47,798 bases of DNA from Bacteroidales bacterium (lineage in GTDB: Bacteria; Bacteroidota; Bacteroidia; Bacteroidales; F082), in contig JAKSMX010000021.1 of the NCBI GenBank assembly GCA_024400305.1, positions 1-47,798 of the forward strand. Reading direction: 5' to 3'. This document shows, piece by piece, positions 1 through 47,798 of the stretch; within the stretch, counting starts at the first letter, position 1, and each line of letters begins with the position of its first letter. Made by a program: the position numbers and the translations under genes. The notes below the pieces were generated by a model. The model saw only the letters and a program-made list of their open reading frames with translations, made no database searches and had not been told where the DNA came from.

Positions 1-57
1 GGTTAGAGCGTCGGATTCATAACCCGGAGGTCATGAGTTCAATTCTCATCCTCGCTA
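1..57 (+). tRNA. tRNA-Met (CAT), 3' part
   Basis: The window opens inside a tRNA. A CAT anticodon lies in the loop at about 16-22. A perfect 5-bp T stem (33-37 with 45-49) encloses the loop TTCAATT, and 50-56 is the 3' acceptor strand with discriminator A at 57. No CCA is encoded. The 5' half lies outside the window. A CAT anticodon could also be a lysidine-modified Ile tRNA, but Met is more likely. A broken tyrosine recombinase follows about 100 bases downstream, as expected when an integrative element has used the tRNA 3' end. Confidence 0.85.
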
Positions 58-161
58 CGTATGATAACAAATTGAGTGTCAGGAGGTTAAAAGCCTCCTG
101 ACTTATTTTTGCGGGGCAGCATCGGGACAGGACATTTCCTGCGTGTGTCATCGGGGCAGCA

Positions 162-748
162 ATGCTAAAAAAAATGCCTAAATCGCAAATCATCAATGAA
201 TTAACACAGTACACACCACCTCGTTTTGTAGATGGCACAAAGGCACACATCATCTTTTACGCATACCACCCTCCCACCGGCAAAATGAAAAGGAAACGGA
301 TAAAACTCAATTACATCTCCAACAAAAAAAACGACGCCAGCGTGCAAACGAACTGATAAAACGGACTTACTCGCTGCTGTAGCAGGGCTGGAATCCGTGG
401 GAAGAATGCGCCGGAAGCATGGCACTCGACGTTTTTTCAGACGTTATCGAGAACTACAAGACGCACATCGCGCACGATTTCAAAATCAATCTGCTGAAAA
501 AATCGTCTTACGAGACCTATTCCAGCAACCTGAAGATGGTCGAACTGTACATGAAAGACTACCCAATCCGCTTCGTCGATGAGTTCAACTGCAACTACAT
601 GACCGCATTCCTCGACCGGGTTCTGTACGAGCGGAAAAACTCCGCCCGCACCTACAACAATTACATCGGTTTCCTCGTGACGTTCTGCGAGTTCCCGCTC
701 AAAAGGAAATACATGGCCACCAACCCGGCTCTCCAGATAAACCCTTAA
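162..748 (+). pseudogene. Broken, truncated tyrosine recombinase (integrase)
   Basis: Two pieces in different frames make the N-terminal half of a Bacteroidota site-specific tyrosine recombinase. The first (162-356) carries the N-terminal arm-binding type region with PPRFVDGTKAHIIFYAY. From about 341 the reading continues one frame over as RANELIKR, meets an in-frame TAG at 380-382, and then gives GWNPW and a SAM-like core-binding domain (419-748, YETYSSNL, SARTYNNYIG). The homology ends at 748 without the catalytic domain, so no Arg-His-Arg-Tyr residues are present. This means a frameshift, a nonsense codon and a 3' truncation. It is probably the remnant of an element integrated at the adjacent tRNA-Met and cannot be active. 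Confidence 0.85.
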
Positions 749-782
749 TTCCGCAGCATTATAAAATTAAATTTATTTTAAG

Positions 783-815
783 ATCCTGAGCAACAAAATG
801 TTGCCCAGGATTTTG
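783..815 (+). terminator. Hairpin with T tract
   Basis: Arms 783-795 and 799-811 pair at 12 of 13 positions around a 3-base loop and are followed by TTTT. It lies just after the broken integrase and works as a plausible rho-independent terminator. The surrounding stretch 749-873 holds no gene. Confidence 0.55.
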
Positions 816-873
816 CCATGTCAGGATTTTCACTTATCTTAATGCCGTGAAACAAACAAGATAAAAATCCGCA

Positions 874-1671
874 TTGACATGGCGCAGCTCCGACACCATC
901 CTCAGAACCATCGGGGAGCTGGCGCAGGACAACATCTCATATGCTTCCGGCCAGGGCAAGACCTACGGTTTCAACACGGCGGACAAGCTCAACACTCTGC
1001 TTGTGAACGCCTTGATCTCCACCGGTGAATTGAAAGAGACGGAGGAGTACGACGTTGACTTCGACCATCAGTTCCTTGAAGCAGGGAAGTGTGATGCGAA
1101 AATGACATACAAGAAGTTCCCCGGCTACAGACCCGGCGCACACGTCATCGGAGACAGGATTGTCTATATCGAGAGCAGCGACGGCAACACCAACGTGCGC
1201 TTCCATCAGGCGGACACCCACAGGAGGTTCTTCTCTCTTCTGGAATCCAAGGGCATACGCGCGAACCGCTTCAGAGCCGACTGCGTCTCCTGCCCGGAGG
1301 AGATCGTCAGCGAGATAGAGGGGCACTGCAGGCACTTCTACATCCGCGCGAACCGATGCGGCTCGCTCAACGATGACATCTTCGCGTTCAGGGGGTGGAA
1401 GACGGAGGAGATCAACGGCATCCCGTTTGAGCTCAACTCCATCCTCGTCGAGAAATGGGCGGGCAGGTGCTACCGCCTTGTCATCCAGAGGCAAAGGCGC
1501 ACAAACGGCGAACTCGACTTGTGGGAAGGCGGATACACCTACCGCTGCATCCTGACCAACGATTACAAGTCATCCCGGTCAGACTCTGCGTATTGCCTCA
1601 AGCCGCATTGTGGGGTAAGGGGATGGTGCGCTCAAGACAGACAAAAATCTCGGTTCTGCTGTCACGATTGA
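874..1671 (+). pseudogene. IS1380-family transposase, internal fragment
   Basis: The reading frame carries IS1380-type DDE transposase sequence: SSDTILRTIGELA near its start, a stretch ending GNTNVRFHQADTHRRFF, FRADCVS (usually FRMDCGS, holding a catalytic Asp), HFYIRANRC, and GGYTYRCILTNDY. Full family members are roughly 430 residues; here about 80-90 N-terminal residues and the whole C-terminal third, including the last catalytic acidic residue, are missing. Similarity fades after about position 1600 and the remaining codons look unrelated. No start codon fits the family. It is a dead fragment, and its GC-rich base use contrasts with the AT-rich flanks. Confidence 0.8.
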
Positions 1672-2856
1672 TGTTTTCCGGCACTTTGCTGACACAAAAT
1701 TTCCTTTGGGGGATTACTTGCGGATTTGAGGTTCAATACGAATATAGAGAAGATTGATGGGGAAGGTCTCGATAAGATGAAAAAACATGCCGAGCGCGAG
1801 GGCGGGCAATTCCTCATACTTTCTCCCGAAGACGGGTCGGCAGCAGCCCTTTCTGCTCTTCCGCAAGACTTGAATGCAGGAAACACCGACGTTTCCGCCA
1901 GCAAAGATAAAACAAAAACAGATGCGGTGACTGAAAATTCTGAAAAAAGACCGCTGCCGTTGGACGCAAACGGCGACATAGACCATTCGGCACTCGACAT
2001 TGAACACGCGGAGACAAACTTCACCGCCAGAACCGTTATGCTACCAAAGGCTCGGTTGAAAGACGGAAACTTACTTTCCCACCCACATAATCAACAAAAG
2101 TGTTGTGGCCTGGTGTGATTCCATTTCCGATTTCACCGACATTTCGCTTTCAGCGATGACGTTTAAAAATGCCGTGGACGTTGGCCGGGTGCTTCAGGCA
2201 AGTGCTTTTGCCCATGCCATGACGAGGTGCTCAAATAGAAGTTGAGGCGTTATGGCTTGGTGGGGCGTGGTTGGAAACGAGGCGAAAGCTCTTGCAGACC
2301 TGTTGCGTTTTTTGAAGACGGAAGCCAAGAGAACTTTGTTTTCACCGATAGCAACATGGGTTGTCAGCTGCTGAAGGGTGGCATTGTGGGAAGGGCGGCT
2401 GTCAACCGATGTTGCGACGTTGGTCAATGCCAAAGCGTTGTGTTTGCCGCAACTTAAAGAATTTCTTTTAACGGCAAATTTCAATTATTACGAGAATGTA
2501 TTTTTCTGAAGGGTTTGAGTGCCGACAACGGCAAGAGTGCGTTTTTAAATAAATTGCTTACAGGCGAGACGTGAACGTGCTGGGGTTGGCCGTTCATCGG
2601 CACGGGGCAGGTTTGTGGGTCGGCAATGGCGGTGGGCGGTGCGTTTTCCGATAAGGAGAAAAGTTGGTAATTGTAAGATATTTTGCTAATCCATATAATT
2701 TGTCAACTATTTTCGCCACATTTACGTTGTTTTATGTATATGCATGAAAAAATCGATTCTATTTGCACATAATTTGATTTATTTTGTTTATGTTTGCAAA
2801 TGCGTTTCATCATGCAATGATTTATATATTATATTGATAAACAATTATTTAAAATT
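1672..2856. other. Decayed sequence without an intact gene
   Basis: An open stretch on the plus strand at 1726-2118 (about 130 residues, rich in Lys, Asp and Ala) reads like the C-terminal part of a mobile-element protein, but I cannot name it. Between about 2100 and 2470 two pieces in one style (SISDFTDISLSAMTF, and NEAKALADLLRFLKTEA at about 2270-2320) are interrupted by stops, suggesting one eroded gene. From 2480 to 2856 I see nothing recognisable. The last 180 bases are strongly AT-rich. Confidence 0.4.
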
Positions 2857-3195
2857 ATGAAGAGAAAAATTTCAAAAAACGGATTGGTAAATTACATCAA
2901 AGAAGAACAAGTTGCTTACAAGTTTGGTGATGGACTTGTGGGTTTTACAAATTAAGAATCAAACGACACTGATAATATCAAAGAAGTGATTGATGACATT
3001 ACGAGTTGTATTGAAAGAAACAACGATATTCGTCTCGTGGAACGCCACTCGGTATTAGATGACAAACTCGGTTTCTCTGAATTGGCATGTTGGTCGAATG
3101 ACAATGATCTACATATTTTAGTTGGGGAGGAACTTCTGATTGTTGTTGGCACTGACAAGAAAAGAGACATAATCTTTGAATCAAATAATCGCTGA
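2857..3195 (+). pseudogene. Small unknown gene split by an in-frame stop
   Basis: Codons from ATG 2857 stay in one frame to the TGA at 3193-3195, interrupted only by TAA at 2953-2955. The first part is a 32-residue basic peptide (MKRKISKNGLVNYIKEE). The second is an 80-residue acidic part with NIKEVIDDITSCIERN and two hydrophobic strands near the end (DLHILVGEELLIVVGTD). Read through, it would be a 112-residue protein of unknown family. Sharing one frame across the stop suggests a recent nonsense mutation. A separate downstream protein starting at ATG 2986 is possible. Confidence 0.5.
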
Positions 3196-3374
3196 TTATC
3201 AAAAATATAACCTAACATTTATATTCATAGAAACATGGTCTGCTATTATTAACAGACTGTGTTTTTGTTTTTAGTTACGACAAAAAAATAGTTGTAAATA
3301 TTTTTTTACAAATCTTCAAAATTATATTAAGGGCATTTCTAAATAAAACTCTTTGATATTCAGATAAATATTTG

Positions 3375-3382
3375 TATATTTG
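3375..3382 (+). promoter_or_regulatory. -7 box TATATTTG
   Basis: A Bacteroidota -7 type box (TAnnTTTG) lies 20 bases before the ATG at 3402. It decides that the IS5-like transposase starts at 3402 rather than at 3372. Confidence 0.5.
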
Positions 3383-3401
3383 CCGAAAATTTGAAGAGAA
3401 A

Positions 3402-4195
3402 ATGGACACATGCAAAAGGGCATACAGAAAGCTTGGCAACCAAGGTTTATTTGATTCGGAGGAAAGGACATCCATGTTGTCCTCATTGAGGAATCCACTT
3501 GAGAGGCTTACGGGAACGGTTGATTTCGAGATGTTCCGTGAGACATTGGAGGCGGGCCTGTACCGGGAGCGTCTGACGAAGGCGGGGGCGAAGCCGTATG
3601 ACTATGTTCTGATGTTCAAGATCCTCGTGCTTCAGCGGATGTACAATTTGAGCGACGAGCAGACTGAATATCAGATAGTTGACCGCACGAGTTTCAGTGG
3701 CTTCCTCGGTCTGGCAAGCGGAGACAGGGTGCCCGACGCCAGAACCATCTGGGCATTCAAAGAGCAGCTGACAGTGAAAGCGCTCCATGACAGACTCTTT
3801 GCCGACTTCGACAGATTCCTGCGGGAGAAGAACCTGATAATGAGCCAGGGCGTGATAATAGACGGGAGTTTCGTGGAGATCCCCCGCCAGCGCAACACGC
3901 GCGAAGAGAACAAGGCCATAAAGGAGGGACGCGGCAACGAGCTTTGGAATGCGGAGGAAGACGATACCGAGGAGGACAGGAAGAAGAAGGCCAACAAGAG
4001 GAGTCACAAGGACACGGACGCCCGTTGGACGAAGAAGGGCGTGTGGAGCATGTGTTCGGCTACTGCGAGCTGAATCTGCACGGGATGTTCAGCCGCGTCA
4101 TCGGTTTCGCGCGAAACGCCGCCAGAAACACCCTGACCCACCTGGTTTACAACGTGTGCCGGTATGAACAGATAGTAAGATTGGGAATGAATTAG
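3402..4195 (+). pseudogene. IS5-like transposase with internal deletion
   Basis: The N-terminal part (NPLERLTGTVDFEMFR, then KPYDYVLMFKILVLQRMYNL, FLGLASGDRVPDARTIW and a DDE Asp region at GVIIDGSFVEIPRQ) is typical of IS5-family transposases and runs to the family motif DARWTKKG at about 4035. The sequence then jumps directly, and out of frame, to the family C-terminus (RVEHVFGYCELNLHGMF, then YNVCRYEQIVRLGMN at 4045-4195). The roughly 100 residues that normally lie between, including the second Asp, are gone. The 3' piece is in frame 4045-4195, so the intact frame stops at 4073. Ends of the element were not found. Confidence 0.85.
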
Positions 4196-4404
4196 TTTTG
4201 ATAACACATTGATAAACAATATTTTATCCAAAAAAAATATGAAATAATAATGAAAAGTTAGAAACTTATAAGAAAAATTTATATCTTCGCCGTGTTGTTC
4301 ACTTTGAATTTTGGCTGACGGACTTCACGAAGTTCAGAGGAATGGCGCGAAAATGCTAAAAATAGAAGTCCCCTTACTAATTTTACCTCGCAAAAACTCC
4401 AACC
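4196..4404. other. Intergenic, AT-rich
   Basis: No gene is seen. The stretch carries the presumed control region of the WYL gene, but no good TAnnTTTG box is visible (only TATCTTCG at about 4282). Confidence 0.3.
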
Positions 4405-5316
4405 ATGATAGTCGATAAAATAAAACGCTACGTCTGGCTGCTCGATACAATCTATCGTGCCGGTGAAACAGGCATCACCTTCGATGAAATCAACGAGAAA
4501 TGGCAACGCTACGACCTTCTTTCAGATGGCGAGCGTTACCCGAAGCGCACATTCGAGCAACACAAAGAAGAAATCCAGGACACCTTCAACGTCGAGATCT
4601 GCTGCGACCGCAAAACCAATCGCTATTACATAAATGACCGTGAAGAATTACGAAATCAGAACCTCGTTTTGCGTTGGCTCATCAACACCTTCAATCTCAA
4701 CAATATCATCGGCCAAAGCAAAAGCCTCAAAGACCGCATCGGCCTCGAAGACATCCCTGCAGGGCAAGACACGCTCATCGACATCATCGATTTGATGAAC
4801 AACAGCTGCACCTTCGACATGGAATATCAGAAATTTTATTCCGATGAAAAGAAGCTGTACAAAAACATGGAGCCCTACGGAGTCCAAATCTTCCAGCGTC
4901 GCTGGTATGTGTTGGCTCGCAATCCTGAAAATGACACGCTCCACACTTTTGCGCTCGACCGCATCACCAGCCTGCAGAAAAACAGCATCACCTTTCGAAT
5001 GCCATCCGATTTCTACATCACCGATTTCTTTAGCGGCTGCTATGGCATCATCAAAGATGAAACCCCAATCCAGCGAGTGGTTCTCAAAGCAAACCATTTC
5101 CAAGCCCAGTACTTGAAAACTTTGCCGCTCCACCATTCACAAAAGATTATCTCAGACGATGCCGACTACACCGTCTTTTCCTACTACATCTGCCCAACCC
5201 TCGATTTCAAACAGAAAGTCTTATCCTACATGAGCAACATCGAAGTTCTCGAGCCTGCCTCATTCCGAAACGACATTCAAAATGAAATCGAACAGATGAG
5301 AAAAATTTACGAATAA
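4405..5316 (+). CDS. WYL-domain transcriptional regulator
   Basis: This 303-residue protein has the N-terminal winged-helix plus WYL layout. Residues 1-60 form the HTH (KRYVWLLDTIYRAGETGITFDEI, then YPKRTFEQHKEEI), and a WYL fold around residues 140-205 carries MEPYGVQIFQRRWYVLARN and the FALDRI strand. A C-terminal WCX-like region follows. WYL proteins bind ligands such as nucleotides or nucleic acid and often control phage-defence genes, as BrxR and CapW do. It lies alone on its strand with 66 bases before the next gene and may regulate the following three genes, though those seem to have promoters of their own. Its C-rich codon use resembles gene 6163-7158 and differs from the two AT-rich genes between and after. 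Confidence 0.85.
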   Translation: MIVDKIKRYVWLLDTIYRAGETGITFDEINEKWQRYDLLSDGERYPKRTFEQHKEEIQDTFNVEICCDRKTNRYYINDREELRNQNLVLRWLINTFNLNNIIGQSKSLKDRIGLEDIPAGQDTLIDIIDLMNNSCTFDMEYQKFYSDEKKLYKNMEPYGVQIFQRRWYVLARNPENDTLHTFALDRITSLQKNSITFRMPSDFYITDFFSGCYGIIKDETPIQRVVLKANHFQAQYLKTLPLHHSQKIISDDADYTVFSYYICPTLDFKQKVLSYMSNIEVLEPASFRNDIQNEIEQMRKIYE

Positions 5317-5352
5317 ATATTGCTGCCACATCATCTTTACATGAGTCGTTTT

Positions 5353-5360
5353 TATTTTTG
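5353..5360 (+). promoter_or_regulatory. -7 box TATTTTTG
   Basis: A TAnnTTTG box lies 22 bases before ATG 5383, between the WYL gene and the next. No good -33 box is visible. Confidence 0.4.
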
Positions 5361-5382
5361 CCACATAAATTAAACATCTATT

Positions 5383-6150
5383 ATGAAGGAAATTGCAAAC
5401 TACAATGACTATAGACAAGCGTTACAGTCTTTATGGGCAAATTATGCAAATGAGTCTGTTTTGAAAGACACACTAAATCTGGGTATTGGCATAGCCAACT
5501 CCTACCAAAACAATGTTGATTTGCTATGGATGGGAATAAATCCATCATGCACCGACAACGAACCCATATCGCAACCATTTCCGTCATTTGAACAAATATT
5601 AAGTAATCCTGATATTTCATACTGGAAAACTGTAAAAAAGATTCTTGAAGGCGTATCTATAAATTTTAAAAAAGAACACCTTGATTTATTTGCAATAAGA
5701 AAAACACCACAAGATTTTTTACGCAGCATTGGAACTGACAGAGAAGACAACCCCGCTCTGCATTTTTTAGCAGATCATCTCTGGTTTACACAGCAATTTT
5801 TAGAAAATTATCTAAAACCTAAAGTAATTGTTCTGGCAAACAAAGCTGCTGGAGCCTACTTAGGCTTGAATCCAAAATACACTTGGATGGGTTATAACAC
5901 TGAAATAGTTGGCAAACTGCCTTGTGGTTTAGTCTATAAAATAATTGGAATTAAAAATAACGAACGGATAATCAGACAAAACGATTATTCTGGTGAGTTG
6001 ATTGGAACTGTGATTCTTCATGCTCGTTTCCAAGGAAACGGATGTCCAACTGAACAACAGATAAAGCCCGAACACATTGAAACATTATTGAACGATTTTC
6101 AGGCTTCCACATTCTTTTTGCGGAAGCCTATTCTATTTTTGCCATGTTAA
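5383..6150 (+). CDS. Hypothetical protein, uracil-DNA-glycosylase-like
   Basis: This 255-residue protein has no family I can name with certainty. Its layout suggests the uracil-DNA glycosylase fold: an early hydrophobic strand ending in a Gly-Asn-Pro turn (LLWMGINPS, about residues 47-55), a DLF motif (about 100), a buried helix after VIVLANKAAGAYLGL (about 146-160), and a late strand with a histidine (VILHARFQGNG). If right, it would recognise modified or mismatched bases. The gene is AT-rich. Its last 16 codons run through a terminator-like hairpin and the -7 box of the next gene, so the native C-terminus may have ended near ETLLNDF and been lost. Confidence 0.45.
   Translation: MKEIANYNDYRQALQSLWANYANESVLKDTLNLGIGIANSYQNNVDLLWMGINPSCTDNEPISQPFPSFEQILSNPDISYWKTVKKILEGVSINFKKEHLDLFAIRKTPQDFLRSIGTDREDNPALHFLADHLWFTQQFLENYLKPKVIVLANKAAGAYLGLNPKYTWMGYNTEIVGKLPCGLVYKIIGIKNNERIIRQNDYSGELIGTVILHARFQGNGCPTEQQIKPEHIETLLNDFQASTFFLRKPILFLPC
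6101..6129 (+). terminator. Hairpin inside the 3' end of the preceding gene
   Basis: Perfect 8-bp arms (6101-6108, AGGCTTCC, with 6122-6129) surround a 13-base loop. A T-rich stretch follows that includes TATTTTTG at 6134-6141, a -7 box about 22 bases before ATG 6163. It looks like a terminator plus promoter boundary between two transcription units, although the upstream reading frame passes through it. Confidence 0.5.
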
Positions 6151-6162
6151 ACTATTTTTAAC

Positions 6163-7158
6163 ATGGAAATTACACAATACCTCCTCGACAATCCCAACTC
6201 AAGCTTCGACATCCTGAAGCACCTGGTTAATGCTCTGCCATCAAATCAACTGATTGAAATCCGCGACAATACCACCAACGAATATTTGTGGCTTTATACC
6301 AACAATCTAATCAATCCCAAGCCTGATAAAGACACAGTCAAGCACATAAACGCTCCACTCCAAAAGCTGCTCAATGAGTTTACAAACAGCCGAGGCAAGC
6401 ATCTGCAGACAACACGTCGTGAACTCCAAAAACGTTTCGACGGCCAATCATTTTCCGATCAAGAGTTAATCATCGATGCCTTTATGAAAAAAGGTACTAA
6501 AACCGATGTCGTGTGGTGTTCAAAATACTTTATCGAATATTATGCCGACACTGTCATTTATCAGGATCAAGCATTTGATGTAGTCGGCCAGCTGTTTTGG
6601 AAAGACAAATATCTCGACATCGTAAAACGCTATTGGGAAGCAGACATTGAAAACTACAAGCTGCTGAAAGTAATCCTCCAATTCGATTCCATTGAGTATA
6701 TGAAAGATAAAATCAATGAACTTGAAAGCTATAGTGATGGAGTTATCGACGACGTGGCCTATCCACAATTACTAATCAAAGTCTGCGAAGACAAAAACTA
6801 TACTCTTCCAAAAGGCAGGCTAACGCCATTCCAAATCGCCTATATCTCAGCCAAAACCGACCGCTCCATCACCGAAGAAGAGGCATCTGCAACTCTCCGT
6901 TGGGTCATAAACAACGAGTTGAATTGGCATTTTTATTTTGTCCGCAACCTCCAAGGCCATATCGTTTTTCGTGATTACAAATACAGCAGCATAGGTCTCA
7001 CGCTCTGGTCACTCTCAAAACTCGGCCACACCTCAGTCATTATCGCATTCAATGAATGGATAAAATCCGCAACCATACAACTTGAATCGTTAGAACACAT
7101 TGATAACAATACCATTAACAATATATGCATTGAATTGACATCAAAACTATATCTTTGA
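6163..7158 (+). CDS. Hypothetical protein, 331 residues
   Basis: I do not recognise the family. There is no signal peptide or membrane segment. The protein is largely helical with alternating amphipathic stretches (SSFDILKHLVNALPSNQLI near the N-terminus, DKYLDIVKRYWEADIENYKLL in the middle), as in repeat-type scaffold proteins. An aromatic-rich region WVINNELNWHFYFVRNL lies at about residues 245-262. A -7 box at 6134-6141 precedes it, and codon use resembles the WYL gene. Position in a cluster with a WYL regulator and a PD-(D/E)XK nuclease suggests a role in the same defence-like block, but that is inference. Confidence 0.6.
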   Translation: MEITQYLLDNPNSSFDILKHLVNALPSNQLIEIRDNTTNEYLWLYTNNLINPKPDKDTVKHINAPLQKLLNEFTNSRGKHLQTTRRELQKRFDGQSFSDQELIIDAFMKKGTKTDVVWCSKYFIEYYADTVIYQDQAFDVVGQLFWKDKYLDIVKRYWEADIENYKLLKVILQFDSIEYMKDKINELESYSDGVIDDVAYPQLLIKVCEDKNYTLPKGRLTPFQIAYISAKTDRSITEEEASATLRWVINNELNWHFYFVRNLQGHIVFRDYKYSSIGLTLWSLSKLGHTSVIIAFNEWIKSATIQLESLEHIDNNTINNICIELTSKLYL

Positions 7159-7165
7159 TTTTTCT

Positions 7166-7196
7166 TTTGTTACTCTCTAAAAAAAGACTATCTTTG
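7166..7196 (+). promoter_or_regulatory. Promoter TTTG-N19-TATCTTTG
   Basis: TTTG at 7166-7169 and TATCTTTG at 7189-7196 are separated by 19 bases, a close match to the Bacteroidota housekeeping promoter. It gives the nuclease gene at 7216 its own transcript. Confidence 0.75.
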
Positions 7197-7215
7197 CGGA
7201 GTTAATAAATTATAT

Positions 7216-7998
7216 ATGGAATTATCATTACGCAAAACCACAATACAGAACTTAGATTATACCCTTTCTTCTTGTCCATCAACGCAAGATGAATATTTAA
7301 TAGTTGCATACAAATTTGTTAAAGAATTGTTTTGCGGAGTATGCCAACAATCTTTATTGTTTTGTAATAGCAAGTTTGGTATTGTAGAATATCCTTTTTT
7401 GTTTAGAGAACGTCAATTAGATTCAGTGGTTTTACCTGTAATTTCATCATTATGTAAAGGTCTTGTTATCGCCGAATACCCAGTAATTAGAGACAGCAAT
7501 TTAAAAGGATATGAAAAAGATGGTTCCAGCGGAAGAATCGACTATTGGTGTATCTACAAAGATTATAGTTTTGTCATCGAAATGAAGCATAGTTATGATG
7601 GATTTAAAAAAGATATAACAAGCGATGCCAGACTTATTAAAAGATGGAAAACTATGACTGTAAGCCAACTTCAAGATATTCGTGATGAGGTGAAACTATT
7701 TGAAGAAAAAACCAAAGGATTAATAAGGCTTGGTTTGCATTTTATAACACCCTATACTGATTGCGATAGAAACATGGATGATTTTGACTTATTTGAACGA
7801 AAGCAGAAAGAAATCTTAACAAGATTATCAAATGATGTCAGTCGCTCCAAGCCCAAAACAACAACGCCTGATTTTATGGCCAGTTGGGTATTACCAAGGA
7901 ATCAAAGATTTCTTGAAGTACCATTAAAAGGCACCTACCCAGGACTACTTTTGTTAGGTAAAATATTCCCGGCAATTAAACATGATGGATGTATATAA
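7216..7998 (+). CDS. PD-(D/E)XK nuclease-like protein
   Basis: This 260-residue AT-rich gene has the signature of a restriction-endonuclease fold. GRIDY at residues 106-110 supplies the first metal-binding Asp (D109), and FVIEMKH at 119-125 supplies the E-x-K pair (E122, K124), with a predicted strand-turn-strand between. A helix with QLQDIRDEVKLFEEK follows. The N-terminal half is not recognised. It has its own strong promoter and ends before a hairpin at 8108-8128. It may be a DNA-damaging effector or a restriction enzyme without a methyltransferase nearby; specificity is unknown. Confidence 0.65.
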   Translation: MELSLRKTTIQNLDYTLSSCPSTQDEYLIVAYKFVKELFCGVCQQSLLFCNSKFGIVEYPFLFRERQLDSVVLPVISSLCKGLVIAEYPVIRDSNLKGYEKDGSSGRIDYWCIYKDYSFVIEMKHSYDGFKKDITSDARLIKRWKTMTVSQLQDIRDEVKLFEEKTKGLIRLGLHFITPYTDCDRNMDDFDLFERKQKEILTRLSNDVSRSKPKTTTPDFMASWVLPRNQRFLEVPLKGTYPGLLLLGKIFPAIKHDGCI

Positions 7999-8107
7999 TA
8001 ATAAACTTATATTACACCACACCATTAACTATTGCGATTAAACGAATACACAAGAAACTTTAATTCCTACAATTACTTCGATTTCTACGTGTAGTTATTT
8101 TAGGAAT

Positions 8108-8128
8108 GAGGTGCAAAAATTGCACCTC
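8108..8128 (+). terminator. Terminator hairpin
   Basis: Perfect 9-bp arms GAGGTGCAA (8108-8116) and TTGCACCTC (8120-8128) around AAA are followed by AAAAATTTTT. Suitable for transcripts on either strand. It lies 110 bases after the nuclease gene. Confidence 0.7.
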
Positions 8129-8410
8129 AAAAATTTTTACAGCATATTGTTAATCAATAAAATACAAAGATATGACAGTTTTGATGTCAAAAAATTTGAC
8201 TTCAAAACCAAAAATCTTTTGTACAAAAGGTGGATTCAAACACAAAACGAGCCGGAAAACTCCGACTCGTCTATGTAAGTTCAACAGATTTTACCCTGCA
8301 AATAAAACTTTATGCAAAGATACAACAAATCTTCTTTTTTGGCAAGTGATTTTTCATTAGTTTTAAACTATTAAGAATAATGCCGCAGGCATCTCCCACA
8401 CGTCGCTTCG
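8129..8410. other. Intergenic with second hairpin
   Basis: No convincing gene is present. An imperfect hairpin (arms at 8248-8256 and 8261-8269) lies in the middle. A 62-codon frame at 8172-8360 runs through this hairpin and has no protein-like features, so I do not count it as a gene. Confidence 0.45.
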
Positions 8411-8487
8411 CGGTGTACTATAATGCTCCCTAAAATTTAGACCAAAGGTTAAAGTGGTTATCTTTGCAGAAACGAAAGGGAAAAAAG

Positions 8488-8820
8488 ATGACCAACACGA
8501 AGACAAGGAGCCGCCGGAAGTTCACGGCGGAGTTCAAGGCGAAAGTCGCCATGGAAGCACTACAGGAGAAACTGACATTGAGTGAGTTGAGCAAGAAGTA
8601 CGAAGTCCATCCGAATCTGATCACGAAATGGAAGAACCAGTTGAAAGAGCAAAGCACAAGCGTTTTCAAGGAGCGCGGAGAGGCAACGGACGATGCCAAG
8701 GACAAGCTCATAGAGCAGCTGTACAAGACCATCGGATCGCTGACGATGGACGTGGAGTTCCTAAAAAAAAGCTGTCGCTATGAGCAAGGAAGAACGCAAG
8801 AGGATGGTTTCCAAGGATGA
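8488..8820 (+). CDS. IS3-family transposase orfA (HTH protein)
   Basis: This 110-residue protein from ATG 8488 has the IS3 OrfA HTH: RRKFTAEFKAKVAMEAL, LTLSELSKKYEVHPNLITKWK, then a leucine-zipper-like helix DKLIEQLYKTIGSLTMDVEFLKK. The family joins OrfA to OrfB by frameshifting on an A run, and eight A residues lie at 8763-8770. By my count orfB is in the +1 (or -2) frame relative to orfA, and the -1 frame reaches TGA at 8781-8783 overlapping the orfB ATG. Fusion would therefore need an unusual shift or an indel in the A run, or orfB may be started by reinitiation. Confidence 0.8.
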   Translation: MTNTKTRSRRKFTAEFKAKVAMEALQEKLTLSELSKKYEVHPNLITKWKNQLKEQSTSVFKERGEATDDAKDKLIEQLYKTIGSLTMDVEFLKKSCRYEQGRTQEDGFQG

Positions 8821-9304
8821 GAAGCTGAGCATCCGTCAACAATGCGTGCTGCTCGGCCTGTGCCGTACCTCGTTGTACTACACCGCATCGGAGGAGACTG
8901 CGGAGAACCTGGAAATCATGCGCCTTCTGGACCGGCAATACGCCATCACGCCGTTCTATGGCCAGCGCCGCCTTCAGGCGTGGCTCGCGGAGAAGGGGCA
9001 CCCTGAAATCGTCAACAGCGACCAAGGCAGCCAGTTCACCTCGACAGACTATGTGGAGCTGTTGAAAGACAACGGCATTGCCATCAGCATGGACAGCCGT
9101 GGCCGTGCCTTGGACGACATCTTCATCGAGCGGCTGTGGCGCAGCGTGAAGCAGGAGTACGTGTACCTGAGCCCTTGCGACACGTGCGGGGAGCTGTGGA
9201 AGGGCATGGCAGGCTATTTTGATTTCTACAACAACCGCCGCCTGCACCAAAGCCTTGGCTACCAGTGCCCCGCGACGGTTTACATGAAGAAACGGGTGGC
9301 ATGA
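8780..9304 (+). pseudogene. IS3-family transposase orfB, internally deleted
   Basis: The 174-residue frame begins as a normal OrfB (SKEERKRMVSK, SIRQQCVLLGLCRTSLYY, FYGQRRLQAWLAEKGH) and then joins directly and in frame to PEIVNSDQGSQFT, the second catalytic Asp region. The last part has LDDIFIERLWRSVKQEYVYL with the catalytic Glu, and NNRRLHQSLGY. About 90-100 residues are missing, including the first DDE Asp. The deletion is clean and in frame, so a stable but catalytically dead protein could be made, possibly acting on IS ends as an inhibitor (inference). Confidence 0.85.
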
Positions 9305-9365
9305 TTTCGGTGATCGGAATTGCGCTTCGGCTACGCTTCAGCTCCATTCCGATCATCGAAATCAT
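9301..9365 (+). repeat. Long hairpin at the orfB stop codon
   Basis: Arms 9301-9320 and 9346-9365 match at 19 of 20 positions and enclose a 25-base loop. The first arm overlaps the orfB stop codon (9302-9304). There is no T run after it. It could block incoming or outgoing transcription at the element end. Confidence 0.65.
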
Positions 9366-9572
9366 GGACCTTCCAGACATGGATACTTTTTTTCATTGAA
9401 ATTTGGAAATGTGTAAATTTAAAATGTAATTTTGCAATGTGAAACCAGCAGGGATTTATCACCTTAACCTGGCAACAAAATGGTCTAAAGAAATAGTAGC
9501 GCTATAGTTGTTTCAAAGTGGGAGGATGGGGGAAATGTTTATTATTAAAACGATAAAAGAGGAAATGAATAT

Positions 9573-10478
9573 ATGAAAATGGAGGAGTTTAATAAACTAA
9601 TTGAGTATTGTGATGAACAGTATCAGAACTCAAATGCTTGTAATTGTGGTAGTAACTGCGTTAACAATAACAGATGTAAGTTGCTTTGCACATCTGATTG
9701 TTATGAATGTGTCAGTCATGTGAATCATTTTTGCAATACAATCGATCATTATAATTGCCACAAAATGACATTATTCTATGTTCTTAAACATGGTTTCAGA
9801 TTTTACGCTGAAACTGCGTTACTATTCATAGATGCATTTGCCAATTATGCAAGTGATGAAGTGTTTGTAATGTCAATAGGATGTGGCCCATGTACCGAAT
9901 TATATGGAGGGCTTCAGGCATGGAGATACTTACAAAAGGCAGATGATAATTTTCACTATCATGGATTCGATTTAAATCCAATATGGAAAAGCATTGATGA
10001 TTTTAACTTATCGCAGTTTGAGAACAGCAATGTATTTATAGAGATTAAAGATGCTTTTGTTCACTATAAGAATTCAGATGCACCTATTGACATTATCATT
10101 TTGAATTACAGTTTATCTGATATGTTTAGATTTAACAAGAATAAATATGGGCAGTTTGTTAATTCGCTATTGGATTTACTTGCAAAAAAGAAACCGCAAT
10201 ATTTATTGATTAATGACGTTTATACGAAACAATCGGTAGATGCATCAACGATGTTCATAAACGAACTAAACGATAAAAGACTGATTAAAAATAACAGTAT
10301 GAGGCGATTCCATTCATATAATTCATATATTGGTGAATTTGGAAATTATGTTAGCAGCATAAATGGGATTAACAATTTTCCAAATATTGAGGGAATAGAT
10401 CAAAATATTGTTAATAAGTATGATCCTTTCCACATATTCAATGGAATACAAGCGGTTATTAAACTTAAAAGCATATGA
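9573..10478 (+). CDS. Cys-rich SAM-methyltransferase-like protein
   Basis: This 301-residue protein starts with a cysteine-dense segment (Cys at 13, 23, 25, 29, 35, 39, 43, 46, 54 and 62) that could bind zinc or an iron-sulfur cluster. A Rossmann methyltransferase-like core follows: motif I SIGCGPC at 101-107, an acidic residue ending the next strand in YHGFDLNP (about 132-139), and IDIIILNYSLSD at about 172-183 in the motif IV position. The gene overlaps the next by ATGA (10475-10478), so the two are probably translated together. It is AT-rich and sits between inverted IS ends as cargo. The substrate is unknown. Confidence 0.55.
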   Translation: MKMEEFNKLIEYCDEQYQNSNACNCGSNCVNNNRCKLLCTSDCYECVSHVNHFCNTIDHYNCHKMTLFYVLKHGFRFYAETALLFIDAFANYASDEVFVMSIGCGPCTELYGGLQAWRYLQKADDNFHYHGFDLNPIWKSIDDFNLSQFENSNVFIEIKDAFVHYKNSDAPIDIIILNYSLSDMFRFNKNKYGQFVNSLLDLLAKKKPQYLLINDVYTKQSVDASTMFINELNDKRLIKNNSMRRFHSYNSYIGEFGNYVSSINGINNFPNIEGIDQNIVNKYDPFHIFNGIQAVIKLKSI

Positions 10479-11818
10479 TTCTCAGTGTTAGCCGTCGGAC
10501 GGATATTCCGGCATTCTATTCGGAGTGGTTCTTCAACAGAATCAAAGCTGGTTTCGTTTATGTAAGAAATCCGCTGAACATACACATGGTAAGCCGAGTT
10601 CCATTGACACCAGAACTGATAGACTGCATTGTTTTCTGGAGCAAGAACCCTGCTCCTATGCTTGACAGACTCGATGAACTGAAGGGTTATATGTACTATT
10701 TCCAATACACAATAAATCCTTACAACAAGAGCATGGAATGCAATGTGCCACAGAAACACGATGGCATTGAGACATTCCAGCGTCTGTCGGATAAAATTGG
10801 CCCGAAGAGAGTCATTTGGAGATACGACCCAATACTTTTCACGGAAAGCATGGATATGAACTATCATATTCAGTATTTTGAGGAGATAGCCAAACGGCTC
10901 AAAGGTTACACCAACACATGTGTTATTAGTTTTGTGGATTTATACAAGAAAACGCAGCGAAACCTAAAAGACACAACAGCCAGAGAGCTGACTATCAACG
11001 AGATGATGTCACTTGCAGGTAATTTGTTTAATATTTCTCAAAAATATGGAATGACTATTCAGACATGCGCCGAAGACATTGCCCTTGAACAAATTGGCAT
11101 TGAGCATGGCAGGTGTATTGATGATGTCCTTATTGAGGACTTGCTCGGAGTGAAATTGGTGGTCGCGAAGGATGGAAACCAACGAAAAGAATGTGGATGC
11201 GTGCAAAGCATCGACATCGGGGAATATAACACCTGCGGATACTGCTGCAAGTATTGCTACGCTAACTTTGACAATAATATTGTCACCAAAAACAGACAAT
11301 TTCACAATCCAAAATCTCCATTGCTAACTGGTGAATTGAAAGAGAATGACAAAGTCGTTGACCGAAAAATTTTCACCTTCATAAAAACACCTGAGCCATT
11401 GCAAAATGGTGATTTCGTGAAATTGGAGCATCCGGAGAAATACGCTAAAGACGATGAAATACTTGGGCGTAAAGTGAATGTTTATAAGATTAAGTTGATT
11501 GATAAAGATTCTGTGAATCTTGAAAATGTTGGTATAAAAGTCCCATTGGAAGAAATCAAGCCCATCGGGATTGATGGCGTTGAAGACCGCTGGATATATT
11601 ACGATCCATATATAGCTGCTTCAATTTCGTTTGACGATTCCGTGAAGACTTGTAATGTGAATTACACATATTACATGGAAAAGTTTGATAATTGCTTCAT
11701 CAAGGACAAAAACTATCGCCAGATTATTGAGAAGAAAAAATTGAGGTATGTTCATGAAGTGCAACATTGGCTAAAAGACGCAACAGGTCAAGATGGATTG
11801 AAGGTTAAGGAATCATAG
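10475..11818 (+). CDS. DUF1848 family protein with C-terminal extension
   Basis: Residues 1-290 match DUF1848: ILSVSRRTDIPAFYSEWFFNR at the N-terminus, VFWSKNPAPM at about 53-62, RVIWRYDPILFTE at 112-124, and a cysteine cluster C240, C242, C254, C257, C258, C261 ending CKYCYA. DUF1848 proteins resemble radical-SAM/spore-photoproduct-lyase enzymes and probably bind an Fe-S cluster, but their reaction is unknown to me. Residues about 295-447 form an extra domain (IPLEEIKP-like strand, DRWIYYDPYIAASI, YVHEVQHWL) not usual for the family. The TAG stop is part of the inverted IS end at 11815, so the C-terminus may be clipped. Confidence 0.75.
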   Translation: MILSVSRRTDIPAFYSEWFFNRIKAGFVYVRNPLNIHMVSRVPLTPELIDCIVFWSKNPAPMLDRLDELKGYMYYFQYTINPYNKSMECNVPQKHDGIETFQRLSDKIGPKRVIWRYDPILFTESMDMNYHIQYFEEIAKRLKGYTNTCVISFVDLYKKTQRNLKDTTARELTINEMMSLAGNLFNISQKYGMTIQTCAEDIALEQIGIEHGRCIDDVLIEDLLGVKLVVAKDGNQRKECGCVQSIDIGEYNTCGYCCKYCYANFDNNIVTKNRQFHNPKSPLLTGELKENDKVVDRKIFTFIKTPEPLQNGDFVKLEHPEKYAKDDEILGRKVNVYKIKLIDKDSVNLENVGIKVPLEEIKPIGIDGVEDRWIYYDPYIAASISFDDSVKTCNVNYTYYMEKFDNCFIKDKNYRQIIEKKKLRYVHEVQHWLKDATGQDGLKVKES

Positions 11819-11880
11819 TGCTACCATTCCTTCAGACCATTTTGTCGCCAGGTTAAGGTGATAAATCCTCGCTGTTTTTA
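11815..11880 (-). mobile_element. Solo right end of the IS3 element, inverted
   Basis: Read on the minus strand, this stretch matches the right end of the IS3 element at 9449-9508 with only a few differences over about 50 bases (shared TTTATCACCTTAACCTGG, ACAAAATGGTCT, GGTAGC). The outer tip faces the DUF1848 gene, so the 2.3-kb cassette 9509-11814 lies between two inverted IS ends. No transposase remains with this copy. Confidence 0.8.
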
Positions 11881-11911
11881 CGTTGCAAAATTACATTTTC
11901 ATTAAAATATA

Positions 11912-11919
11912 TACTTTTG
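11912..11919 (+). promoter_or_regulatory. -7 box TACTTTTG
   Basis: A TAnnTTTG box 21 bases before ATG 11941, just outside the inverted IS end. No clear -33 element. Confidence 0.45.
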
Positions 11920-11940
11920 TGGAATTAAAAAATACTAATA

Positions 11941-13341
11941 ATGAAAGCTGATAGACTGACTGAAATAATTAGGTGCGGCGAAACGACTGCTGTGCAGTTC
12001 AAACAGGAATTCACATCGCAGAAAAAGATAGCAAACGAAATGGTTGCTATGGCCAATGCCAAAGGCGGAATGATGATTTTCGGCGTGGAAGATAAAACAG
12101 GGGAAATTGTCGGACTTTCATACGAACAACTTCAACGGACATCGAGTGAACTTGGCAACACCGCCAACGAATGTGTCCGCCCGACCATTTACATAACTAC
12201 TGAAGTGGTAAAAATTGATGACAAACATTTGCTTGTCTGCAACATCGCCGAAGGCGCAAACAAACCTTACAAAAATCTTGACGGCGAAATATTTGTCAAA
12301 CAAGGTGCTGACAAACGCCGCGTGACCGAAAATTCAGAGATATTGTCACTTTTCCAGCAGTCTCAGAAATATTTCCCAGACCAAGATGGAGTGACTGACA
12401 GCAGTGCAGAAGACATTGACACCCTCGCACTTGACCGTTTCTTTGCAAATGTATATAAAAAACGGATTGAGGATTTTGACATTCCAGTTGAAAAGTTGCT
12501 CCATAACATTCATATTACTGATGGCAAAGGCAGACTTACTTTGGCTGGCGTTTTGTTTTTTGCTCGTTTTCCGCAACAATTTCGTCCGATTGACGTGATA
12601 AAGGCTGTCCGTTTTGTTGGCAATGAAGCCACAACAATGGAGTATGCCGATTCAAAAGACATAGAAGGAACTATTCCGGAAATGTTTGAACAGGCAATGA
12701 TGTGGTTGAAGTCGTGTCTGCATAGTGTGCAGGATGGACAATCGGTCAACTCTATTGGCAGATTAGAAATTCCAGAAATTATTCTTGAAGAACTTTTGCA
12801 GAATTCATTGGTACACAGAGATTTATTAAAGCCAGCAGCTATCCGGCTTCTCGTTTTTGACAATCGAATCGAGATAATAAATCCCGGCTGTCTTGCTGGA
12901 GGTCTCACCGTTGACGAGATACTTCTTGGCAACTCTTTTGCCCGTAATCCTTTGATTGCCAATTTCTGTAGCAAAACAATGACCTATCGTGGTCTTGGTT
13001 TCGGAATACCACGTTCACAGGAATTTGACGTTAAGGTCGAATTTGTCAACGATTTCTCGGGAAACCAATTCACGGCAAAGGTGTGGAGACCTGAAAAACC
13101 AGCAAGTTTCACAAAAGATTTCACAAAAGAAAACATAACTCAACTGTCTGAACGTCAACGAGAAATAATAGAAATGCTGAAAGCTGAACCGACCCTGACT
13201 TCACAAAAGATTTCACAAAAGATTTCACAAAAGAACGCGGCTTCACCACGAACTATCATCAGTGACATGAAGGTGCTTCAAGAAAAGGGATTAATAATGA
13301 GAAAAGGCGGTAGAAAAGACGGAATCTGGGAAGTGAAATAA
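11941..13341 (+). CDS. AlbA_2/Schlafen-type ATP-binding transcriptional regulator
   Basis: This 466-residue protein has an N-terminal AlbA_2 domain (ETTAVQFKQEF, then ANAKGGMMIFGVEDKTGEIVGL, residues 10-65), a middle region with LTLAGVLFFAR, a GHKL-like HATPase_c_4 domain (EIPEIILEELLQNSLVHRDLL, RIEIINPGCLAGGL, GLGFGIPR, residues 275-365), and a C-terminal winged helix (LSERQREIIEMLKAE, then MKVLQEKGLIMRKGGRKDGIW). Such proteins bind DNA or RNA and are often near mobile elements. The linker contains a 12-base repeat (see separate entry). It has its own -7 box at 11912-11919. The target is unknown. Confidence 0.85.
   Translation: MKADRLTEIIRCGETTAVQFKQEFTSQKKIANEMVAMANAKGGMMIFGVEDKTGEIVGLSYEQLQRTSSELGNTANECVRPTIYITTEVVKIDDKHLLVCNIAEGANKPYKNLDGEIFVKQGADKRRVTENSEILSLFQQSQKYFPDQDGVTDSSAEDIDTLALDRFFANVYKKRIEDFDIPVEKLLHNIHITDGKGRLTLAGVLFFARFPQQFRPIDVIKAVRFVGNEATTMEYADSKDIEGTIPEMFEQAMMWLKSCLHSVQDGQSVNSIGRLEIPEIILEELLQNSLVHRDLLKPAAIRLLVFDNRIEIINPGCLAGGLTVDEILLGNSFARNPLIANFCSKTMTYRGLGFGIPRSQEFDVKVEFVNDFSGNQFTAKVWRPEKPASFTKDFTKENITQLSERQREIIEMLKAEPTLTSQKISQKISQKNAASPRTIISDMKVLQEKGLIMRKGGRKDGIWEVK
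13107..13233 (+). repeat. 12-base repeat in the AlbA_2 gene, read in two frames
   Basis: The unit TTCACAAAAGAT occurs about twice at 13107-13130 and three times at 13198-13233. At the first site it is read as Phe-Thr-Lys-Asp, at the second as Ser-Gln-Lys-Ile, because the frame relative to the repeat differs. The two arrays flank the first helix of the winged-helix domain. Twelve-base units keep the frame whatever the copy number. Confidence 0.8.
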
Positions 13342-13563
13342 GTTTTGTGAAAAGTTGATTTCACAGTTGAAAAGATGAGAAATGTCGGATGGGAGATTGA
13401 TGATTTAACAGCAATGGGATGAATGATTGTAATAAATCAGAGTCTGTTTGCTATAATTATTTTCGACATGCCATATTTCAACAATTTATTTTTTAACTTG
13501 CCAGTAACTTGCTGGAGTGAGACATGCCAAATTTCGGTATTTCAGTTAATTTTCCCACAAAAT
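13342..13563. other. Intergenic, AT-rich
   Basis: No gene or hairpin stands out. Partial echoes of the 12-base unit (GATTTCACAG) appear just after the AlbA_2 stop. Both flanking genes end here, since the next gene is on the minus strand. Confidence 0.4.
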
Positions 13564-14652
13564 TCATCCGATTCCTTTCTTCACATAAACCTTTGTTCTT
13601 TCCTTTGCCAGCAGCCCTTGTGCGATGTATCGGCGAATCTGCTTGTCGGCGGTGCTGGCTGGGATGCCGATTCGCGAGGCGGTCTGTAGATATGTGGGAC
13701 GGTCGAAGGAGGAGGGCAGGGCGTTGAGCAAAATGTTTTTAGCCTGACAGACGTTGGTGAGGCTGGCGTTGTCTGTGGGAAGCATCTGAAAGACACGGGC
13801 GGCGTGCTCAACAGGCGGCTCGATGTCGGGGTTGTTCTTGTTGGCGACATATTCGGCCTGGTCGCGTTTGTAGGCGGAGTATTCGAGCTTGTTGATGTCG
13901 CGCAGCTGTCTGTGTACAGGCTCGACGAGCCGCCGGCAGAGTGAGAGCCGTCCTTTGCCGGCCGAGGCTTGCGCGGTGACGAACAGGAAGAGGTTTGGAT
14001 ATACGGCTACGCCGCCATACAGTCCGCTGATGTTCGGAAAACAGACAGACAGCGTGACGAGCGAGCCGAGCAGAAGGATGTCGCGCTCTTCGTTGGAGGA
14101 GAAATTGCAGGTGACTTTCTGAAGTAAAAGCGGGAGGTCGCTGAAGATGTCGTCCGGGAACGACGGCAGCGGTTCCGTAGCCATTTTATCCAGATGTCCA
14201 TTTTGGCTATTTTGGACATTTTGGCTGTTTTTCTTGTGATTTTGTGTTTTGTTTTTGGAAACAGGAATTGAAACATCAATGCCATGCTGCTTTGCGATGT
14301 GGAAAAAAGTCTTGACAGTGATGTCGTTACGACTTGAATTTAGGCATGATGTGAATTTCTTGTCGGTCTCTTGAAAGGAATAGCCGGAATAGAAACGGCT
14401 GACACGATGGAAGAAGCTGCGTCCGTTTTCGCCAAAGGCGTCGGCGAGGGCGAATCCGACGGAGAGCCATTCGTTGTAGTTTGCGGTGATGTCGGCGGCG
14501 GAGGATTCAATCCGTCGGACGATTTCTTCGACGGATGCTTCGACAGAGTCGGCCCGAGTGTCGCGACAGACGGACGTGGAATGTGTTGTGTTGATTGTTG
14601 TGGTGGCATCGTCTTGGAGCCATTCTTCGGGATTGAATGCCTTTTTCGCCAT
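13564..14652 (-). pseudogene. DUF3987 mobile-element primase/helicase, internally deleted
   Basis: The 362-residue frame starts with a primase C-terminal (PriCT-2-like) domain (NEWLSVGFALADAFGENGRSFF, YSGYSFQETDKKF, TVKTFFHIAKQHGI, residues 60-125). It then enters a DUF3987 helicase-like domain (YPNLFLFVTAQASAGKGRLSLCRRLV, where SAGKG fills the P-loop position, about residues 215-242). After HAARVFQMLPTDNAS (about 280-295) it jumps to the family's C-terminus (LLNALPSSFDRPTYLQTA, ending KERTKVYVKKGIG). Full proteins are near 700-800 residues, so several hundred are missing, in frame. Such proteins occur on Bacteroidota integrative elements. Probably non-functional. Confidence 0.75.
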
Positions 14653-14654
14653 AA

Positions 14655-14780
14655 TCAGAAATATTTGGTGTTGATGAAAACGTTTTGGTCGTGCGGAAGG
14701 AAACAGGCACGTGAGATGTCTTTCCCGGAGCGGTCTATTTCGATGTTGTACCTTTGCTTGATGTGAGGCTCGATTCTGTG
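14655..14780 (-). pseudogene. C-terminal fragment of a BT4734-type primase-like protein
   Basis: Two bases upstream of the DUF3987 start, a minus-strand frame ends at TGA 14655-14657. It reads IKQRYNIEIDRSGKDISRACFL as two adjoining blocks, then PHDQNVFINTKYF, which fits the C-terminal end of the BT4734/BF3469 family normally encoded just before DUF3987. The match fades upstream of about 14780, where the opposite strand carries a hydrolase fragment. Only about 40 residues remain. Confidence 0.6.
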
Positions 14781-15022
14781 AATGGTGTTCGCATTACGCT
14801 TCACTCGGATATGTGACAGTTTCCATTGATTACCGAATGGGATTTCTTCCTTTCAAACGAAACATTAAAAGAGCCGGCTACGCTGCCATTCAGGACGCTC
14901 ATGCAGCCATGCGATATTTGGTTGAAAACCAGTCGGTTTACGGCATCGACACTTCCATGATGTTTGTCGGCGGAACAAGTGCCGGGGCAACAACCGCACT
15001 TCACCTTGCCTTTATGACATAA
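14762..15022 (+). pseudogene. Fragment of a carboxylesterase-type alpha/beta hydrolase
   Basis: The frame open from 14762 carries GYVTVSIDYRMGFLPF, then a helix AIQDAHAAMRYLVENQSVYGID, then MMFVGGTSAGATTAL, where GTSAG is the nucleophile-elbow G-x-S-x-G. This is the middle of a carboxylesterase-type hydrolase. Both the N-terminal third and everything after the elbow helix, with the catalytic Asp and His, are missing. There is no proper start. The left edge overlaps the BT4734 fragment on the other strand, marking a rearrangement junction near 14770-14790. Confidence 0.7.
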
Positions 15023-15068
15023 ATGAATAACGGTTTAAAATTATTTTCGCGTTTAATTCAATTTTATT

Positions 15069-15076
15069 TACTTTTG
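15069..15076 (+). promoter_or_regulatory. -7 box TACTTTTG
   Basis: A TAnnTTTG box 19 bases before ATG 15096, in an AT-rich gap. Confidence 0.45.
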
Positions 15077-15095
15077 CACAATCAAAAATTCTTGT

Positions 15096-16536
15096 ATGGA
15101 CGAAGCATTGGAATTATTGGAAATGCTAAACAGCATGGACGAAGATGTGCGAATTGACGCGAAAACCGGTTCAAAGGCAGACCGCAGCATCTTGGAATCA
15201 ATATGCGCCTTCTCAAACGAACCAAACCTTGGTGGCGGTAAAATCATTCTCGGTGTAAGCGCAAAGGAAGCGGATAATGATGATGGCGTGAAATCATATA
15301 AGGTGGTTGGCGTAATGAATCCTGACAAATTACAATCTAACATAGCGAGTCAATGCGCAGACTCATTCAACATCAGCATAAGGCCATCAATAACCGTTGA
15401 AAAAATTGAAGGCAAAAATGTGGTTATAATCAATGTGTCAGAACTTGATGAGCGTTCCAAACCGTTGTTTTTCAAGAATGAAGGGCTTCCTCGCGGTGCT
15501 TATCGTCGCATCGGGTCAACAGACCAAAGGTGTACGGAAGACGACATGCCCCTGTTTTACTCCACAACCGACAGCTATGATAGTGCTTTAGTTGATGATA
15601 CATCGATGGACGACATTGATGAAAACGCCGTTGAACGCTACCGCTCGCTGAGAGAAACCGTGAATCCTCACGCAGAGGAACTTTCATATAATGATCAAGA
15701 CCTACTCATCGCACTCGGTGCATGCAAACGTATGCCGGACAAGTCTATAAAGCTCACTCACACCGGGTTGCTCGTTTTCGGGAAGTCAATGTCGCAACGC
15801 AGGCTAATTCCGGCTGTCAGGGTTGATTATATCAGAGTGCCTGGTACGGAATGGCTTCAAAATCCTGATACGAGGTTTGACACAATAGACATGCGTGGTC
15901 CTCTCATACTTGTTGTGAACCGTGCCTACAATGCAATAGTTGACGACATCTCCAAAGGCTTCACCCTTGCAGATGGTGACATACAAGCTAAAAGTCACAT
16001 TGGTCTGCCAAGCAAAACGTTACGAGAAGCAATAGTCAACTCTTTGATTCACAGGACAGCTATCTGGACTGAAAACAGCCAAGGCTTCGCGTGATCTTGC
16101 CAAGATGTCGTCGTGCGAGCTGCTTTGCATAAAAAAACATGGAAACCAAACATACTATACAGCTGGAAATATTCTGTCCTTATCCACCATGGCTGAGCCG
16201 TTATCCACCATGGCTGATGGCTTATCCACCATGGCTGAGCCGTTATCAACCATGGCTGAGCCGTTATCAACCATGGTTGATGACATTCCAGACGAGCTGA
16301 TAAAGAAAATTGAATCGCTTGGCAAGAGAACACATAACAAGGAACTCTTATATGAGATTGTTGTTGAGATTTGTAAAATAAAACCAAGAAGTATCTCGGA
16401 ATTGGCTGATATATTGAACAGAAGTGACAACTATGTGAAACATGATTTGGTATTGCCTTTGAGAGTGGCTGGGAAACTCGACTACACCATTCCTGATATG
16501 ATAAGGCATCCTGAACAGAAGTACAAAGCCAAATAA
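15096..16536 (+). pseudogene. Second AlbA_2/GHKL regulator, broken by internal deletion
   Basis: The first frame (15096-16094, 332 residues) has an AlbA_2 domain (DVRIDAKTGSKADRSILESICAFSN, as two adjoining blocks, then GGGKIILGVSAKE), a middle region (LTHTGLLVFGKSMSQRRLIPA) and the start of the GHKL domain (LREAIVNSLIHR, near 16050). There the ATP-binding part is lost and the frame shifts by one. From about 16080 the C-terminal part resumes in the next frame: ASRDLAKMSSCELL, HGNQTYYTAG, five 21-base repeats, and a winged helix ending YTIPDMIRHPEQKYKAK. Roughly 150 residues appear to be missing. The downstream frame could start separately at ATG 16105. Confidence 0.8.
16180..16284 (+). repeat. 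Five 21-base tandem repeats
   Basis: Units at 16180, 16201, 16222, 16243 and 16264 each encode Leu-Ser-Thr-Met-(Ala/Val)-(Glu/Asp)-(Pro/Gly/Asp). Units 1-3 have TTATCCACC and units 4-5 TTATCAACC. They lie in the linker between the ATP-binding and winged-helix parts of the AlbA_2 gene, the same place as the 12-base repeats of its relative at 11941. Confidence 0.9.
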
Positions 16537-16577
16537 AACCAAATTCATTCTTCAGAAAAACCTAAAATACTTTATAT

Positions 16578-17282
16578 ATGAAAGAAAGACCACCAAACAA
16601 GGGAGCACCCAAGGGAGTGACTTACACCGTCAGCCCGAACAGGAAAATCCACCTGACACCAGGAATCAAGAAAATCAGAAACGCGCAGTATTTCGGCTGC
16701 GACATGGCAGGGCATCTGATAATACCATCTTCGGTTATTGAGATTGGAAACTTCGCGTTCTGCTGCTGCTCAAAACTCAAATCAGTAACAATCCCCAAAT
16801 CAGTACAGACAATAGGCATAAGCGCATTCGCCGGATGCAGGTCGATGAAAAAGATAAGCATCGCCGACGAAGTGAGCTACATCTGGAGCAATGCCTTCGA
16901 GGACTGCACGTCGCTTCGAGAGATAAGGCTTCCTGCGTCGCTCATCGACATCGGAACTGGCATGTTCCACAACTGCAGCTCGCTGAAATCTGTCACGATT
17001 ACGAACCCGAAGACGCTGATAATCGACAACCAAGTGAACGCGCGGGCGGCGTTGAGAAACAAAATGTTCGAGAACATATTGCTCGGACGTGAAACCTCTC
17101 AAAATCACAAAGATAGCATCATGGAGATCAAATTCTGCTATCAGGAAATGCAGGATATGACAATTTTCAGGGACTGCCGATCGCTGCGGAAAATCTACGT
17201 TCCGAGAGGGTCGATTGAGTTTTTCAAGAGGTCGATTCCAAGACTCATGGCGTACATGCTGGAGGAGCTGGACGACATCTGA
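16578..17282 (+). CDS. BspA-type leucine-rich repeat protein
   Basis: This 234-residue protein has about four LRR_5 repeats of 23 residues: IIPSSVIEIGNFAFCCCSKL, VTIPKSVQTIGISAFAGCRS, ISIADEVSYIWSNAFEDCTS, IRLPASLIDIGTGMFHNCSS, then a looser C-terminal part with DCRSLRKIYVPRGSIEFFKR. BspA-like proteins bind host or bacterial surfaces when exported, but no signal peptide is seen here; the N-terminus is basic and hydrophilic. It could be cytoplasmic or a piece of a larger protein. It starts 41 bases after the AlbA_2 pseudogene. Confidence 0.75.
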   Translation: MKERPPNKGAPKGVTYTVSPNRKIHLTPGIKKIRNAQYFGCDMAGHLIIPSSVIEIGNFAFCCCSKLKSVTIPKSVQTIGISAFAGCRSMKKISIADEVSYIWSNAFEDCTSLREIRLPASLIDIGTGMFHNCSSLKSVTITNPKTLIIDNQVNARAALRNKMFENILLGRETSQNHKDSIMEIKFCYQEMQDMTIFRDCRSLRKIYVPRGSIEFFKRSIPRLMAYMLEELDDI

Positions 17283-17413
17283 AAAATAAAATATTTTTGT
17301 TTCATGCGTTATATTTGTAAAATGTGTAATTTTGCAACCGAAACAAAGAAATGTAAAAACAAGGATAGTTAAAGAAATTTAAACATAAATTAAAGCATAA
17401 AGCTTTATTCTTT
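17283..17413 (+). promoter_or_regulatory. Leader region with -7 box TAATTTTG
   Basis: AT-rich, no gene. A TAnnTTTG box at 17327-17334 could drive the structured RNA or the HTH gene downstream. No well-spaced TTTG -33 box is visible. Confidence 0.35.
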
Positions 17414-17532
17414 CGACTCTGGAAGTTTGGCCGCTAAAAGAAGTTTACAGGAAGAATAGGTTTGTGCTCACGCCAAAAGCGTGAGCTTAACTTATATCAC
17501 TGTAATAGGCAAAGGCCAAAGCCTCAGAGTCG
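17414..17532 (+). ncRNA. Candidate structured RNA, nested four-helix hairpin
   Basis: Four perfect helices nest in order: 17414-17421 with 17525-17532 (8 bp, CGACTCTG), 17426-17432 with 17514-17520 (7 bp), 17445-17450 with 17500-17505 (6 bp), and 17466-17473 with 17479-17486 (8 bp, GCTCACGC) around the loop CAAAA. Internal loops separate them. A T tract at about 17555-17562 follows after 20 bases and ends right at the ATG of the HTH gene. It could be a small RNA of 6S-like shape or a leader controlling the HTH gene. I cannot assign a family; the strand is chosen from the T tract and the downstream gene. Confidence 0.5.
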
Positions 17533-17562
17533 TGATTAAAGGTTGAGCCTCGCGCTTTTTTT

Positions 17563-17820
17563 ATGAAACCAAAATCTAAAAACATGAAATACAACATCGT
17601 AGAATCAATCAAATCTTATTTGGTGGAAATTGGAATGGAACAGGATGAGCTGGCGCGGCTTACCGGCTACAGCCACGACACAATGGCGCAGATGCTGCAA
17701 GACAACGACATGAGCGTGGAGACAGCCAGAAAAATATCAGTGGCGGTTGGCTACAATTTCCTTCAGGAAATGGGATATAACGTCACGGAAGAGATACTGA
17801 AGGCTGAGCAGAGGTATTAA
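17563..17820 (+). CDS. Small helix-turn-helix protein
   Basis: This 85-residue protein has a Cro/XRE-like fold in its middle: SYLVEIGMEQDELARLTGYS, then HDTMAQMLQDNDMSVETARKI, and a C-terminal helix GYNVTEEILKAEQRY. The start could be 17563 or ATG 17584. It is likely an antitoxin-like or element-borne regulator, with no partner toxin visible. It lies directly after the candidate structured RNA, which may be its 5' leader. Confidence 0.65.
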   Translation: MKPKSKNMKYNIVESIKSYLVEIGMEQDELARLTGYSHDTMAQMLQDNDMSVETARKISVAVGYNFLQEMGYNVTEEILKAEQRY

Positions 17821-17838
17821 GACGAGTTTGTCACTTTG

Positions 17839-17871
17839 CCAGTTTGCCATTTTCTTGATTTGGCAAACTGG
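17839..17871. terminator. 11-bp perfect inverted repeat
   Basis: CCAGTTTGCCA (17839-17849) and its complement (17861-17871) surround an 11-base loop, 18 bases after the HTH gene. No T run follows, so it may be a terminator of weak type or a protein-binding hairpin. Confidence 0.5.
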
Positions 17872-18297
17872 ATGTCTATTGCATTTAATTTGCATGTAGT
17901 ATTGAGGCAGTTAATTTCCACGCCGTTTTGTGCTAAAAAACGTTGTTTTCACGTCAAAATGTTGTTTTGGGTGATATATAATGAAACTGAAATCCTAACC
18001 GATAAATCCTCCACACTGAATTACACCGAAAGAAATCGAAAAGAAAAAAACGAAAATTTGCCTGCAATTTGCCTGTAGTTGGCAAAAAAAAGGCTTTTTT
18101 AGGCGGTTTTTTGCGGTTATATTTTTAGCGTTTTTGAGTACTTTTAATGTTATTTTTACAATAGTGCAAATAGTTTGGATTTGTAAAATTTCGGTTATAA
18201 ATCCTTGTTTATCAGTATCTTATATAAACAAAAAGGGCTAAAGTTTCCTTTAACCCTGATGCATTGTTTACTTGCAAAAATTAACCCCTAAAATTTG
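17872..18297. other. Non-coding island edge next to tRNA-Lys
   Basis: No gene is supported. TTTGCCTG occurs twice near 18055-18075, followed by AGTTGGCAAAA, short repeated and inverted motifs of the type seen near integrase attachment sites. A C-tract/AT-rich stretch then runs up to the 3' end of tRNA-Lys at 18298. I looked for a copy of a tRNA 3' end that would mark attL/attR and found none. Confidence 0.35.
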
Positions 18298-18370
18298 TGA
18301 CCTGGCTGGGGCTCGAACCCAGGACCCCCACATTAAAAGTGTGATGCTCTACCTGCTGAGCTACCAAGTC
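18298..18370 (-). tRNA. tRNA-Lys (TTT)
   Basis: A 73-base cloverleaf on the minus strand: acceptor GACTTGG with CCAGGTC, D stem GCTC, anticodon loop CTTTTAA with TTT, T arm with GGTTCGAGCCC, discriminator A. A -7 box TACTTTTG (complement of 18418-18425) lies upstream. Its 3' end faces the accessory island. Confidence 0.95.
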
Positions 18371-18467
18371 ATTGGACTTCCTTTCCACATCGCAGTCTTT
18401 CCGTCCGTTTGCGAGTGCAAAAGTACTACTTTTTTCAATATGTGCGACAAAAATTTTATATTTTTTT

Positions 18468-19079
18468 TCAATCAAGTTCACCCTTGCCTTGACGCACAAT
18501 AACTATCTCATTATCAGTGCAATCAACAACAGTGCTTTCCTGATTGTCCCCCGCCCCACCGTCAATTATGATGTCAACCTTGTTCTTGTAACGCTCATTT
18601 ATCTCTTCGGGATCGGTCAGAAAACCGGAAATTTCATCTTCATCGAGGATGGATGTGGTCATTATCGGACGTCCGTATTCCTTCACGATATTTGTGATAA
18701 TCGGCTGGTCAGGGACACGAATGCCTATCGTCTTCCTCTTGCTCTGCAAGATCTTCGGGATGTTGTTGTTCGCCTCCAAAATGAACGTGAACGCACCAGG
18801 GAGATTCCGTCTCATCAACTTGAAAACATCGTTGTTTATCGGCTTCGTAAATTCCGACAACATGCTCAAATCATTGAAAATAAACGAGAATTGCGCTTTT
18901 TCTTTCTTTATCCCTTTAATCTGGGCAATGCGCTCAAACGCCTTGGTGCTGTTGATACTGCACCCAATACCATAAATAGTATCTGTTGGAAATATGATAA
19001 CTCCGTCATCATCAAGACATTCCAATATCATCTTGATATGCCTCGGGTTCGGATTCTCCGGATGAATTTGCAGAAACAT
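18468..19079 (-). CDS. YrdC/YciO/Sua5-family protein (threonylcarbamoyl-AMP synthase-like)
   Basis: This 203-residue protein has the YrdC fold: IIFPTDTIYGIGCSI at residues 28-42, AQIKGIKKEKAQFSFIF, LPGAFTFILEAN at about 97-108, and KTIGIRVPDQPI. Sua5/TsaC enzymes make threonylcarbamoyl-AMP from Thr, bicarbonate and ATP for t6A37 tRNA modification. The KEKAQFSF stretch and length are closer to the YciO branch, whose role is less certain. It lies between two tRNA genes on the same strand and could be cotranscribed with tRNA-Lys downstream. Confidence 0.85.
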   Translation of the reverse strand: MFLQIHPENPNPRHIKMILECLDDDGVIIFPTDTIYGIGCSINSTKAFERIAQIKGIKKEKAQFSFIFNDLSMLSEFTKPINNDVFKLMRRNLPGAFTFILEANNNIPKILQSKRKTIGIRVPDQPIITNIVKEYGRPIMTTSILDEDEISGFLTDPEEINERYKNKVDIIIDGGAGDNQESTVVDCTDNEIVIVRQGKGELD

Positions 19080-19142
19080 CGTTATTTCTCTTAATTAAAC
19101 AACAAAAGCCAACCAGTTGATTAACAACTAATTGGCTTCACG

Positions 19143-19216
19143 TGATCCGGTTGGGATTCGAACCCAAGACCCACAGCTTAGAAGGCTGTTGCTCTATCCA
19201 GCTGAGCTACCAGACC
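19143..19216 (-). tRNA. tRNA-Arg (TCT)
   Basis: 74 bases on the minus strand: acceptor GGTCTGG with CCGGATC, anticodon loop CTTCTAA with TCT, T arm GGGTTCGAATCCC, discriminator A. It lies 63 bases upstream of the YrdC-family gene on the same strand. Confidence 0.95.
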
Positions 19217-19233
19217 ATTGCTTTTTGCGAGTG

Positions 19234-19263
19234 CAAAGATACAACTTTTTGCAATTCCGCAAA
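19234..19263 (-). promoter_or_regulatory. Promoter of tRNA-Arg(TCT)
   Basis: On the minus strand, TTTG (complement of 19260-19263), 18 bases, then TATCTTTG (complement of 19234-19241), 17 bases before the tRNA. Confidence 0.75.
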
Positions 19264-19320
19264 CAAATTTGCAAAAATAATTTTCTTCAGCTCAATTAGT
19301 TGAAAATCAAATAATTGAAA

Positions 19321-19581
19321 CTATTTCTTGACGGCTACAGGCTGTGGTTTTGATTTCTTCACGTCAATAACACTCCCCATAAATTCCATGTTGTCGGTCT
19401 CAACAACAGCAACATACGCCTCGGTTTCAACAGGCATCTCCACAAACCCGTAGCATTTTGAACGTTTCGTCTCGTGGTCCATGATGACCTTGCAAACCGA
19501 CACTTTTCCGTATTTTTCAAACAATTTCTTGACATCATCTGATGTCGTTTTCGGAGCTAATTTTGCAATAAAAATTTTCAT
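19321..19581 (-). CDS. RRM-domain RNA-binding protein
   Basis: This 86-residue protein is one RNA recognition motif: RNP2 is IFIAKL at residues 3-8, RNP1 is KCYGFVEM at about 42-49, and the last strand is GSVIDVKKSKP. Single-RRM proteins of this size are widespread in Bacteroidota and act as general RNA-binding or post-transcriptional regulators. A stretch of AT-rich non-coding DNA (19582-19754) lies upstream and probably holds its promoter and a long leader. Confidence 0.9.
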   Translation of the reverse strand: MKIFIAKLAPKTTSDDVKKLFEKYGKVSVCKVIMDHETKRSKCYGFVEMPVETEAYVAVVETDNMEFMGSVIDVKKSKPQPVAVKK

Positions 19582-19754
19582 AAATGAAAAATTAAAGTTT
19601 AATTAATTGTAATACAGTGTTTTATAAAAAACACCGCAAAAATAGAATATGTTTTTCACTTTTGCAAGTTTTTTTGAAAAAAAATTATTTTTTATAAAAA
19701 TTTCAGCCTACCTGAAAACAAATCCAAATCGGCCAAAAAACAAAAAACATTACG

Positions 19755-20849
19755 CTATCTTACAATTTCAAGCACCTTTTTCATTATATCGGTGTTATCC
19801 ATGATTCCGCTGAATTTATCGGCTCCAGGACCAAACGCGAAAACCGGCACCATGACAGGAGTGTGGCCATTTGTGCAAAAACGGAAATTAGTCTTGGTAT
19901 ATTTGTTTTCTGGGTCAATAATTGTCAGACCTCCGGTCTCGTGGTCAGCCGTCACTATCACAAGCGTGTTCGGATTCATCTCGGCAAAGTCAAGCACAAC
20001 ATTGATGGTCTTGTCAAAATCCCTCATCTCCTCAATCAGATATGCGGAATCATTGACATGACATGCCATGTCAATCTGCGAACCTTCAATCATCAGGAAA
20101 AATCCGTTTTCATTGTCTTTATTAAGAATTTCAAGAGCTTTTGCCGTCGCATCTGGCAGAAAATCGCCGCGTTTTGACACTTTCGGAAGATGTTTTCTGC
20201 TCGCGATAACAGCGACTCTCCCCTCACCTTCAGCGATTTGCGACAACGAATCATAAACGGCCCAATCGGAACGCCTCATCACCTCAAGCAAATCACCGTT
20301 GTCTTTCCTTTCATTGAAATATTTTCTGCCGCCTGCGATGAGAACATCCAGATTCTCGTGGTTGGCGATTTCAGAAGTGATTTCTTCGTAATTTTCCCTA
20401 TCAATATTATGTGCAAGAAAAGCCGCTGGCGTGGCGTGTGAGGCATAGCAAGTGACGACAACCCCCGTTTTCTTTCCTTTTTCCGCCAGAAGATCAAGCA
20501 GGCTCGGCACAGGAACGCTGTCGGCGGTCATCCCGATTATATGGTTGTTGGTCTTGTGTCCCGTCGCAATCGCCGTTCCAGCCGCGGCAGAATCCGTGAT
20601 TTTATTCGAGGCGGAGCGTGTAATGGCGTAACCTGTATAAGGAAAACGCTCAAAAGAAGTGCGGTTTTCACTCACAATCATCAAAGAACAGACCTGCGCC
20701 ATGCCCATTCCATCACCAATCATAAGCACAACATTTTTGGGTGATTTTACATTTCCATTATCGGACGAATTAGTTTCGCAACATTCGCATAATATTGATA
20801 ATAAAACAGTTATAACCAACATCAAAGACATCAACCTTTTTCTTTTCAT
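19755..20849 (-). CDS. Alkaline phosphatase (PhoA family), exported
   Basis: This 364-residue protein has an N-terminal hydrophobic export signal (residues 6-20) followed by Cys 21, 23 and 24, which may be a lipidation site. VVLMIGDGMGMAQ (40-52) holds a metal-binding Asp, and ITDSAAAGTAIATGHKT (84-100) the phosphorylated Ser87. ATPAAFLAHN, MIEGSQIDMACH, TADHETGG and NGHTPVMVPV supply the remaining metal ligands. All expected motifs are present. It hydrolyses phosphomonoesters in the periplasm or on the cell surface. It is divergently transcribed from the tRNA-Ser/tRNA-Pro pair. Confidence 0.93.
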   Translation of the reverse strand: MKRKRLMSLMLVITVLLSILCECCETNSSDNGNVKSPKNVVLMIGDGMGMAQVCSLMIVSENRTSFERFPYTGYAITRSASNKITDSAAAGTAIATGHKTNNHIIGMTADSVPVPSLLDLLAEKGKKTGVVVTCYASHATPAAFLAHNIDRENYEEITSEIANHENLDVLIAGGRKYFNERKDNGDLLEVMRRSDWAVYDSLSQIAEGEGRVAVIASRKHLPKVSKRGDFLPDATAKALEILNKDNENGFFLMIEGSQIDMACHVNDSAYLIEEMRDFDKTINVVLDFAEMNPNTLVIVTADHETGGLTIIDPENKYTKTNFRFCTNGHTPVMVPVFAFGPGADKFSGIMDNTDIMKKVLEIVR

Positions 20850-20866
20850 GACTCATTTATTTTCCG

Positions 20867-20896
20867 CAAAGGTAACAATATTTACAAAAACACAAA
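20867..20896 (-). promoter_or_regulatory. Promoter of the alkaline phosphatase gene
   Basis: On the minus strand, TTTG (complement of 20893-20896), 18 bases, then TACCTTTG (complement of 20867-20874), 17 bases before the start codon. It is back to back with the tRNA promoter at 20931-20962. Confidence 0.75.
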
Positions 20897-20930
20897 CAAA
20901 AAATTGCATCAAAAAAATATTTAAAAAAAA

Positions 20931-20962
20931 TGTTGCGCGTAACGAAAAAAGCTGTACCTTTG
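20931..20962 (+). promoter_or_regulatory. Promoter of tRNA-Ser/tRNA-Pro
   Basis: TGTTG at 20931-20935, 19 bases, and TACCTTTG at 20955-20962, 22 bases before tRNA-Ser. Confidence 0.7.
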
Positions 20963-20984
20963 CACTCGCAAAACCACAGAACAC

Positions 20985-21072
20985 GGAGAGGTGGGTGAGT
21001 GGCTGAAACCAACAGTTTGCTAAACTGTCGTAGCCCCTAAGGCTACCGGGGGTTCGAATCCCCCCTTCTCCG
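20985..21072 (+). tRNA. tRNA-Ser (GCT)
   Basis: 88 bases with the long variable arm of a class II tRNA (paired GTAGCC and GGCTAC). Acceptor GGAGAGG with CTTCTCC, anticodon loop TTGCTAA with GCT, discriminator G. Confidence 0.95.
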
Positions 21073-21080
21073 CTCCGTTT

Positions 21081-21155
21081 CGGGGCATAGCGCAGTCCGG
21101 CTAGCGCACCTGCTTTGGGAGCAGGGGGTCGCAGGTTCGAATCCTGCTACCCCGA
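21081..21155 (+). tRNA. tRNA-Pro (TGG)
   Basis: 75 bases. Acceptor CGGGGCA with TACCCCG (one mismatch), anticodon TGG between arms CCTGC and GCAGG, T arm CAGGTTCGAATCCTG, discriminator A. It follows tRNA-Ser after 8 bases and is probably in the same transcript. Confidence 0.95.
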
Positions 21156-21161
21156 CGATAA

Positions 21162-21188
21162 AGATTCTCCTCGGAGAATCTTTTTTTA
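21162..21188 (+). terminator. Terminator after tRNA-Pro
   Basis: AGATTCTC (21162-21169) and GAGAATCT (21174-21181) pair perfectly and run into seven T residues. Confidence 0.85.
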
Positions 21189-21264
21189 TTTAATAAATTT
21201 ACATCACAATATCAGTGTTTTATCCAAAAAAATCAAGCAAAGACACAATGCGACGCAAATTATG

Positions 21265-21780
21265 TTACTGAAATATATTTCGTGCAACCCTTACCATCTC
21301 ATCAACAGCCGCATACATCGCAATAACGATGATTCCAATCACAACATATTGAAAACAAGACGTTTTCGCAAAAAGCATTCCGATGAAAAGCACGAATCCG
21401 GCAATTTTGTTTGCTTTGGTGTGAAGAAAAACAACTTTTCCGCTTCTCAACTTCGAGACAATTGAACTTGTGATTTTCATCACAGCTATCATTATGATTA
21501 TCAGCCAAATCCATATTGGAAAGTTCAATAACGGAAACAGTTTCGCAAATGCGGTGATGACAAATACAAAATCAGCGACGCTGTCAAGCCGCGCACCAAA
21601 TTCACTCGTGACACCAAGTTTTCTTGCAAGAAAACCATCAAGCATGTCGGAGATGCCGGCAAGCAGATAACAACCCACAAACAGCGGCGACATGGCTTCA
21701 GCAAAAAACATCGGAATGCACAACGCAATCCGTAACGCACTGATAATGTTTGGGATATGAGTTTTTATCATAACCATCAA
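21265..21780 (-). CDS. CDP-alcohol phosphatidyltransferase
   Basis: This 171-residue membrane protein carries the family signature D-x2-D-G-x2-A-R-x8-9-G-x3-D-x3-D: SDMLDGFLARKLG then SEFGARLDSVAD (residues 44-70). Several hydrophobic segments surround it. The family exchanges CMP for an alcohol in phospholipid synthesis, for example making phosphatidylglycerophosphate. It is slightly short, and the alcohol cannot be told from sequence. Its start overlaps the stop of the upstream Fic gene by four bases (21777-21780), so it is translationally coupled to it. Confidence 0.88.
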   Translation of the reverse strand: MMVMIKTHIPNIISALRIALCIPMFFAEAMSPLFVGCYLLAGISDMLDGFLARKLGVTSEFGARLDSVADFVFVITAFAKLFPLLNFPIWIWLIIIMIAVMKITSSIVSKLRSGKVVFLHTKANKIAGFVLFIGMLFAKTSCFQYVVIGIIVIAMYAAVDEMVRVARNIFQ

Positions 21781-22676
21781 ATCTCTTCAACCACATCGCT
21801 TTCCTCTTCATAATAATAGGAGTAGTCGATGCCTTTCATGAAAATCTGGCGGTCATCGATTTTGTCGGTCAAGGCATTTTGAAGCAATTGTTTTATGTTT
21901 GCGCTATTCACCACACTTTTAGACATCGCATTAAGATATTGATATTTATCGATTTTACTCCAGTCGATGCATTTACCGAGTTTGTTTTTCAACAAAATAT
22001 CCAACCAAATTCGTGTGCTGCGTCCATTTCCCTCACGAAAAGGATGAGCCACATTCATTTCAACATATTTGTCAATTATTTCATCGAATGTGGATTGAGG
22101 CATCCTTTCGACACATTCAATGGTTTGTGGCAAGAAACGCGACATTGCGAACTGAAACCCGCCCTTTGCAATGTTCACAGTCCTCATCTTTCCCGCAAAG
22201 TCGTATAAACCGCCCCAAATATAAGCGTGGATCTGCTGAAGACCTTTGAAAGTGCCGACATCAATTGTGTTTATAAGTCCACTTTCAAACAAGGTGTATG
22301 CCTTTTTCTTGCTCTGCCCGTCAATCGAACTATCGCTATAAGTGAACCAATCAAGGAATTTCGAAGCGCGTGTGTTTGGGAAACGTTTCGCAAGCATAAT
22401 TACACCTTCGCTGTCGAGGACATCTGTCAGACGCTTCTTTCCATCAGGTGCGACTAATTTCAACTGGTTAGTGGCACTAACCAATTCGTCATTCTCATTT
22501 TTAAGTTTGGTTTTCAAGTACTTCCAGTAGTTTCGGTTCTTTTCATAAGCATCCTGCTGATTCAAAACCCCGACCACATCAAGTACTGAAAACCACCATT
22601 TTAAATGTTTTTCGTCCCATATTGCACGAACCTCTCTGTCCTCAAAAAATCGTATCGAAATCTTTTCTGAACCCAT
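21777..22676 (-). CDS. Bro-N/Fic-domain protein (probable AMP transferase)
   Basis: This 299-residue protein starts with a BRO-family N-terminal domain (residues 8-112: WWFSVLDVVGVL, VLDSEGVIMLAKRFPNTRAS, FLDWF), a DNA-binding module known from phages. A Fic domain follows at about 125-265 with the complete catalytic motif HPFREGNGR at 211-219. Fic enzymes attach AMP or other groups to target proteins. No clear inhibitory (S/T)xxxE(G/N) helix is evident and no antitoxin gene is adjacent. A four-base overlap with the phosphatidyltransferase gene makes the pair an operon. Phage origin of the N-terminal domain is possible. Confidence 0.85.
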   Translation of the reverse strand: MGSEKISIRFFEDREVRAIWDEKHLKWWFSVLDVVGVLNQQDAYEKNRNYWKYLKTKLKNENDELVSATNQLKLVAPDGKKRLTDVLDSEGVIMLAKRFPNTRASKFLDWFTYSDSSIDGQSKKKAYTLFESGLINTIDVGTFKGLQQIHAYIWGGLYDFAGKMRTVNIAKGGFQFAMSRFLPQTIECVERMPQSTFDEIIDKYVEMNVAHPFREGNGRSTRIWLDILLKNKLGKCIDWSKIDKYQYLNAMSKSVVNSANIKQLLQNALTDKIDDRQIFMKGIDYSYYYEEESDVVEEI

Positions 22677-22756
22677 GATTTGTTAAATTTTAAAATGCAA
22701 AGATAAGCATTTTTTCACGTTTTCGCAAGGACTTTTCCAAGGCTTTTTTCAAACTT

Positions 22757-23917
22757 TCAGAACGCCGCCTTCATCCTCGACATCGCCTTTTCTACGATGC
22801 TTCTCGGACAGGCGAGATTCATCCGCAGGCATTGCTCGCCTTCACTGCCGAACTCTTTTCCGTTATTCAGGCCAAGTCCGGCCTCGAAAATCATCTTGTG
22901 GTTAAGTGATTCGTTATCAAGTCCATAAGCCGAGAAATCAAGCCATAGCATGTATGTAGCCTCCGCCTTGTGAACCTTCACCTTCGGCAATTCACGATGC
23001 ACGTAATCAACAACATAGTCGATGTTACCTTTTATATATTGGAGTAATTGCTGAAGCCACTCCTCCCCTTTTTCCATCGCAGCCTTTGTTGCGATCTTGC
23101 CAAAGATGTTCCCAAGATCGATTTCAGTATTATGCACATAATCAACGAATTGCCTGCGCAAATTTTCGTTTGGCACGATTATTGACGAAGTCGCCATTCC
23201 AGCGATGTTGAACGTCTTGCTCGCCGCATGAGCCGTGATGCTGTGCTGCGCGAACTCCTCGCAAATCGAGGCGAAAGGCGTGTGTTTGAATCCGGGAAGC
23301 ACGAGGTCGCAATGAATTTCATCAGAGAAAACGAGAACGTTGTTTCTCATGCAAATCTCGCCAAGCCGCTGAAGTTCCTCGCGCTTCCAGCTTCTTCCGA
23401 CCGGGTTGTGAGGATTGCTGAGAATCAACATCCTGGCGGTTTTCGCTTGTCTTTCAAGAAGTTCGTAATCCATCACGAAGCCGTTTTCCGTCTCAACGAG
23501 CGGATTGAGAACGAGCTTTCTGCCGTGACTTTCGACTGCATGGAAAAAAGGCGGATAAACCGGCGGCTGGATTATCACCTCGTCGTTTTCCTTTGTCATT
23601 CCCATCACCGCCATATTGAAGGCGCAGACCACGCCCGGCGTGTAAGAAATCCATTCTTTCTTCACATTCCAACCGTGACGACGGTGAATCCAATCCGCAA
23701 CTGCTTGATAATAAGAGTCTTCGCGGAAAGTATATCCGTAAACATCACCTTTCGCCCGTTCAATGACGGCTTCGCGGATAAAGTCGGGGGTGCGGAAATC
23801 CATGTCGGCGACCCACATCGGAATCACATCAGGATTTCCAAAGACATTATTTCTTAAATCATATTTAACGCATTGAGTGTCAACGCGATTTATCACTTCG
23901 TCAAAGTTATACTTCAT
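22757..23917 (-). CDS. PatB/MalY-type PLP aminotransferase (C-S lyase)
   Basis: This 386-residue fold-type I PLP enzyme has the PatB/MalY signatures: FDEVINRVDTQCVKYD at the N-terminus, MWVADMDFRTP, YTPGVVCAFNMAV, QPPVYPPFF, LSNPHNPVGRSW, FSDEIHCDLVL (PLP-binding Asp), and HAASKTFNIAG with the Schiff-base Lys. It ends FGSEGEQCLRMNLACPR. These enzymes cleave cystathionine or cysteine C-S bonds. The length is normal and it stands alone. Its -7 element is unclear. Confidence 0.9.
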   Translation of the reverse strand: MKYNFDEVINRVDTQCVKYDLRNNVFGNPDVIPMWVADMDFRTPDFIREAVIERAKGDVYGYTFREDSYYQAVADWIHRRHGWNVKKEWISYTPGVVCAFNMAVMGMTKENDEVIIQPPVYPPFFHAVESHGRKLVLNPLVETENGFVMDYELLERQAKTARMLILSNPHNPVGRSWKREELQRLGEICMRNNVLVFSDEIHCDLVLPGFKHTPFASICEEFAQHSITAHAASKTFNIAGMATSSIIVPNENLRRQFVDYVHNTEIDLGNIFGKIATKAAMEKGEEWLQQLLQYIKGNIDYVVDYVHRELPKVKVHKAEATYMLWLDFSAYGLDNESLNHKMIFEAGLGLNNGKEFGSEGEQCLRMNLACPRSIVEKAMSRMKAAF

Positions 23918-24005
23918 AGTTCGAAATTTTGTAAAATCATGAAATTAGCGATTGCAAAAATGAGACTTTTTTTTGAAATGAGCTCCATATTTTTTAAAAA
24001 TTATG

Positions 24006-24013
24006 TATTTTTG
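24006..24013 (+). promoter_or_regulatory. -7 box TATTTTTG before the TonB receptor
   Basis: A TAnnTTTG box 17 bases before ATG 24031, in the AT-rich divergent gap with the aminotransferase gene. Confidence 0.5.
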
Positions 24014-24030
24014 CGAATTATTTTTTTTAA

Positions 24031-26364
24031 ATGAAAAAACGCATACTCTTAATATTATATTTTGCTTTATTTGCTTTGACGGAAATAAAAGCCCAGCAAC
24101 CAGGTGTTTTCGGAGTCGTCAAAGATGTTGACACTCATGAACTTATGATTGGCGTGGCTGTTCATATCGACTCACTGCAAATTGGGACAACGACCAACGA
24201 AAACGGTTACTACGAGTTGCAACTGAACGCAGGAAAACACAAGATCAGGTATTCGTTTTTAGGTTATCACTTGTTTGAGCAGACTGTTACTGTTGAAAAA
24301 TCGCGGAAGAGAATCAACGTTGAACTGAAAATGGAGAGCCAGCTCCTTGAAAACGTGATTGTCACGAGCAAGAAAAAAGACGCCAACGTCCGCGAGCTTG
24401 CCATGAGCGTCCAGAAGCTGGAGATGGTGAAAATAAGGAAGATACCGGCGATGATGGGCGAAGTTGACGTGATAAAGGCTATACAGCTTCTTCCCGGAGT
24501 ACACGCCGCGAGCGAAGGTTCTTCCGGTTTCAGCGTACGCGGCGGCTCGCCCGACCAGAACCTCATCACCTTAGACGACGCGCCGGTTTACAACGCATCG
24601 CATTTCCTTGGTTTCCTTTCGATTTTCAACAACGATGCCGTGAAAGACGCCACCTTATTCAAAGGTGACATACCGGCGAACTACGACAGCCGCCTCTCAT
24701 CGGTGCTCGACATCAAGACCATCGACGAGATTCCAGACAGGTTCACCATGACCGGCGGCATCGGCATCCTCACAAGCCGAATAATGCTCAATATGCCTTT
24801 CAACAAGCAGCGTACATCCGTAATGCTCGCAGGCAGAATAACTTACGGCGGAATTATCGCAACAGCAATGTTGAAAAACCTGACACAAACTTATCTATAT
24901 TTCTACGACATCAACGGAAAAATCACCCATGTTTTCAACAAGAACAACAGGATTTACCTTTCAGTTTACAACGGATACGACTTGGTGTGGATGAAAAACC
25001 TCTTTGGACTTGGATACGGCAACACCAGCGTCACCACGCGCTGGAATCATATTTTCAACGACAAACTGACTTCAAACCTGTCGTTGCTTTACACGAAATA
25101 CAAATACGACATAGATGTCATGGCCAATCCTTACGATTTCAGCGTCAACGCAGGTATCACCGACTTCTCCCTGAAATACGATTTTACATGGCTCATGAAC
25201 TCGAAAATGACCGCAAAGTTCGGATTATCATCGACTTACCATCAGTATCTTATAGGAGAAATGGAAGACAGAACCGGTGTCGCCGCGACATACGCGGAAA
25301 TAAATACAGATGAAAGACTGAACAGAAAAGCCTTGGAATCGGCACTGTATTTCACAACTGAACACAAGATAACTCCTTTATTTTCATTACGTTATGGATT
25401 AAGACTTACAATGTTCAACAATATCGGGGCAGAGACGCTTTACCTTTTTAATGAAAATCACAAATGGGTTGACTCCGCCGTTTATAAAAAAGGTGAGATT
25501 TTCCATACGGAAGCGCACCTTGAGCCGAGAATTGCGGCGATTTATCAGATTGGAGCCACTTCATCAATCAAGGCATCTTATTCAAGGACAGTGCAATACG
25601 CTCAGTTGGCGACGAACTCGACAGGCGGATTGCCGTTTGACGTATGGTTTCCCACAAGCCCGAATATCAAGCCGCAGAAATGCGACCAGTTCGCCGCCGG
25701 TTATTTCAGGAATTTCAGAGGCAACGACATCGAGACTTCCGTTGAGTTATTCTACAAAAACCTCACCGATGTCATTGACTTCGCCGACGACGCGTTTTTC
25801 TACGGCAACGCTTTGATCGACGGCGAGGCGAGAACCGGGAAAGGACGCGCCTACGGGGTCGAATTTCTCGTCAGGAAAAACTACGGCAAGTTTACCGGCT
25901 GGATTTCATACACTTACAGCCGCTCGTTCCGCACCGTCAAAGGCATCAGCCATGACGAGGAATACAGGTCGCCCTACGACCGCCCGCACAACATCAGCAT
26001 CGTGCTGAACTACGCATTCAACGACAGGTTCGACATCTCGGCAAACTGGGTTTACAACACAGGCCAGCCGGTGACGCTTCCTTACGGAAAATATACCGTC
26101 GATGGGGTGACATATTCTGTTTACAACGGCTACAGAAACCAAAGCAGATACCCTGATTATCACAGACTTGACCTCTCCGCCAACCTGAAATGCAAACCAC
26201 GTAAACGCTGGCAGGGCGAATGGAGTTTCTCGGTCTATAACGCTTACGCCCGCCACAACACCTGGGCGATAATCTTCTCAAGCGGCGAAAACAACGACAT
26301 AAAGACAGAAAGCATGTATCTGTTTTCAGTAGTGCCGTCTGTGACTTACAACTTTAAATTTTAA
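24031..26364 (+). CDS. TonB-dependent outer-membrane receptor
   Basis: This 777-residue protein has a signal peptide (MKKRILLILYFALFALTEIKAQ), a carboxypeptidase-regulatory-like domain (residues 25-112: GVFGVVKDVDTHELMIGV, LGYHLFEQTVTV), a plug with IQLLPGVHAASEGSSGFSVRGG (as two adjoining blocks, about 150-172) and a long beta-barrel ending in an aromatic residue (NFKF). It is shorter than SusC proteins and has no SusD partner. The following gene is a DUF4249 lipoprotein two bases away, a common pair in Bacteroidota. The ligand is unknown; import of a chelate or small polymer is typical. Confidence 0.93.
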   Translation: MKKRILLILYFALFALTEIKAQQPGVFGVVKDVDTHELMIGVAVHIDSLQIGTTTNENGYYELQLNAGKHKIRYSFLGYHLFEQTVTVEKSRKRINVELKMESQLLENVIVTSKKKDANVRELAMSVQKLEMVKIRKIPAMMGEVDVIKAIQLLPGVHAASEGSSGFSVRGGSPDQNLITLDDAPVYNASHFLGFLSIFNNDAVKDATLFKGDIPANYDSRLSSVLDIKTIDEIPDRFTMTGGIGILTSRIMLNMPFNKQRTSVMLAGRITYGGIIATAMLKNLTQTYLYFYDINGKITHVFNKNNRIYLSVYNGYDLVWMKNLFGLGYGNTSVTTRWNHIFNDKLTSNLSLLYTKYKYDIDVMANPYDFSVNAGITDFSLKYDFTWLMNSKMTAKFGLSSTYHQYLIGEMEDRTGVAATYAEINTDERLNRKALESALYFTTEHKITPLFSLRYGLRLTMFNNIGAETLYLFNENHKWVDSAVYKKGEIFHTEAHLEPRIAAIYQIGATSSIKASYSRTVQYAQLATNSTGGLPFDVWFPTSPNIKPQKCDQFAAGYFRNFRGNDIETSVELFYKNLTDVIDFADDAFFYGNALIDGEARTGKGRAYGVEFLVRKNYGKFTGWISYTYSRSFRTVKGISHDEEYRSPYDRPHNISIVLNYAFNDRFDISANWVYNTGQPVTLPYGKYTVDGVTYSVYNGYRNQSRYPDYHRLDLSANLKCKPRKRWQGEWSFSVYNAYARHNTWAIIFSSGENNDIKTESMYLFSVVPSVTYNFKF

Positions 26365-26366
26365 AA

Positions 26367-27263
26367 ATGAAAAAGATGAAGAAACACATATTAATAATAG
26401 GTATAATTCTTCTCGGATTAACGTCATGCACAGAGAAGATTGACATCAAACCAGTTGAAGGAGAACAACTTATAGGCATTTACGGTTCAATAACCGATGA
26501 GTTTAAGAACCATAAAATCACATTGAGCAGGACGATGCAGTTTTACGAAGAAGGCGAGCCGGAAATGGTGTCTGACGCAACGATTTTCGTTCACGACGGC
26601 ATCGACACGATTCGGTACGAGGAAACAGAAGAGAAAGGAGTTTACCAAACCGTGACGGAATTTGCGGGTGTCTCAAACCACACCTATCATTTGTCAGTTG
26701 ACCTCCCCGAATACGAGGGCGGCGGTCATTATTTTGCGCGAAGCACAATGCTTCCGAACATCGAAAACATTGATTCTATTGTAATTAAGCAATATCAGGT
26801 TGCGAATTTGATCTTCAACAACGTGCTCGGACTTTATCCATATTTTCAATCCATAAACGACAATGATATTTATTACATGGTCAAAGTAGCTGTAAATGAC
26901 AGCATTGCGGGTGGCGAAAAAATCACGAATTGCGGAATTTACAACCTCGGCGGCATGTCGGGCTGGTATGTGAACGGAGAATTGATGGCGAAACTTGCAG
27001 GCGAGATTCCGGTCTGGAGCTTCGCCGACGAAGGAGGCAGCAGCGACAGCCTCAAAATCCTTCATCACGGAGACACCGTAAGGCTTGATTTATCTGTAAT
27101 CTCATCAGGATATGCCAATTATGTCTCCGACATTTCATCAAGCAACGGAAGCAATCCAATGCTCGGAACGCCGTCAAATGTATGTACAAATATCGGTCCT
27201 GACGGCAAGGCGGTCGGCTATTTTTATACCGCCGCAACAAAAAATAAGACAATAATTTATTGA
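26367..27263 (+). CDS. DUF4249 lipoprotein
   Basis: This 298-residue protein has a lipoprotein signal (ILIIGIILLGLTSC, Cys at about 20) and a DUF4249 layout: an N-terminal Ig-like strand region with EGEQLIGIYGSITDE, then HKITLSRTMQF and VSDATIFVHDGID, VYQTVTEFAGVSNHTYHLSV, and a C-terminal part NPMLGTPSNVCTNI followed by AVGYFYTAA. It begins two bases after the receptor and is surely cotranscribed. It probably sits on the outer membrane as the receptor's partner, a SusD-like role by analogy only. Confidence 0.88.
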   Translation: MKKMKKHILIIGIILLGLTSCTEKIDIKPVEGEQLIGIYGSITDEFKNHKITLSRTMQFYEEGEPEMVSDATIFVHDGIDTIRYEETEEKGVYQTVTEFAGVSNHTYHLSVDLPEYEGGGHYFARSTMLPNIENIDSIVIKQYQVANLIFNNVLGLYPYFQSINDNDIYYMVKVAVNDSIAGGEKITNCGIYNLGGMSGWYVNGELMAKLAGEIPVWSFADEGGSSDSLKILHHGDTVRLDLSVISSGYANYVSDISSSNGSNPMLGTPSNVCTNIGPDGKAVGYFYTAATKNKTIIY

Positions 27264-27303
27264 TTTACAATTTATTACAAATAAATTGATTTTTGTGAAA
27301 ATT

Positions 27304-27337
27304 TTTGTTGCGAGTATTGGAAAAATTTGTAATTTTG
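27304..27337 (+). promoter_or_regulatory. Promoter of tRNA-Tyr
   Basis: TTTGTTG at 27304-27310, 19 bases, then TAATTTTG at 27330-27337, 15 bases before the tRNA. Confidence 0.7.
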
Positions 27338-27352
27338 CACCTGCAAATCCAA

Positions 27353-27434
27353 GGGGGAGTCGCATAGCGGCAATTGCAACAGACTGTAAATCTGTCCTCG
27401 GATGAGTTCGGTGGTTCGAGTCCACCCTCCCCCA
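27353..27434 (+). tRNA. tRNA-Tyr (GTA)
   Basis: 82 bases, class II. Acceptor GGGGGAG with CTCCCCC, anticodon loop CTGTAAA with GTA between CAGA and TCTG, variable arm after CTCGG, discriminator A. Confidence 0.95.
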
Positions 27435-27448
27435 CGAAATGCAACAAG

Positions 27449-27475
27449 AGAACGGTCGCAAGCCGTTCTTTTTTG
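27449..27475 (+). terminator. Terminator after tRNA-Tyr
   Basis: AGAACGG (27449-27455) and CCGTTCT (27463-27469) pair around a 7-base loop and run into six T residues. Confidence 0.85.
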
Positions 27476-27549
27476 TTGAAAAAAACTTTCCATCTTACAC
27501 GATTATTCCAAACATTTTGATTACTTTTGCATACTAAAATATTTTTATC

Positions 27550-28803
27550 ATGGCAAAGAAATTAAACCCGGAAGACTATTCCCTTCCATTGGAAAAATCT
27601 CTCAGTGAACAGATTTACAACGCATTACAAGGAAACATCGTTGAACAGATAGCAAAGATTGCGAAAGTTCAAAACCCGATAAACGATTACAGAAGCATAC
27701 TCGAAGGCCACAGTTTCAAGGTCGAAGAAGGCACACTTCCTCATTATTACAACATGTTTCACGAAATCAAGGAGAAACTTTGTTTTGAAGGCGACATCGA
27801 TTTTTACATCACCGGCGATTCAAGCGTCAACGCCTTCTCAATTTGTTCGATGAATCCAGATGAACCTAACATCATCAACGTCAACTCATCACTCATAGAA
27901 CTCATGACTGACAACGAGTTACGTTTTGTCGTCGGGCATGAGATGGGACATTTGATCAACGGAAACACCAAGCTCACACGCCTCATCAACTTCGTCTATC
28001 CCGGCGACGCGGAAGCACCTGTCACGCTTCAATATAAAATCAGGCTTTGGGGGCAGCTCAACGAACTCATCGCCGACCGTTACGGTTTCCTCGCGATGCC
28101 CGACATAAACGTCTGTATCTCAGCGTTTTTCAAGATGGCTTCCGGTCTCGATTTCGAGAAGATGAAGGTCAACATCGACAAATTCATCGAAGAGAACAGA
28201 AAACGCCTCGACTTCTTCCGCAACGACAAAGGCCTGAACTTCGACGTGCATCCTGTCAACCCGATAAGAGTTGAAGCATTATATGATTTCTCAAGAAGTG
28301 TGTTTTTCAAGAAATGCGGGACATCACGCAAGAAACTGCAAGAAGAAATGGACGATTTGATTTCCATCTTGTTGAGAGTCAGGAATTCAGAACTCGACTC
28401 GCACATGGCCGACTTCATCGCCTCGGCAGGTTTGATGATGGCGACATCCGACGAAGGCGCGACAAACGAAGAGATTGAGGTCATCCTTGAAGAACTTTCA
28501 GCGACGAAGATTTTCCCGATGGACTTCCTCGAAAAAGTCTCAACGATGAATCCAAATGAAATCAGCAAGATGTTCTCTGATTCGGTGAACAAAATCATGG
28601 AAATCAACCCGAACCTGCGCGAAGCAATGTTCCTTTACCTGATTTCAATCGTAATGGCCGACAAGGAAATCAACGGTGACGAAATCAATTTCCTTCTGAA
28701 CATCGGCGAGCAGGCACTCGGTTATTCGCAAATGGAAGCCGCAAACATTCTCCTTGCCGTAATTCAAAGACATTACACTCCGAGGATGACAGACCTTTAT
28801 TAA
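27550..28803 (+). CDS. M48-family zinc peptidase with TerB-like C-terminal region
   Basis: This 417-residue protein has the zinc motif HEMGH at 130-134 (FVVGHEMGHLINGN) and a third-ligand region NELIADRYGFLA. There is no signal peptide or membrane helix, unlike HtpX, so it is cytoplasmic or peripheral. The last 90 residues (LREAMFLYLISIVMADKEIN, then GDEINFLLNIGEQALGYSQ) resemble the helical TerB domain with its acidic metal-binding DxxxxxxE pattern. A -7 box TACTTTTG lies at 27522-27529. The substrate is unknown; a role in stress protein turnover is a guess from the family. Confidence 0.8.
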   Translation: MAKKLNPEDYSLPLEKSLSEQIYNALQGNIVEQIAKIAKVQNPINDYRSILEGHSFKVEEGTLPHYYNMFHEIKEKLCFEGDIDFYITGDSSVNAFSICSMNPDEPNIINVNSSLIELMTDNELRFVVGHEMGHLINGNTKLTRLINFVYPGDAEAPVTLQYKIRLWGQLNELIADRYGFLAMPDINVCISAFFKMASGLDFEKMKVNIDKFIEENRKRLDFFRNDKGLNFDVHPVNPIRVEALYDFSRSVFFKKCGTSRKKLQEEMDDLISILLRVRNSELDSHMADFIASAGLMMATSDEGATNEEIEVILEELSATKIFPMDFLEKVSTMNPNEISKMFSDSVNKIMEINPNLREAMFLYLISIVMADKEINGDEINFLLNIGEQALGYSQMEAANILLAVIQRHYTPRMTDLY

Positions 28804-29001
28804 TTAGGCAAGAAACGTTCAAAACACACGCATTATCGAGCTGTAAAATTGACTAATTACAGAAAGGTTTTCGTGGTTTTGGAATTGAAAACAGCATCAC
28901 AAGTCGGTGTTTTAGCACATAATTGAGCAATTGGATTCGGTTGACAGCTTATATCTATCTGATTCTCAAACAAATAAATTAAAGAAAAATATTTTTGATT
29001 T

Positions 29002-29035
29002 TTTGCTTGACAAATCCAAAAAAGATGTATCTTTG
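29002..29035 (+). promoter_or_regulatory. Promoter of tRNA-Arg(ACG)
   Basis: TTTGCTTG at 29002-29009 and TATCTTTG at 29028-29035, 18 bases from the second TTG, about 36 bases before the tRNA. Confidence 0.65.
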
Positions 29036-29071
29036 CAGCGTCAAACACGAAGGGAACGTGAAAGACAAATT

Positions 29072-29145
29072 GGACTAGTAGCTCAATTGGATAGAGTCCC
29101 TGACTACGGATCAGGCGGTTGTGGGTTCGACTCCCGCCTAGTTCA
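29072..29145 (+). tRNA. tRNA-Arg (ACG)
   Basis: 74 bases. Acceptor GGACTAG with CTAGTTC, anticodon loop CTACGGA with ACG (A34 normally edited to inosine), T arm TGGGTTCGACTCCC, discriminator A. Confidence 0.95.
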
Positions 29146-29147
29146 CG

Positions 29148-29178
29148 AAAGGCAACGAATTAAGGTCGTTGCCTTTTT
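29148..29178 (+). terminator. Terminator after tRNA-Arg(ACG)
   Basis: An 11-bp perfect stem (29148-29158 with 29166-29176, AAAGGCAACGA) ends in TTTTT. It lies in the leader just before mnmE. Confidence 0.85.
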
Positions 29179-29199
29179 CATTTTAAAATGTCATAAAAA

Positions 29200-30612
29200 A
29201 TGGGAATTTACGTCAACGACACAATATGCGCAGTCTCGACGGCATCCGGAATGGGTGCCATCGCTGTCATAAGAATCTCCGGCGAGAGAAGTCACGAAAT
29301 AACACTTTCTGTTTTCAGAAAGAAGACTGGCGCATTGAATATCAACGATATAAAAGCTTACAAAGCGTATTTCGGCGAGATTTTCGACCCGAAATCAGAA
29401 AACAACGCCATGGTTGACGAAGTGCTTGTGACGTTTTTCAAAAATCCCCACTCCTACACTGGCGAAGACTCCGTTGAAATAAGCTGCCACGGCTCTGTTT
29501 ACGTGCAACAAAAAATCCTTGAACTCCTTGTAAACCAAGGCGCGCGCCTTGCCAGGCCGGGAGAGTTTTCAAAACGCGCCTTCATCAACGGGAAACTCGA
29601 CCTCACACAGGCCGAGGCCGTAGCCGACCTGATTTCATCGCAAAACGAGGCGTCGCACCGGATAGCCGTCAACCAGCTCAAAGGCGGATTCTCGAAAGAA
29701 CTGAAAGAGCTTCGCGCAAAGCTCCTCGACCTCACCTCGCTCCTTGAACTCGAACTCGACTTCTCGGAAGAGGACGTGGAGTTCGCCGACCGCACACAGC
29801 TGCACCAGATACTCGACGAATCACTCAATCACATCGGCAAGCTGACCGACTCCTTCAAGTTGGGCAACGCCATAAAGAACGGCATCCCCGTGGCCATCGT
29901 CGGCGAGACCAACGCCGGAAAAAGCACGTTGCTGAACGCCATCTTGGGCGAGGAACGCGCCATCGTCTCCGACATCGCCGGAACCACGCGTGACACCATT
30001 GAAGAGACTTTCAACATAAACGGGACGCTTTACCGTTTCATCGACACCGCCGGCATCCGCGAGACGACAGAGACAATCGAAAAAATCGGAATCGAGCGCA
30101 CCTTCCGCAAAATCTCCGAAGCCGACATCATACTTGGCGTGCTCGACCTCACCGAAAACTACGAAAACGTCTGCAAGTCGGCGGATCTGATAATCTCAAA
30201 AATCGATTCGCGGAAGCAGACATTATTGCTGGTCGGCAACAAACGCGATTTAGCCGGCTCCTTCCCCATCGCCAAGTTGCAAGAATCGTACAATAGCATC
30301 CCGTTTGCTTTCATTTCCGCAAAAGACACGACCGACATCGAAACACTGAAATCTCTGATTATCAACCATAGTGACATTCATAAGGTGACATCAAACGAAG
30401 CTCTGGTAACCAACGCGCGTCATTATGAGGCATTGGTTCATGCGGCGCAAAGTCTGCGCCAAGTCAGCGGCGGCATGGACATGAACCTGTCTGCCGACCT
30501 CTTGGCGGAGGACTTGAAGCAAGGACTTTATCATCTCGGCAGCATCACCGGCGAAGTGACGAACAACGAAGTGCTCGGGAATATTTTCGGGAGGTTTTGC
30601 GTGGGGAAATAG
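29200..30612 (+). CDS. mnmE: tRNA modification GTPase MnmE
   Basis: This 470-residue protein is full length. The N-terminal folate-binding domain has TICAVSTASGMGAIAVIRISG (as two adjoining blocks) and the PGEFSKRAFINGKLDLTQAEA stretch near 110-130. The G domain has the P-loop VGETNAGKSTLLN (about 230-242), GTTRD, DTAG and GNKRD. The C-terminus is FGRFCVGK with the conserved Cys of the FC[IV]GK motif. With MnmG it makes the 5-substituted uridine at position 34 of certain tRNAs. The start fits closely behind the tRNA-Arg terminator, and an IS remnant follows its stop. Confidence 0.97.
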   Translation: MGIYVNDTICAVSTASGMGAIAVIRISGERSHEITLSVFRKKTGALNINDIKAYKAYFGEIFDPKSENNAMVDEVLVTFFKNPHSYTGEDSVEISCHGSVYVQQKILELLVNQGARLARPGEFSKRAFINGKLDLTQAEAVADLISSQNEASHRIAVNQLKGGFSKELKELRAKLLDLTSLLELELDFSEEDVEFADRTQLHQILDESLNHIGKLTDSFKLGNAIKNGIPVAIVGETNAGKSTLLNAILGEERAIVSDIAGTTRDTIEETFNINGTLYRFIDTAGIRETTETIEKIGIERTFRKISEADIILGVLDLTENYENVCKSADLIISKIDSRKQTLLLVGNKRDLAGSFPIAKLQESYNSIPFAFISAKDTTDIETLKSLIINHSDIHKVTSNEALVTNARHYEALVHAAQSLRQVSGGMDMNLSADLLAEDLKQGLYHLGSITGEVTNNEVLGNIFGRFCVGK

Positions 30613-30657
30613 CCATTCTCCTCTTCCTGACATCCACCACAAACCGACACGTAAAAA

Positions 30658-30720
30658 CAGCAGGGCTTTACCACCTCAACTTTACAACAAAATGGTCTAA
30701 AGGAATGGGTGCATTATAGT
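30658..30720 (+). mobile_element. Solo IS3 right end
   Basis: CAGCAGGG, ACAACAAAATGGTCTAAAG and TGCATTATAG in order match the right end of the IS3 element at 9449-9508. No transposase remains. It lies between mnmE and the end of the defence operon, marking the left edge of that island. Confidence 0.8.
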
Positions 30721-30789
30721 ATTTTCTGATGTTTGGTTGTATATATTCCATCTTTTAAAATAACGTCTTTATTTATAAATCAATCGATT

Positions 30790-33700
30790 TCAATCTTTTA
30801 GAATGTTTTTCATCATAACATCCATATAGCTCGAATCCTTTTGGAACAACACATGACTTTCTGTAAATTTTTCCCTCACTCCTTCTGTCCAGAAACTCAC
30901 CTCTTCGTAATCAGTATTGCTCACAATATAGCTATCCAATATGATGTTGACATCGTCAAGAGTTGGCTCCACTTCTGACTTTAAGAGGTTGTAAAGCTGA
31001 ATTTTCGGGTCACTCAATCCTTTTAGGTTTCTTATTCCCTTTGGGTCAATGAAAGTTACATGTTGTTTTTCGCCGTCGTTCACCCACAGGATGAAATCGG
31101 GGTAGAAGTTGCTGGCCTCGAAGAAACCTATGCCTTTACGGCTTTCGTTGCGCAGCAGATACACTTCCTTGCCTTTAAGAACATCATCTTTATGCGCTTC
31201 GTAGTATTTCCTGACATACTCAACAAATGTGGATTCTCCTACGTTCAGTGCAACTGGCGAAATCTTGATGAGTGGCTCGTTGGTGTACTGGTCCTGAAGT
31301 ATTTTTCTTCCATTCGAATCTTTGTCACGAAGGCAAAGCAGAGGATAGTAAAGATGACGGTCGAAGCGCAAGGCGTGAATCCAACTGCTGTAAATGCTGA
31401 AATCGCGCTCCAAATTGCCCGAAATAATCTGTTCCCTTAGTTCGCGGAGCTTTTCAATCCACTCATTCTTGTCTTTCCTGACTTCTACGGTGTATTCCTC
31501 AAAGAAATTCGGGTCGTTGGCATCGATATATACCGATTCCATGAACTGGGCTTCCCATTTGCCTTTGCTGCGCTTATAAGCTCTGTCGATATATGCTCTC
31601 AGCAGTGCAATGGTAATTTCCTCCCATCGTGCCACATCTCGTCCGAAGTCATTAAATTCAAGGTCGGCTTTTTGAATGGTCAACTCATACCATGAAGGGT
31701 TCGCCATAAGATGCTGCAGCAGTTCAAGGCTCAGTTCCATGTTGTACCAGCTTCGCTCATTCTTCATCCGCTGGAGATTGAAATAAACCTTATTCCAATC
31801 AATTAAGGTCAAATGCTCCGAGGTGAGTTCGCCCGCATGGGCATCGACGGCTGTCTCCACCTTTGCCCCACGGCTATAAAGCGCTTCAACCTTAGGCGTC
31901 CAGTCAATTTTCACGCTGATGCTGTCAATAACATCCAAAGGATGAACCACAACCGATTTCTTGAAGTCGTATCCCTCTTTCAGGCGCACCACCTTGAGTT
32001 TGGTCTCACCCAAGAGATTGACGGTCGGTATCTGTATGGTTTCATACACTTCTTCGTTGGCCGGCAGACCCTCGTCTTCCAAATACTTGCGGAATGTGTC
32101 CATGTAATCGGCACGCACACCGAAGATGTTCAGCGTTTCAATGTCACGCAATCCTCTTGGCAGGTTGCCAGGGTTGAAACTGCTGTCTAACTTCGAACTG
32201 CGTTTCAGCGAATATTGGAACCCTTTCAAGCGCACGCCTCGGCCAAACAGCTGAATTATTTCAGATCCTTCGGAACGCCCCACATTCATCAGTCCCATTG
32301 CACTCACACGCCACGAACTCCAGCCTTCGTTGAACTTTTTCGAACCAATCAGAATGTTGATGCTTGAGCCTTCATCGTTGATTTTTTGGAACAAGGACAA
32401 ATTGCCGAATTCTTTCGTCTCGCATAGCAGGCCGCTTTCTTCGCAAAGCGACATCAGCTTGCTGCTGTCACCCACATTGATGACACCAAAGTAATCGGCA
32501 TTTCCTATGCGAAGGCCTATCTCTTCATCGCCGCCTTTCTGCTTGTCGATGTGGAGACGGGCATTGGGCACATCGCTATGGAAAATGACTTTCAGAATTT
32601 TGCCGTAGGTTTCACGGGCACGCTTGTCATCCTCATCATGCTTGTATCCCTCCTTCGCCAGCATGAAACTGTTGGCAAAAAGCGAATAGCCATGACTGTT
32701 CCTGATGCCATCATCAGGATCCAGCAGCCGCTTGATGTAACCTGTGAATTCCTCCGGTTTTTCGACAAAAGCCTGAATAAAGAGCAGTATCTGTGTGACA
32801 TCGCTCATCTGTCGTCCTCTGACGCTTTGAACGGCATTCACCGAACCGCCTACGAAAATGCCAAGCGGCCTGGCAATCAGAAAGCGATTTCTGACCAATG
32901 GACTTGCCTCGTATGCCAGGGTCTGTTCATAAAGGCAAAGCAAATAGGCCGTGAGATACATGTTCAGCAATTCCTCATCGTCCCACGAGGCCATGTTCAT
33001 GATGCGGTAATCCTTGCCGTAGCCGTCGTCATAGAAGTAACGGTATGAATAATCGAACAAGGTTGCCTTGCCGTATTCCCTGAGCAAGGCGTTTCTGCTT
33101 TCGCCCGACAAGGCTGCTATGGCCTGTCCGAAGGTGGCCGAGTACTCAAACGAGAAACCTTCTCTTGTCAGCACGTTGCGGTAGCCTTTCCACACTTCGC
33201 CGCCACTTCCTTTGTGGCCTTCGCCAACCAAAACGAGATTGTTGCCCTCGAAGCTCTCGACAGCCACGGTCTTGTCGCCATCGGTTTCCGCCAGCTTGTT
33301 GATGTCGATGACCTCGATGGTGTTTTTGCCGCCAAAGAAACCGCCTTGGCCTTGCTTCGAGAACAGTTCGGCATAGAAGCCCGAAGCTTGCAGATCGTCG
33401 ATGTGTTGGCGGCTCAGCCCCTCATTAGGTGTAAGGATAATGATGCGGTTCAGTTTCTTCGCATGGTGCTTTTCGGCGTAATAAAGATACTGCTTGATGT
33501 TGACATGCATCATCAAGGTTTTGCCCGAACCTGTGGCGCACCAGAAGGCAAGTTTGTTCAGGTCGTCTTCCGTGAAGTCGGGCATGGCGTGCCATGTCTC
33601 GGGACGAAAGTTGAAGTCCTCGGCCAAGAAGCGGTTAATGCCGTCGAGCAGGGCCTGCTTGTCGCTGAAATAACGGTCTAAGTATATTTCCGTAAAGAGT

Positions 33701-34014
33701 AAGGCAAGGTACTGGTAGTATTTCCACTTGATTTTTTCTTCACGGTGTTCGTTGATTTCGCGGGTGTATTGTACGATGTGCCGGTCATACTCGAAAAGCA
33801 TCTCCTCGCTTATCTCGAAACCGGCGAACAGATGAGCCTTCAGTGCGTAGTATATGCGCGAGGTGCCCTCGTCGTCGATACCTTCGAGCGAAGGATCTTT
33901 CAAGTCGGCGCTGAAAGCCTCCAAATCGTTGCACCCGAAGAGTTTCAGCATGTATTTGAAAAGCACCAATGCCTCTTGAAGCTTGGGCGGTTGTTGTCTT
34001 GTCGGTCTTGGCAT
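30790..34014 (-). CDS. Type III Res-like DEAD/DEAH helicase with C-terminal nuclease motif
   Basis: This 1074-residue protein is last in the seven-gene operon. Walker A is ATGSGKT at 160-166, and ILTPNEGLSRQH and EYSATFGQA are further helicase motifs. The motif VI region is QLFGRGVRLKG. The Walker B region reads LVLVGEGHKG with Gly264 where the family has Asp (codon GGC, one base from GAC), so ATP hydrolysis may be impaired. A PD-(D/E)XK-like site lies near the C-terminus: FYPDFILWV then HVTFIDPKG (about 980-1005). Together with the Mod-like methyltransferase it resembles a type III restriction pair, though longer. It starts two bases after partner B. Confidence 0.85.
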   Translation of the reverse strand: MPRPTRQQPPKLQEALVLFKYMLKLFGCNDLEAFSADLKDPSLEGIDDEGTSRIYYALKAHLFAGFEISEEMLFEYDRHIVQYTREINEHREEKIKWKYYQYLALLFTEIYLDRYFSDKQALLDGINRFLAEDFNFRPETWHAMPDFTEDDLNKLAFWCATGSGKTLMMHVNIKQYLYYAEKHHAKKLNRIIILTPNEGLSRQHIDDLQASGFYAELFSKQGQGGFFGGKNTIEVIDINKLAETDGDKTVAVESFEGNNLVLVGEGHKGSGGEVWKGYRNVLTREGFSFEYSATFGQAIAALSGESRNALLREYGKATLFDYSYRYFYDDGYGKDYRIMNMASWDDEELLNMYLTAYLLCLYEQTLAYEASPLVRNRFLIARPLGIFVGGSVNAVQSVRGRQMSDVTQILLFIQAFVEKPEEFTGYIKRLLDPDDGIRNSHGYSLFANSFMLAKEGYKHDEDDKRARETYGKILKVIFHSDVPNARLHIDKQKGGDEEIGLRIGNADYFGVINVGDSSKLMSLCEESGLLCETKEFGNLSLFQKINDEGSSINILIGSKKFNEGWSSWRVSAMGLMNVGRSEGSEIIQLFGRGVRLKGFQYSLKRSSKLDSSFNPGNLPRGLRDIETLNIFGVRADYMDTFRKYLEDEGLPANEEVYETIQIPTVNLLGETKLKVVRLKEGYDFKKSVVVHPLDVIDSISVKIDWTPKVEALYSRGAKVETAVDAHAGELTSEHLTLIDWNKVYFNLQRMKNERSWYNMELSLELLQHLMANPSWYELTIQKADLEFNDFGRDVARWEEITIALLRAYIDRAYKRSKGKWEAQFMESVYIDANDPNFFEEYTVEVRKDKNEWIEKLRELREQIISGNLERDFSIYSSWIHALRFDRHLYYPLLCLRDKDSNGRKILQDQYTNEPLIKISPVALNVGESTFVEYVRKYYEAHKDDVLKGKEVYLLRNESRKGIGFFEASNFYPDFILWVNDGEKQHVTFIDPKGIRNLKGLSDPKIQLYNLLKSEVEPTLDDVNIILDSYIVSNTDYEEVSFWTEGVREKFTESHVLFQKDSSYMDVMMKNILKD

Positions 34015-34016
34015 AA

Positions 34017-34682
34017 TTACCAGTTATAAGGTGAAGGGTATTTAACTTGAACGAAAGTAAAGCCATGCTCCATTCTTTGCGTAGTTTGAGAAGCCATATT
34101 TGACCTAACGGAGCTAAACACCTGAACATTGGAGCGAGCGTTTCCGTGAACACCAACGACAGGAGTGTCAGGCACATCATAATCTCGCCATGCGAACAGG
34201 CATACTTTTTCAGGATAAGTAAGAAGGTTAACGGCGGTTGTTGATTCTTTTAGCAGGACATCAATTGAACGTTCCATCTGCTGTCGAGCTTTAGCGCGTT
34301 TACCCATAGGATATTTCCCCTTGTTTGGCTCAACATATTTTTCCTCATAACAGCAAAGGTCACAAAAAACAATCTTATTATGGGCCATCCCGCTTTCTGT
34401 CAAAATAAGGTCACACCTATCAGCGATATTCGCATTAGTACCAATGAACTGCTCAATGTATTTTTCAAATCTAACGACTGCCACTTCAACTCCATTAGTA
34501 TCAACTTTAAGGATTTCTACATTACAATCCGACCTGCTACCTCTATTGGCATGACATTGATTGCAAGCCATTTCGTCTGATTCGGCAAAAGAGGTATTGT
34601 GTCGGCATATTGGCACATTTACAGAACCAGATGGCAAACCGTATTCCACAGGAAACGCATATTTCAGCAAAGATTCAATCAT
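34017..34682 (-). CDS. Partner B: small nuclease-like protein paired with ATPase B
   Basis: I do not recognise this 221-residue protein by name. Its N-terminal part is Cys-rich (C26, C40, C43, C53). In the middle, RCDLIL (D91) and KIVFCDLCCYEEKY (D108, C110) sit where partner A has TADCAL and MVEFK, followed in both by an Ala/Lys/Gln-rich helix. It looks like a PD-(D/E)XK-type core in which the second acidic residue is Asp and the usual Lys is Cys, so catalysis is uncertain. It overlaps ATPase B by 4 bases and precedes the helicase by 2 bases. Probably the effector or sensor half of an ATPase pair. Confidence 0.6.
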   Translation of the reverse strand: MIESLLKYAFPVEYGLPSGSVNVPICRHNTSFAESDEMACNQCHANRGSRSDCNVEILKVDTNGVEVAVVRFEKYIEQFIGTNANIADRCDLILTESGMAHNKIVFCDLCCYEEKYVEPNKGKYPMGKRAKARQQMERSIDVLLKESTTAVNLLTYPEKVCLFAWRDYDVPDTPVVGVHGNARSNVQVFSSVRSNMASQTTQRMEHGFTFVQVKYPSPYNW

Positions 34683-35833
34683 ACGTCCAAACTTACATAT
34701 TCCCGATAAATGGCATTCATCATTTCCGACAGGTCGTAGGTGTCAACAATCCAATGTCCGTTTTCATCCCTGACAATCAGGTCTTGTGTTTCACCCTCGA
34801 AAATGCGATACACCGCCAGATTCTCAGGCGTCAGCTTTGCCCGTCCTTCTTTCGTCTGGTTCAGAACGATATTAAAATAATTCAGAATATAAGGGCTATG
34901 CGTTGCCAGCATCAAGTTTAGTTTGCGGTCGGCAGCGGCATGAGTGACTGTGTAGATGAGTCCCTCGATAAGCTGGCACTGGGCATCGGGAAACAGGCTT
35001 AACTCAGGTTCTTCGATGTGGATGAAAACATTCTTGGGCAATTCCGTTGGCTCGCTGGCAGCCTTGAATTTACTTAAATTCTCGGTTTCGTACAAATAGC
35101 TCATCACAGAACGATTAAAAGCTTCCTTAAACGAGAAACCTTTAGAGAAATAGTCAACAATCAGAGCCAAAGGAGCAGAAGTCTGAATGCCAGAAGAAGC
35201 TTCGTTCAGTTCGATAGGAGTATGGCGATTGTCAGCAGGTATTATTTGATAACGTGTTGGTTTACCTTTGGGGTGAGTAATCACCATCTTCATGCCAACA
35301 AAGTCCATAACCAATTCCTTGTCTCCTTCTGATGCACTTCCAAAATCGTCGTTGGTTTCATGGAAATAGAAACCCAATGTGGCGCCTTTATTCTTCCATG
35401 ATGTTTGTGTCCATGTGGGAATTATGTTGCGATTTTCCGAGATGAATGAGTTCTTGCAAAACATCAAATGTTTCTGTTCTATAATTTCTGTTTTTTTCAA
35501 ATTCCCGTTTTCTATACGCACTTCATAGCTTCTTCCATCATCCGTTTGTACACGGTAAACAATCAAGCTATCCTTTGAAAACATCTTGGTCATACACTGG
35601 CGTTTCATCATCGAGTCAAGACGGATTCTGAAAGGAGACTTCGTGATTTTCGAACGATAGAGATACGAACGTATATTTGCCATCTTGTACAGATAGCGCA
35701 TCATGGCAACAACCTTCATCAGCGTACTCTTGCCGATGGCTGATTCACCAATCAGCACGGTGAACTGCTTTAATTCGAGGTCCTCGATATTTTTCAGAGG
35801 CCCAAAATTCTTTATGGTTATGTATTCTTTCAT
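34679..35833 (-). CDS. ATPase B, AAA_15/OLD-like ABC-type ATPase
   Basis: This 384-residue protein starts with a typical N-terminal strand MKEYITIKNFGPLKNIEDLEL and Walker A GESAIGKST at 29-37. EASSGIQTS lies in the signature position. The C-terminal half has Walker B VFIHIEEPELSLFPDA and the switch MLATHSPYILNYF. It is SMC/Rad50-like, without a long coiled coil and without a TOPRIM domain. The same three motifs in the same wording occur in ATPase A (39500-40708), so the two are paralogues. With partner B it resembles two-gene defence modules such as PARIS or Septu in layout only. Confidence 0.85.
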   Translation of the reverse strand: MKEYITIKNFGPLKNIEDLELKQFTVLIGESAIGKSTLMKVVAMMRYLYKMANIRSYLYRSKITKSPFRIRLDSMMKRQCMTKMFSKDSLIVYRVQTDDGRSYEVRIENGNLKKTEIIEQKHLMFCKNSFISENRNIIPTWTQTSWKNKGATLGFYFHETNDDFGSASEGDKELVMDFVGMKMVITHPKGKPTRYQIIPADNRHTPIELNEASSGIQTSAPLALIVDYFSKGFSFKEAFNRSVMSYLYETENLSKFKAASEPTELPKNVFIHIEEPELSLFPDAQCQLIEGLIYTVTHAAADRKLNLMLATHSPYILNYFNIVLNQTKEGRAKLTPENLAVYRIFEGETQDLIVRDENGHWIVDTYDLSEMMNAIYREYVSLDV

Positions 35834-35853
35834 TGTATCAATGTTTTTTTCTA

Positions 35854-38800
35854 TTATTCCTTCTCAAACATCCGTTTTGCAAATTCCTCTTCGGTGAGCA
35901 CCACTTTCCAGTTCTCGTCGTCGCGGCGCAGGTTGGGCAGCGTGTTGTCGCCGTTCACATATATCACATCGAACTCCGAGTCGCGGGTGCGGAAATCCAT
36001 GTGCCGGAAGAACTCGTTGAGTGCTTCGTTGCCAATCGCCTTGCAGTTGCGCCATATCACCAAAGTGCGCAGCTTGTCGCGGTGGGTGCGGCCAATGACG
36101 ACGCAGATGTTGCCGTCGCGGTACCAGCCTTCCGTTTCCACTTCCAGGCCGATGAGGTAGTTGAAGGTCTCCACCATATCGACGGGCGTTTCAACCAGTT
36201 CGTTGTCCTTGGTGGTTTTGAGCGTCATGGCAAAGGGGTTCTCGAACATTTTCAGATTCAGGAGCGAATCCTTGGTTTCGGTGTCGAGCATGTAGCTGAG
36301 CATGTAGCTCTCCCTGAAACCCTCGTTGGTGCTGATGGCGGTCTGCCTTTGCTTCACTTCCAAGTTGTTCAGCGTGTCTTCGTATTGCTCCAAACGGATG
36401 TATTTGAAACACTGGCTGATGCCGTTGCGCGAAATGGGTTTGCCGTCGCGCCAATCAGGAGAATATGATGCACGTTGCGTACGGGTTCGCATAGCCTTAT
36501 CAAAATATTCAGCCATGTCTATAAGAATATATTTGCGTTTACCACTCTCTCCGTCTTCTTTATTCAAATTCATTATAGCATGACTCGTTGTTCCACTACC
36601 TCCAAAATAATCAATAACAATAGCGTCAGAATGGCATCCTGATACCCGAAGACAATCTTCTACAGCATGAATAGATTTTGGATATTCAAATGGAATGCCC
36701 ATGCGTTTTAGCAAATCTGTTCCATGCTCAGTTGCTGAATATTTTGAATCATCCCATGTGGTTAAAGGCTGAACACCATCATTAGGCCTTCTTCGATAAT
36801 AAACGTAAATTACGCCGTCTTTTTTCTCAGCTTTTAGTTTGTCAACATGATAAACGATATTCTCAATCCCGAAATACCAACATCCCTCAGTTCCATCATC
36901 CTTAATTGGATAAGCTATAATTTCATTTTCTTTTGGTTCTTCAAAAACATCATAAGCTTGGATCTCTTCATTGTATTTCATTGAAGGAAGACGAAGTTTA
37001 TTCTCTTCTTGATTCCAAAACAAAGGATAAAACATAGTTGGTCTGTTTTCTCTATGAGAATTAGAGCCAGCCTTTCTTAGCATTTCCCAAAAGAATGGAC
37101 CTTCATCGTCCCTTTCTCTATATCTTGCCTGTAAACGTTCATCGCGTGATAAACGTTTAATTGATATGTTTTCATTTTTTTTGCTGAAAAGCCCATATTC
37201 ATGGGAAATAGCAAAACCGTTAGGAATAGGCCTTCCTGATGGCTTAATTCGAATTGTAACAACTTCGGGACGCGCACCAAATACTTCTTCAAGAAGAATA
37301 TTTAGTTTACTTTGTTCAACATCATCAATTGTAGTACACTGAATGCCATTATTATTAAGAAGACTATTACCGAGTTCAAGTCGGCTTTCCATCAAACTAA
37401 GCCAAGATGAGTCCTTGTAGTTATTCTTGTACATGATTTCACTGGCACTTGTATTGTATGGAGGATCGGCATAAATACAAGTCACTGCATTGTAATATTT
37501 TTCCTGCAACAGTTCCAAAGCCTGGAAATTCTCGCTGTTTATCAGCAGACCGTTGCACTGTTCGTCGATGTTTTCCATGCTGGCTATGAGCTTGTGCTTG
37601 AAGGCGGCAGGGAAGAAAGCCGTGTCGAGCACAAGGAAAGGGTTCTGCTTGAGGAACTCTTCGGTAAGCGGGTCGCTGTAGCCCACGTTCACCAGGTCGC
37701 CCTTAATCTCGTCAATCGCAAACAGGCGCACCCATTCCTCGCGCTGGCGGTCGTTGGCGCAGATTTCGCCATAAAGCGTTTCGGGCACGCGGTCGAGGGT
37801 GATGCAGTAGTCGCACTGCACCACGAACTTCTTCTTCAGCCAGAGGCGTTTCTGGAAATCTTCCAGTTGCGCCAGCATCAGTATGATTTTTTCGCCCACC
37901 TGCTTGATGGCCTTAATGATGGTGAGTTGTGCGCCGATGTGTGCGGCATCGAGGTCGTCGAGGTGCATCACCTCGTTCTTGATGTAGAAGTCAAGCTCGC
38001 GGCGGAGGAAACCGCCAAGGTCTTTGTGAATGAAGTAGTCGAACGAGTTCTTGGCGGTGTAGTCGGTCAGGTGCTTTTCGAGCAAGGTGCGGTTGGCATC
38101 CTTGGCGGTCGGTGCCTTGGTGGTGAGCAGTTCCGCGAAAGCCTCGGGCACGGCGGGCCTTATGACAGCCAAGGCCTCGGCGAGGAGCGCGTCCTGCTTG
38201 GTGGCTTTCGGCATCAGCTCGTAGGTGAAGTATATGTTGAGACCGTCGTCGTTCACTTCAAGGAAAGGCTGTCCTTCTTCAGCACACAAGGCGAAGCGGC
38301 GTTCCATGTTGTTGGCGGCCTTGTTGTTGTTTTGTTCGGTCGAGGCGTCTTTCAGCACGAAATGCACCTTGCGTCGGCTTGCGGGCAGCACGAAGCTGTA
38401 GTCGCGGAAATACTCCGACGATTTTATATAGTACTGGTCGGCATTGGCCCAGTGGAGCTTCACTTCCTCGCCGTTGTAGGGAATGGCGTAGGTGTTGTCC
38501 TTGTAGCGGCGCTTTGAAACGAAGTCGCCGTTGTCGTAATAGCGGCTGAAGAAGGTGACGAGGTGCGAGAACACGTCGTTTTGCAGGGCGGCTGTGTCGG
38601 CTGCCGATTCGAGTTTCTGCTTCAGCTGCTGGTATTCGGGGTTGGCGTCAGCCGAAGCCCCGAACGAGGCGGCCTGCTGTTCAATCTCCTTCATGCGGGC
38701 GATGATGGAGGCCGTGTCGTTGGCGCCGTCGCCCTCGAGCACCTTTTTGACTTGCGGCAGCAGGTCGTGCTCGAGAAACTGCATGATGTCGTGCCGTTTC

Positions 38801-38901
38801 TGGTTCATGATGCGGTAGATGCCGAAGTCGAGTTCGGCGTGGTCCATCATGAATATTTCCTTGAGTTTCGCTACGAAGGCGTTGTAGTAGTTTGTGGACA
38901 T
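35854..38901 (-). CDS. Type III Mod-like adenine DNA methyltransferase, 1015 residues
   Basis: A long N-terminal region (about 1-460, AELDFGIYRIMNQKR near residue 20) precedes a beta-class amino-methyltransferase: motif IV YADPPYNTSASE at about 475-486, a target-recognition region, and motif I DYFGGSGTTSHAIMNLN at about 762-778. The order IV then I defines the beta class, as in type III Mod proteins, which methylate adenine. A C-terminal region of about 200 residues follows. Normal Mod proteins are 600-700 residues. The stretch about 36470-37480, covering motif IV to just past motif I, is visibly more AT-rich than both flanks, suggesting replacement of the specificity segment. Confidence 0.88.
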   Translation of the reverse strand: MSTNYYNAFVAKLKEIFMMDHAELDFGIYRIMNQKRHDIMQFLEHDLLPQVKKVLEGDGANDTASIIARMKEIEQQAASFGASADANPEYQQLKQKLESAADTAALQNDVFSHLVTFFSRYYDNGDFVSKRRYKDNTYAIPYNGEEVKLHWANADQYYIKSSEYFRDYSFVLPASRRKVHFVLKDASTEQNNNKAANNMERRFALCAEEGQPFLEVNDDGLNIYFTYELMPKATKQDALLAEALAVIRPAVPEAFAELLTTKAPTAKDANRTLLEKHLTDYTAKNSFDYFIHKDLGGFLRRELDFYIKNEVMHLDDLDAAHIGAQLTIIKAIKQVGEKIILMLAQLEDFQKRLWLKKKFVVQCDYCITLDRVPETLYGEICANDRQREEWVRLFAIDEIKGDLVNVGYSDPLTEEFLKQNPFLVLDTAFFPAAFKHKLIASMENIDEQCNGLLINSENFQALELLQEKYYNAVTCIYADPPYNTSASEIMYKNNYKDSSWLSLMESRLELGNSLLNNNGIQCTTIDDVEQSKLNILLEEVFGARPEVVTIRIKPSGRPIPNGFAISHEYGLFSKKNENISIKRLSRDERLQARYRERDDEGPFFWEMLRKAGSNSHRENRPTMFYPLFWNQEENKLRLPSMKYNEEIQAYDVFEEPKENEIIAYPIKDDGTEGCWYFGIENIVYHVDKLKAEKKDGVIYVYYRRRPNDGVQPLTTWDDSKYSATEHGTDLLKRMGIPFEYPKSIHAVEDCLRVSGCHSDAIVIDYFGGSGTTSHAIMNLNKEDGESGKRKYILIDMAEYFDKAMRTRTQRASYSPDWRDGKPISRNGISQCFKYIRLEQYEDTLNNLEVKQRQTAISTNEGFRESYMLSYMLDTETKDSLLNLKMFENPFAMTLKTTKDNELVETPVDMVETFNYLIGLEVETEGWYRDGNICVVIGRTHRDKLRTLVIWRNCKAIGNEALNEFFRHMDFRTRDSEFDVIYVNGDNTLPNLRRDDENWKVVLTEEEFAKRMFEKE

Positions 38902-38913
38902 ATACTTCTAATT

Positions 38914-39516
38914 TTAGTATTCTCTTTTGTTTTCAAAAAAAGTCGGAGGCATTTTGGCATTCTTTGGTTGCATGGTCAAATTCATTATATCCGCACGAGC
39001 GCTAGTAACACCTAAGGTTGCGTCAAATACAACATATAATTCTTGAATAGGGAAAAAAGATCTTAAATCTATTCCTTGATCTCTAAATAGTCTAACTATC
39101 TTTTTATAAGTTTTATGCAATTGTTCTTTCGCATTTTTTGCATTATTTTTGATTTTATCCTCACTGAATGCATTTGTCTTGAATTCCACCATGGTGAAAA
39201 TTTGGTTTGTCATCAAAGCACAATCTGCTGTTCCTCCAGGAGTCCAATTTTTGGCTGTCATCAATTTATGATCTATCTGTAGTAAAACTATTTGATTTTT
39301 GTTATTGTTGATAATGTGAAATGTTTTATTGACGAAACTTGGTGTGGAGTTTTCCCAATCTGAATAGGAATATTTAGTATCATAGGCATATAAATCACTA
39401 TCTGAAGAATAATCATAACAGCTCGCTACATCTGTACTACAACTCGGAGCAAAAACTGATTCTATATGAAGCTCATTGATTATTTCAGGAATATTTCCAC
39501 TAGCGAGTCTTGACAT
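38914..39516 (-). CDS. Partner A: PD-(D/E)XK-like protein paired with ATPase A
   Basis: This 200-residue AT-rich gene has a nuclease-like core: GGTADCAL (D98), then TMVEFKTNAF (E111-F-K113), followed by a Lys/Ala-rich helix NNAKNAKEQLHKTYKKI and strands ELYVVFDATLGV. This fits a PD-(D/E)XK site with all three key residues. Its order of elements matches partner B. It overlaps the end of ATPase A by 17 bases and is followed by the methyltransferase after 12 bases. Probably a DNA-cutting effector controlled by ATPase A (inference). The N-terminal 60 residues, Ser/Asp/Tyr-rich, are not recognised. Confidence 0.6.
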   Translation of the reverse strand: MSRLASGNIPEIINELHIESVFAPSCSTDVASCYDYSSDSDLYAYDTKYSYSDWENSTPSFVNKTFHIINNNKNQIVLLQIDHKLMTAKNWTPGGTADCALMTNQIFTMVEFKTNAFSEDKIKNNAKNAKEQLHKTYKKIVRLFRDQGIDLRSFFPIQELYVVFDATLGVTSARADIMNLTMQPKNAKMPPTFFENKREY

Positions 39517-40708
39517 ATAGGCGATATAAAGAGTTAAAAGTACGCATTATTGAGTCTGAAGCAGAGTCCAAGTCGTTCTTTGAAATCATCAAAGTTCCCT
39601 GGTCAAGGATGCTTTTGCAATAGGAATCACTATTAGGATTCAAGCGATATGCAGCTAAAGTGCCAGGTTTAATGCAATACTCATTTGAAATAATATTCGA
39701 AGCCGCAAGTTTGCTCTGTTCATTTTCATGAACATTGCCAGCCATTATTAAAGTATTCATAATGGCCAACGAATAAGGACTATGAGTGGTAATGACCAGC
39801 TTGTTGTTAGGATTACTCTGATTAACCTTGCACAACAACTTCAAGACTTCCAACTGAGATTCAGGGAACAAACTTAATTCCGGCTCTTCAACAATGTTGA
39901 CGAAAGAGTCGTAACGAGTCTGAGCCGACAATCTTTTTATCAGTATCTCTTTCAACGTATCAGATAAATTTCTGTCGTCCATGATTTTTGAAATGTCTTT
40001 CTGAAGTTTTTGCAATTCATCCACAGATAACGGTCTGTCTTTTCCTGAGAGAACTATATTGTTCAAATGATCGGACACCATGCATATTGACAGTGATGAC
40101 TGTATCCCGCTGGAAGCTTCTGTCAATCTAACCTTGTAACCAGGACCATATATAAAGCTAATGTCGTTTAATGTGTCATATTTATACTCCAAGTTTCCAA
40201 ATGGGAGCTTATATCCGTCTTTAAATCTGTCTTTTGATTCCCAAAAACTCTGATTGAAAGTCATGTTGTTTTCAGGAAGACCTTCAAATGTTTTCAGTTT
40301 CTTTTCAGCCGAACTCAAAATGATTCTCTCGGCCGGCACATACATTATTTTGGGCAGTCCTTCAAATGTGGTTTTTTTGTCTGTAACATGAAAATTCTTT
40401 TTTTCATACTCAAAATCATAAAGTTGTCCACTATAAAACAGATAAGTCTCCTCGTCATTAAAAAAGTTGTCGATTCTATGATAAGCGCATAACGTTTTTT
40501 TGAAACGGGCATCTATATACTTTTCAAAATAATCTAATGAATATTTGCGTGTGATCAAAGCTTTCTCCAACCATTTAAACATTGAGAAAAGCTTTGCCAC
40601 GCAACTCTTTCCCGACCCCTGATCGCCGATAAATAATGTGACCTTCTTGAATACGATATCCAAGTCTTTGACAGGGCCAAATGATTTTACAATTAATCTT
40701 TCGTTCAT
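39500..40708 (-). CDS. ATPase A, AAA_15/OLD-like ABC-type ATPase
   Basis: This 402-residue protein has the N-terminal strand LIVKSFGPVKDLDIVF, Walker A GDQGSGKS at 28-35, EASSGIQSS in the signature position, Walker B SFVNIVEEPELSLFPESQ and the switch VITTHSPYSLAIMN. The wording EASSGIQ, EEPELSLFP and THSPY is shared with ATPase B, and lengths are close, so the two arose by duplication or from sister modules. It starts 6 bases after the SNF2 helicase stop. The gene is AT-rich compared with the helicase and methyltransferase flanks. Confidence 0.85.
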   Translation of the reverse strand: MNERLIVKSFGPVKDLDIVFKKVTLFIGDQGSGKSCVAKLFSMFKWLEKALITRKYSLDYFEKYIDARFKKTLCAYHRIDNFFNDEETYLFYSGQLYDFEYEKKNFHVTDKKTTFEGLPKIMYVPAERIILSSAEKKLKTFEGLPENNMTFNQSFWESKDRFKDGYKLPFGNLEYKYDTLNDISFIYGPGYKVRLTEASSGIQSSLSICMVSDHLNNIVLSGKDRPLSVDELQKLQKDISKIMDDRNLSDTLKEILIKRLSAQTRYDSFVNIVEEPELSLFPESQLEVLKLLCKVNQSNPNNKLVITTHSPYSLAIMNTLIMAGNVHENEQSKLAASNIISNEYCIKPGTLAAYRLNPNSDSYCKSILDQGTLMISKNDLDSASDSIMRTFNSLYRLYVKTR

Positions 40709-40714
40709 AACTAT

Positions 40715-43552
40715 TTATTTAATTTTCCAATGTATCATAAACATCATCTGGCTTTCAGATGACTGTATCATTCTTTTTTCCAATTCGTCAATCATGTTCT
40801 TGCGCTGCTCGGCAATCTCATCCTCTTTGTCTTCAAGCTCATTGCGCAAACGCCGCTTCTTGCGGTTCAGCTCATCAACACTGCGCTGGAACTCGATTTT
40901 TTCCTGCATGTTAGTTGCGCTGCGGCTGTCGCGCTCGGCCTGTTGGATGGCTTTCTTGACTGAGGAAAGTTCCTGCTCGATGCCATCGAGCATGTCGCGT
41001 TCCCAAGCGTAGATGCGGTCTTCCTCCTGCCTCGCCATCACAAGGTTGCGGTTGTCAATGCTTGCAAGTTTCGACTTTGTGTGTTGCAATATATCTTGTT
41101 CAAGAATTGTCCTTATTGAATCAGGCACGATGCAGGTCCCGACTTCAACACCACCGTTCAGAAGCATCTTTTCACAATCCTCCTGACTCAAATTATATCC
41201 GTCATCTGTAACAGCATTGAATATAGAATATTGCTCTTTGTCGAGTGATGTCACACTCAATTTGTCAAGCATCATATAACCCTGTCGTCCATGCAGATAT
41301 TCAGGCAGATTGGCATTCATCGACATGGCGGATTCATCAAATACAACGTCCCCGCACTCTGAAAGTTCAATCGACAATGCCGTGTTGATGACATGCTGCC
41401 CCAACGTATCGTTCAAACGATATGGCTTTGCATCTGCATTGTTGTCAAGAAGTGCATATTTGCCAGCACGATGTCCTGCGACTGGTGTCTTCAACATGAA
41501 CGTGTGATATTCATCATTGAATACAGCTCTGGAACTTAGAACGAACTTGGTCAACTCCCAGAATATGTGTTGATAACGGTTCAGAAAAGCGCCGGTGTCG
41601 TCCTTCCTGATACGGAGATGCTCTTGGACATTGATGTCGAAGTTATCTATCACTTCAGCACGTACTGCCGACATCCTCTCGTCTATCTCAGCCTGCATTT
41701 CCTGTTGCAGTTTCTCAAACGCCGCATTGATCTCTTCATTGCTCCGGCATTTTTGGTATATCTCCCAAATACGGCTTTCAATGTCAATGGTGTCGGCACT
41801 GCCAAGAACCTCATCACTTGCGCCAAAAACATCGTCAAACAACTTGAATTTGTCAGACAGAAGATCAAACACCCTTACGTCCGCATAGTTTCTGTTGTTT
41901 ATGAAATTGACAACCACGACATCGAATTTCTGCCCGTAACGGTGACATCTGCCAATCCGTTGTTCTATCCTCTGCGGATTCCAAGGCAAATCGTAGTTTA
42001 TCACGAGTGAGCAGAACTGAAGGTTCAATCCTTCCGACGCGGCTTCTGTCGCAATCATAATTTCTGCCGATGACTTGAAATAGTCAACGACAGCGGCGCG
42101 ACGATCGGCCGCTTTTATGCCGCTTACTTTTTCCGGGTGTCGGCTGCACCACTTCTTGTATATCTCGTTGGTCTGGGATTCACTCGATTTGCCGTTGAAC
42201 AAGACGACACGACCCCCGTAGCCATTCTTTTCAAGAAAGTCCTTTAAGAATGATTGAGTTTTAGTTGATTCCGTGAATATAAGAGCCTTTCTCTCCGCAC
42301 CTCCTTCGTCAAGTTTCTTGAACGATTCTTTCAACGCTTTTAGCAGTGCCGCCGCTTTAGACTCATGTTTGATATCTGTCGCCTTGGCTATGAAGCCATC
42401 TAATGTCTTTATTTCAGCTTTTAATTTGGGGATGTCAACCTCATCCTCATCTGACAAAACCACATCATCACTGGTATCATCGTCAACACTGTCATCCATG
42501 CATTCCCATTCGTCATAGTCGTCAACGATGTCTTCGGGTTTGAATTCCACATTGGTTTCTTTTTCAAGCATCCTGACGAGACGGTCTCTTAAATGTGTAA
42601 GTGTTGATATGAGGGCATACGTTGAGCTGGCGAGGATCTTGCGGACAATCATCGTTATCAGTTTCTTCTGCGAGGCTGGAACGCTGTAAATGTCGTCTCT
42701 TCTCAAAAAATCAGACACAAGTTGGTAGAGTTCAAATTCTTTGTCAGTGGAATTGAACTTCTGTGTCAGTGGCAGTCTGTTTGTATAGTTGATATATTCG
42801 CGGACATCTTTTCTCAGCGTCCTTGTAAATACCGGCGCAAGCCTTTTTCTCAGTTCTTCAAGATTGTCGCCTCTGCCATATTCATTTTTGAAACTCTTCT
42901 CACTGCCGAAAATATGGTCATCGATAACCGTTGTCAGTCCGAATAACTCAAGCAGAGAGTTCTGAAATGGTGTCGCTGTGAGAAGCAGTTTCTTAACTCC
43001 GTAGAGTGCGTCCCGGACATCGGCGGAGGTCTTTGCACTTTTACGATAGACGTTTCTGAGTTTATGTGCTTCATCAACAACGGCGAGGTCAAAACCGTGA
43101 ACCACGATGTCACCCTTGTGTTTTGCCGCGAAATTATAACTGCAGATTATCACACGAGGCTTCTGAAACGGATTCTTTCCTTCTTTCTGATATGCCTTGA
43201 AATTCTTTGTATCAATTATCTCACTTTCAATGCCGAACTTATCATGAAGCTCCGCCTCCCATTGTTTGCGCAATGACGCCGGACAGACGACAATTATCTT
43301 TTTCCTGCCTGTTGACCAATACTGGCAAAGCACAAGCCCGGCCTCGATTGTTTTGCCGAGACCGACTTCATCAGCAAGGACAACACCTTTGCTCAAAGGT
43401 GATTTGAATGCAAACAACGCTGCGTCTATCTGGTGAGGGTTTATATCAACGGTTGAAGACAACAGGGATTGGGAAATGGTGTCAATGTCACCGCCCACCA
43501 CCTGCGACGACAACAGACTTGCATAATATTTGGCATGAAAACGAGTAATCAT
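40715..43552 (-). CDS. SNF2-family helicase, 945 residues, first gene of the defence operon
   Basis: Motifs are complete: INPHQIDAALFAFKSPL, Walker A DEVGLGKT at 61-68, CPASLRKQW, Walker B VVDEAHKLRN (DEAH at 160-163), TATPFQNSLLELFGL, and in the second lobe ATEAASEGLNLQFC and PWNPQRIEQRIGRCHRYGQ. The C-terminal 100 residues form a charged coiled coil (EFQRSVDELNRKKRRLRNEL). It resembles RapA/HepA and the DISARM DrmD type of SNF2 ATPase, which translocate on double-stranded DNA. A near-perfect promoter lies 49-79 bases upstream. It leads the seven-gene unit. Confidence 0.9.
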   Translation of the reverse strand: MITRFHAKYYASLLSSQVVGGDIDTISQSLLSSTVDINPHQIDAALFAFKSPLSKGVVLADEVGLGKTIEAGLVLCQYWSTGRKKIIVVCPASLRKQWEAELHDKFGIESEIIDTKNFKAYQKEGKNPFQKPRVIICSYNFAAKHKGDIVVHGFDLAVVDEAHKLRNVYRKSAKTSADVRDALYGVKKLLLTATPFQNSLLELFGLTTVIDDHIFGSEKSFKNEYGRGDNLEELRKRLAPVFTRTLRKDVREYINYTNRLPLTQKFNSTDKEFELYQLVSDFLRRDDIYSVPASQKKLITMIVRKILASSTYALISTLTHLRDRLVRMLEKETNVEFKPEDIVDDYDEWECMDDSVDDDTSDDVVLSDEDEVDIPKLKAEIKTLDGFIAKATDIKHESKAAALLKALKESFKKLDEGGAERKALIFTESTKTQSFLKDFLEKNGYGGRVVLFNGKSSESQTNEIYKKWCSRHPEKVSGIKAADRRAAVVDYFKSSAEIMIATEAASEGLNLQFCSLVINYDLPWNPQRIEQRIGRCHRYGQKFDVVVVNFINNRNYADVRVFDLLSDKFKLFDDVFGASDEVLGSADTIDIESRIWEIYQKCRSNEEINAAFEKLQQEMQAEIDERMSAVRAEVIDNFDINVQEHLRIRKDDTGAFLNRYQHIFWELTKFVLSSRAVFNDEYHTFMLKTPVAGHRAGKYALLDNNADAKPYRLNDTLGQHVINTALSIELSECGDVVFDESAMSMNANLPEYLHGRQGYMMLDKLSVTSLDKEQYSIFNAVTDDGYNLSQEDCEKMLLNGGVEVGTCIVPDSIRTILEQDILQHTKSKLASIDNRNLVMARQEEDRIYAWERDMLDGIEQELSSVKKAIQQAERDSRSATNMQEKIEFQRSVDELNRKKRRLRNELEDKEDEIAEQRKNMIDELEKRMIQSSESQMMFMIHWKIK

Positions 43553-43600
43553 TTACTAATCAACACATTAAATCAATATTATCCCAACATCTTCTTTTTG

Positions 43601-43631
43601 CAAAGATATGCACTTTTTTCTTTCATGCAAA
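43601..43631 (-). promoter_or_regulatory. Promoter of the seven-gene operon
   Basis: On the minus strand, TTTG (complement of 43628-43631), exactly 19 bases, then TATCTTTG (complement of 43601-43608). The leader to the SNF2 start is about 45 bases. It separates this operon from the HNH/XRE unit. Confidence 0.8.
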
Positions 43632-43741
43632 CTTTTTGAACAACAAATATATACATAAATGTGAAAAAGGAGACCAACATCTGACACATGATATTAAAAT
43701 CCATGTGCCAAATGTTGAAATATAATAATTCCCAGCCATCA

Positions 43742-44680
43742 TCAGCAGAAATCATCAAAGACCTCACCTCCAGCCCACTCCTTACCTTGCGCCAAAATGA
43801 AACTTTTGTCAAGACCATCCCTGTGAAAATAAGTGCCACGACTTTTGTGAACGAAATACCCATCTGACAAATATACTTCAGAAAGCGCCCATTCTTTTGT
43901 TGCACCTTTATTTTCAGTCGCGACAAACAGTTTCGCCTTATCTTCCGACAATGCAAAATCAACCACATTTGATTTCCACCAAGTATTCGATGAAAAAACC
44001 ATGCCACAAGTCATGTTGTTGTAATAATCAATGATATTTGCATTTTCAGATTTAGGACACATTGGAAATTCAGTCGGCGTTTTCCAGTTTTCCTGCGCGA
44101 CATTTGGTGTCAACGATTTATAGAATACTGGTTCAATGTCCAACTCATCATCAATGGAATTTTCATGTCGTTCATCATAAATTTCATTCCAGATTCTTTG
44201 ACTTTCAAGGTTTATTTCCCTTTTTCTGTCAACCTGTCTTATTTCAAATGACTTTTGCGACTGACTTGCAATCTTATCTCTCAACATTGACGGATTTTCA
44301 ATAAACGCTTCAATGCTTCCACAACACAACTCGATCTTTTTCCTGGTTATCGGGTTATTGAGAGCATTTTCAAGTTTGGTAACCCAACGTAAATTTTCGG
44401 GACGGTTATTCTGCCTGTTTGTATCAATGTGATCAACAACATGTTGCGCTGTAGGTGCATCACCATGAAAGGCTGTCGCAACTATACGATGAACCTGTAC
44501 AGAGGCTATAAACAAATACCCGGTTTCATTTGAGAAGCCAAAAGTCCAAATGTCGTCAAGTTTCCTTTTGGTTTTTCCTTCTCTTTGCAAACGTTTGACG
44601 GCTCCATTGTCACGGACAAGGTAATTCTCACCCTTGTACACACAAGATTTCTCCTGTGTGAAATCATTGATTTCAACCAT
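43742..44680 (-). CDS. HNH endonuclease
   Basis: This 312-residue protein has a homing-type HNH_3 core: VQVHRIVATAFHGDAPTAQH, then VVDHIDTNRQNNRPENLRWV (about residues 80-100), giving the His-Asn-Asn nuclease set. An N-terminal NUMOD4-like start (YLVRDNGAVKRLQ) precedes it. The C-terminal 190 residues are not recognised; they include WWKSNVVDFALSEDKAKLFV and YFHRDGLDKSF. It lies 12 bases after the XRE gene and so is in its operon. It may be an accessory nuclease of the island or a separate selfish gene. Confidence 0.75.
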   Translation of the reverse strand: MVEINDFTQEKSCVYKGENYLVRDNGAVKRLQREGKTKRKLDDIWTFGFSNETGYLFIASVQVHRIVATAFHGDAPTAQHVVDHIDTNRQNNRPENLRWVTKLENALNNPITRKKIELCCGSIEAFIENPSMLRDKIASQSQKSFEIRQVDRKREINLESQRIWNEIYDERHENSIDDELDIEPVFYKSLTPNVAQENWKTPTEFPMCPKSENANIIDYYNNMTCGMVFSSNTWWKSNVVDFALSEDKAKLFVATENKGATKEWALSEVYLSDGYFVHKSRGTYFHRDGLDKSFILAQGKEWAGGEVFDDFC

Positions 44681-44692
44681 GTTTCCAGAATT

Positions 44693-45151
44693 TTAGAGTT
44701 CGACAATATCAACTTTCATTCCCAATGCAGTCGCTATTTTTGACAGCACATCAAACCCTGTAGAGTATCTTCCTTGTTCTATTCGACACAGGTTTGCTGC
44801 ATCAATGCCAGCCTTTGCCGCCAGTGTTTTCGCATCAATCTTCTTCTCTTCGCGAAGTTTTCTGATTTTTGCTCCGATACGTTCACGTTCCTGATTTTTG
44901 TCAAGACCAACGCTGAAAATGCCATTACAATTATTCTGGTACAAGCACCTGTTCACCGCACCCCAGATAGAATTCATTGTGCCATCATAAGACCTGTCAA
45001 ACGCATCTTCAAGAAGTTTGGTGAAGTAATGGTCAAATCTCTCATCTATCTGATAATTCATCGAATCAGGAAACGTGATAATGTAATTTTCTCCCGAATT
45101 TGTTTCGGCACAAACGGTTTTTTCGTCTGTAAAATAAACTTTTGTAGTCAT
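44693..45151 (-). CDS. XRE-family transcriptional regulator
   Basis: This 152-residue protein has an unknown 85-residue N-terminal region (YFTDEKTVCAETNSGENYII) and a C-terminal Cro/C1-type HTH (IGAKIRKLREEKKIDAKTLAAKAGIDAANLCRIEQGRYS, as successive blocks, residues 92-135). Having the HTH at the C-terminus is less usual and recalls DUF2442-plus-HTH or toxin-antitoxin regulators. A palindrome over its own start site (45202-45215) suggests autoregulation, and it may also act on the defence operon. Confidence 0.75.
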   Translation of the reverse strand: MTTKVYFTDEKTVCAETNSGENYIITFPDSMNYQIDERFDHYFTKLLEDAFDRSYDGTMNSIWGAVNRCLYQNNCNGIFSVGLDKNQERERIGAKIRKLREEKKIDAKTLAAKAGIDAANLCRIEQGRYSTGFDVLSKIATALGMKVDIVEL

Positions 45152-45201
45152 AAAGTAATTTGCCGTATTTTAAGTGTTGTCGCCACTTTTAATGATTATT
45201 T

Positions 45202-45227
45202 GTCCAATATTAGACACCGCAAAAATA
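45202..45227 (-). promoter_or_regulatory. XRE promoter with overlapping palindrome
   Basis: On the minus strand, TATTTTTG (complement of 45220-45227) is followed after 4 bases by the palindrome GTCTAATATTGGAC (45202-45215, 6 of 7 pairs), where transcription would begin. It fits an operator for the XRE protein. Confidence 0.45.
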
Positions 45228-45276
45228 CAAAAAGGAACAATACGATTGGCAAATTTGCCAATAATTTGCAAAAAAT

Positions 45277-45882
45277 AAGGGTAATGGACAAATATTAGAG
45301 TGAAATCTTCGGGAATCATTGAACATACTGTTGATTTGAGCGTTCAAAAGTCATGAACAAAAAAAGTGCAAATTTTGTGGCAGCCCGATAACCACCAAAA
45401 ACGGGCACAGTCAAGGCCGTCAGCTATACAAATGCCATGCGTGCAGCCGTCAGGACGTGCCATAAATCCGCAGGTTGTTCTTGAAGAATATCTCCATGGC
45501 AAGCAAACCCATGCGCAGCTTTCCGAGCGGTACGGATGTTCGGTCAGGACAATACAAAGGTATTACAGTTGGATCTGGCAACCGACGGGGCGGGGGGTCT
45601 GATACGAGCGGTGACAACTCTCTGTCAGCAAAGACGATAATTAACCCTCCGCCCCCGGTTAGTCTTTTGACTATAATGGTTTGACATCAATAAATTTCGC
45701 GCAAAGGTACTTCATTTTCTAATTATTTCTAACCTTGTTTTTGCGATTGCAAAACTAAAGGCAAGGTTGCTCCCCAGCAGAGCCATGCTCCGTTTCGGCT
45801 GGCGGGGACAAAATTACAAATTAACAACGGACGTGATGCAATATCAGGAAAATAAACACCCTAATTTTTGTCCATTACCCCC
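45277..45882. mobile_element. 606-base element with terminal inverted repeats
   Basis: The left end (45277-45302) and the complement of the right end (45857-45882) match over about 26 bases with few differences (shared GGGTAATGGACAAA and TTAG-GTG). Inside is only the N-terminal part of a transposase (45366-45602) and about 200 bases of non-coding DNA with a minus-strand -7 box TACCTTTG (complement of 45703-45710). It is an internally deleted, MITE-like derivative of a larger insertion sequence. It closes the right side of the defence island. Confidence 0.75.
45363..45602 (+). pseudogene. N-terminal remnant of a zinc-ribbon/HTH transposase
   Basis: Two frames together give a Cys zinc ribbon (CKFCGSPITTKNGHSQGRQL then YKCHACSRQD, 45363-45465) and then a helix-turn-helix region (NPQVVLEEYLHGKQTHAQLS, ERYGCSVRTIQRYYSWI, up to 45590). 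This is the start of Bacteroidota transposases with a MULE-type catalytic domain. A frame change near 45465 and complete loss of the catalytic part make it dead. Confidence 0.65.
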
Positions 45883-46024
45883 AAAAAAAAAGGGTTCTTA
45901 CGGTGAAGCCGCAAGAAACCCCTGATATGCCACTCGACAAGGTCGTCACTGCCGACCGATGAGAGTGAAACTCTATTTATTTTACATTAACCTCAATGTC
46001 GTGTTGAAGCCGTTGCCGTACGCT
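45883..46024. other. Intergenic
   Basis: No gene seen. It separates the inverted-repeat element from the polysaccharide genes. A hairpin-like stretch (GTCGTCACTGCCGAC) lies at about 45943-45958 and may end the minus-strand capsule transcript. Confidence 0.35.
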
Positions 46025-46756
46025 TTAAATTCCGTTCACGGCATTCATAATCAATGTCTTCTGTCTGCCATCGATGCATTTCCGCGCAATGGCATCATTG
46101 AAAGAATTCAGCCGGTGAATATCACTCCCGAAAACATGAATCCATCCTTTGGCAAGGAATGTCGAGAACTTCCGGCACGCACCCTTCCCATAGACTCCCG
46201 TCAAAGAGGTGATGTTGCACTGGAAACGCACCCCCATCTCCCTGAATCGCTCATAATCGTCGCTGTCCATATAGATATAGCGTTCCGGATGGGCCAGCAG
46301 AGGATGATAGCCTTTCTCCCGGATTCGTGCAATGATGCCGTACAGGTCCATCGGCGGGTTGAAGTAAGACGTCTCCACAAGCAGCGTCCTGCTTTCCGGA
46401 ACTCCTATGCAAAGGAGGTCGTCGCTGTTCAGGCGTTCTTCAAAGCCATTGTCAAGCATATACTCGGCTGCAAGATTCAGCTTGACTGCGCCTTTGTAAA
46501 CAGACAGGAGGTCACCGAACCGTCGCTGGAGGTCAGCCGTCGCATTTGGGATGTCCTCCATCACGTGAGGAGTGAGCCACACTGTACTGACACCCAGCTG
46601 TTCAAAGCGTTCAAGCACCTGAAGTGCACCCTCCATATCGGGAATGCCGTCATCCACTCCGGGGAGGATATGGCTGTGCCAGTCGGTGAAGTCTTTAAAA
46701 AAACCGATGTCTTCGAGTGATCTCTTACTGTGAAACGGCCACATACAAACCTCCAT
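46025..46756 (-). CDS. CpsB/YwqE-type tyrosine-protein phosphatase (PHP family)
   Basis: This 243-residue PHP-fold protein has metal ligands in TDWHSHILPGVDDG (H27, H29), WLTPHVMED, LNLAAEYMLD, LLVETSYF, LAHPERYIYM and FGSDIHRL. In the CpsB/YwqE family this enzyme removes phosphate from tyrosines of the kinase that drives capsule or exopolysaccharide export. It overlaps the GDP-fucose synthase stop by one base (TAATG), so the two are one operon. Length is normal. Confidence 0.9.
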   Translation of the reverse strand: MEVCMWPFHSKRSLEDIGFFKDFTDWHSHILPGVDDGIPDMEGALQVLERFEQLGVSTVWLTPHVMEDIPNATADLQRRFGDLLSVYKGAVKLNLAAEYMLDNGFEERLNSDDLLCIGVPESRTLLVETSYFNPPMDLYGIIARIREKGYHPLLAHPERYIYMDSDDYERFREMGVRFQCNITSLTGVYGKGACRKFSTFLAKGWIHVFGSDIHRLNSFNDAIARKCIDGRQKTLIMNAVNGI

Positions 46757-47697
46757 TATCTCTCCGCCCTCATCGGATTCTCCAAAAAATCCTTATAGGC
46801 GAGCCTTATTCCATCCTCCAGCTCAGTCTTATAAGTCCACCCGAGTTTAGTGGCCTTGCTCACATCCAAAAGCTTCCTCGGAGTGCCGTTAGGCCTCGTG
46901 GTGTCCCAAAGTATTTTCCCTTCATAACCAACAACACGCGCGACAAGCTCGGTCAATGCCTTGATTGTCAATTCTTTTCCGGTGCCGGCGTTGACTGTCT
47001 CATTGCCACTGTAGCTGTTCATAAGGAAAACACAGAGGTTGGCGAGGTCATCAACATAGAGGAACTCCCTTAAAGGTGAGCCGTCGCCCCAGCAGGTGAC
47101 TTCCTTCAAGCCGGTCACCTTCGCCTCATGGAATCTTCTTATCAGTGCCGGAAGCACGTGCGAGTGCTCGGGGTGGTAGTTGTCGTTCGGGCCGTAGAGG
47201 TTTGTCGGCATGACTGATATATAGTCCGTTCCGTACTGGCGGTTGAGGAACTCGCAGTACTTCAGTCCAGAGATCTTAGCTAAGGCGTAGGCCTCGTTGG
47301 TCTTCTCAAGTTCACTTGTCAGCAGGCATGATTCGGGCATCGGCTGCGGAGCCATCCGCGGGTAGATGCAGGATGAGCCGAGAAATTCCAGTTTCCTGCA
47401 GCCGTTCTTCCATGCGGAGTGGATGACGTTCATCTCGAGTATCATGTTGTCGTACATGAAGTCGGCGAGGGCACTCTGGTTGGCTATGATGCCTCCAACT
47501 TTGGCTGCGGCGAGGAAGACGTATTCGGGTTTTTCCTCGGCGAAGAACTGTTCCACCTGATCCTGTCTTGTCAGATCAAGTTCCTTGTGGGTTCTTGTTA
47601 TTATGCTGGTGTAGCCCTGCTTCTGCAGTTCGCGTACGATGGCGGAGCCTACCATTCCGCGATGCCCTGCTACGAATATTTTACTGTCCTTGTCCAT
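46756..47697 (-). CDS. fcl: GDP-L-fucose synthase
   Basis: This 313-residue short-chain dehydrogenase-type protein has the NADPH fingerprint FVAGHRGMVGSAIVREL (residues 8-24), LAAAKVGGIIANQ, LGSSCIYPRMAPQPM with the catalytic Ser/Cys, YALAKISGLKYCE (Tyr-x3-Lys), NLYGPNDNYHPEHSHVLPAL and WGDGSPLREFLYVDD. It performs the epimerase-reductase step from GDP-4-keto-6-deoxymannose to GDP-L-fucose, for fucose in surface polysaccharides. A GMD gene is expected nearby outside the window. Confidence 0.96.
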   Translation of the reverse strand: MDKDSKIFVAGHRGMVGSAIVRELQKQGYTSIITRTHKELDLTRQDQVEQFFAEEKPEYVFLAAAKVGGIIANQSALADFMYDNMILEMNVIHSAWKNGCRKLEFLGSSCIYPRMAPQPMPESCLLTSELEKTNEAYALAKISGLKYCEFLNRQYGTDYISVMPTNLYGPNDNYHPEHSHVLPALIRRFHEAKVTGLKEVTCWGDGSPLREFLYVDDLANLCVFLMNSYSGNETVNAGTGKELTIKALTELVARVVGYEGKILWDTTRPNGTPRKLLDVSKATKLGWTYKTELEDGIRLAYKDFLENPMRAER

Positions 47698-47798
47698 TAT
47701 TTGTGTTTTATTTTGATTCGCAAAAGAAATCTGTCAATAATCTTCTTAAAATCTGACAATAATACCTGTCTGACGGTCCTTTCTGTTGCGTTTGTGTT
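47698..47798. other. Upstream region of fcl
   Basis: AT-rich leader on the minus strand. No complete gene. The window ends here. Confidence 0.4.

Follow-up and report, generated by a model that had tools for sequence, protein, structure and literature searches.

An SNF2–Mod–Res operon of a Bacteroidales bacterium with ATPase–nuclease-like cassettes at both junctions of a type III-like restriction–modification core

Gene content of the operon

The window, a stretch of 47,798 nucleotides from the genome (2.86 Mb) of a Bacteroidales bacterium, carries at 30790–43552 seven genes that all lie on the minus strand, separated by gaps of 6, 12, 20 and 2 bases or overlapping by 17 and 4 bases; the ORF coordinates bear out the genes, strand, order, gaps and overlaps given in a first-pass annotation. 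Genes were assigned by the best PADLOC model match of each protein (nine proteins of the window were scanned) together with a Pfam scan, which returned SNF2-rel_dom, N6_N4_Mtase, ResIII and, in both ATPases, AAA_15/AAA_21 as the families of the operon. The first gene (40715–43552) encodes a 945 aa DrmD-like helicase/translocase of the SNF2 family (PDLC02619 DrmD, 689 bits; PF00176, 1.3e-31). It is followed by a 402 aa OLD/ABC-like ATPase related to PDC-M29A (ATPase A, 39500–40708; PDC-M29A, 1e-104; AAA_15) and by a 200 aa protein (partner A, 38914–39516) predicted from invariant residues and hhalign to be a PD-(D/E)XK nuclease. A 1015 aa type III-like Mod DNA methyltransferase (35854–38901; PDLC03646 MTase_III, 734 bits; PF01555) separates this pair from a second one, made up of a 384 aa OLD/ABC-like ATPase that is a divergent PDC-M29A relative (ATPase B, 34679–35833; PDC-M29A, 3.7e-29) and a 221 aa protein (partner B, 34017–34682) that appears by hhalign to be PD-(D/E)XK-like with an altered active site. 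The last gene (30790–34014) encodes a 1074 aa Res-like SF2 helicase with a C-terminal PD-(D/E)XK motif (PDLC03654 REase_III, 677 bits). We refer to the SNF2, Mod and Res genes as the core, to the SNF2/Mod and Mod/Res junctions as slot 1 and slot 2, and to what the slots hold, here pairs A and B, as cargo.

Walker A GKT and DEAH are present in 50/50 aligned members of the SNF2 family, and the window protein scores 688 bits against NCBIfam DISARM_DrmD_b, below the DrmD equivalog cutoff of 950. Compared with solved structures, Mod matched Mbo45V (2.1e-25), a Mod (1.4e-23) and EcoP15I Mod (2.7e-19). DPP is found in all 50 aligned Mod sequences and the Y in 49 of them; in the window DPPY at residue 479 precedes FGGSG at 766, and DPPY ahead of FxGxG is the typical motif order of a type III Mod. 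A second full Mod was not found in the source genome, where there was only a partial match (35%). The aligned Res sequences keep Walker A, Walker B and the nuclease motif (GKT in 50/50, PD in 50/50 and DPK in 49/49), and Res matched no solved structure at E 0.001. At residue 264, the Walker B position, the window reads G and the other 79 sequences read D (80 of 82 were readable and 2 unreadable), so the motor of the window Res is probably impaired or weakened by the loss of this aspartate, unless the change is a sequencing error.

Distribution of the core and filling of its junctions

Mod relatives were taken from genome contigs, 80 being kept of 455 in a sample biased to close kin, and were joined by fragments from genomes of the order; L-numbers are labels of the retrieved loci. 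When 393 genomes of the order were searched with Mod, 10 matched at E≤1e-50, the window's genome among them. Among loci L013–L092, Res lies downstream of Mod in 62/62 with at least 3.5 kb of downstream sequence, and SNF2 lies upstream of Mod in 54 of the 67 with at least 3.5 kb of upstream sequence, being absent there in 13. The association of the core genes therefore exceeds chance, and the Mod/Res pair and SNF2 singled out in the first-pass annotation emerge from the neighbourhoods of Mod relatives as a conserved core.

Complete cores numbered 59, the window counted, and 33 of these had both slots empty, 14 had only slot 2 filled, 2 had only slot 1 filled and 10 had both filled. Slot 1 holds cargo in 13 of the 62 loci with SNF2 upstream and none in the other 49, a tally that counts one genome twice because L004 and L040 carry identical Mod on contigs of equal length; slot 2 holds cargo in 32 of the 81 loci with Res downstream and none in the other 49. 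The SNF2 and Mod genes overlap in L040 and L085. The complete cores span 11 named phyla: Bacteroidota (38), Bacillota (5), Planctomycetota, Melainabacteria and Pseudomonadota (2 each) and six phyla found once each, with 3 loci without phylum assignment and the window in addition. In PLSDB, Mod matched 26 of 72,556 plasmid records at E≤1e-50, 12 of the 26 being predicted conjugative. Four of these records were opened for gene order: the core of the E. coli plasmid pEC316_2 has both slots empty, that of the Aeromonas plasmid pE31A carries an ATPase plus DUF4276 in slot 2, that of the Hymenobacter plasmid pHsw1 holds three genes including a large ATPase in slot 1, and a Conchiformibius plasmid has the gene order Mod–Res–SNF2.

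On a Mod tree of 86 rows, counted by a quick method, slot 1 required at least 9 changes and slot 2 at least 18; by this count, slot filling has changed many times. In four genomes of the same genus, Mod had a match at E≤1e-50 in 0/4, and no empty insertion site was readable, since only MnmE of the window proteins was matched in the stretches fetched from them. Taken together, the loci compared indicate that the three-gene core is widespread and that the operon is not one seven-part system, each junction holding a foreign cassette. Because relatives carry other cassettes or none at both junctions, the operon is apparently a platform onto which additional antiviral modules are loaded.

Cargo in other loci

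Outside the window the slots hold 71 ORFs, some of the short ones possibly not being genes, and 27 hand-picked ones were annotated, 19 against PADLOC and 19 against Pfam. PADLOC matches were obtained for 17 of 19 slot proteins (9/9, one of them weak, and 8/10; those without a match are in L029 and L056). The models matched were HEC-01A/B (DUF4276), NsnA/B/C with GmrSD_N (one NsnC match being weak, at 2.8e-4), Ppl (PHP-ATPase) and PDC-S02 (YhcG nuclease), as well as PtuA plus PtuB (Septu), an AriA/PtuA-like ATPase of 648 aa, PDC-S01, PDC-S32, an HEC-06-like protein and PDC-M55C. Genes of Septu type make up cargo in L044 and, going by BLAST cluster, in L078, and one BLAST-linked ATPase cluster takes 18 of 75 slot ORFs. 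Besides these, Pfam recovered a polyvalent-type kinase, Fic, RhuM and GmrSD, and left L029, L043 s1_0 and the Nsn-type L036 s2_2, L043 s2_2 and L078 s2_2 without a family above its cutoff. Cargo that is not obviously related to defence comprises a sigma-70-like protein in L053, an HTH protein plus an M78 peptidase in L042 and the proteins L043 s1_0 and L029, to which no family was assigned.

Exchange of cargo could be followed among closely similar cores. In L033, L034, L036 and L044, SNF2 is 95.7–97.4%, Res 94.0–98.0% and Mod 66.8–91.1% identical. The cargo of L033 is Ppl only, that of L034 a 118 aa ORF plus HEC-01, that of L036 a 118 aa ORF identical to the slot 1 ORF of L034 plus Nsn, and that of L044 Septu plus the 648 aa ATPase; L077, whose SNF2 is 84.6–88.6% identical to this group, has no cargo. 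L033 and L036 are similar in nucleotide sequence as far as the Mod stop codon and then again from the Res start of L033 onwards, and in this best-resolved case the alignment places the ends of the cargo at the ends of core genes.

The specificity region of a type III Mod lies between its catalytic motifs. Similarity is lost between these motifs in three of the five Mod pairs profiled (L033/L036, L033/L044 and L034/L044), which suggests that specificity has been swapped in some pairs of cores, not in all; the other two pairs (L033/L034 and L036/L044) diverge at other positions. The Mod of L044 departs at the C-terminus too, possibly through a frameshift.

The two ATPase–partner pairs

The PDC-M29A model covers residues 4–394 of ATPase A and 4–325 of ATPase B, and both proteins have weaker PADLOC matches to AriA and PtuA; ATPase A also matched a solved protein of the OLD family over a short stretch of 48 residues (2.3e-4). 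In a tree of the ATPases, for which the program warned that long branches meet in other parts of it, ATPase A is sister to L137/L138, which lie outside any core (support 100/99), and ATPase B clusters with its counterparts in L013 and L051 (100/100), then with L112, L145 and L114. The two ATPases are 30% identical and the two partners 23%, and pairs A and B are thus read as two separate acquisitions, not as a recent duplication; duplication of one pair within the operon was rejected on the same 30% identity of the ATPases and on their different nearest kin.

PDC-M29-like pairs fill both slots in the window only, judged by labels and clusters, and in 0 of the other 58 complete-core loci; a defined system of seven genes, to which the first-pass annotation points, is not supported by this count, the nearest relative, L013, having pair B only. 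The same annotation stated that random single insertions of the pairs, confined to this strain, would speak against it. The comparison goes halfway in that direction: pair A was seen inside a core in the window alone, but pair B is also in slot 2 of L013 and upstream of SNF2 in L051. In L013 the ATPase is 76% and the partner 64% identical to pair B, with 70–75% for the core genes beside them, a divergence consistent with joint inheritance of pair B and core. In L051 the ATPase is 78% and the partner only 33% identical, with core genes at 41–56%; given this contrast and the position upstream of SNF2, pair B has probably also moved independently.

Related pairs occur without the core, as judged from L137–L141, L143 and L144, where no SNF2, Mod or Res match was found in 12–17 kb of surroundings. 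The neighbours are glycosyltransferases and an O-antigen ligase in L143 and a UvrA-like protein, a chloride channel and a protease in L144; the related pair of L171 also sits in a glycosyltransferase cluster, and a methyltransferase gene lies near the pair of L145 and probably near that of L155. A search of 395 genomes of the phylum at E≤1e-15 found PDC-M29A in 27, counting that of the window, and none of 14 control genomes had it; the 17 best matches scored 558–634 bits, the next three 445–464 and ATPase A 349. With tblastn at E≤1e-10, ATPase A found matches in three plasmid records and two phage records, and viral contigs scanned with the partner A family, ATPase A and ATPase B yielded no relatives.

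Neither partner has a direct Pfam match or, even at E 10, a direct PADLOC match, and PDC-M29B did not match either of them, or the partner in L013, at that threshold. The partner A family (seven rows) has invariant M1, D82, D98, E111, K113 and Q132, a pattern as in PD-(D/E)XK nucleases. By hhalign, this family matches a PDC-M29B-like profile at 98.5% (E 3e-15), and PDC-M29B matches the partners of L137, L138, L144 and L145 (best E 5.7e-6 to 2.6e-9) and not that of L143. The partner A profile had no match among solved structures at E≤1, and AF2 models of the partners were unusable (pLDDT 35 for A and 38 for B). Searched with partner A, 393 genomes of the order gave 14 that matched at E≤0.01, a count that takes in the window's genome and many weak matches; surroundings were fetched for 7 of the other 13.

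Partner B matches the PDC-M29B-like profile at 70% (E 3.9e-5) and the partner A family at 66%. Where its kin have ExK, partner B and its L013 counterpart read D-L-C and that of L051 reads D-L-G. Cysteines 40, 43, 53, 90, 107 and 111 are invariant in three rows (window, L013 and L051), and K128 and K131 in four, with L114 added. These few sequences suggest that either the lysine has been relocated or the site works differently, and the chemistry of partner B has probably changed in the window genome.

Interpretation of the operon

We favour, with a probability of roughly 0.7, the reading that the operon is a type III-like restriction–modification (R–M) core whose two junctions serve as slots for autonomous defence cassettes, the PDC-M29-like pairs having been acquired separately. 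Comparison of the loci indicates that core and cargo are separable. Mod would methylate the genome's own asymmetric sites, Res and SNF2 would translocate on and cut unmodified incoming DNA, and each ATPase would, on sensing a phage cue, release the nuclease with which it is paired, adding a second layer, the layers being held together by shared transcription and shared transfer. Defence, sensing, nuclease activity and co-regulation we infer. The term second layer draws on a published study whose accessible part reads OLD-ABC modules in BREX-type loci as backup effectors, and on the description of PARIS given there (PMC12839542). The view of the pairs as distinct add-on modules in the first-pass annotation is kept and extended, since they belong to a recurring kind of cargo, and to that annotation the analysis adds the division into core and cargo, the HTH and HNH genes upstream and the altered motifs of Res and partner B; the backup or guard role that it gave them we likewise infer.

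The shared strand, the short gaps and overlaps and the retention of pair B beside the core in L013 could also reflect a single integrated machine of seven proteins, with the ATPase pairs as obligate subunits that help Mod, Res and SNF2 to choose or cut DNA. We hold this to be very improbable, as cargo is missing from 33 of 59 complete cores and from L077 and differs between closely similar cores, and related pairs occur outside the core. Unlikely, too, is a role of the pairs as selfish or addictive cassettes of a toxin–antitoxin-like kind that ride a mobile R–M system and bring no antiviral benefit. Such cassettes would fit the placing of a PD-(D/E)XK-type partner next to an ATPase, the recurrence of related pairs in contexts as different as glycosyltransferase clusters (L143 and L171) and the Mod relatives on 26 plasmids, 12 of them predicted conjugative; however, annotated cargo elsewhere is rich in known or candidate defence models, and the repeated capture of varied ATPase–nuclease modules by one core suggests that they are of use.

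Decay of the locus, with Res inactivated and the pairs left as remnants of past insertions, would explain why, among the 80 readable sequences, that of the window alone has lost the Walker B aspartate, and why partner B is without the ExK lysine. To this we give little credence: all seven frames are open, the D-L-C/D-L-G state of partner B is common to L013 and L051, dN to L013 is 0.15–0.28 (with synonymous sites saturated in four of the five genes compared) and the Res change may be a sequencing error. A further proposal takes SNF2–Mod–Res as an immune chassis with an exchangeable slot 1, Mod specificity region and slot 2, whose cargo guards it and fires when restriction is blocked; here, with the Res motor lost, the chassis would be a methylation-marking, regulated carrier of guard modules and pair A the main effector. 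This proposal we regard as speculative and doubtful.

These loci provide a natural set of closely similar restriction cores that differ in their proposed second-layer defences, and the same core with swapped cargo makes the question of why defences nest a testable one. Annotation family by family would probably split the operon into an R–M system and loose candidates and miss the reuse of the junctions, and should the ends of cargo generally match the ends of core genes, they would provide a simple search rule for new modules.

Comparison with known systems

The core resembles type III R–M systems in that its Mod is similar to Mbo45V and EcoP15I Mod and its Res, downstream of Mod, combines an SF2 motor, altered at Walker B in the window, with a PD-(D/E)XK motif at the C-terminus; it differs in its long Mod (~1015 aa), in the SNF2 gene found upstream in 54/67 loci and in the cargo placed between genes in some loci. 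The pairs resemble PDC-M29, for which the literature searched gave no match, through the near-full-length PDC-M29A match of ATPase A and the link of the partners to PDC-M29B via relatives, whereas here two divergent pairs occur at once in a type III-like core and the motif of partner B is altered.

With DISARM class 1 the operon shares the DrmD-like SNF2 protein. DISARM was rejected, as none of DrmA, DrmB and DrmC was the best match among the nine proteins and DrmA appeared only as a weaker cross-match of SNF2. PARIS and Septu likewise combine an OLD/ABC ATPase with a small effector, and the ATPases have the weaker AriA and PtuA matches; both systems were rejected, the partners matching neither AriB (TOPRIM/DUF4435) nor PtuB (HNH) and looking PD-(D/E)XK-like. 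Of the resemblances drawn in the first-pass annotation, that to DISARM thus shrinks to similarity with DrmD, and those to PARIS and Septu fail for the pairs despite the AriA and PtuA matches. Hma was also rejected: HmaA matches SNF2 at 173 bits, below DrmD, HmaB is absent among 22 Mod matches and HmaC among the best 25 listed for each ATPase.

The idea of embedding is reportedly traced to a 2024 preprint by Payne et al. Defence genes nested in other immune operons are described under guilt-by-embedding in the passages available of two papers, in which the platform is Hma (PMC12988326, PMC10855318); here the platform is SNF2–Mod–Res with two slots. In BREX and BREX-related loci, OLD-ABC ATPases with PD-(D/E)XK, HNH or TOPRIM nucleases are proposed as backup effectors, according to the accessible part of that study, whose citations include earlier reports on OLD-ABC/nuclease couplings in RM-like systems, which may cover such loci (PMC12839542); the core here, in contrast, is type III-like, with no PglZ or DUF499 match. 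MORC-linked R–M operons join a type III-type or SWI2/SNF2 helicase with accessory ATPases (GHKL), and junction cargo in SNF2–Mod–Res is absent from the passages describing them (PMC2292703). The concept of embedded defences is already in print; no named SNF2–Mod–Res system with two slots was found in the literature searched, which takes in few subscription papers.

Region upstream of the operon

A Bacteroidetes-type promoter-like sequence lies at 43601–43631 on the minus strand, found by a pattern search of 30000–46000 with the Bacteroidetes-type consensus and no chance control. Further matches on the same strand lie at 43677, 45253 and 45841, and within this range the pattern had no match inside the seven genes on their strand. 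Upstream of SNF2 are an HNH_3 gene (43742–44680) and, at 44693–45151 on the minus strand, a gene for a 152 aa Xre-type HTH protein (HTH_3, 1.1e-8; PADLOC Control_protein, 6e-8), a possible regulator; regulation of the operon by this protein is plausible. A small ORF adjoins the SNF2 start in 22 of 52 other loci, and among ten hand-picked small upstream ORFs, from 8 of these 22 loci and 2 plasmids, five have an HTH domain.

Core genes of the operon

According to its gene annotation, a Conchiformibius plasmid (L173:8974-18322) carries all three core gene types, SNF2, Mod and Res, arranged as Mod-Res-SNF2, an order that differs from SNF2-Mod-Res. This reordered core supports a functional link between SNF2 and the Mod/Res genes. 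When the Mod genes of four fetched loci (L033, L034, L036 and L044) were compared, the stretch between the catalytic motifs was replaced in three of the five pairs profiled, despite SNF2 and Res being 94-98% identical among these loci. Replacement of this stretch while SNF2 and Res remain nearly unchanged points to swapping of Mod specificity.

Upstream of SNF2 in the window, a homing-endonuclease-like HNH_3 gene (43742-44680) lies between the HTH gene, a possible Xre-type regulator (44693-45151), and SNF2, and may have intruded into the junction between regulator and core. Elsewhere on the same contig there is a conflict-type gene, coding for a Fic-domain protein (21777-22676) with a weak Bro-N match under the curated cutoff.

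ATPase-partner pairs at other loci

A relative of pair B was located upstream of SNF2 in L051 (4835-6632). Its ATPase is 78% identical to that of the window, while its partner reaches only 33%, so the difference is much larger for the partner. Another methylase-linked double loading was observed in L145 (6168-11572), where a typical PDC-M29A ATPase lies ~2.4 kb from an ATPase-B-like pair and the interval contains an N6_N4 methyltransferase gene. ATPase-partner cassettes were also present in a different host setting, within glycosyltransferase/O-antigen clusters (L143:7214-9039 and L171:4124-5687). Finally, Microcystis phage Mic1 carries an ATPase related to ATPase A (L170:2986-4224; 41% identity over 79% of its length), and the next annotated gene, on the opposite strand, codes for a DNA adenine methylase.
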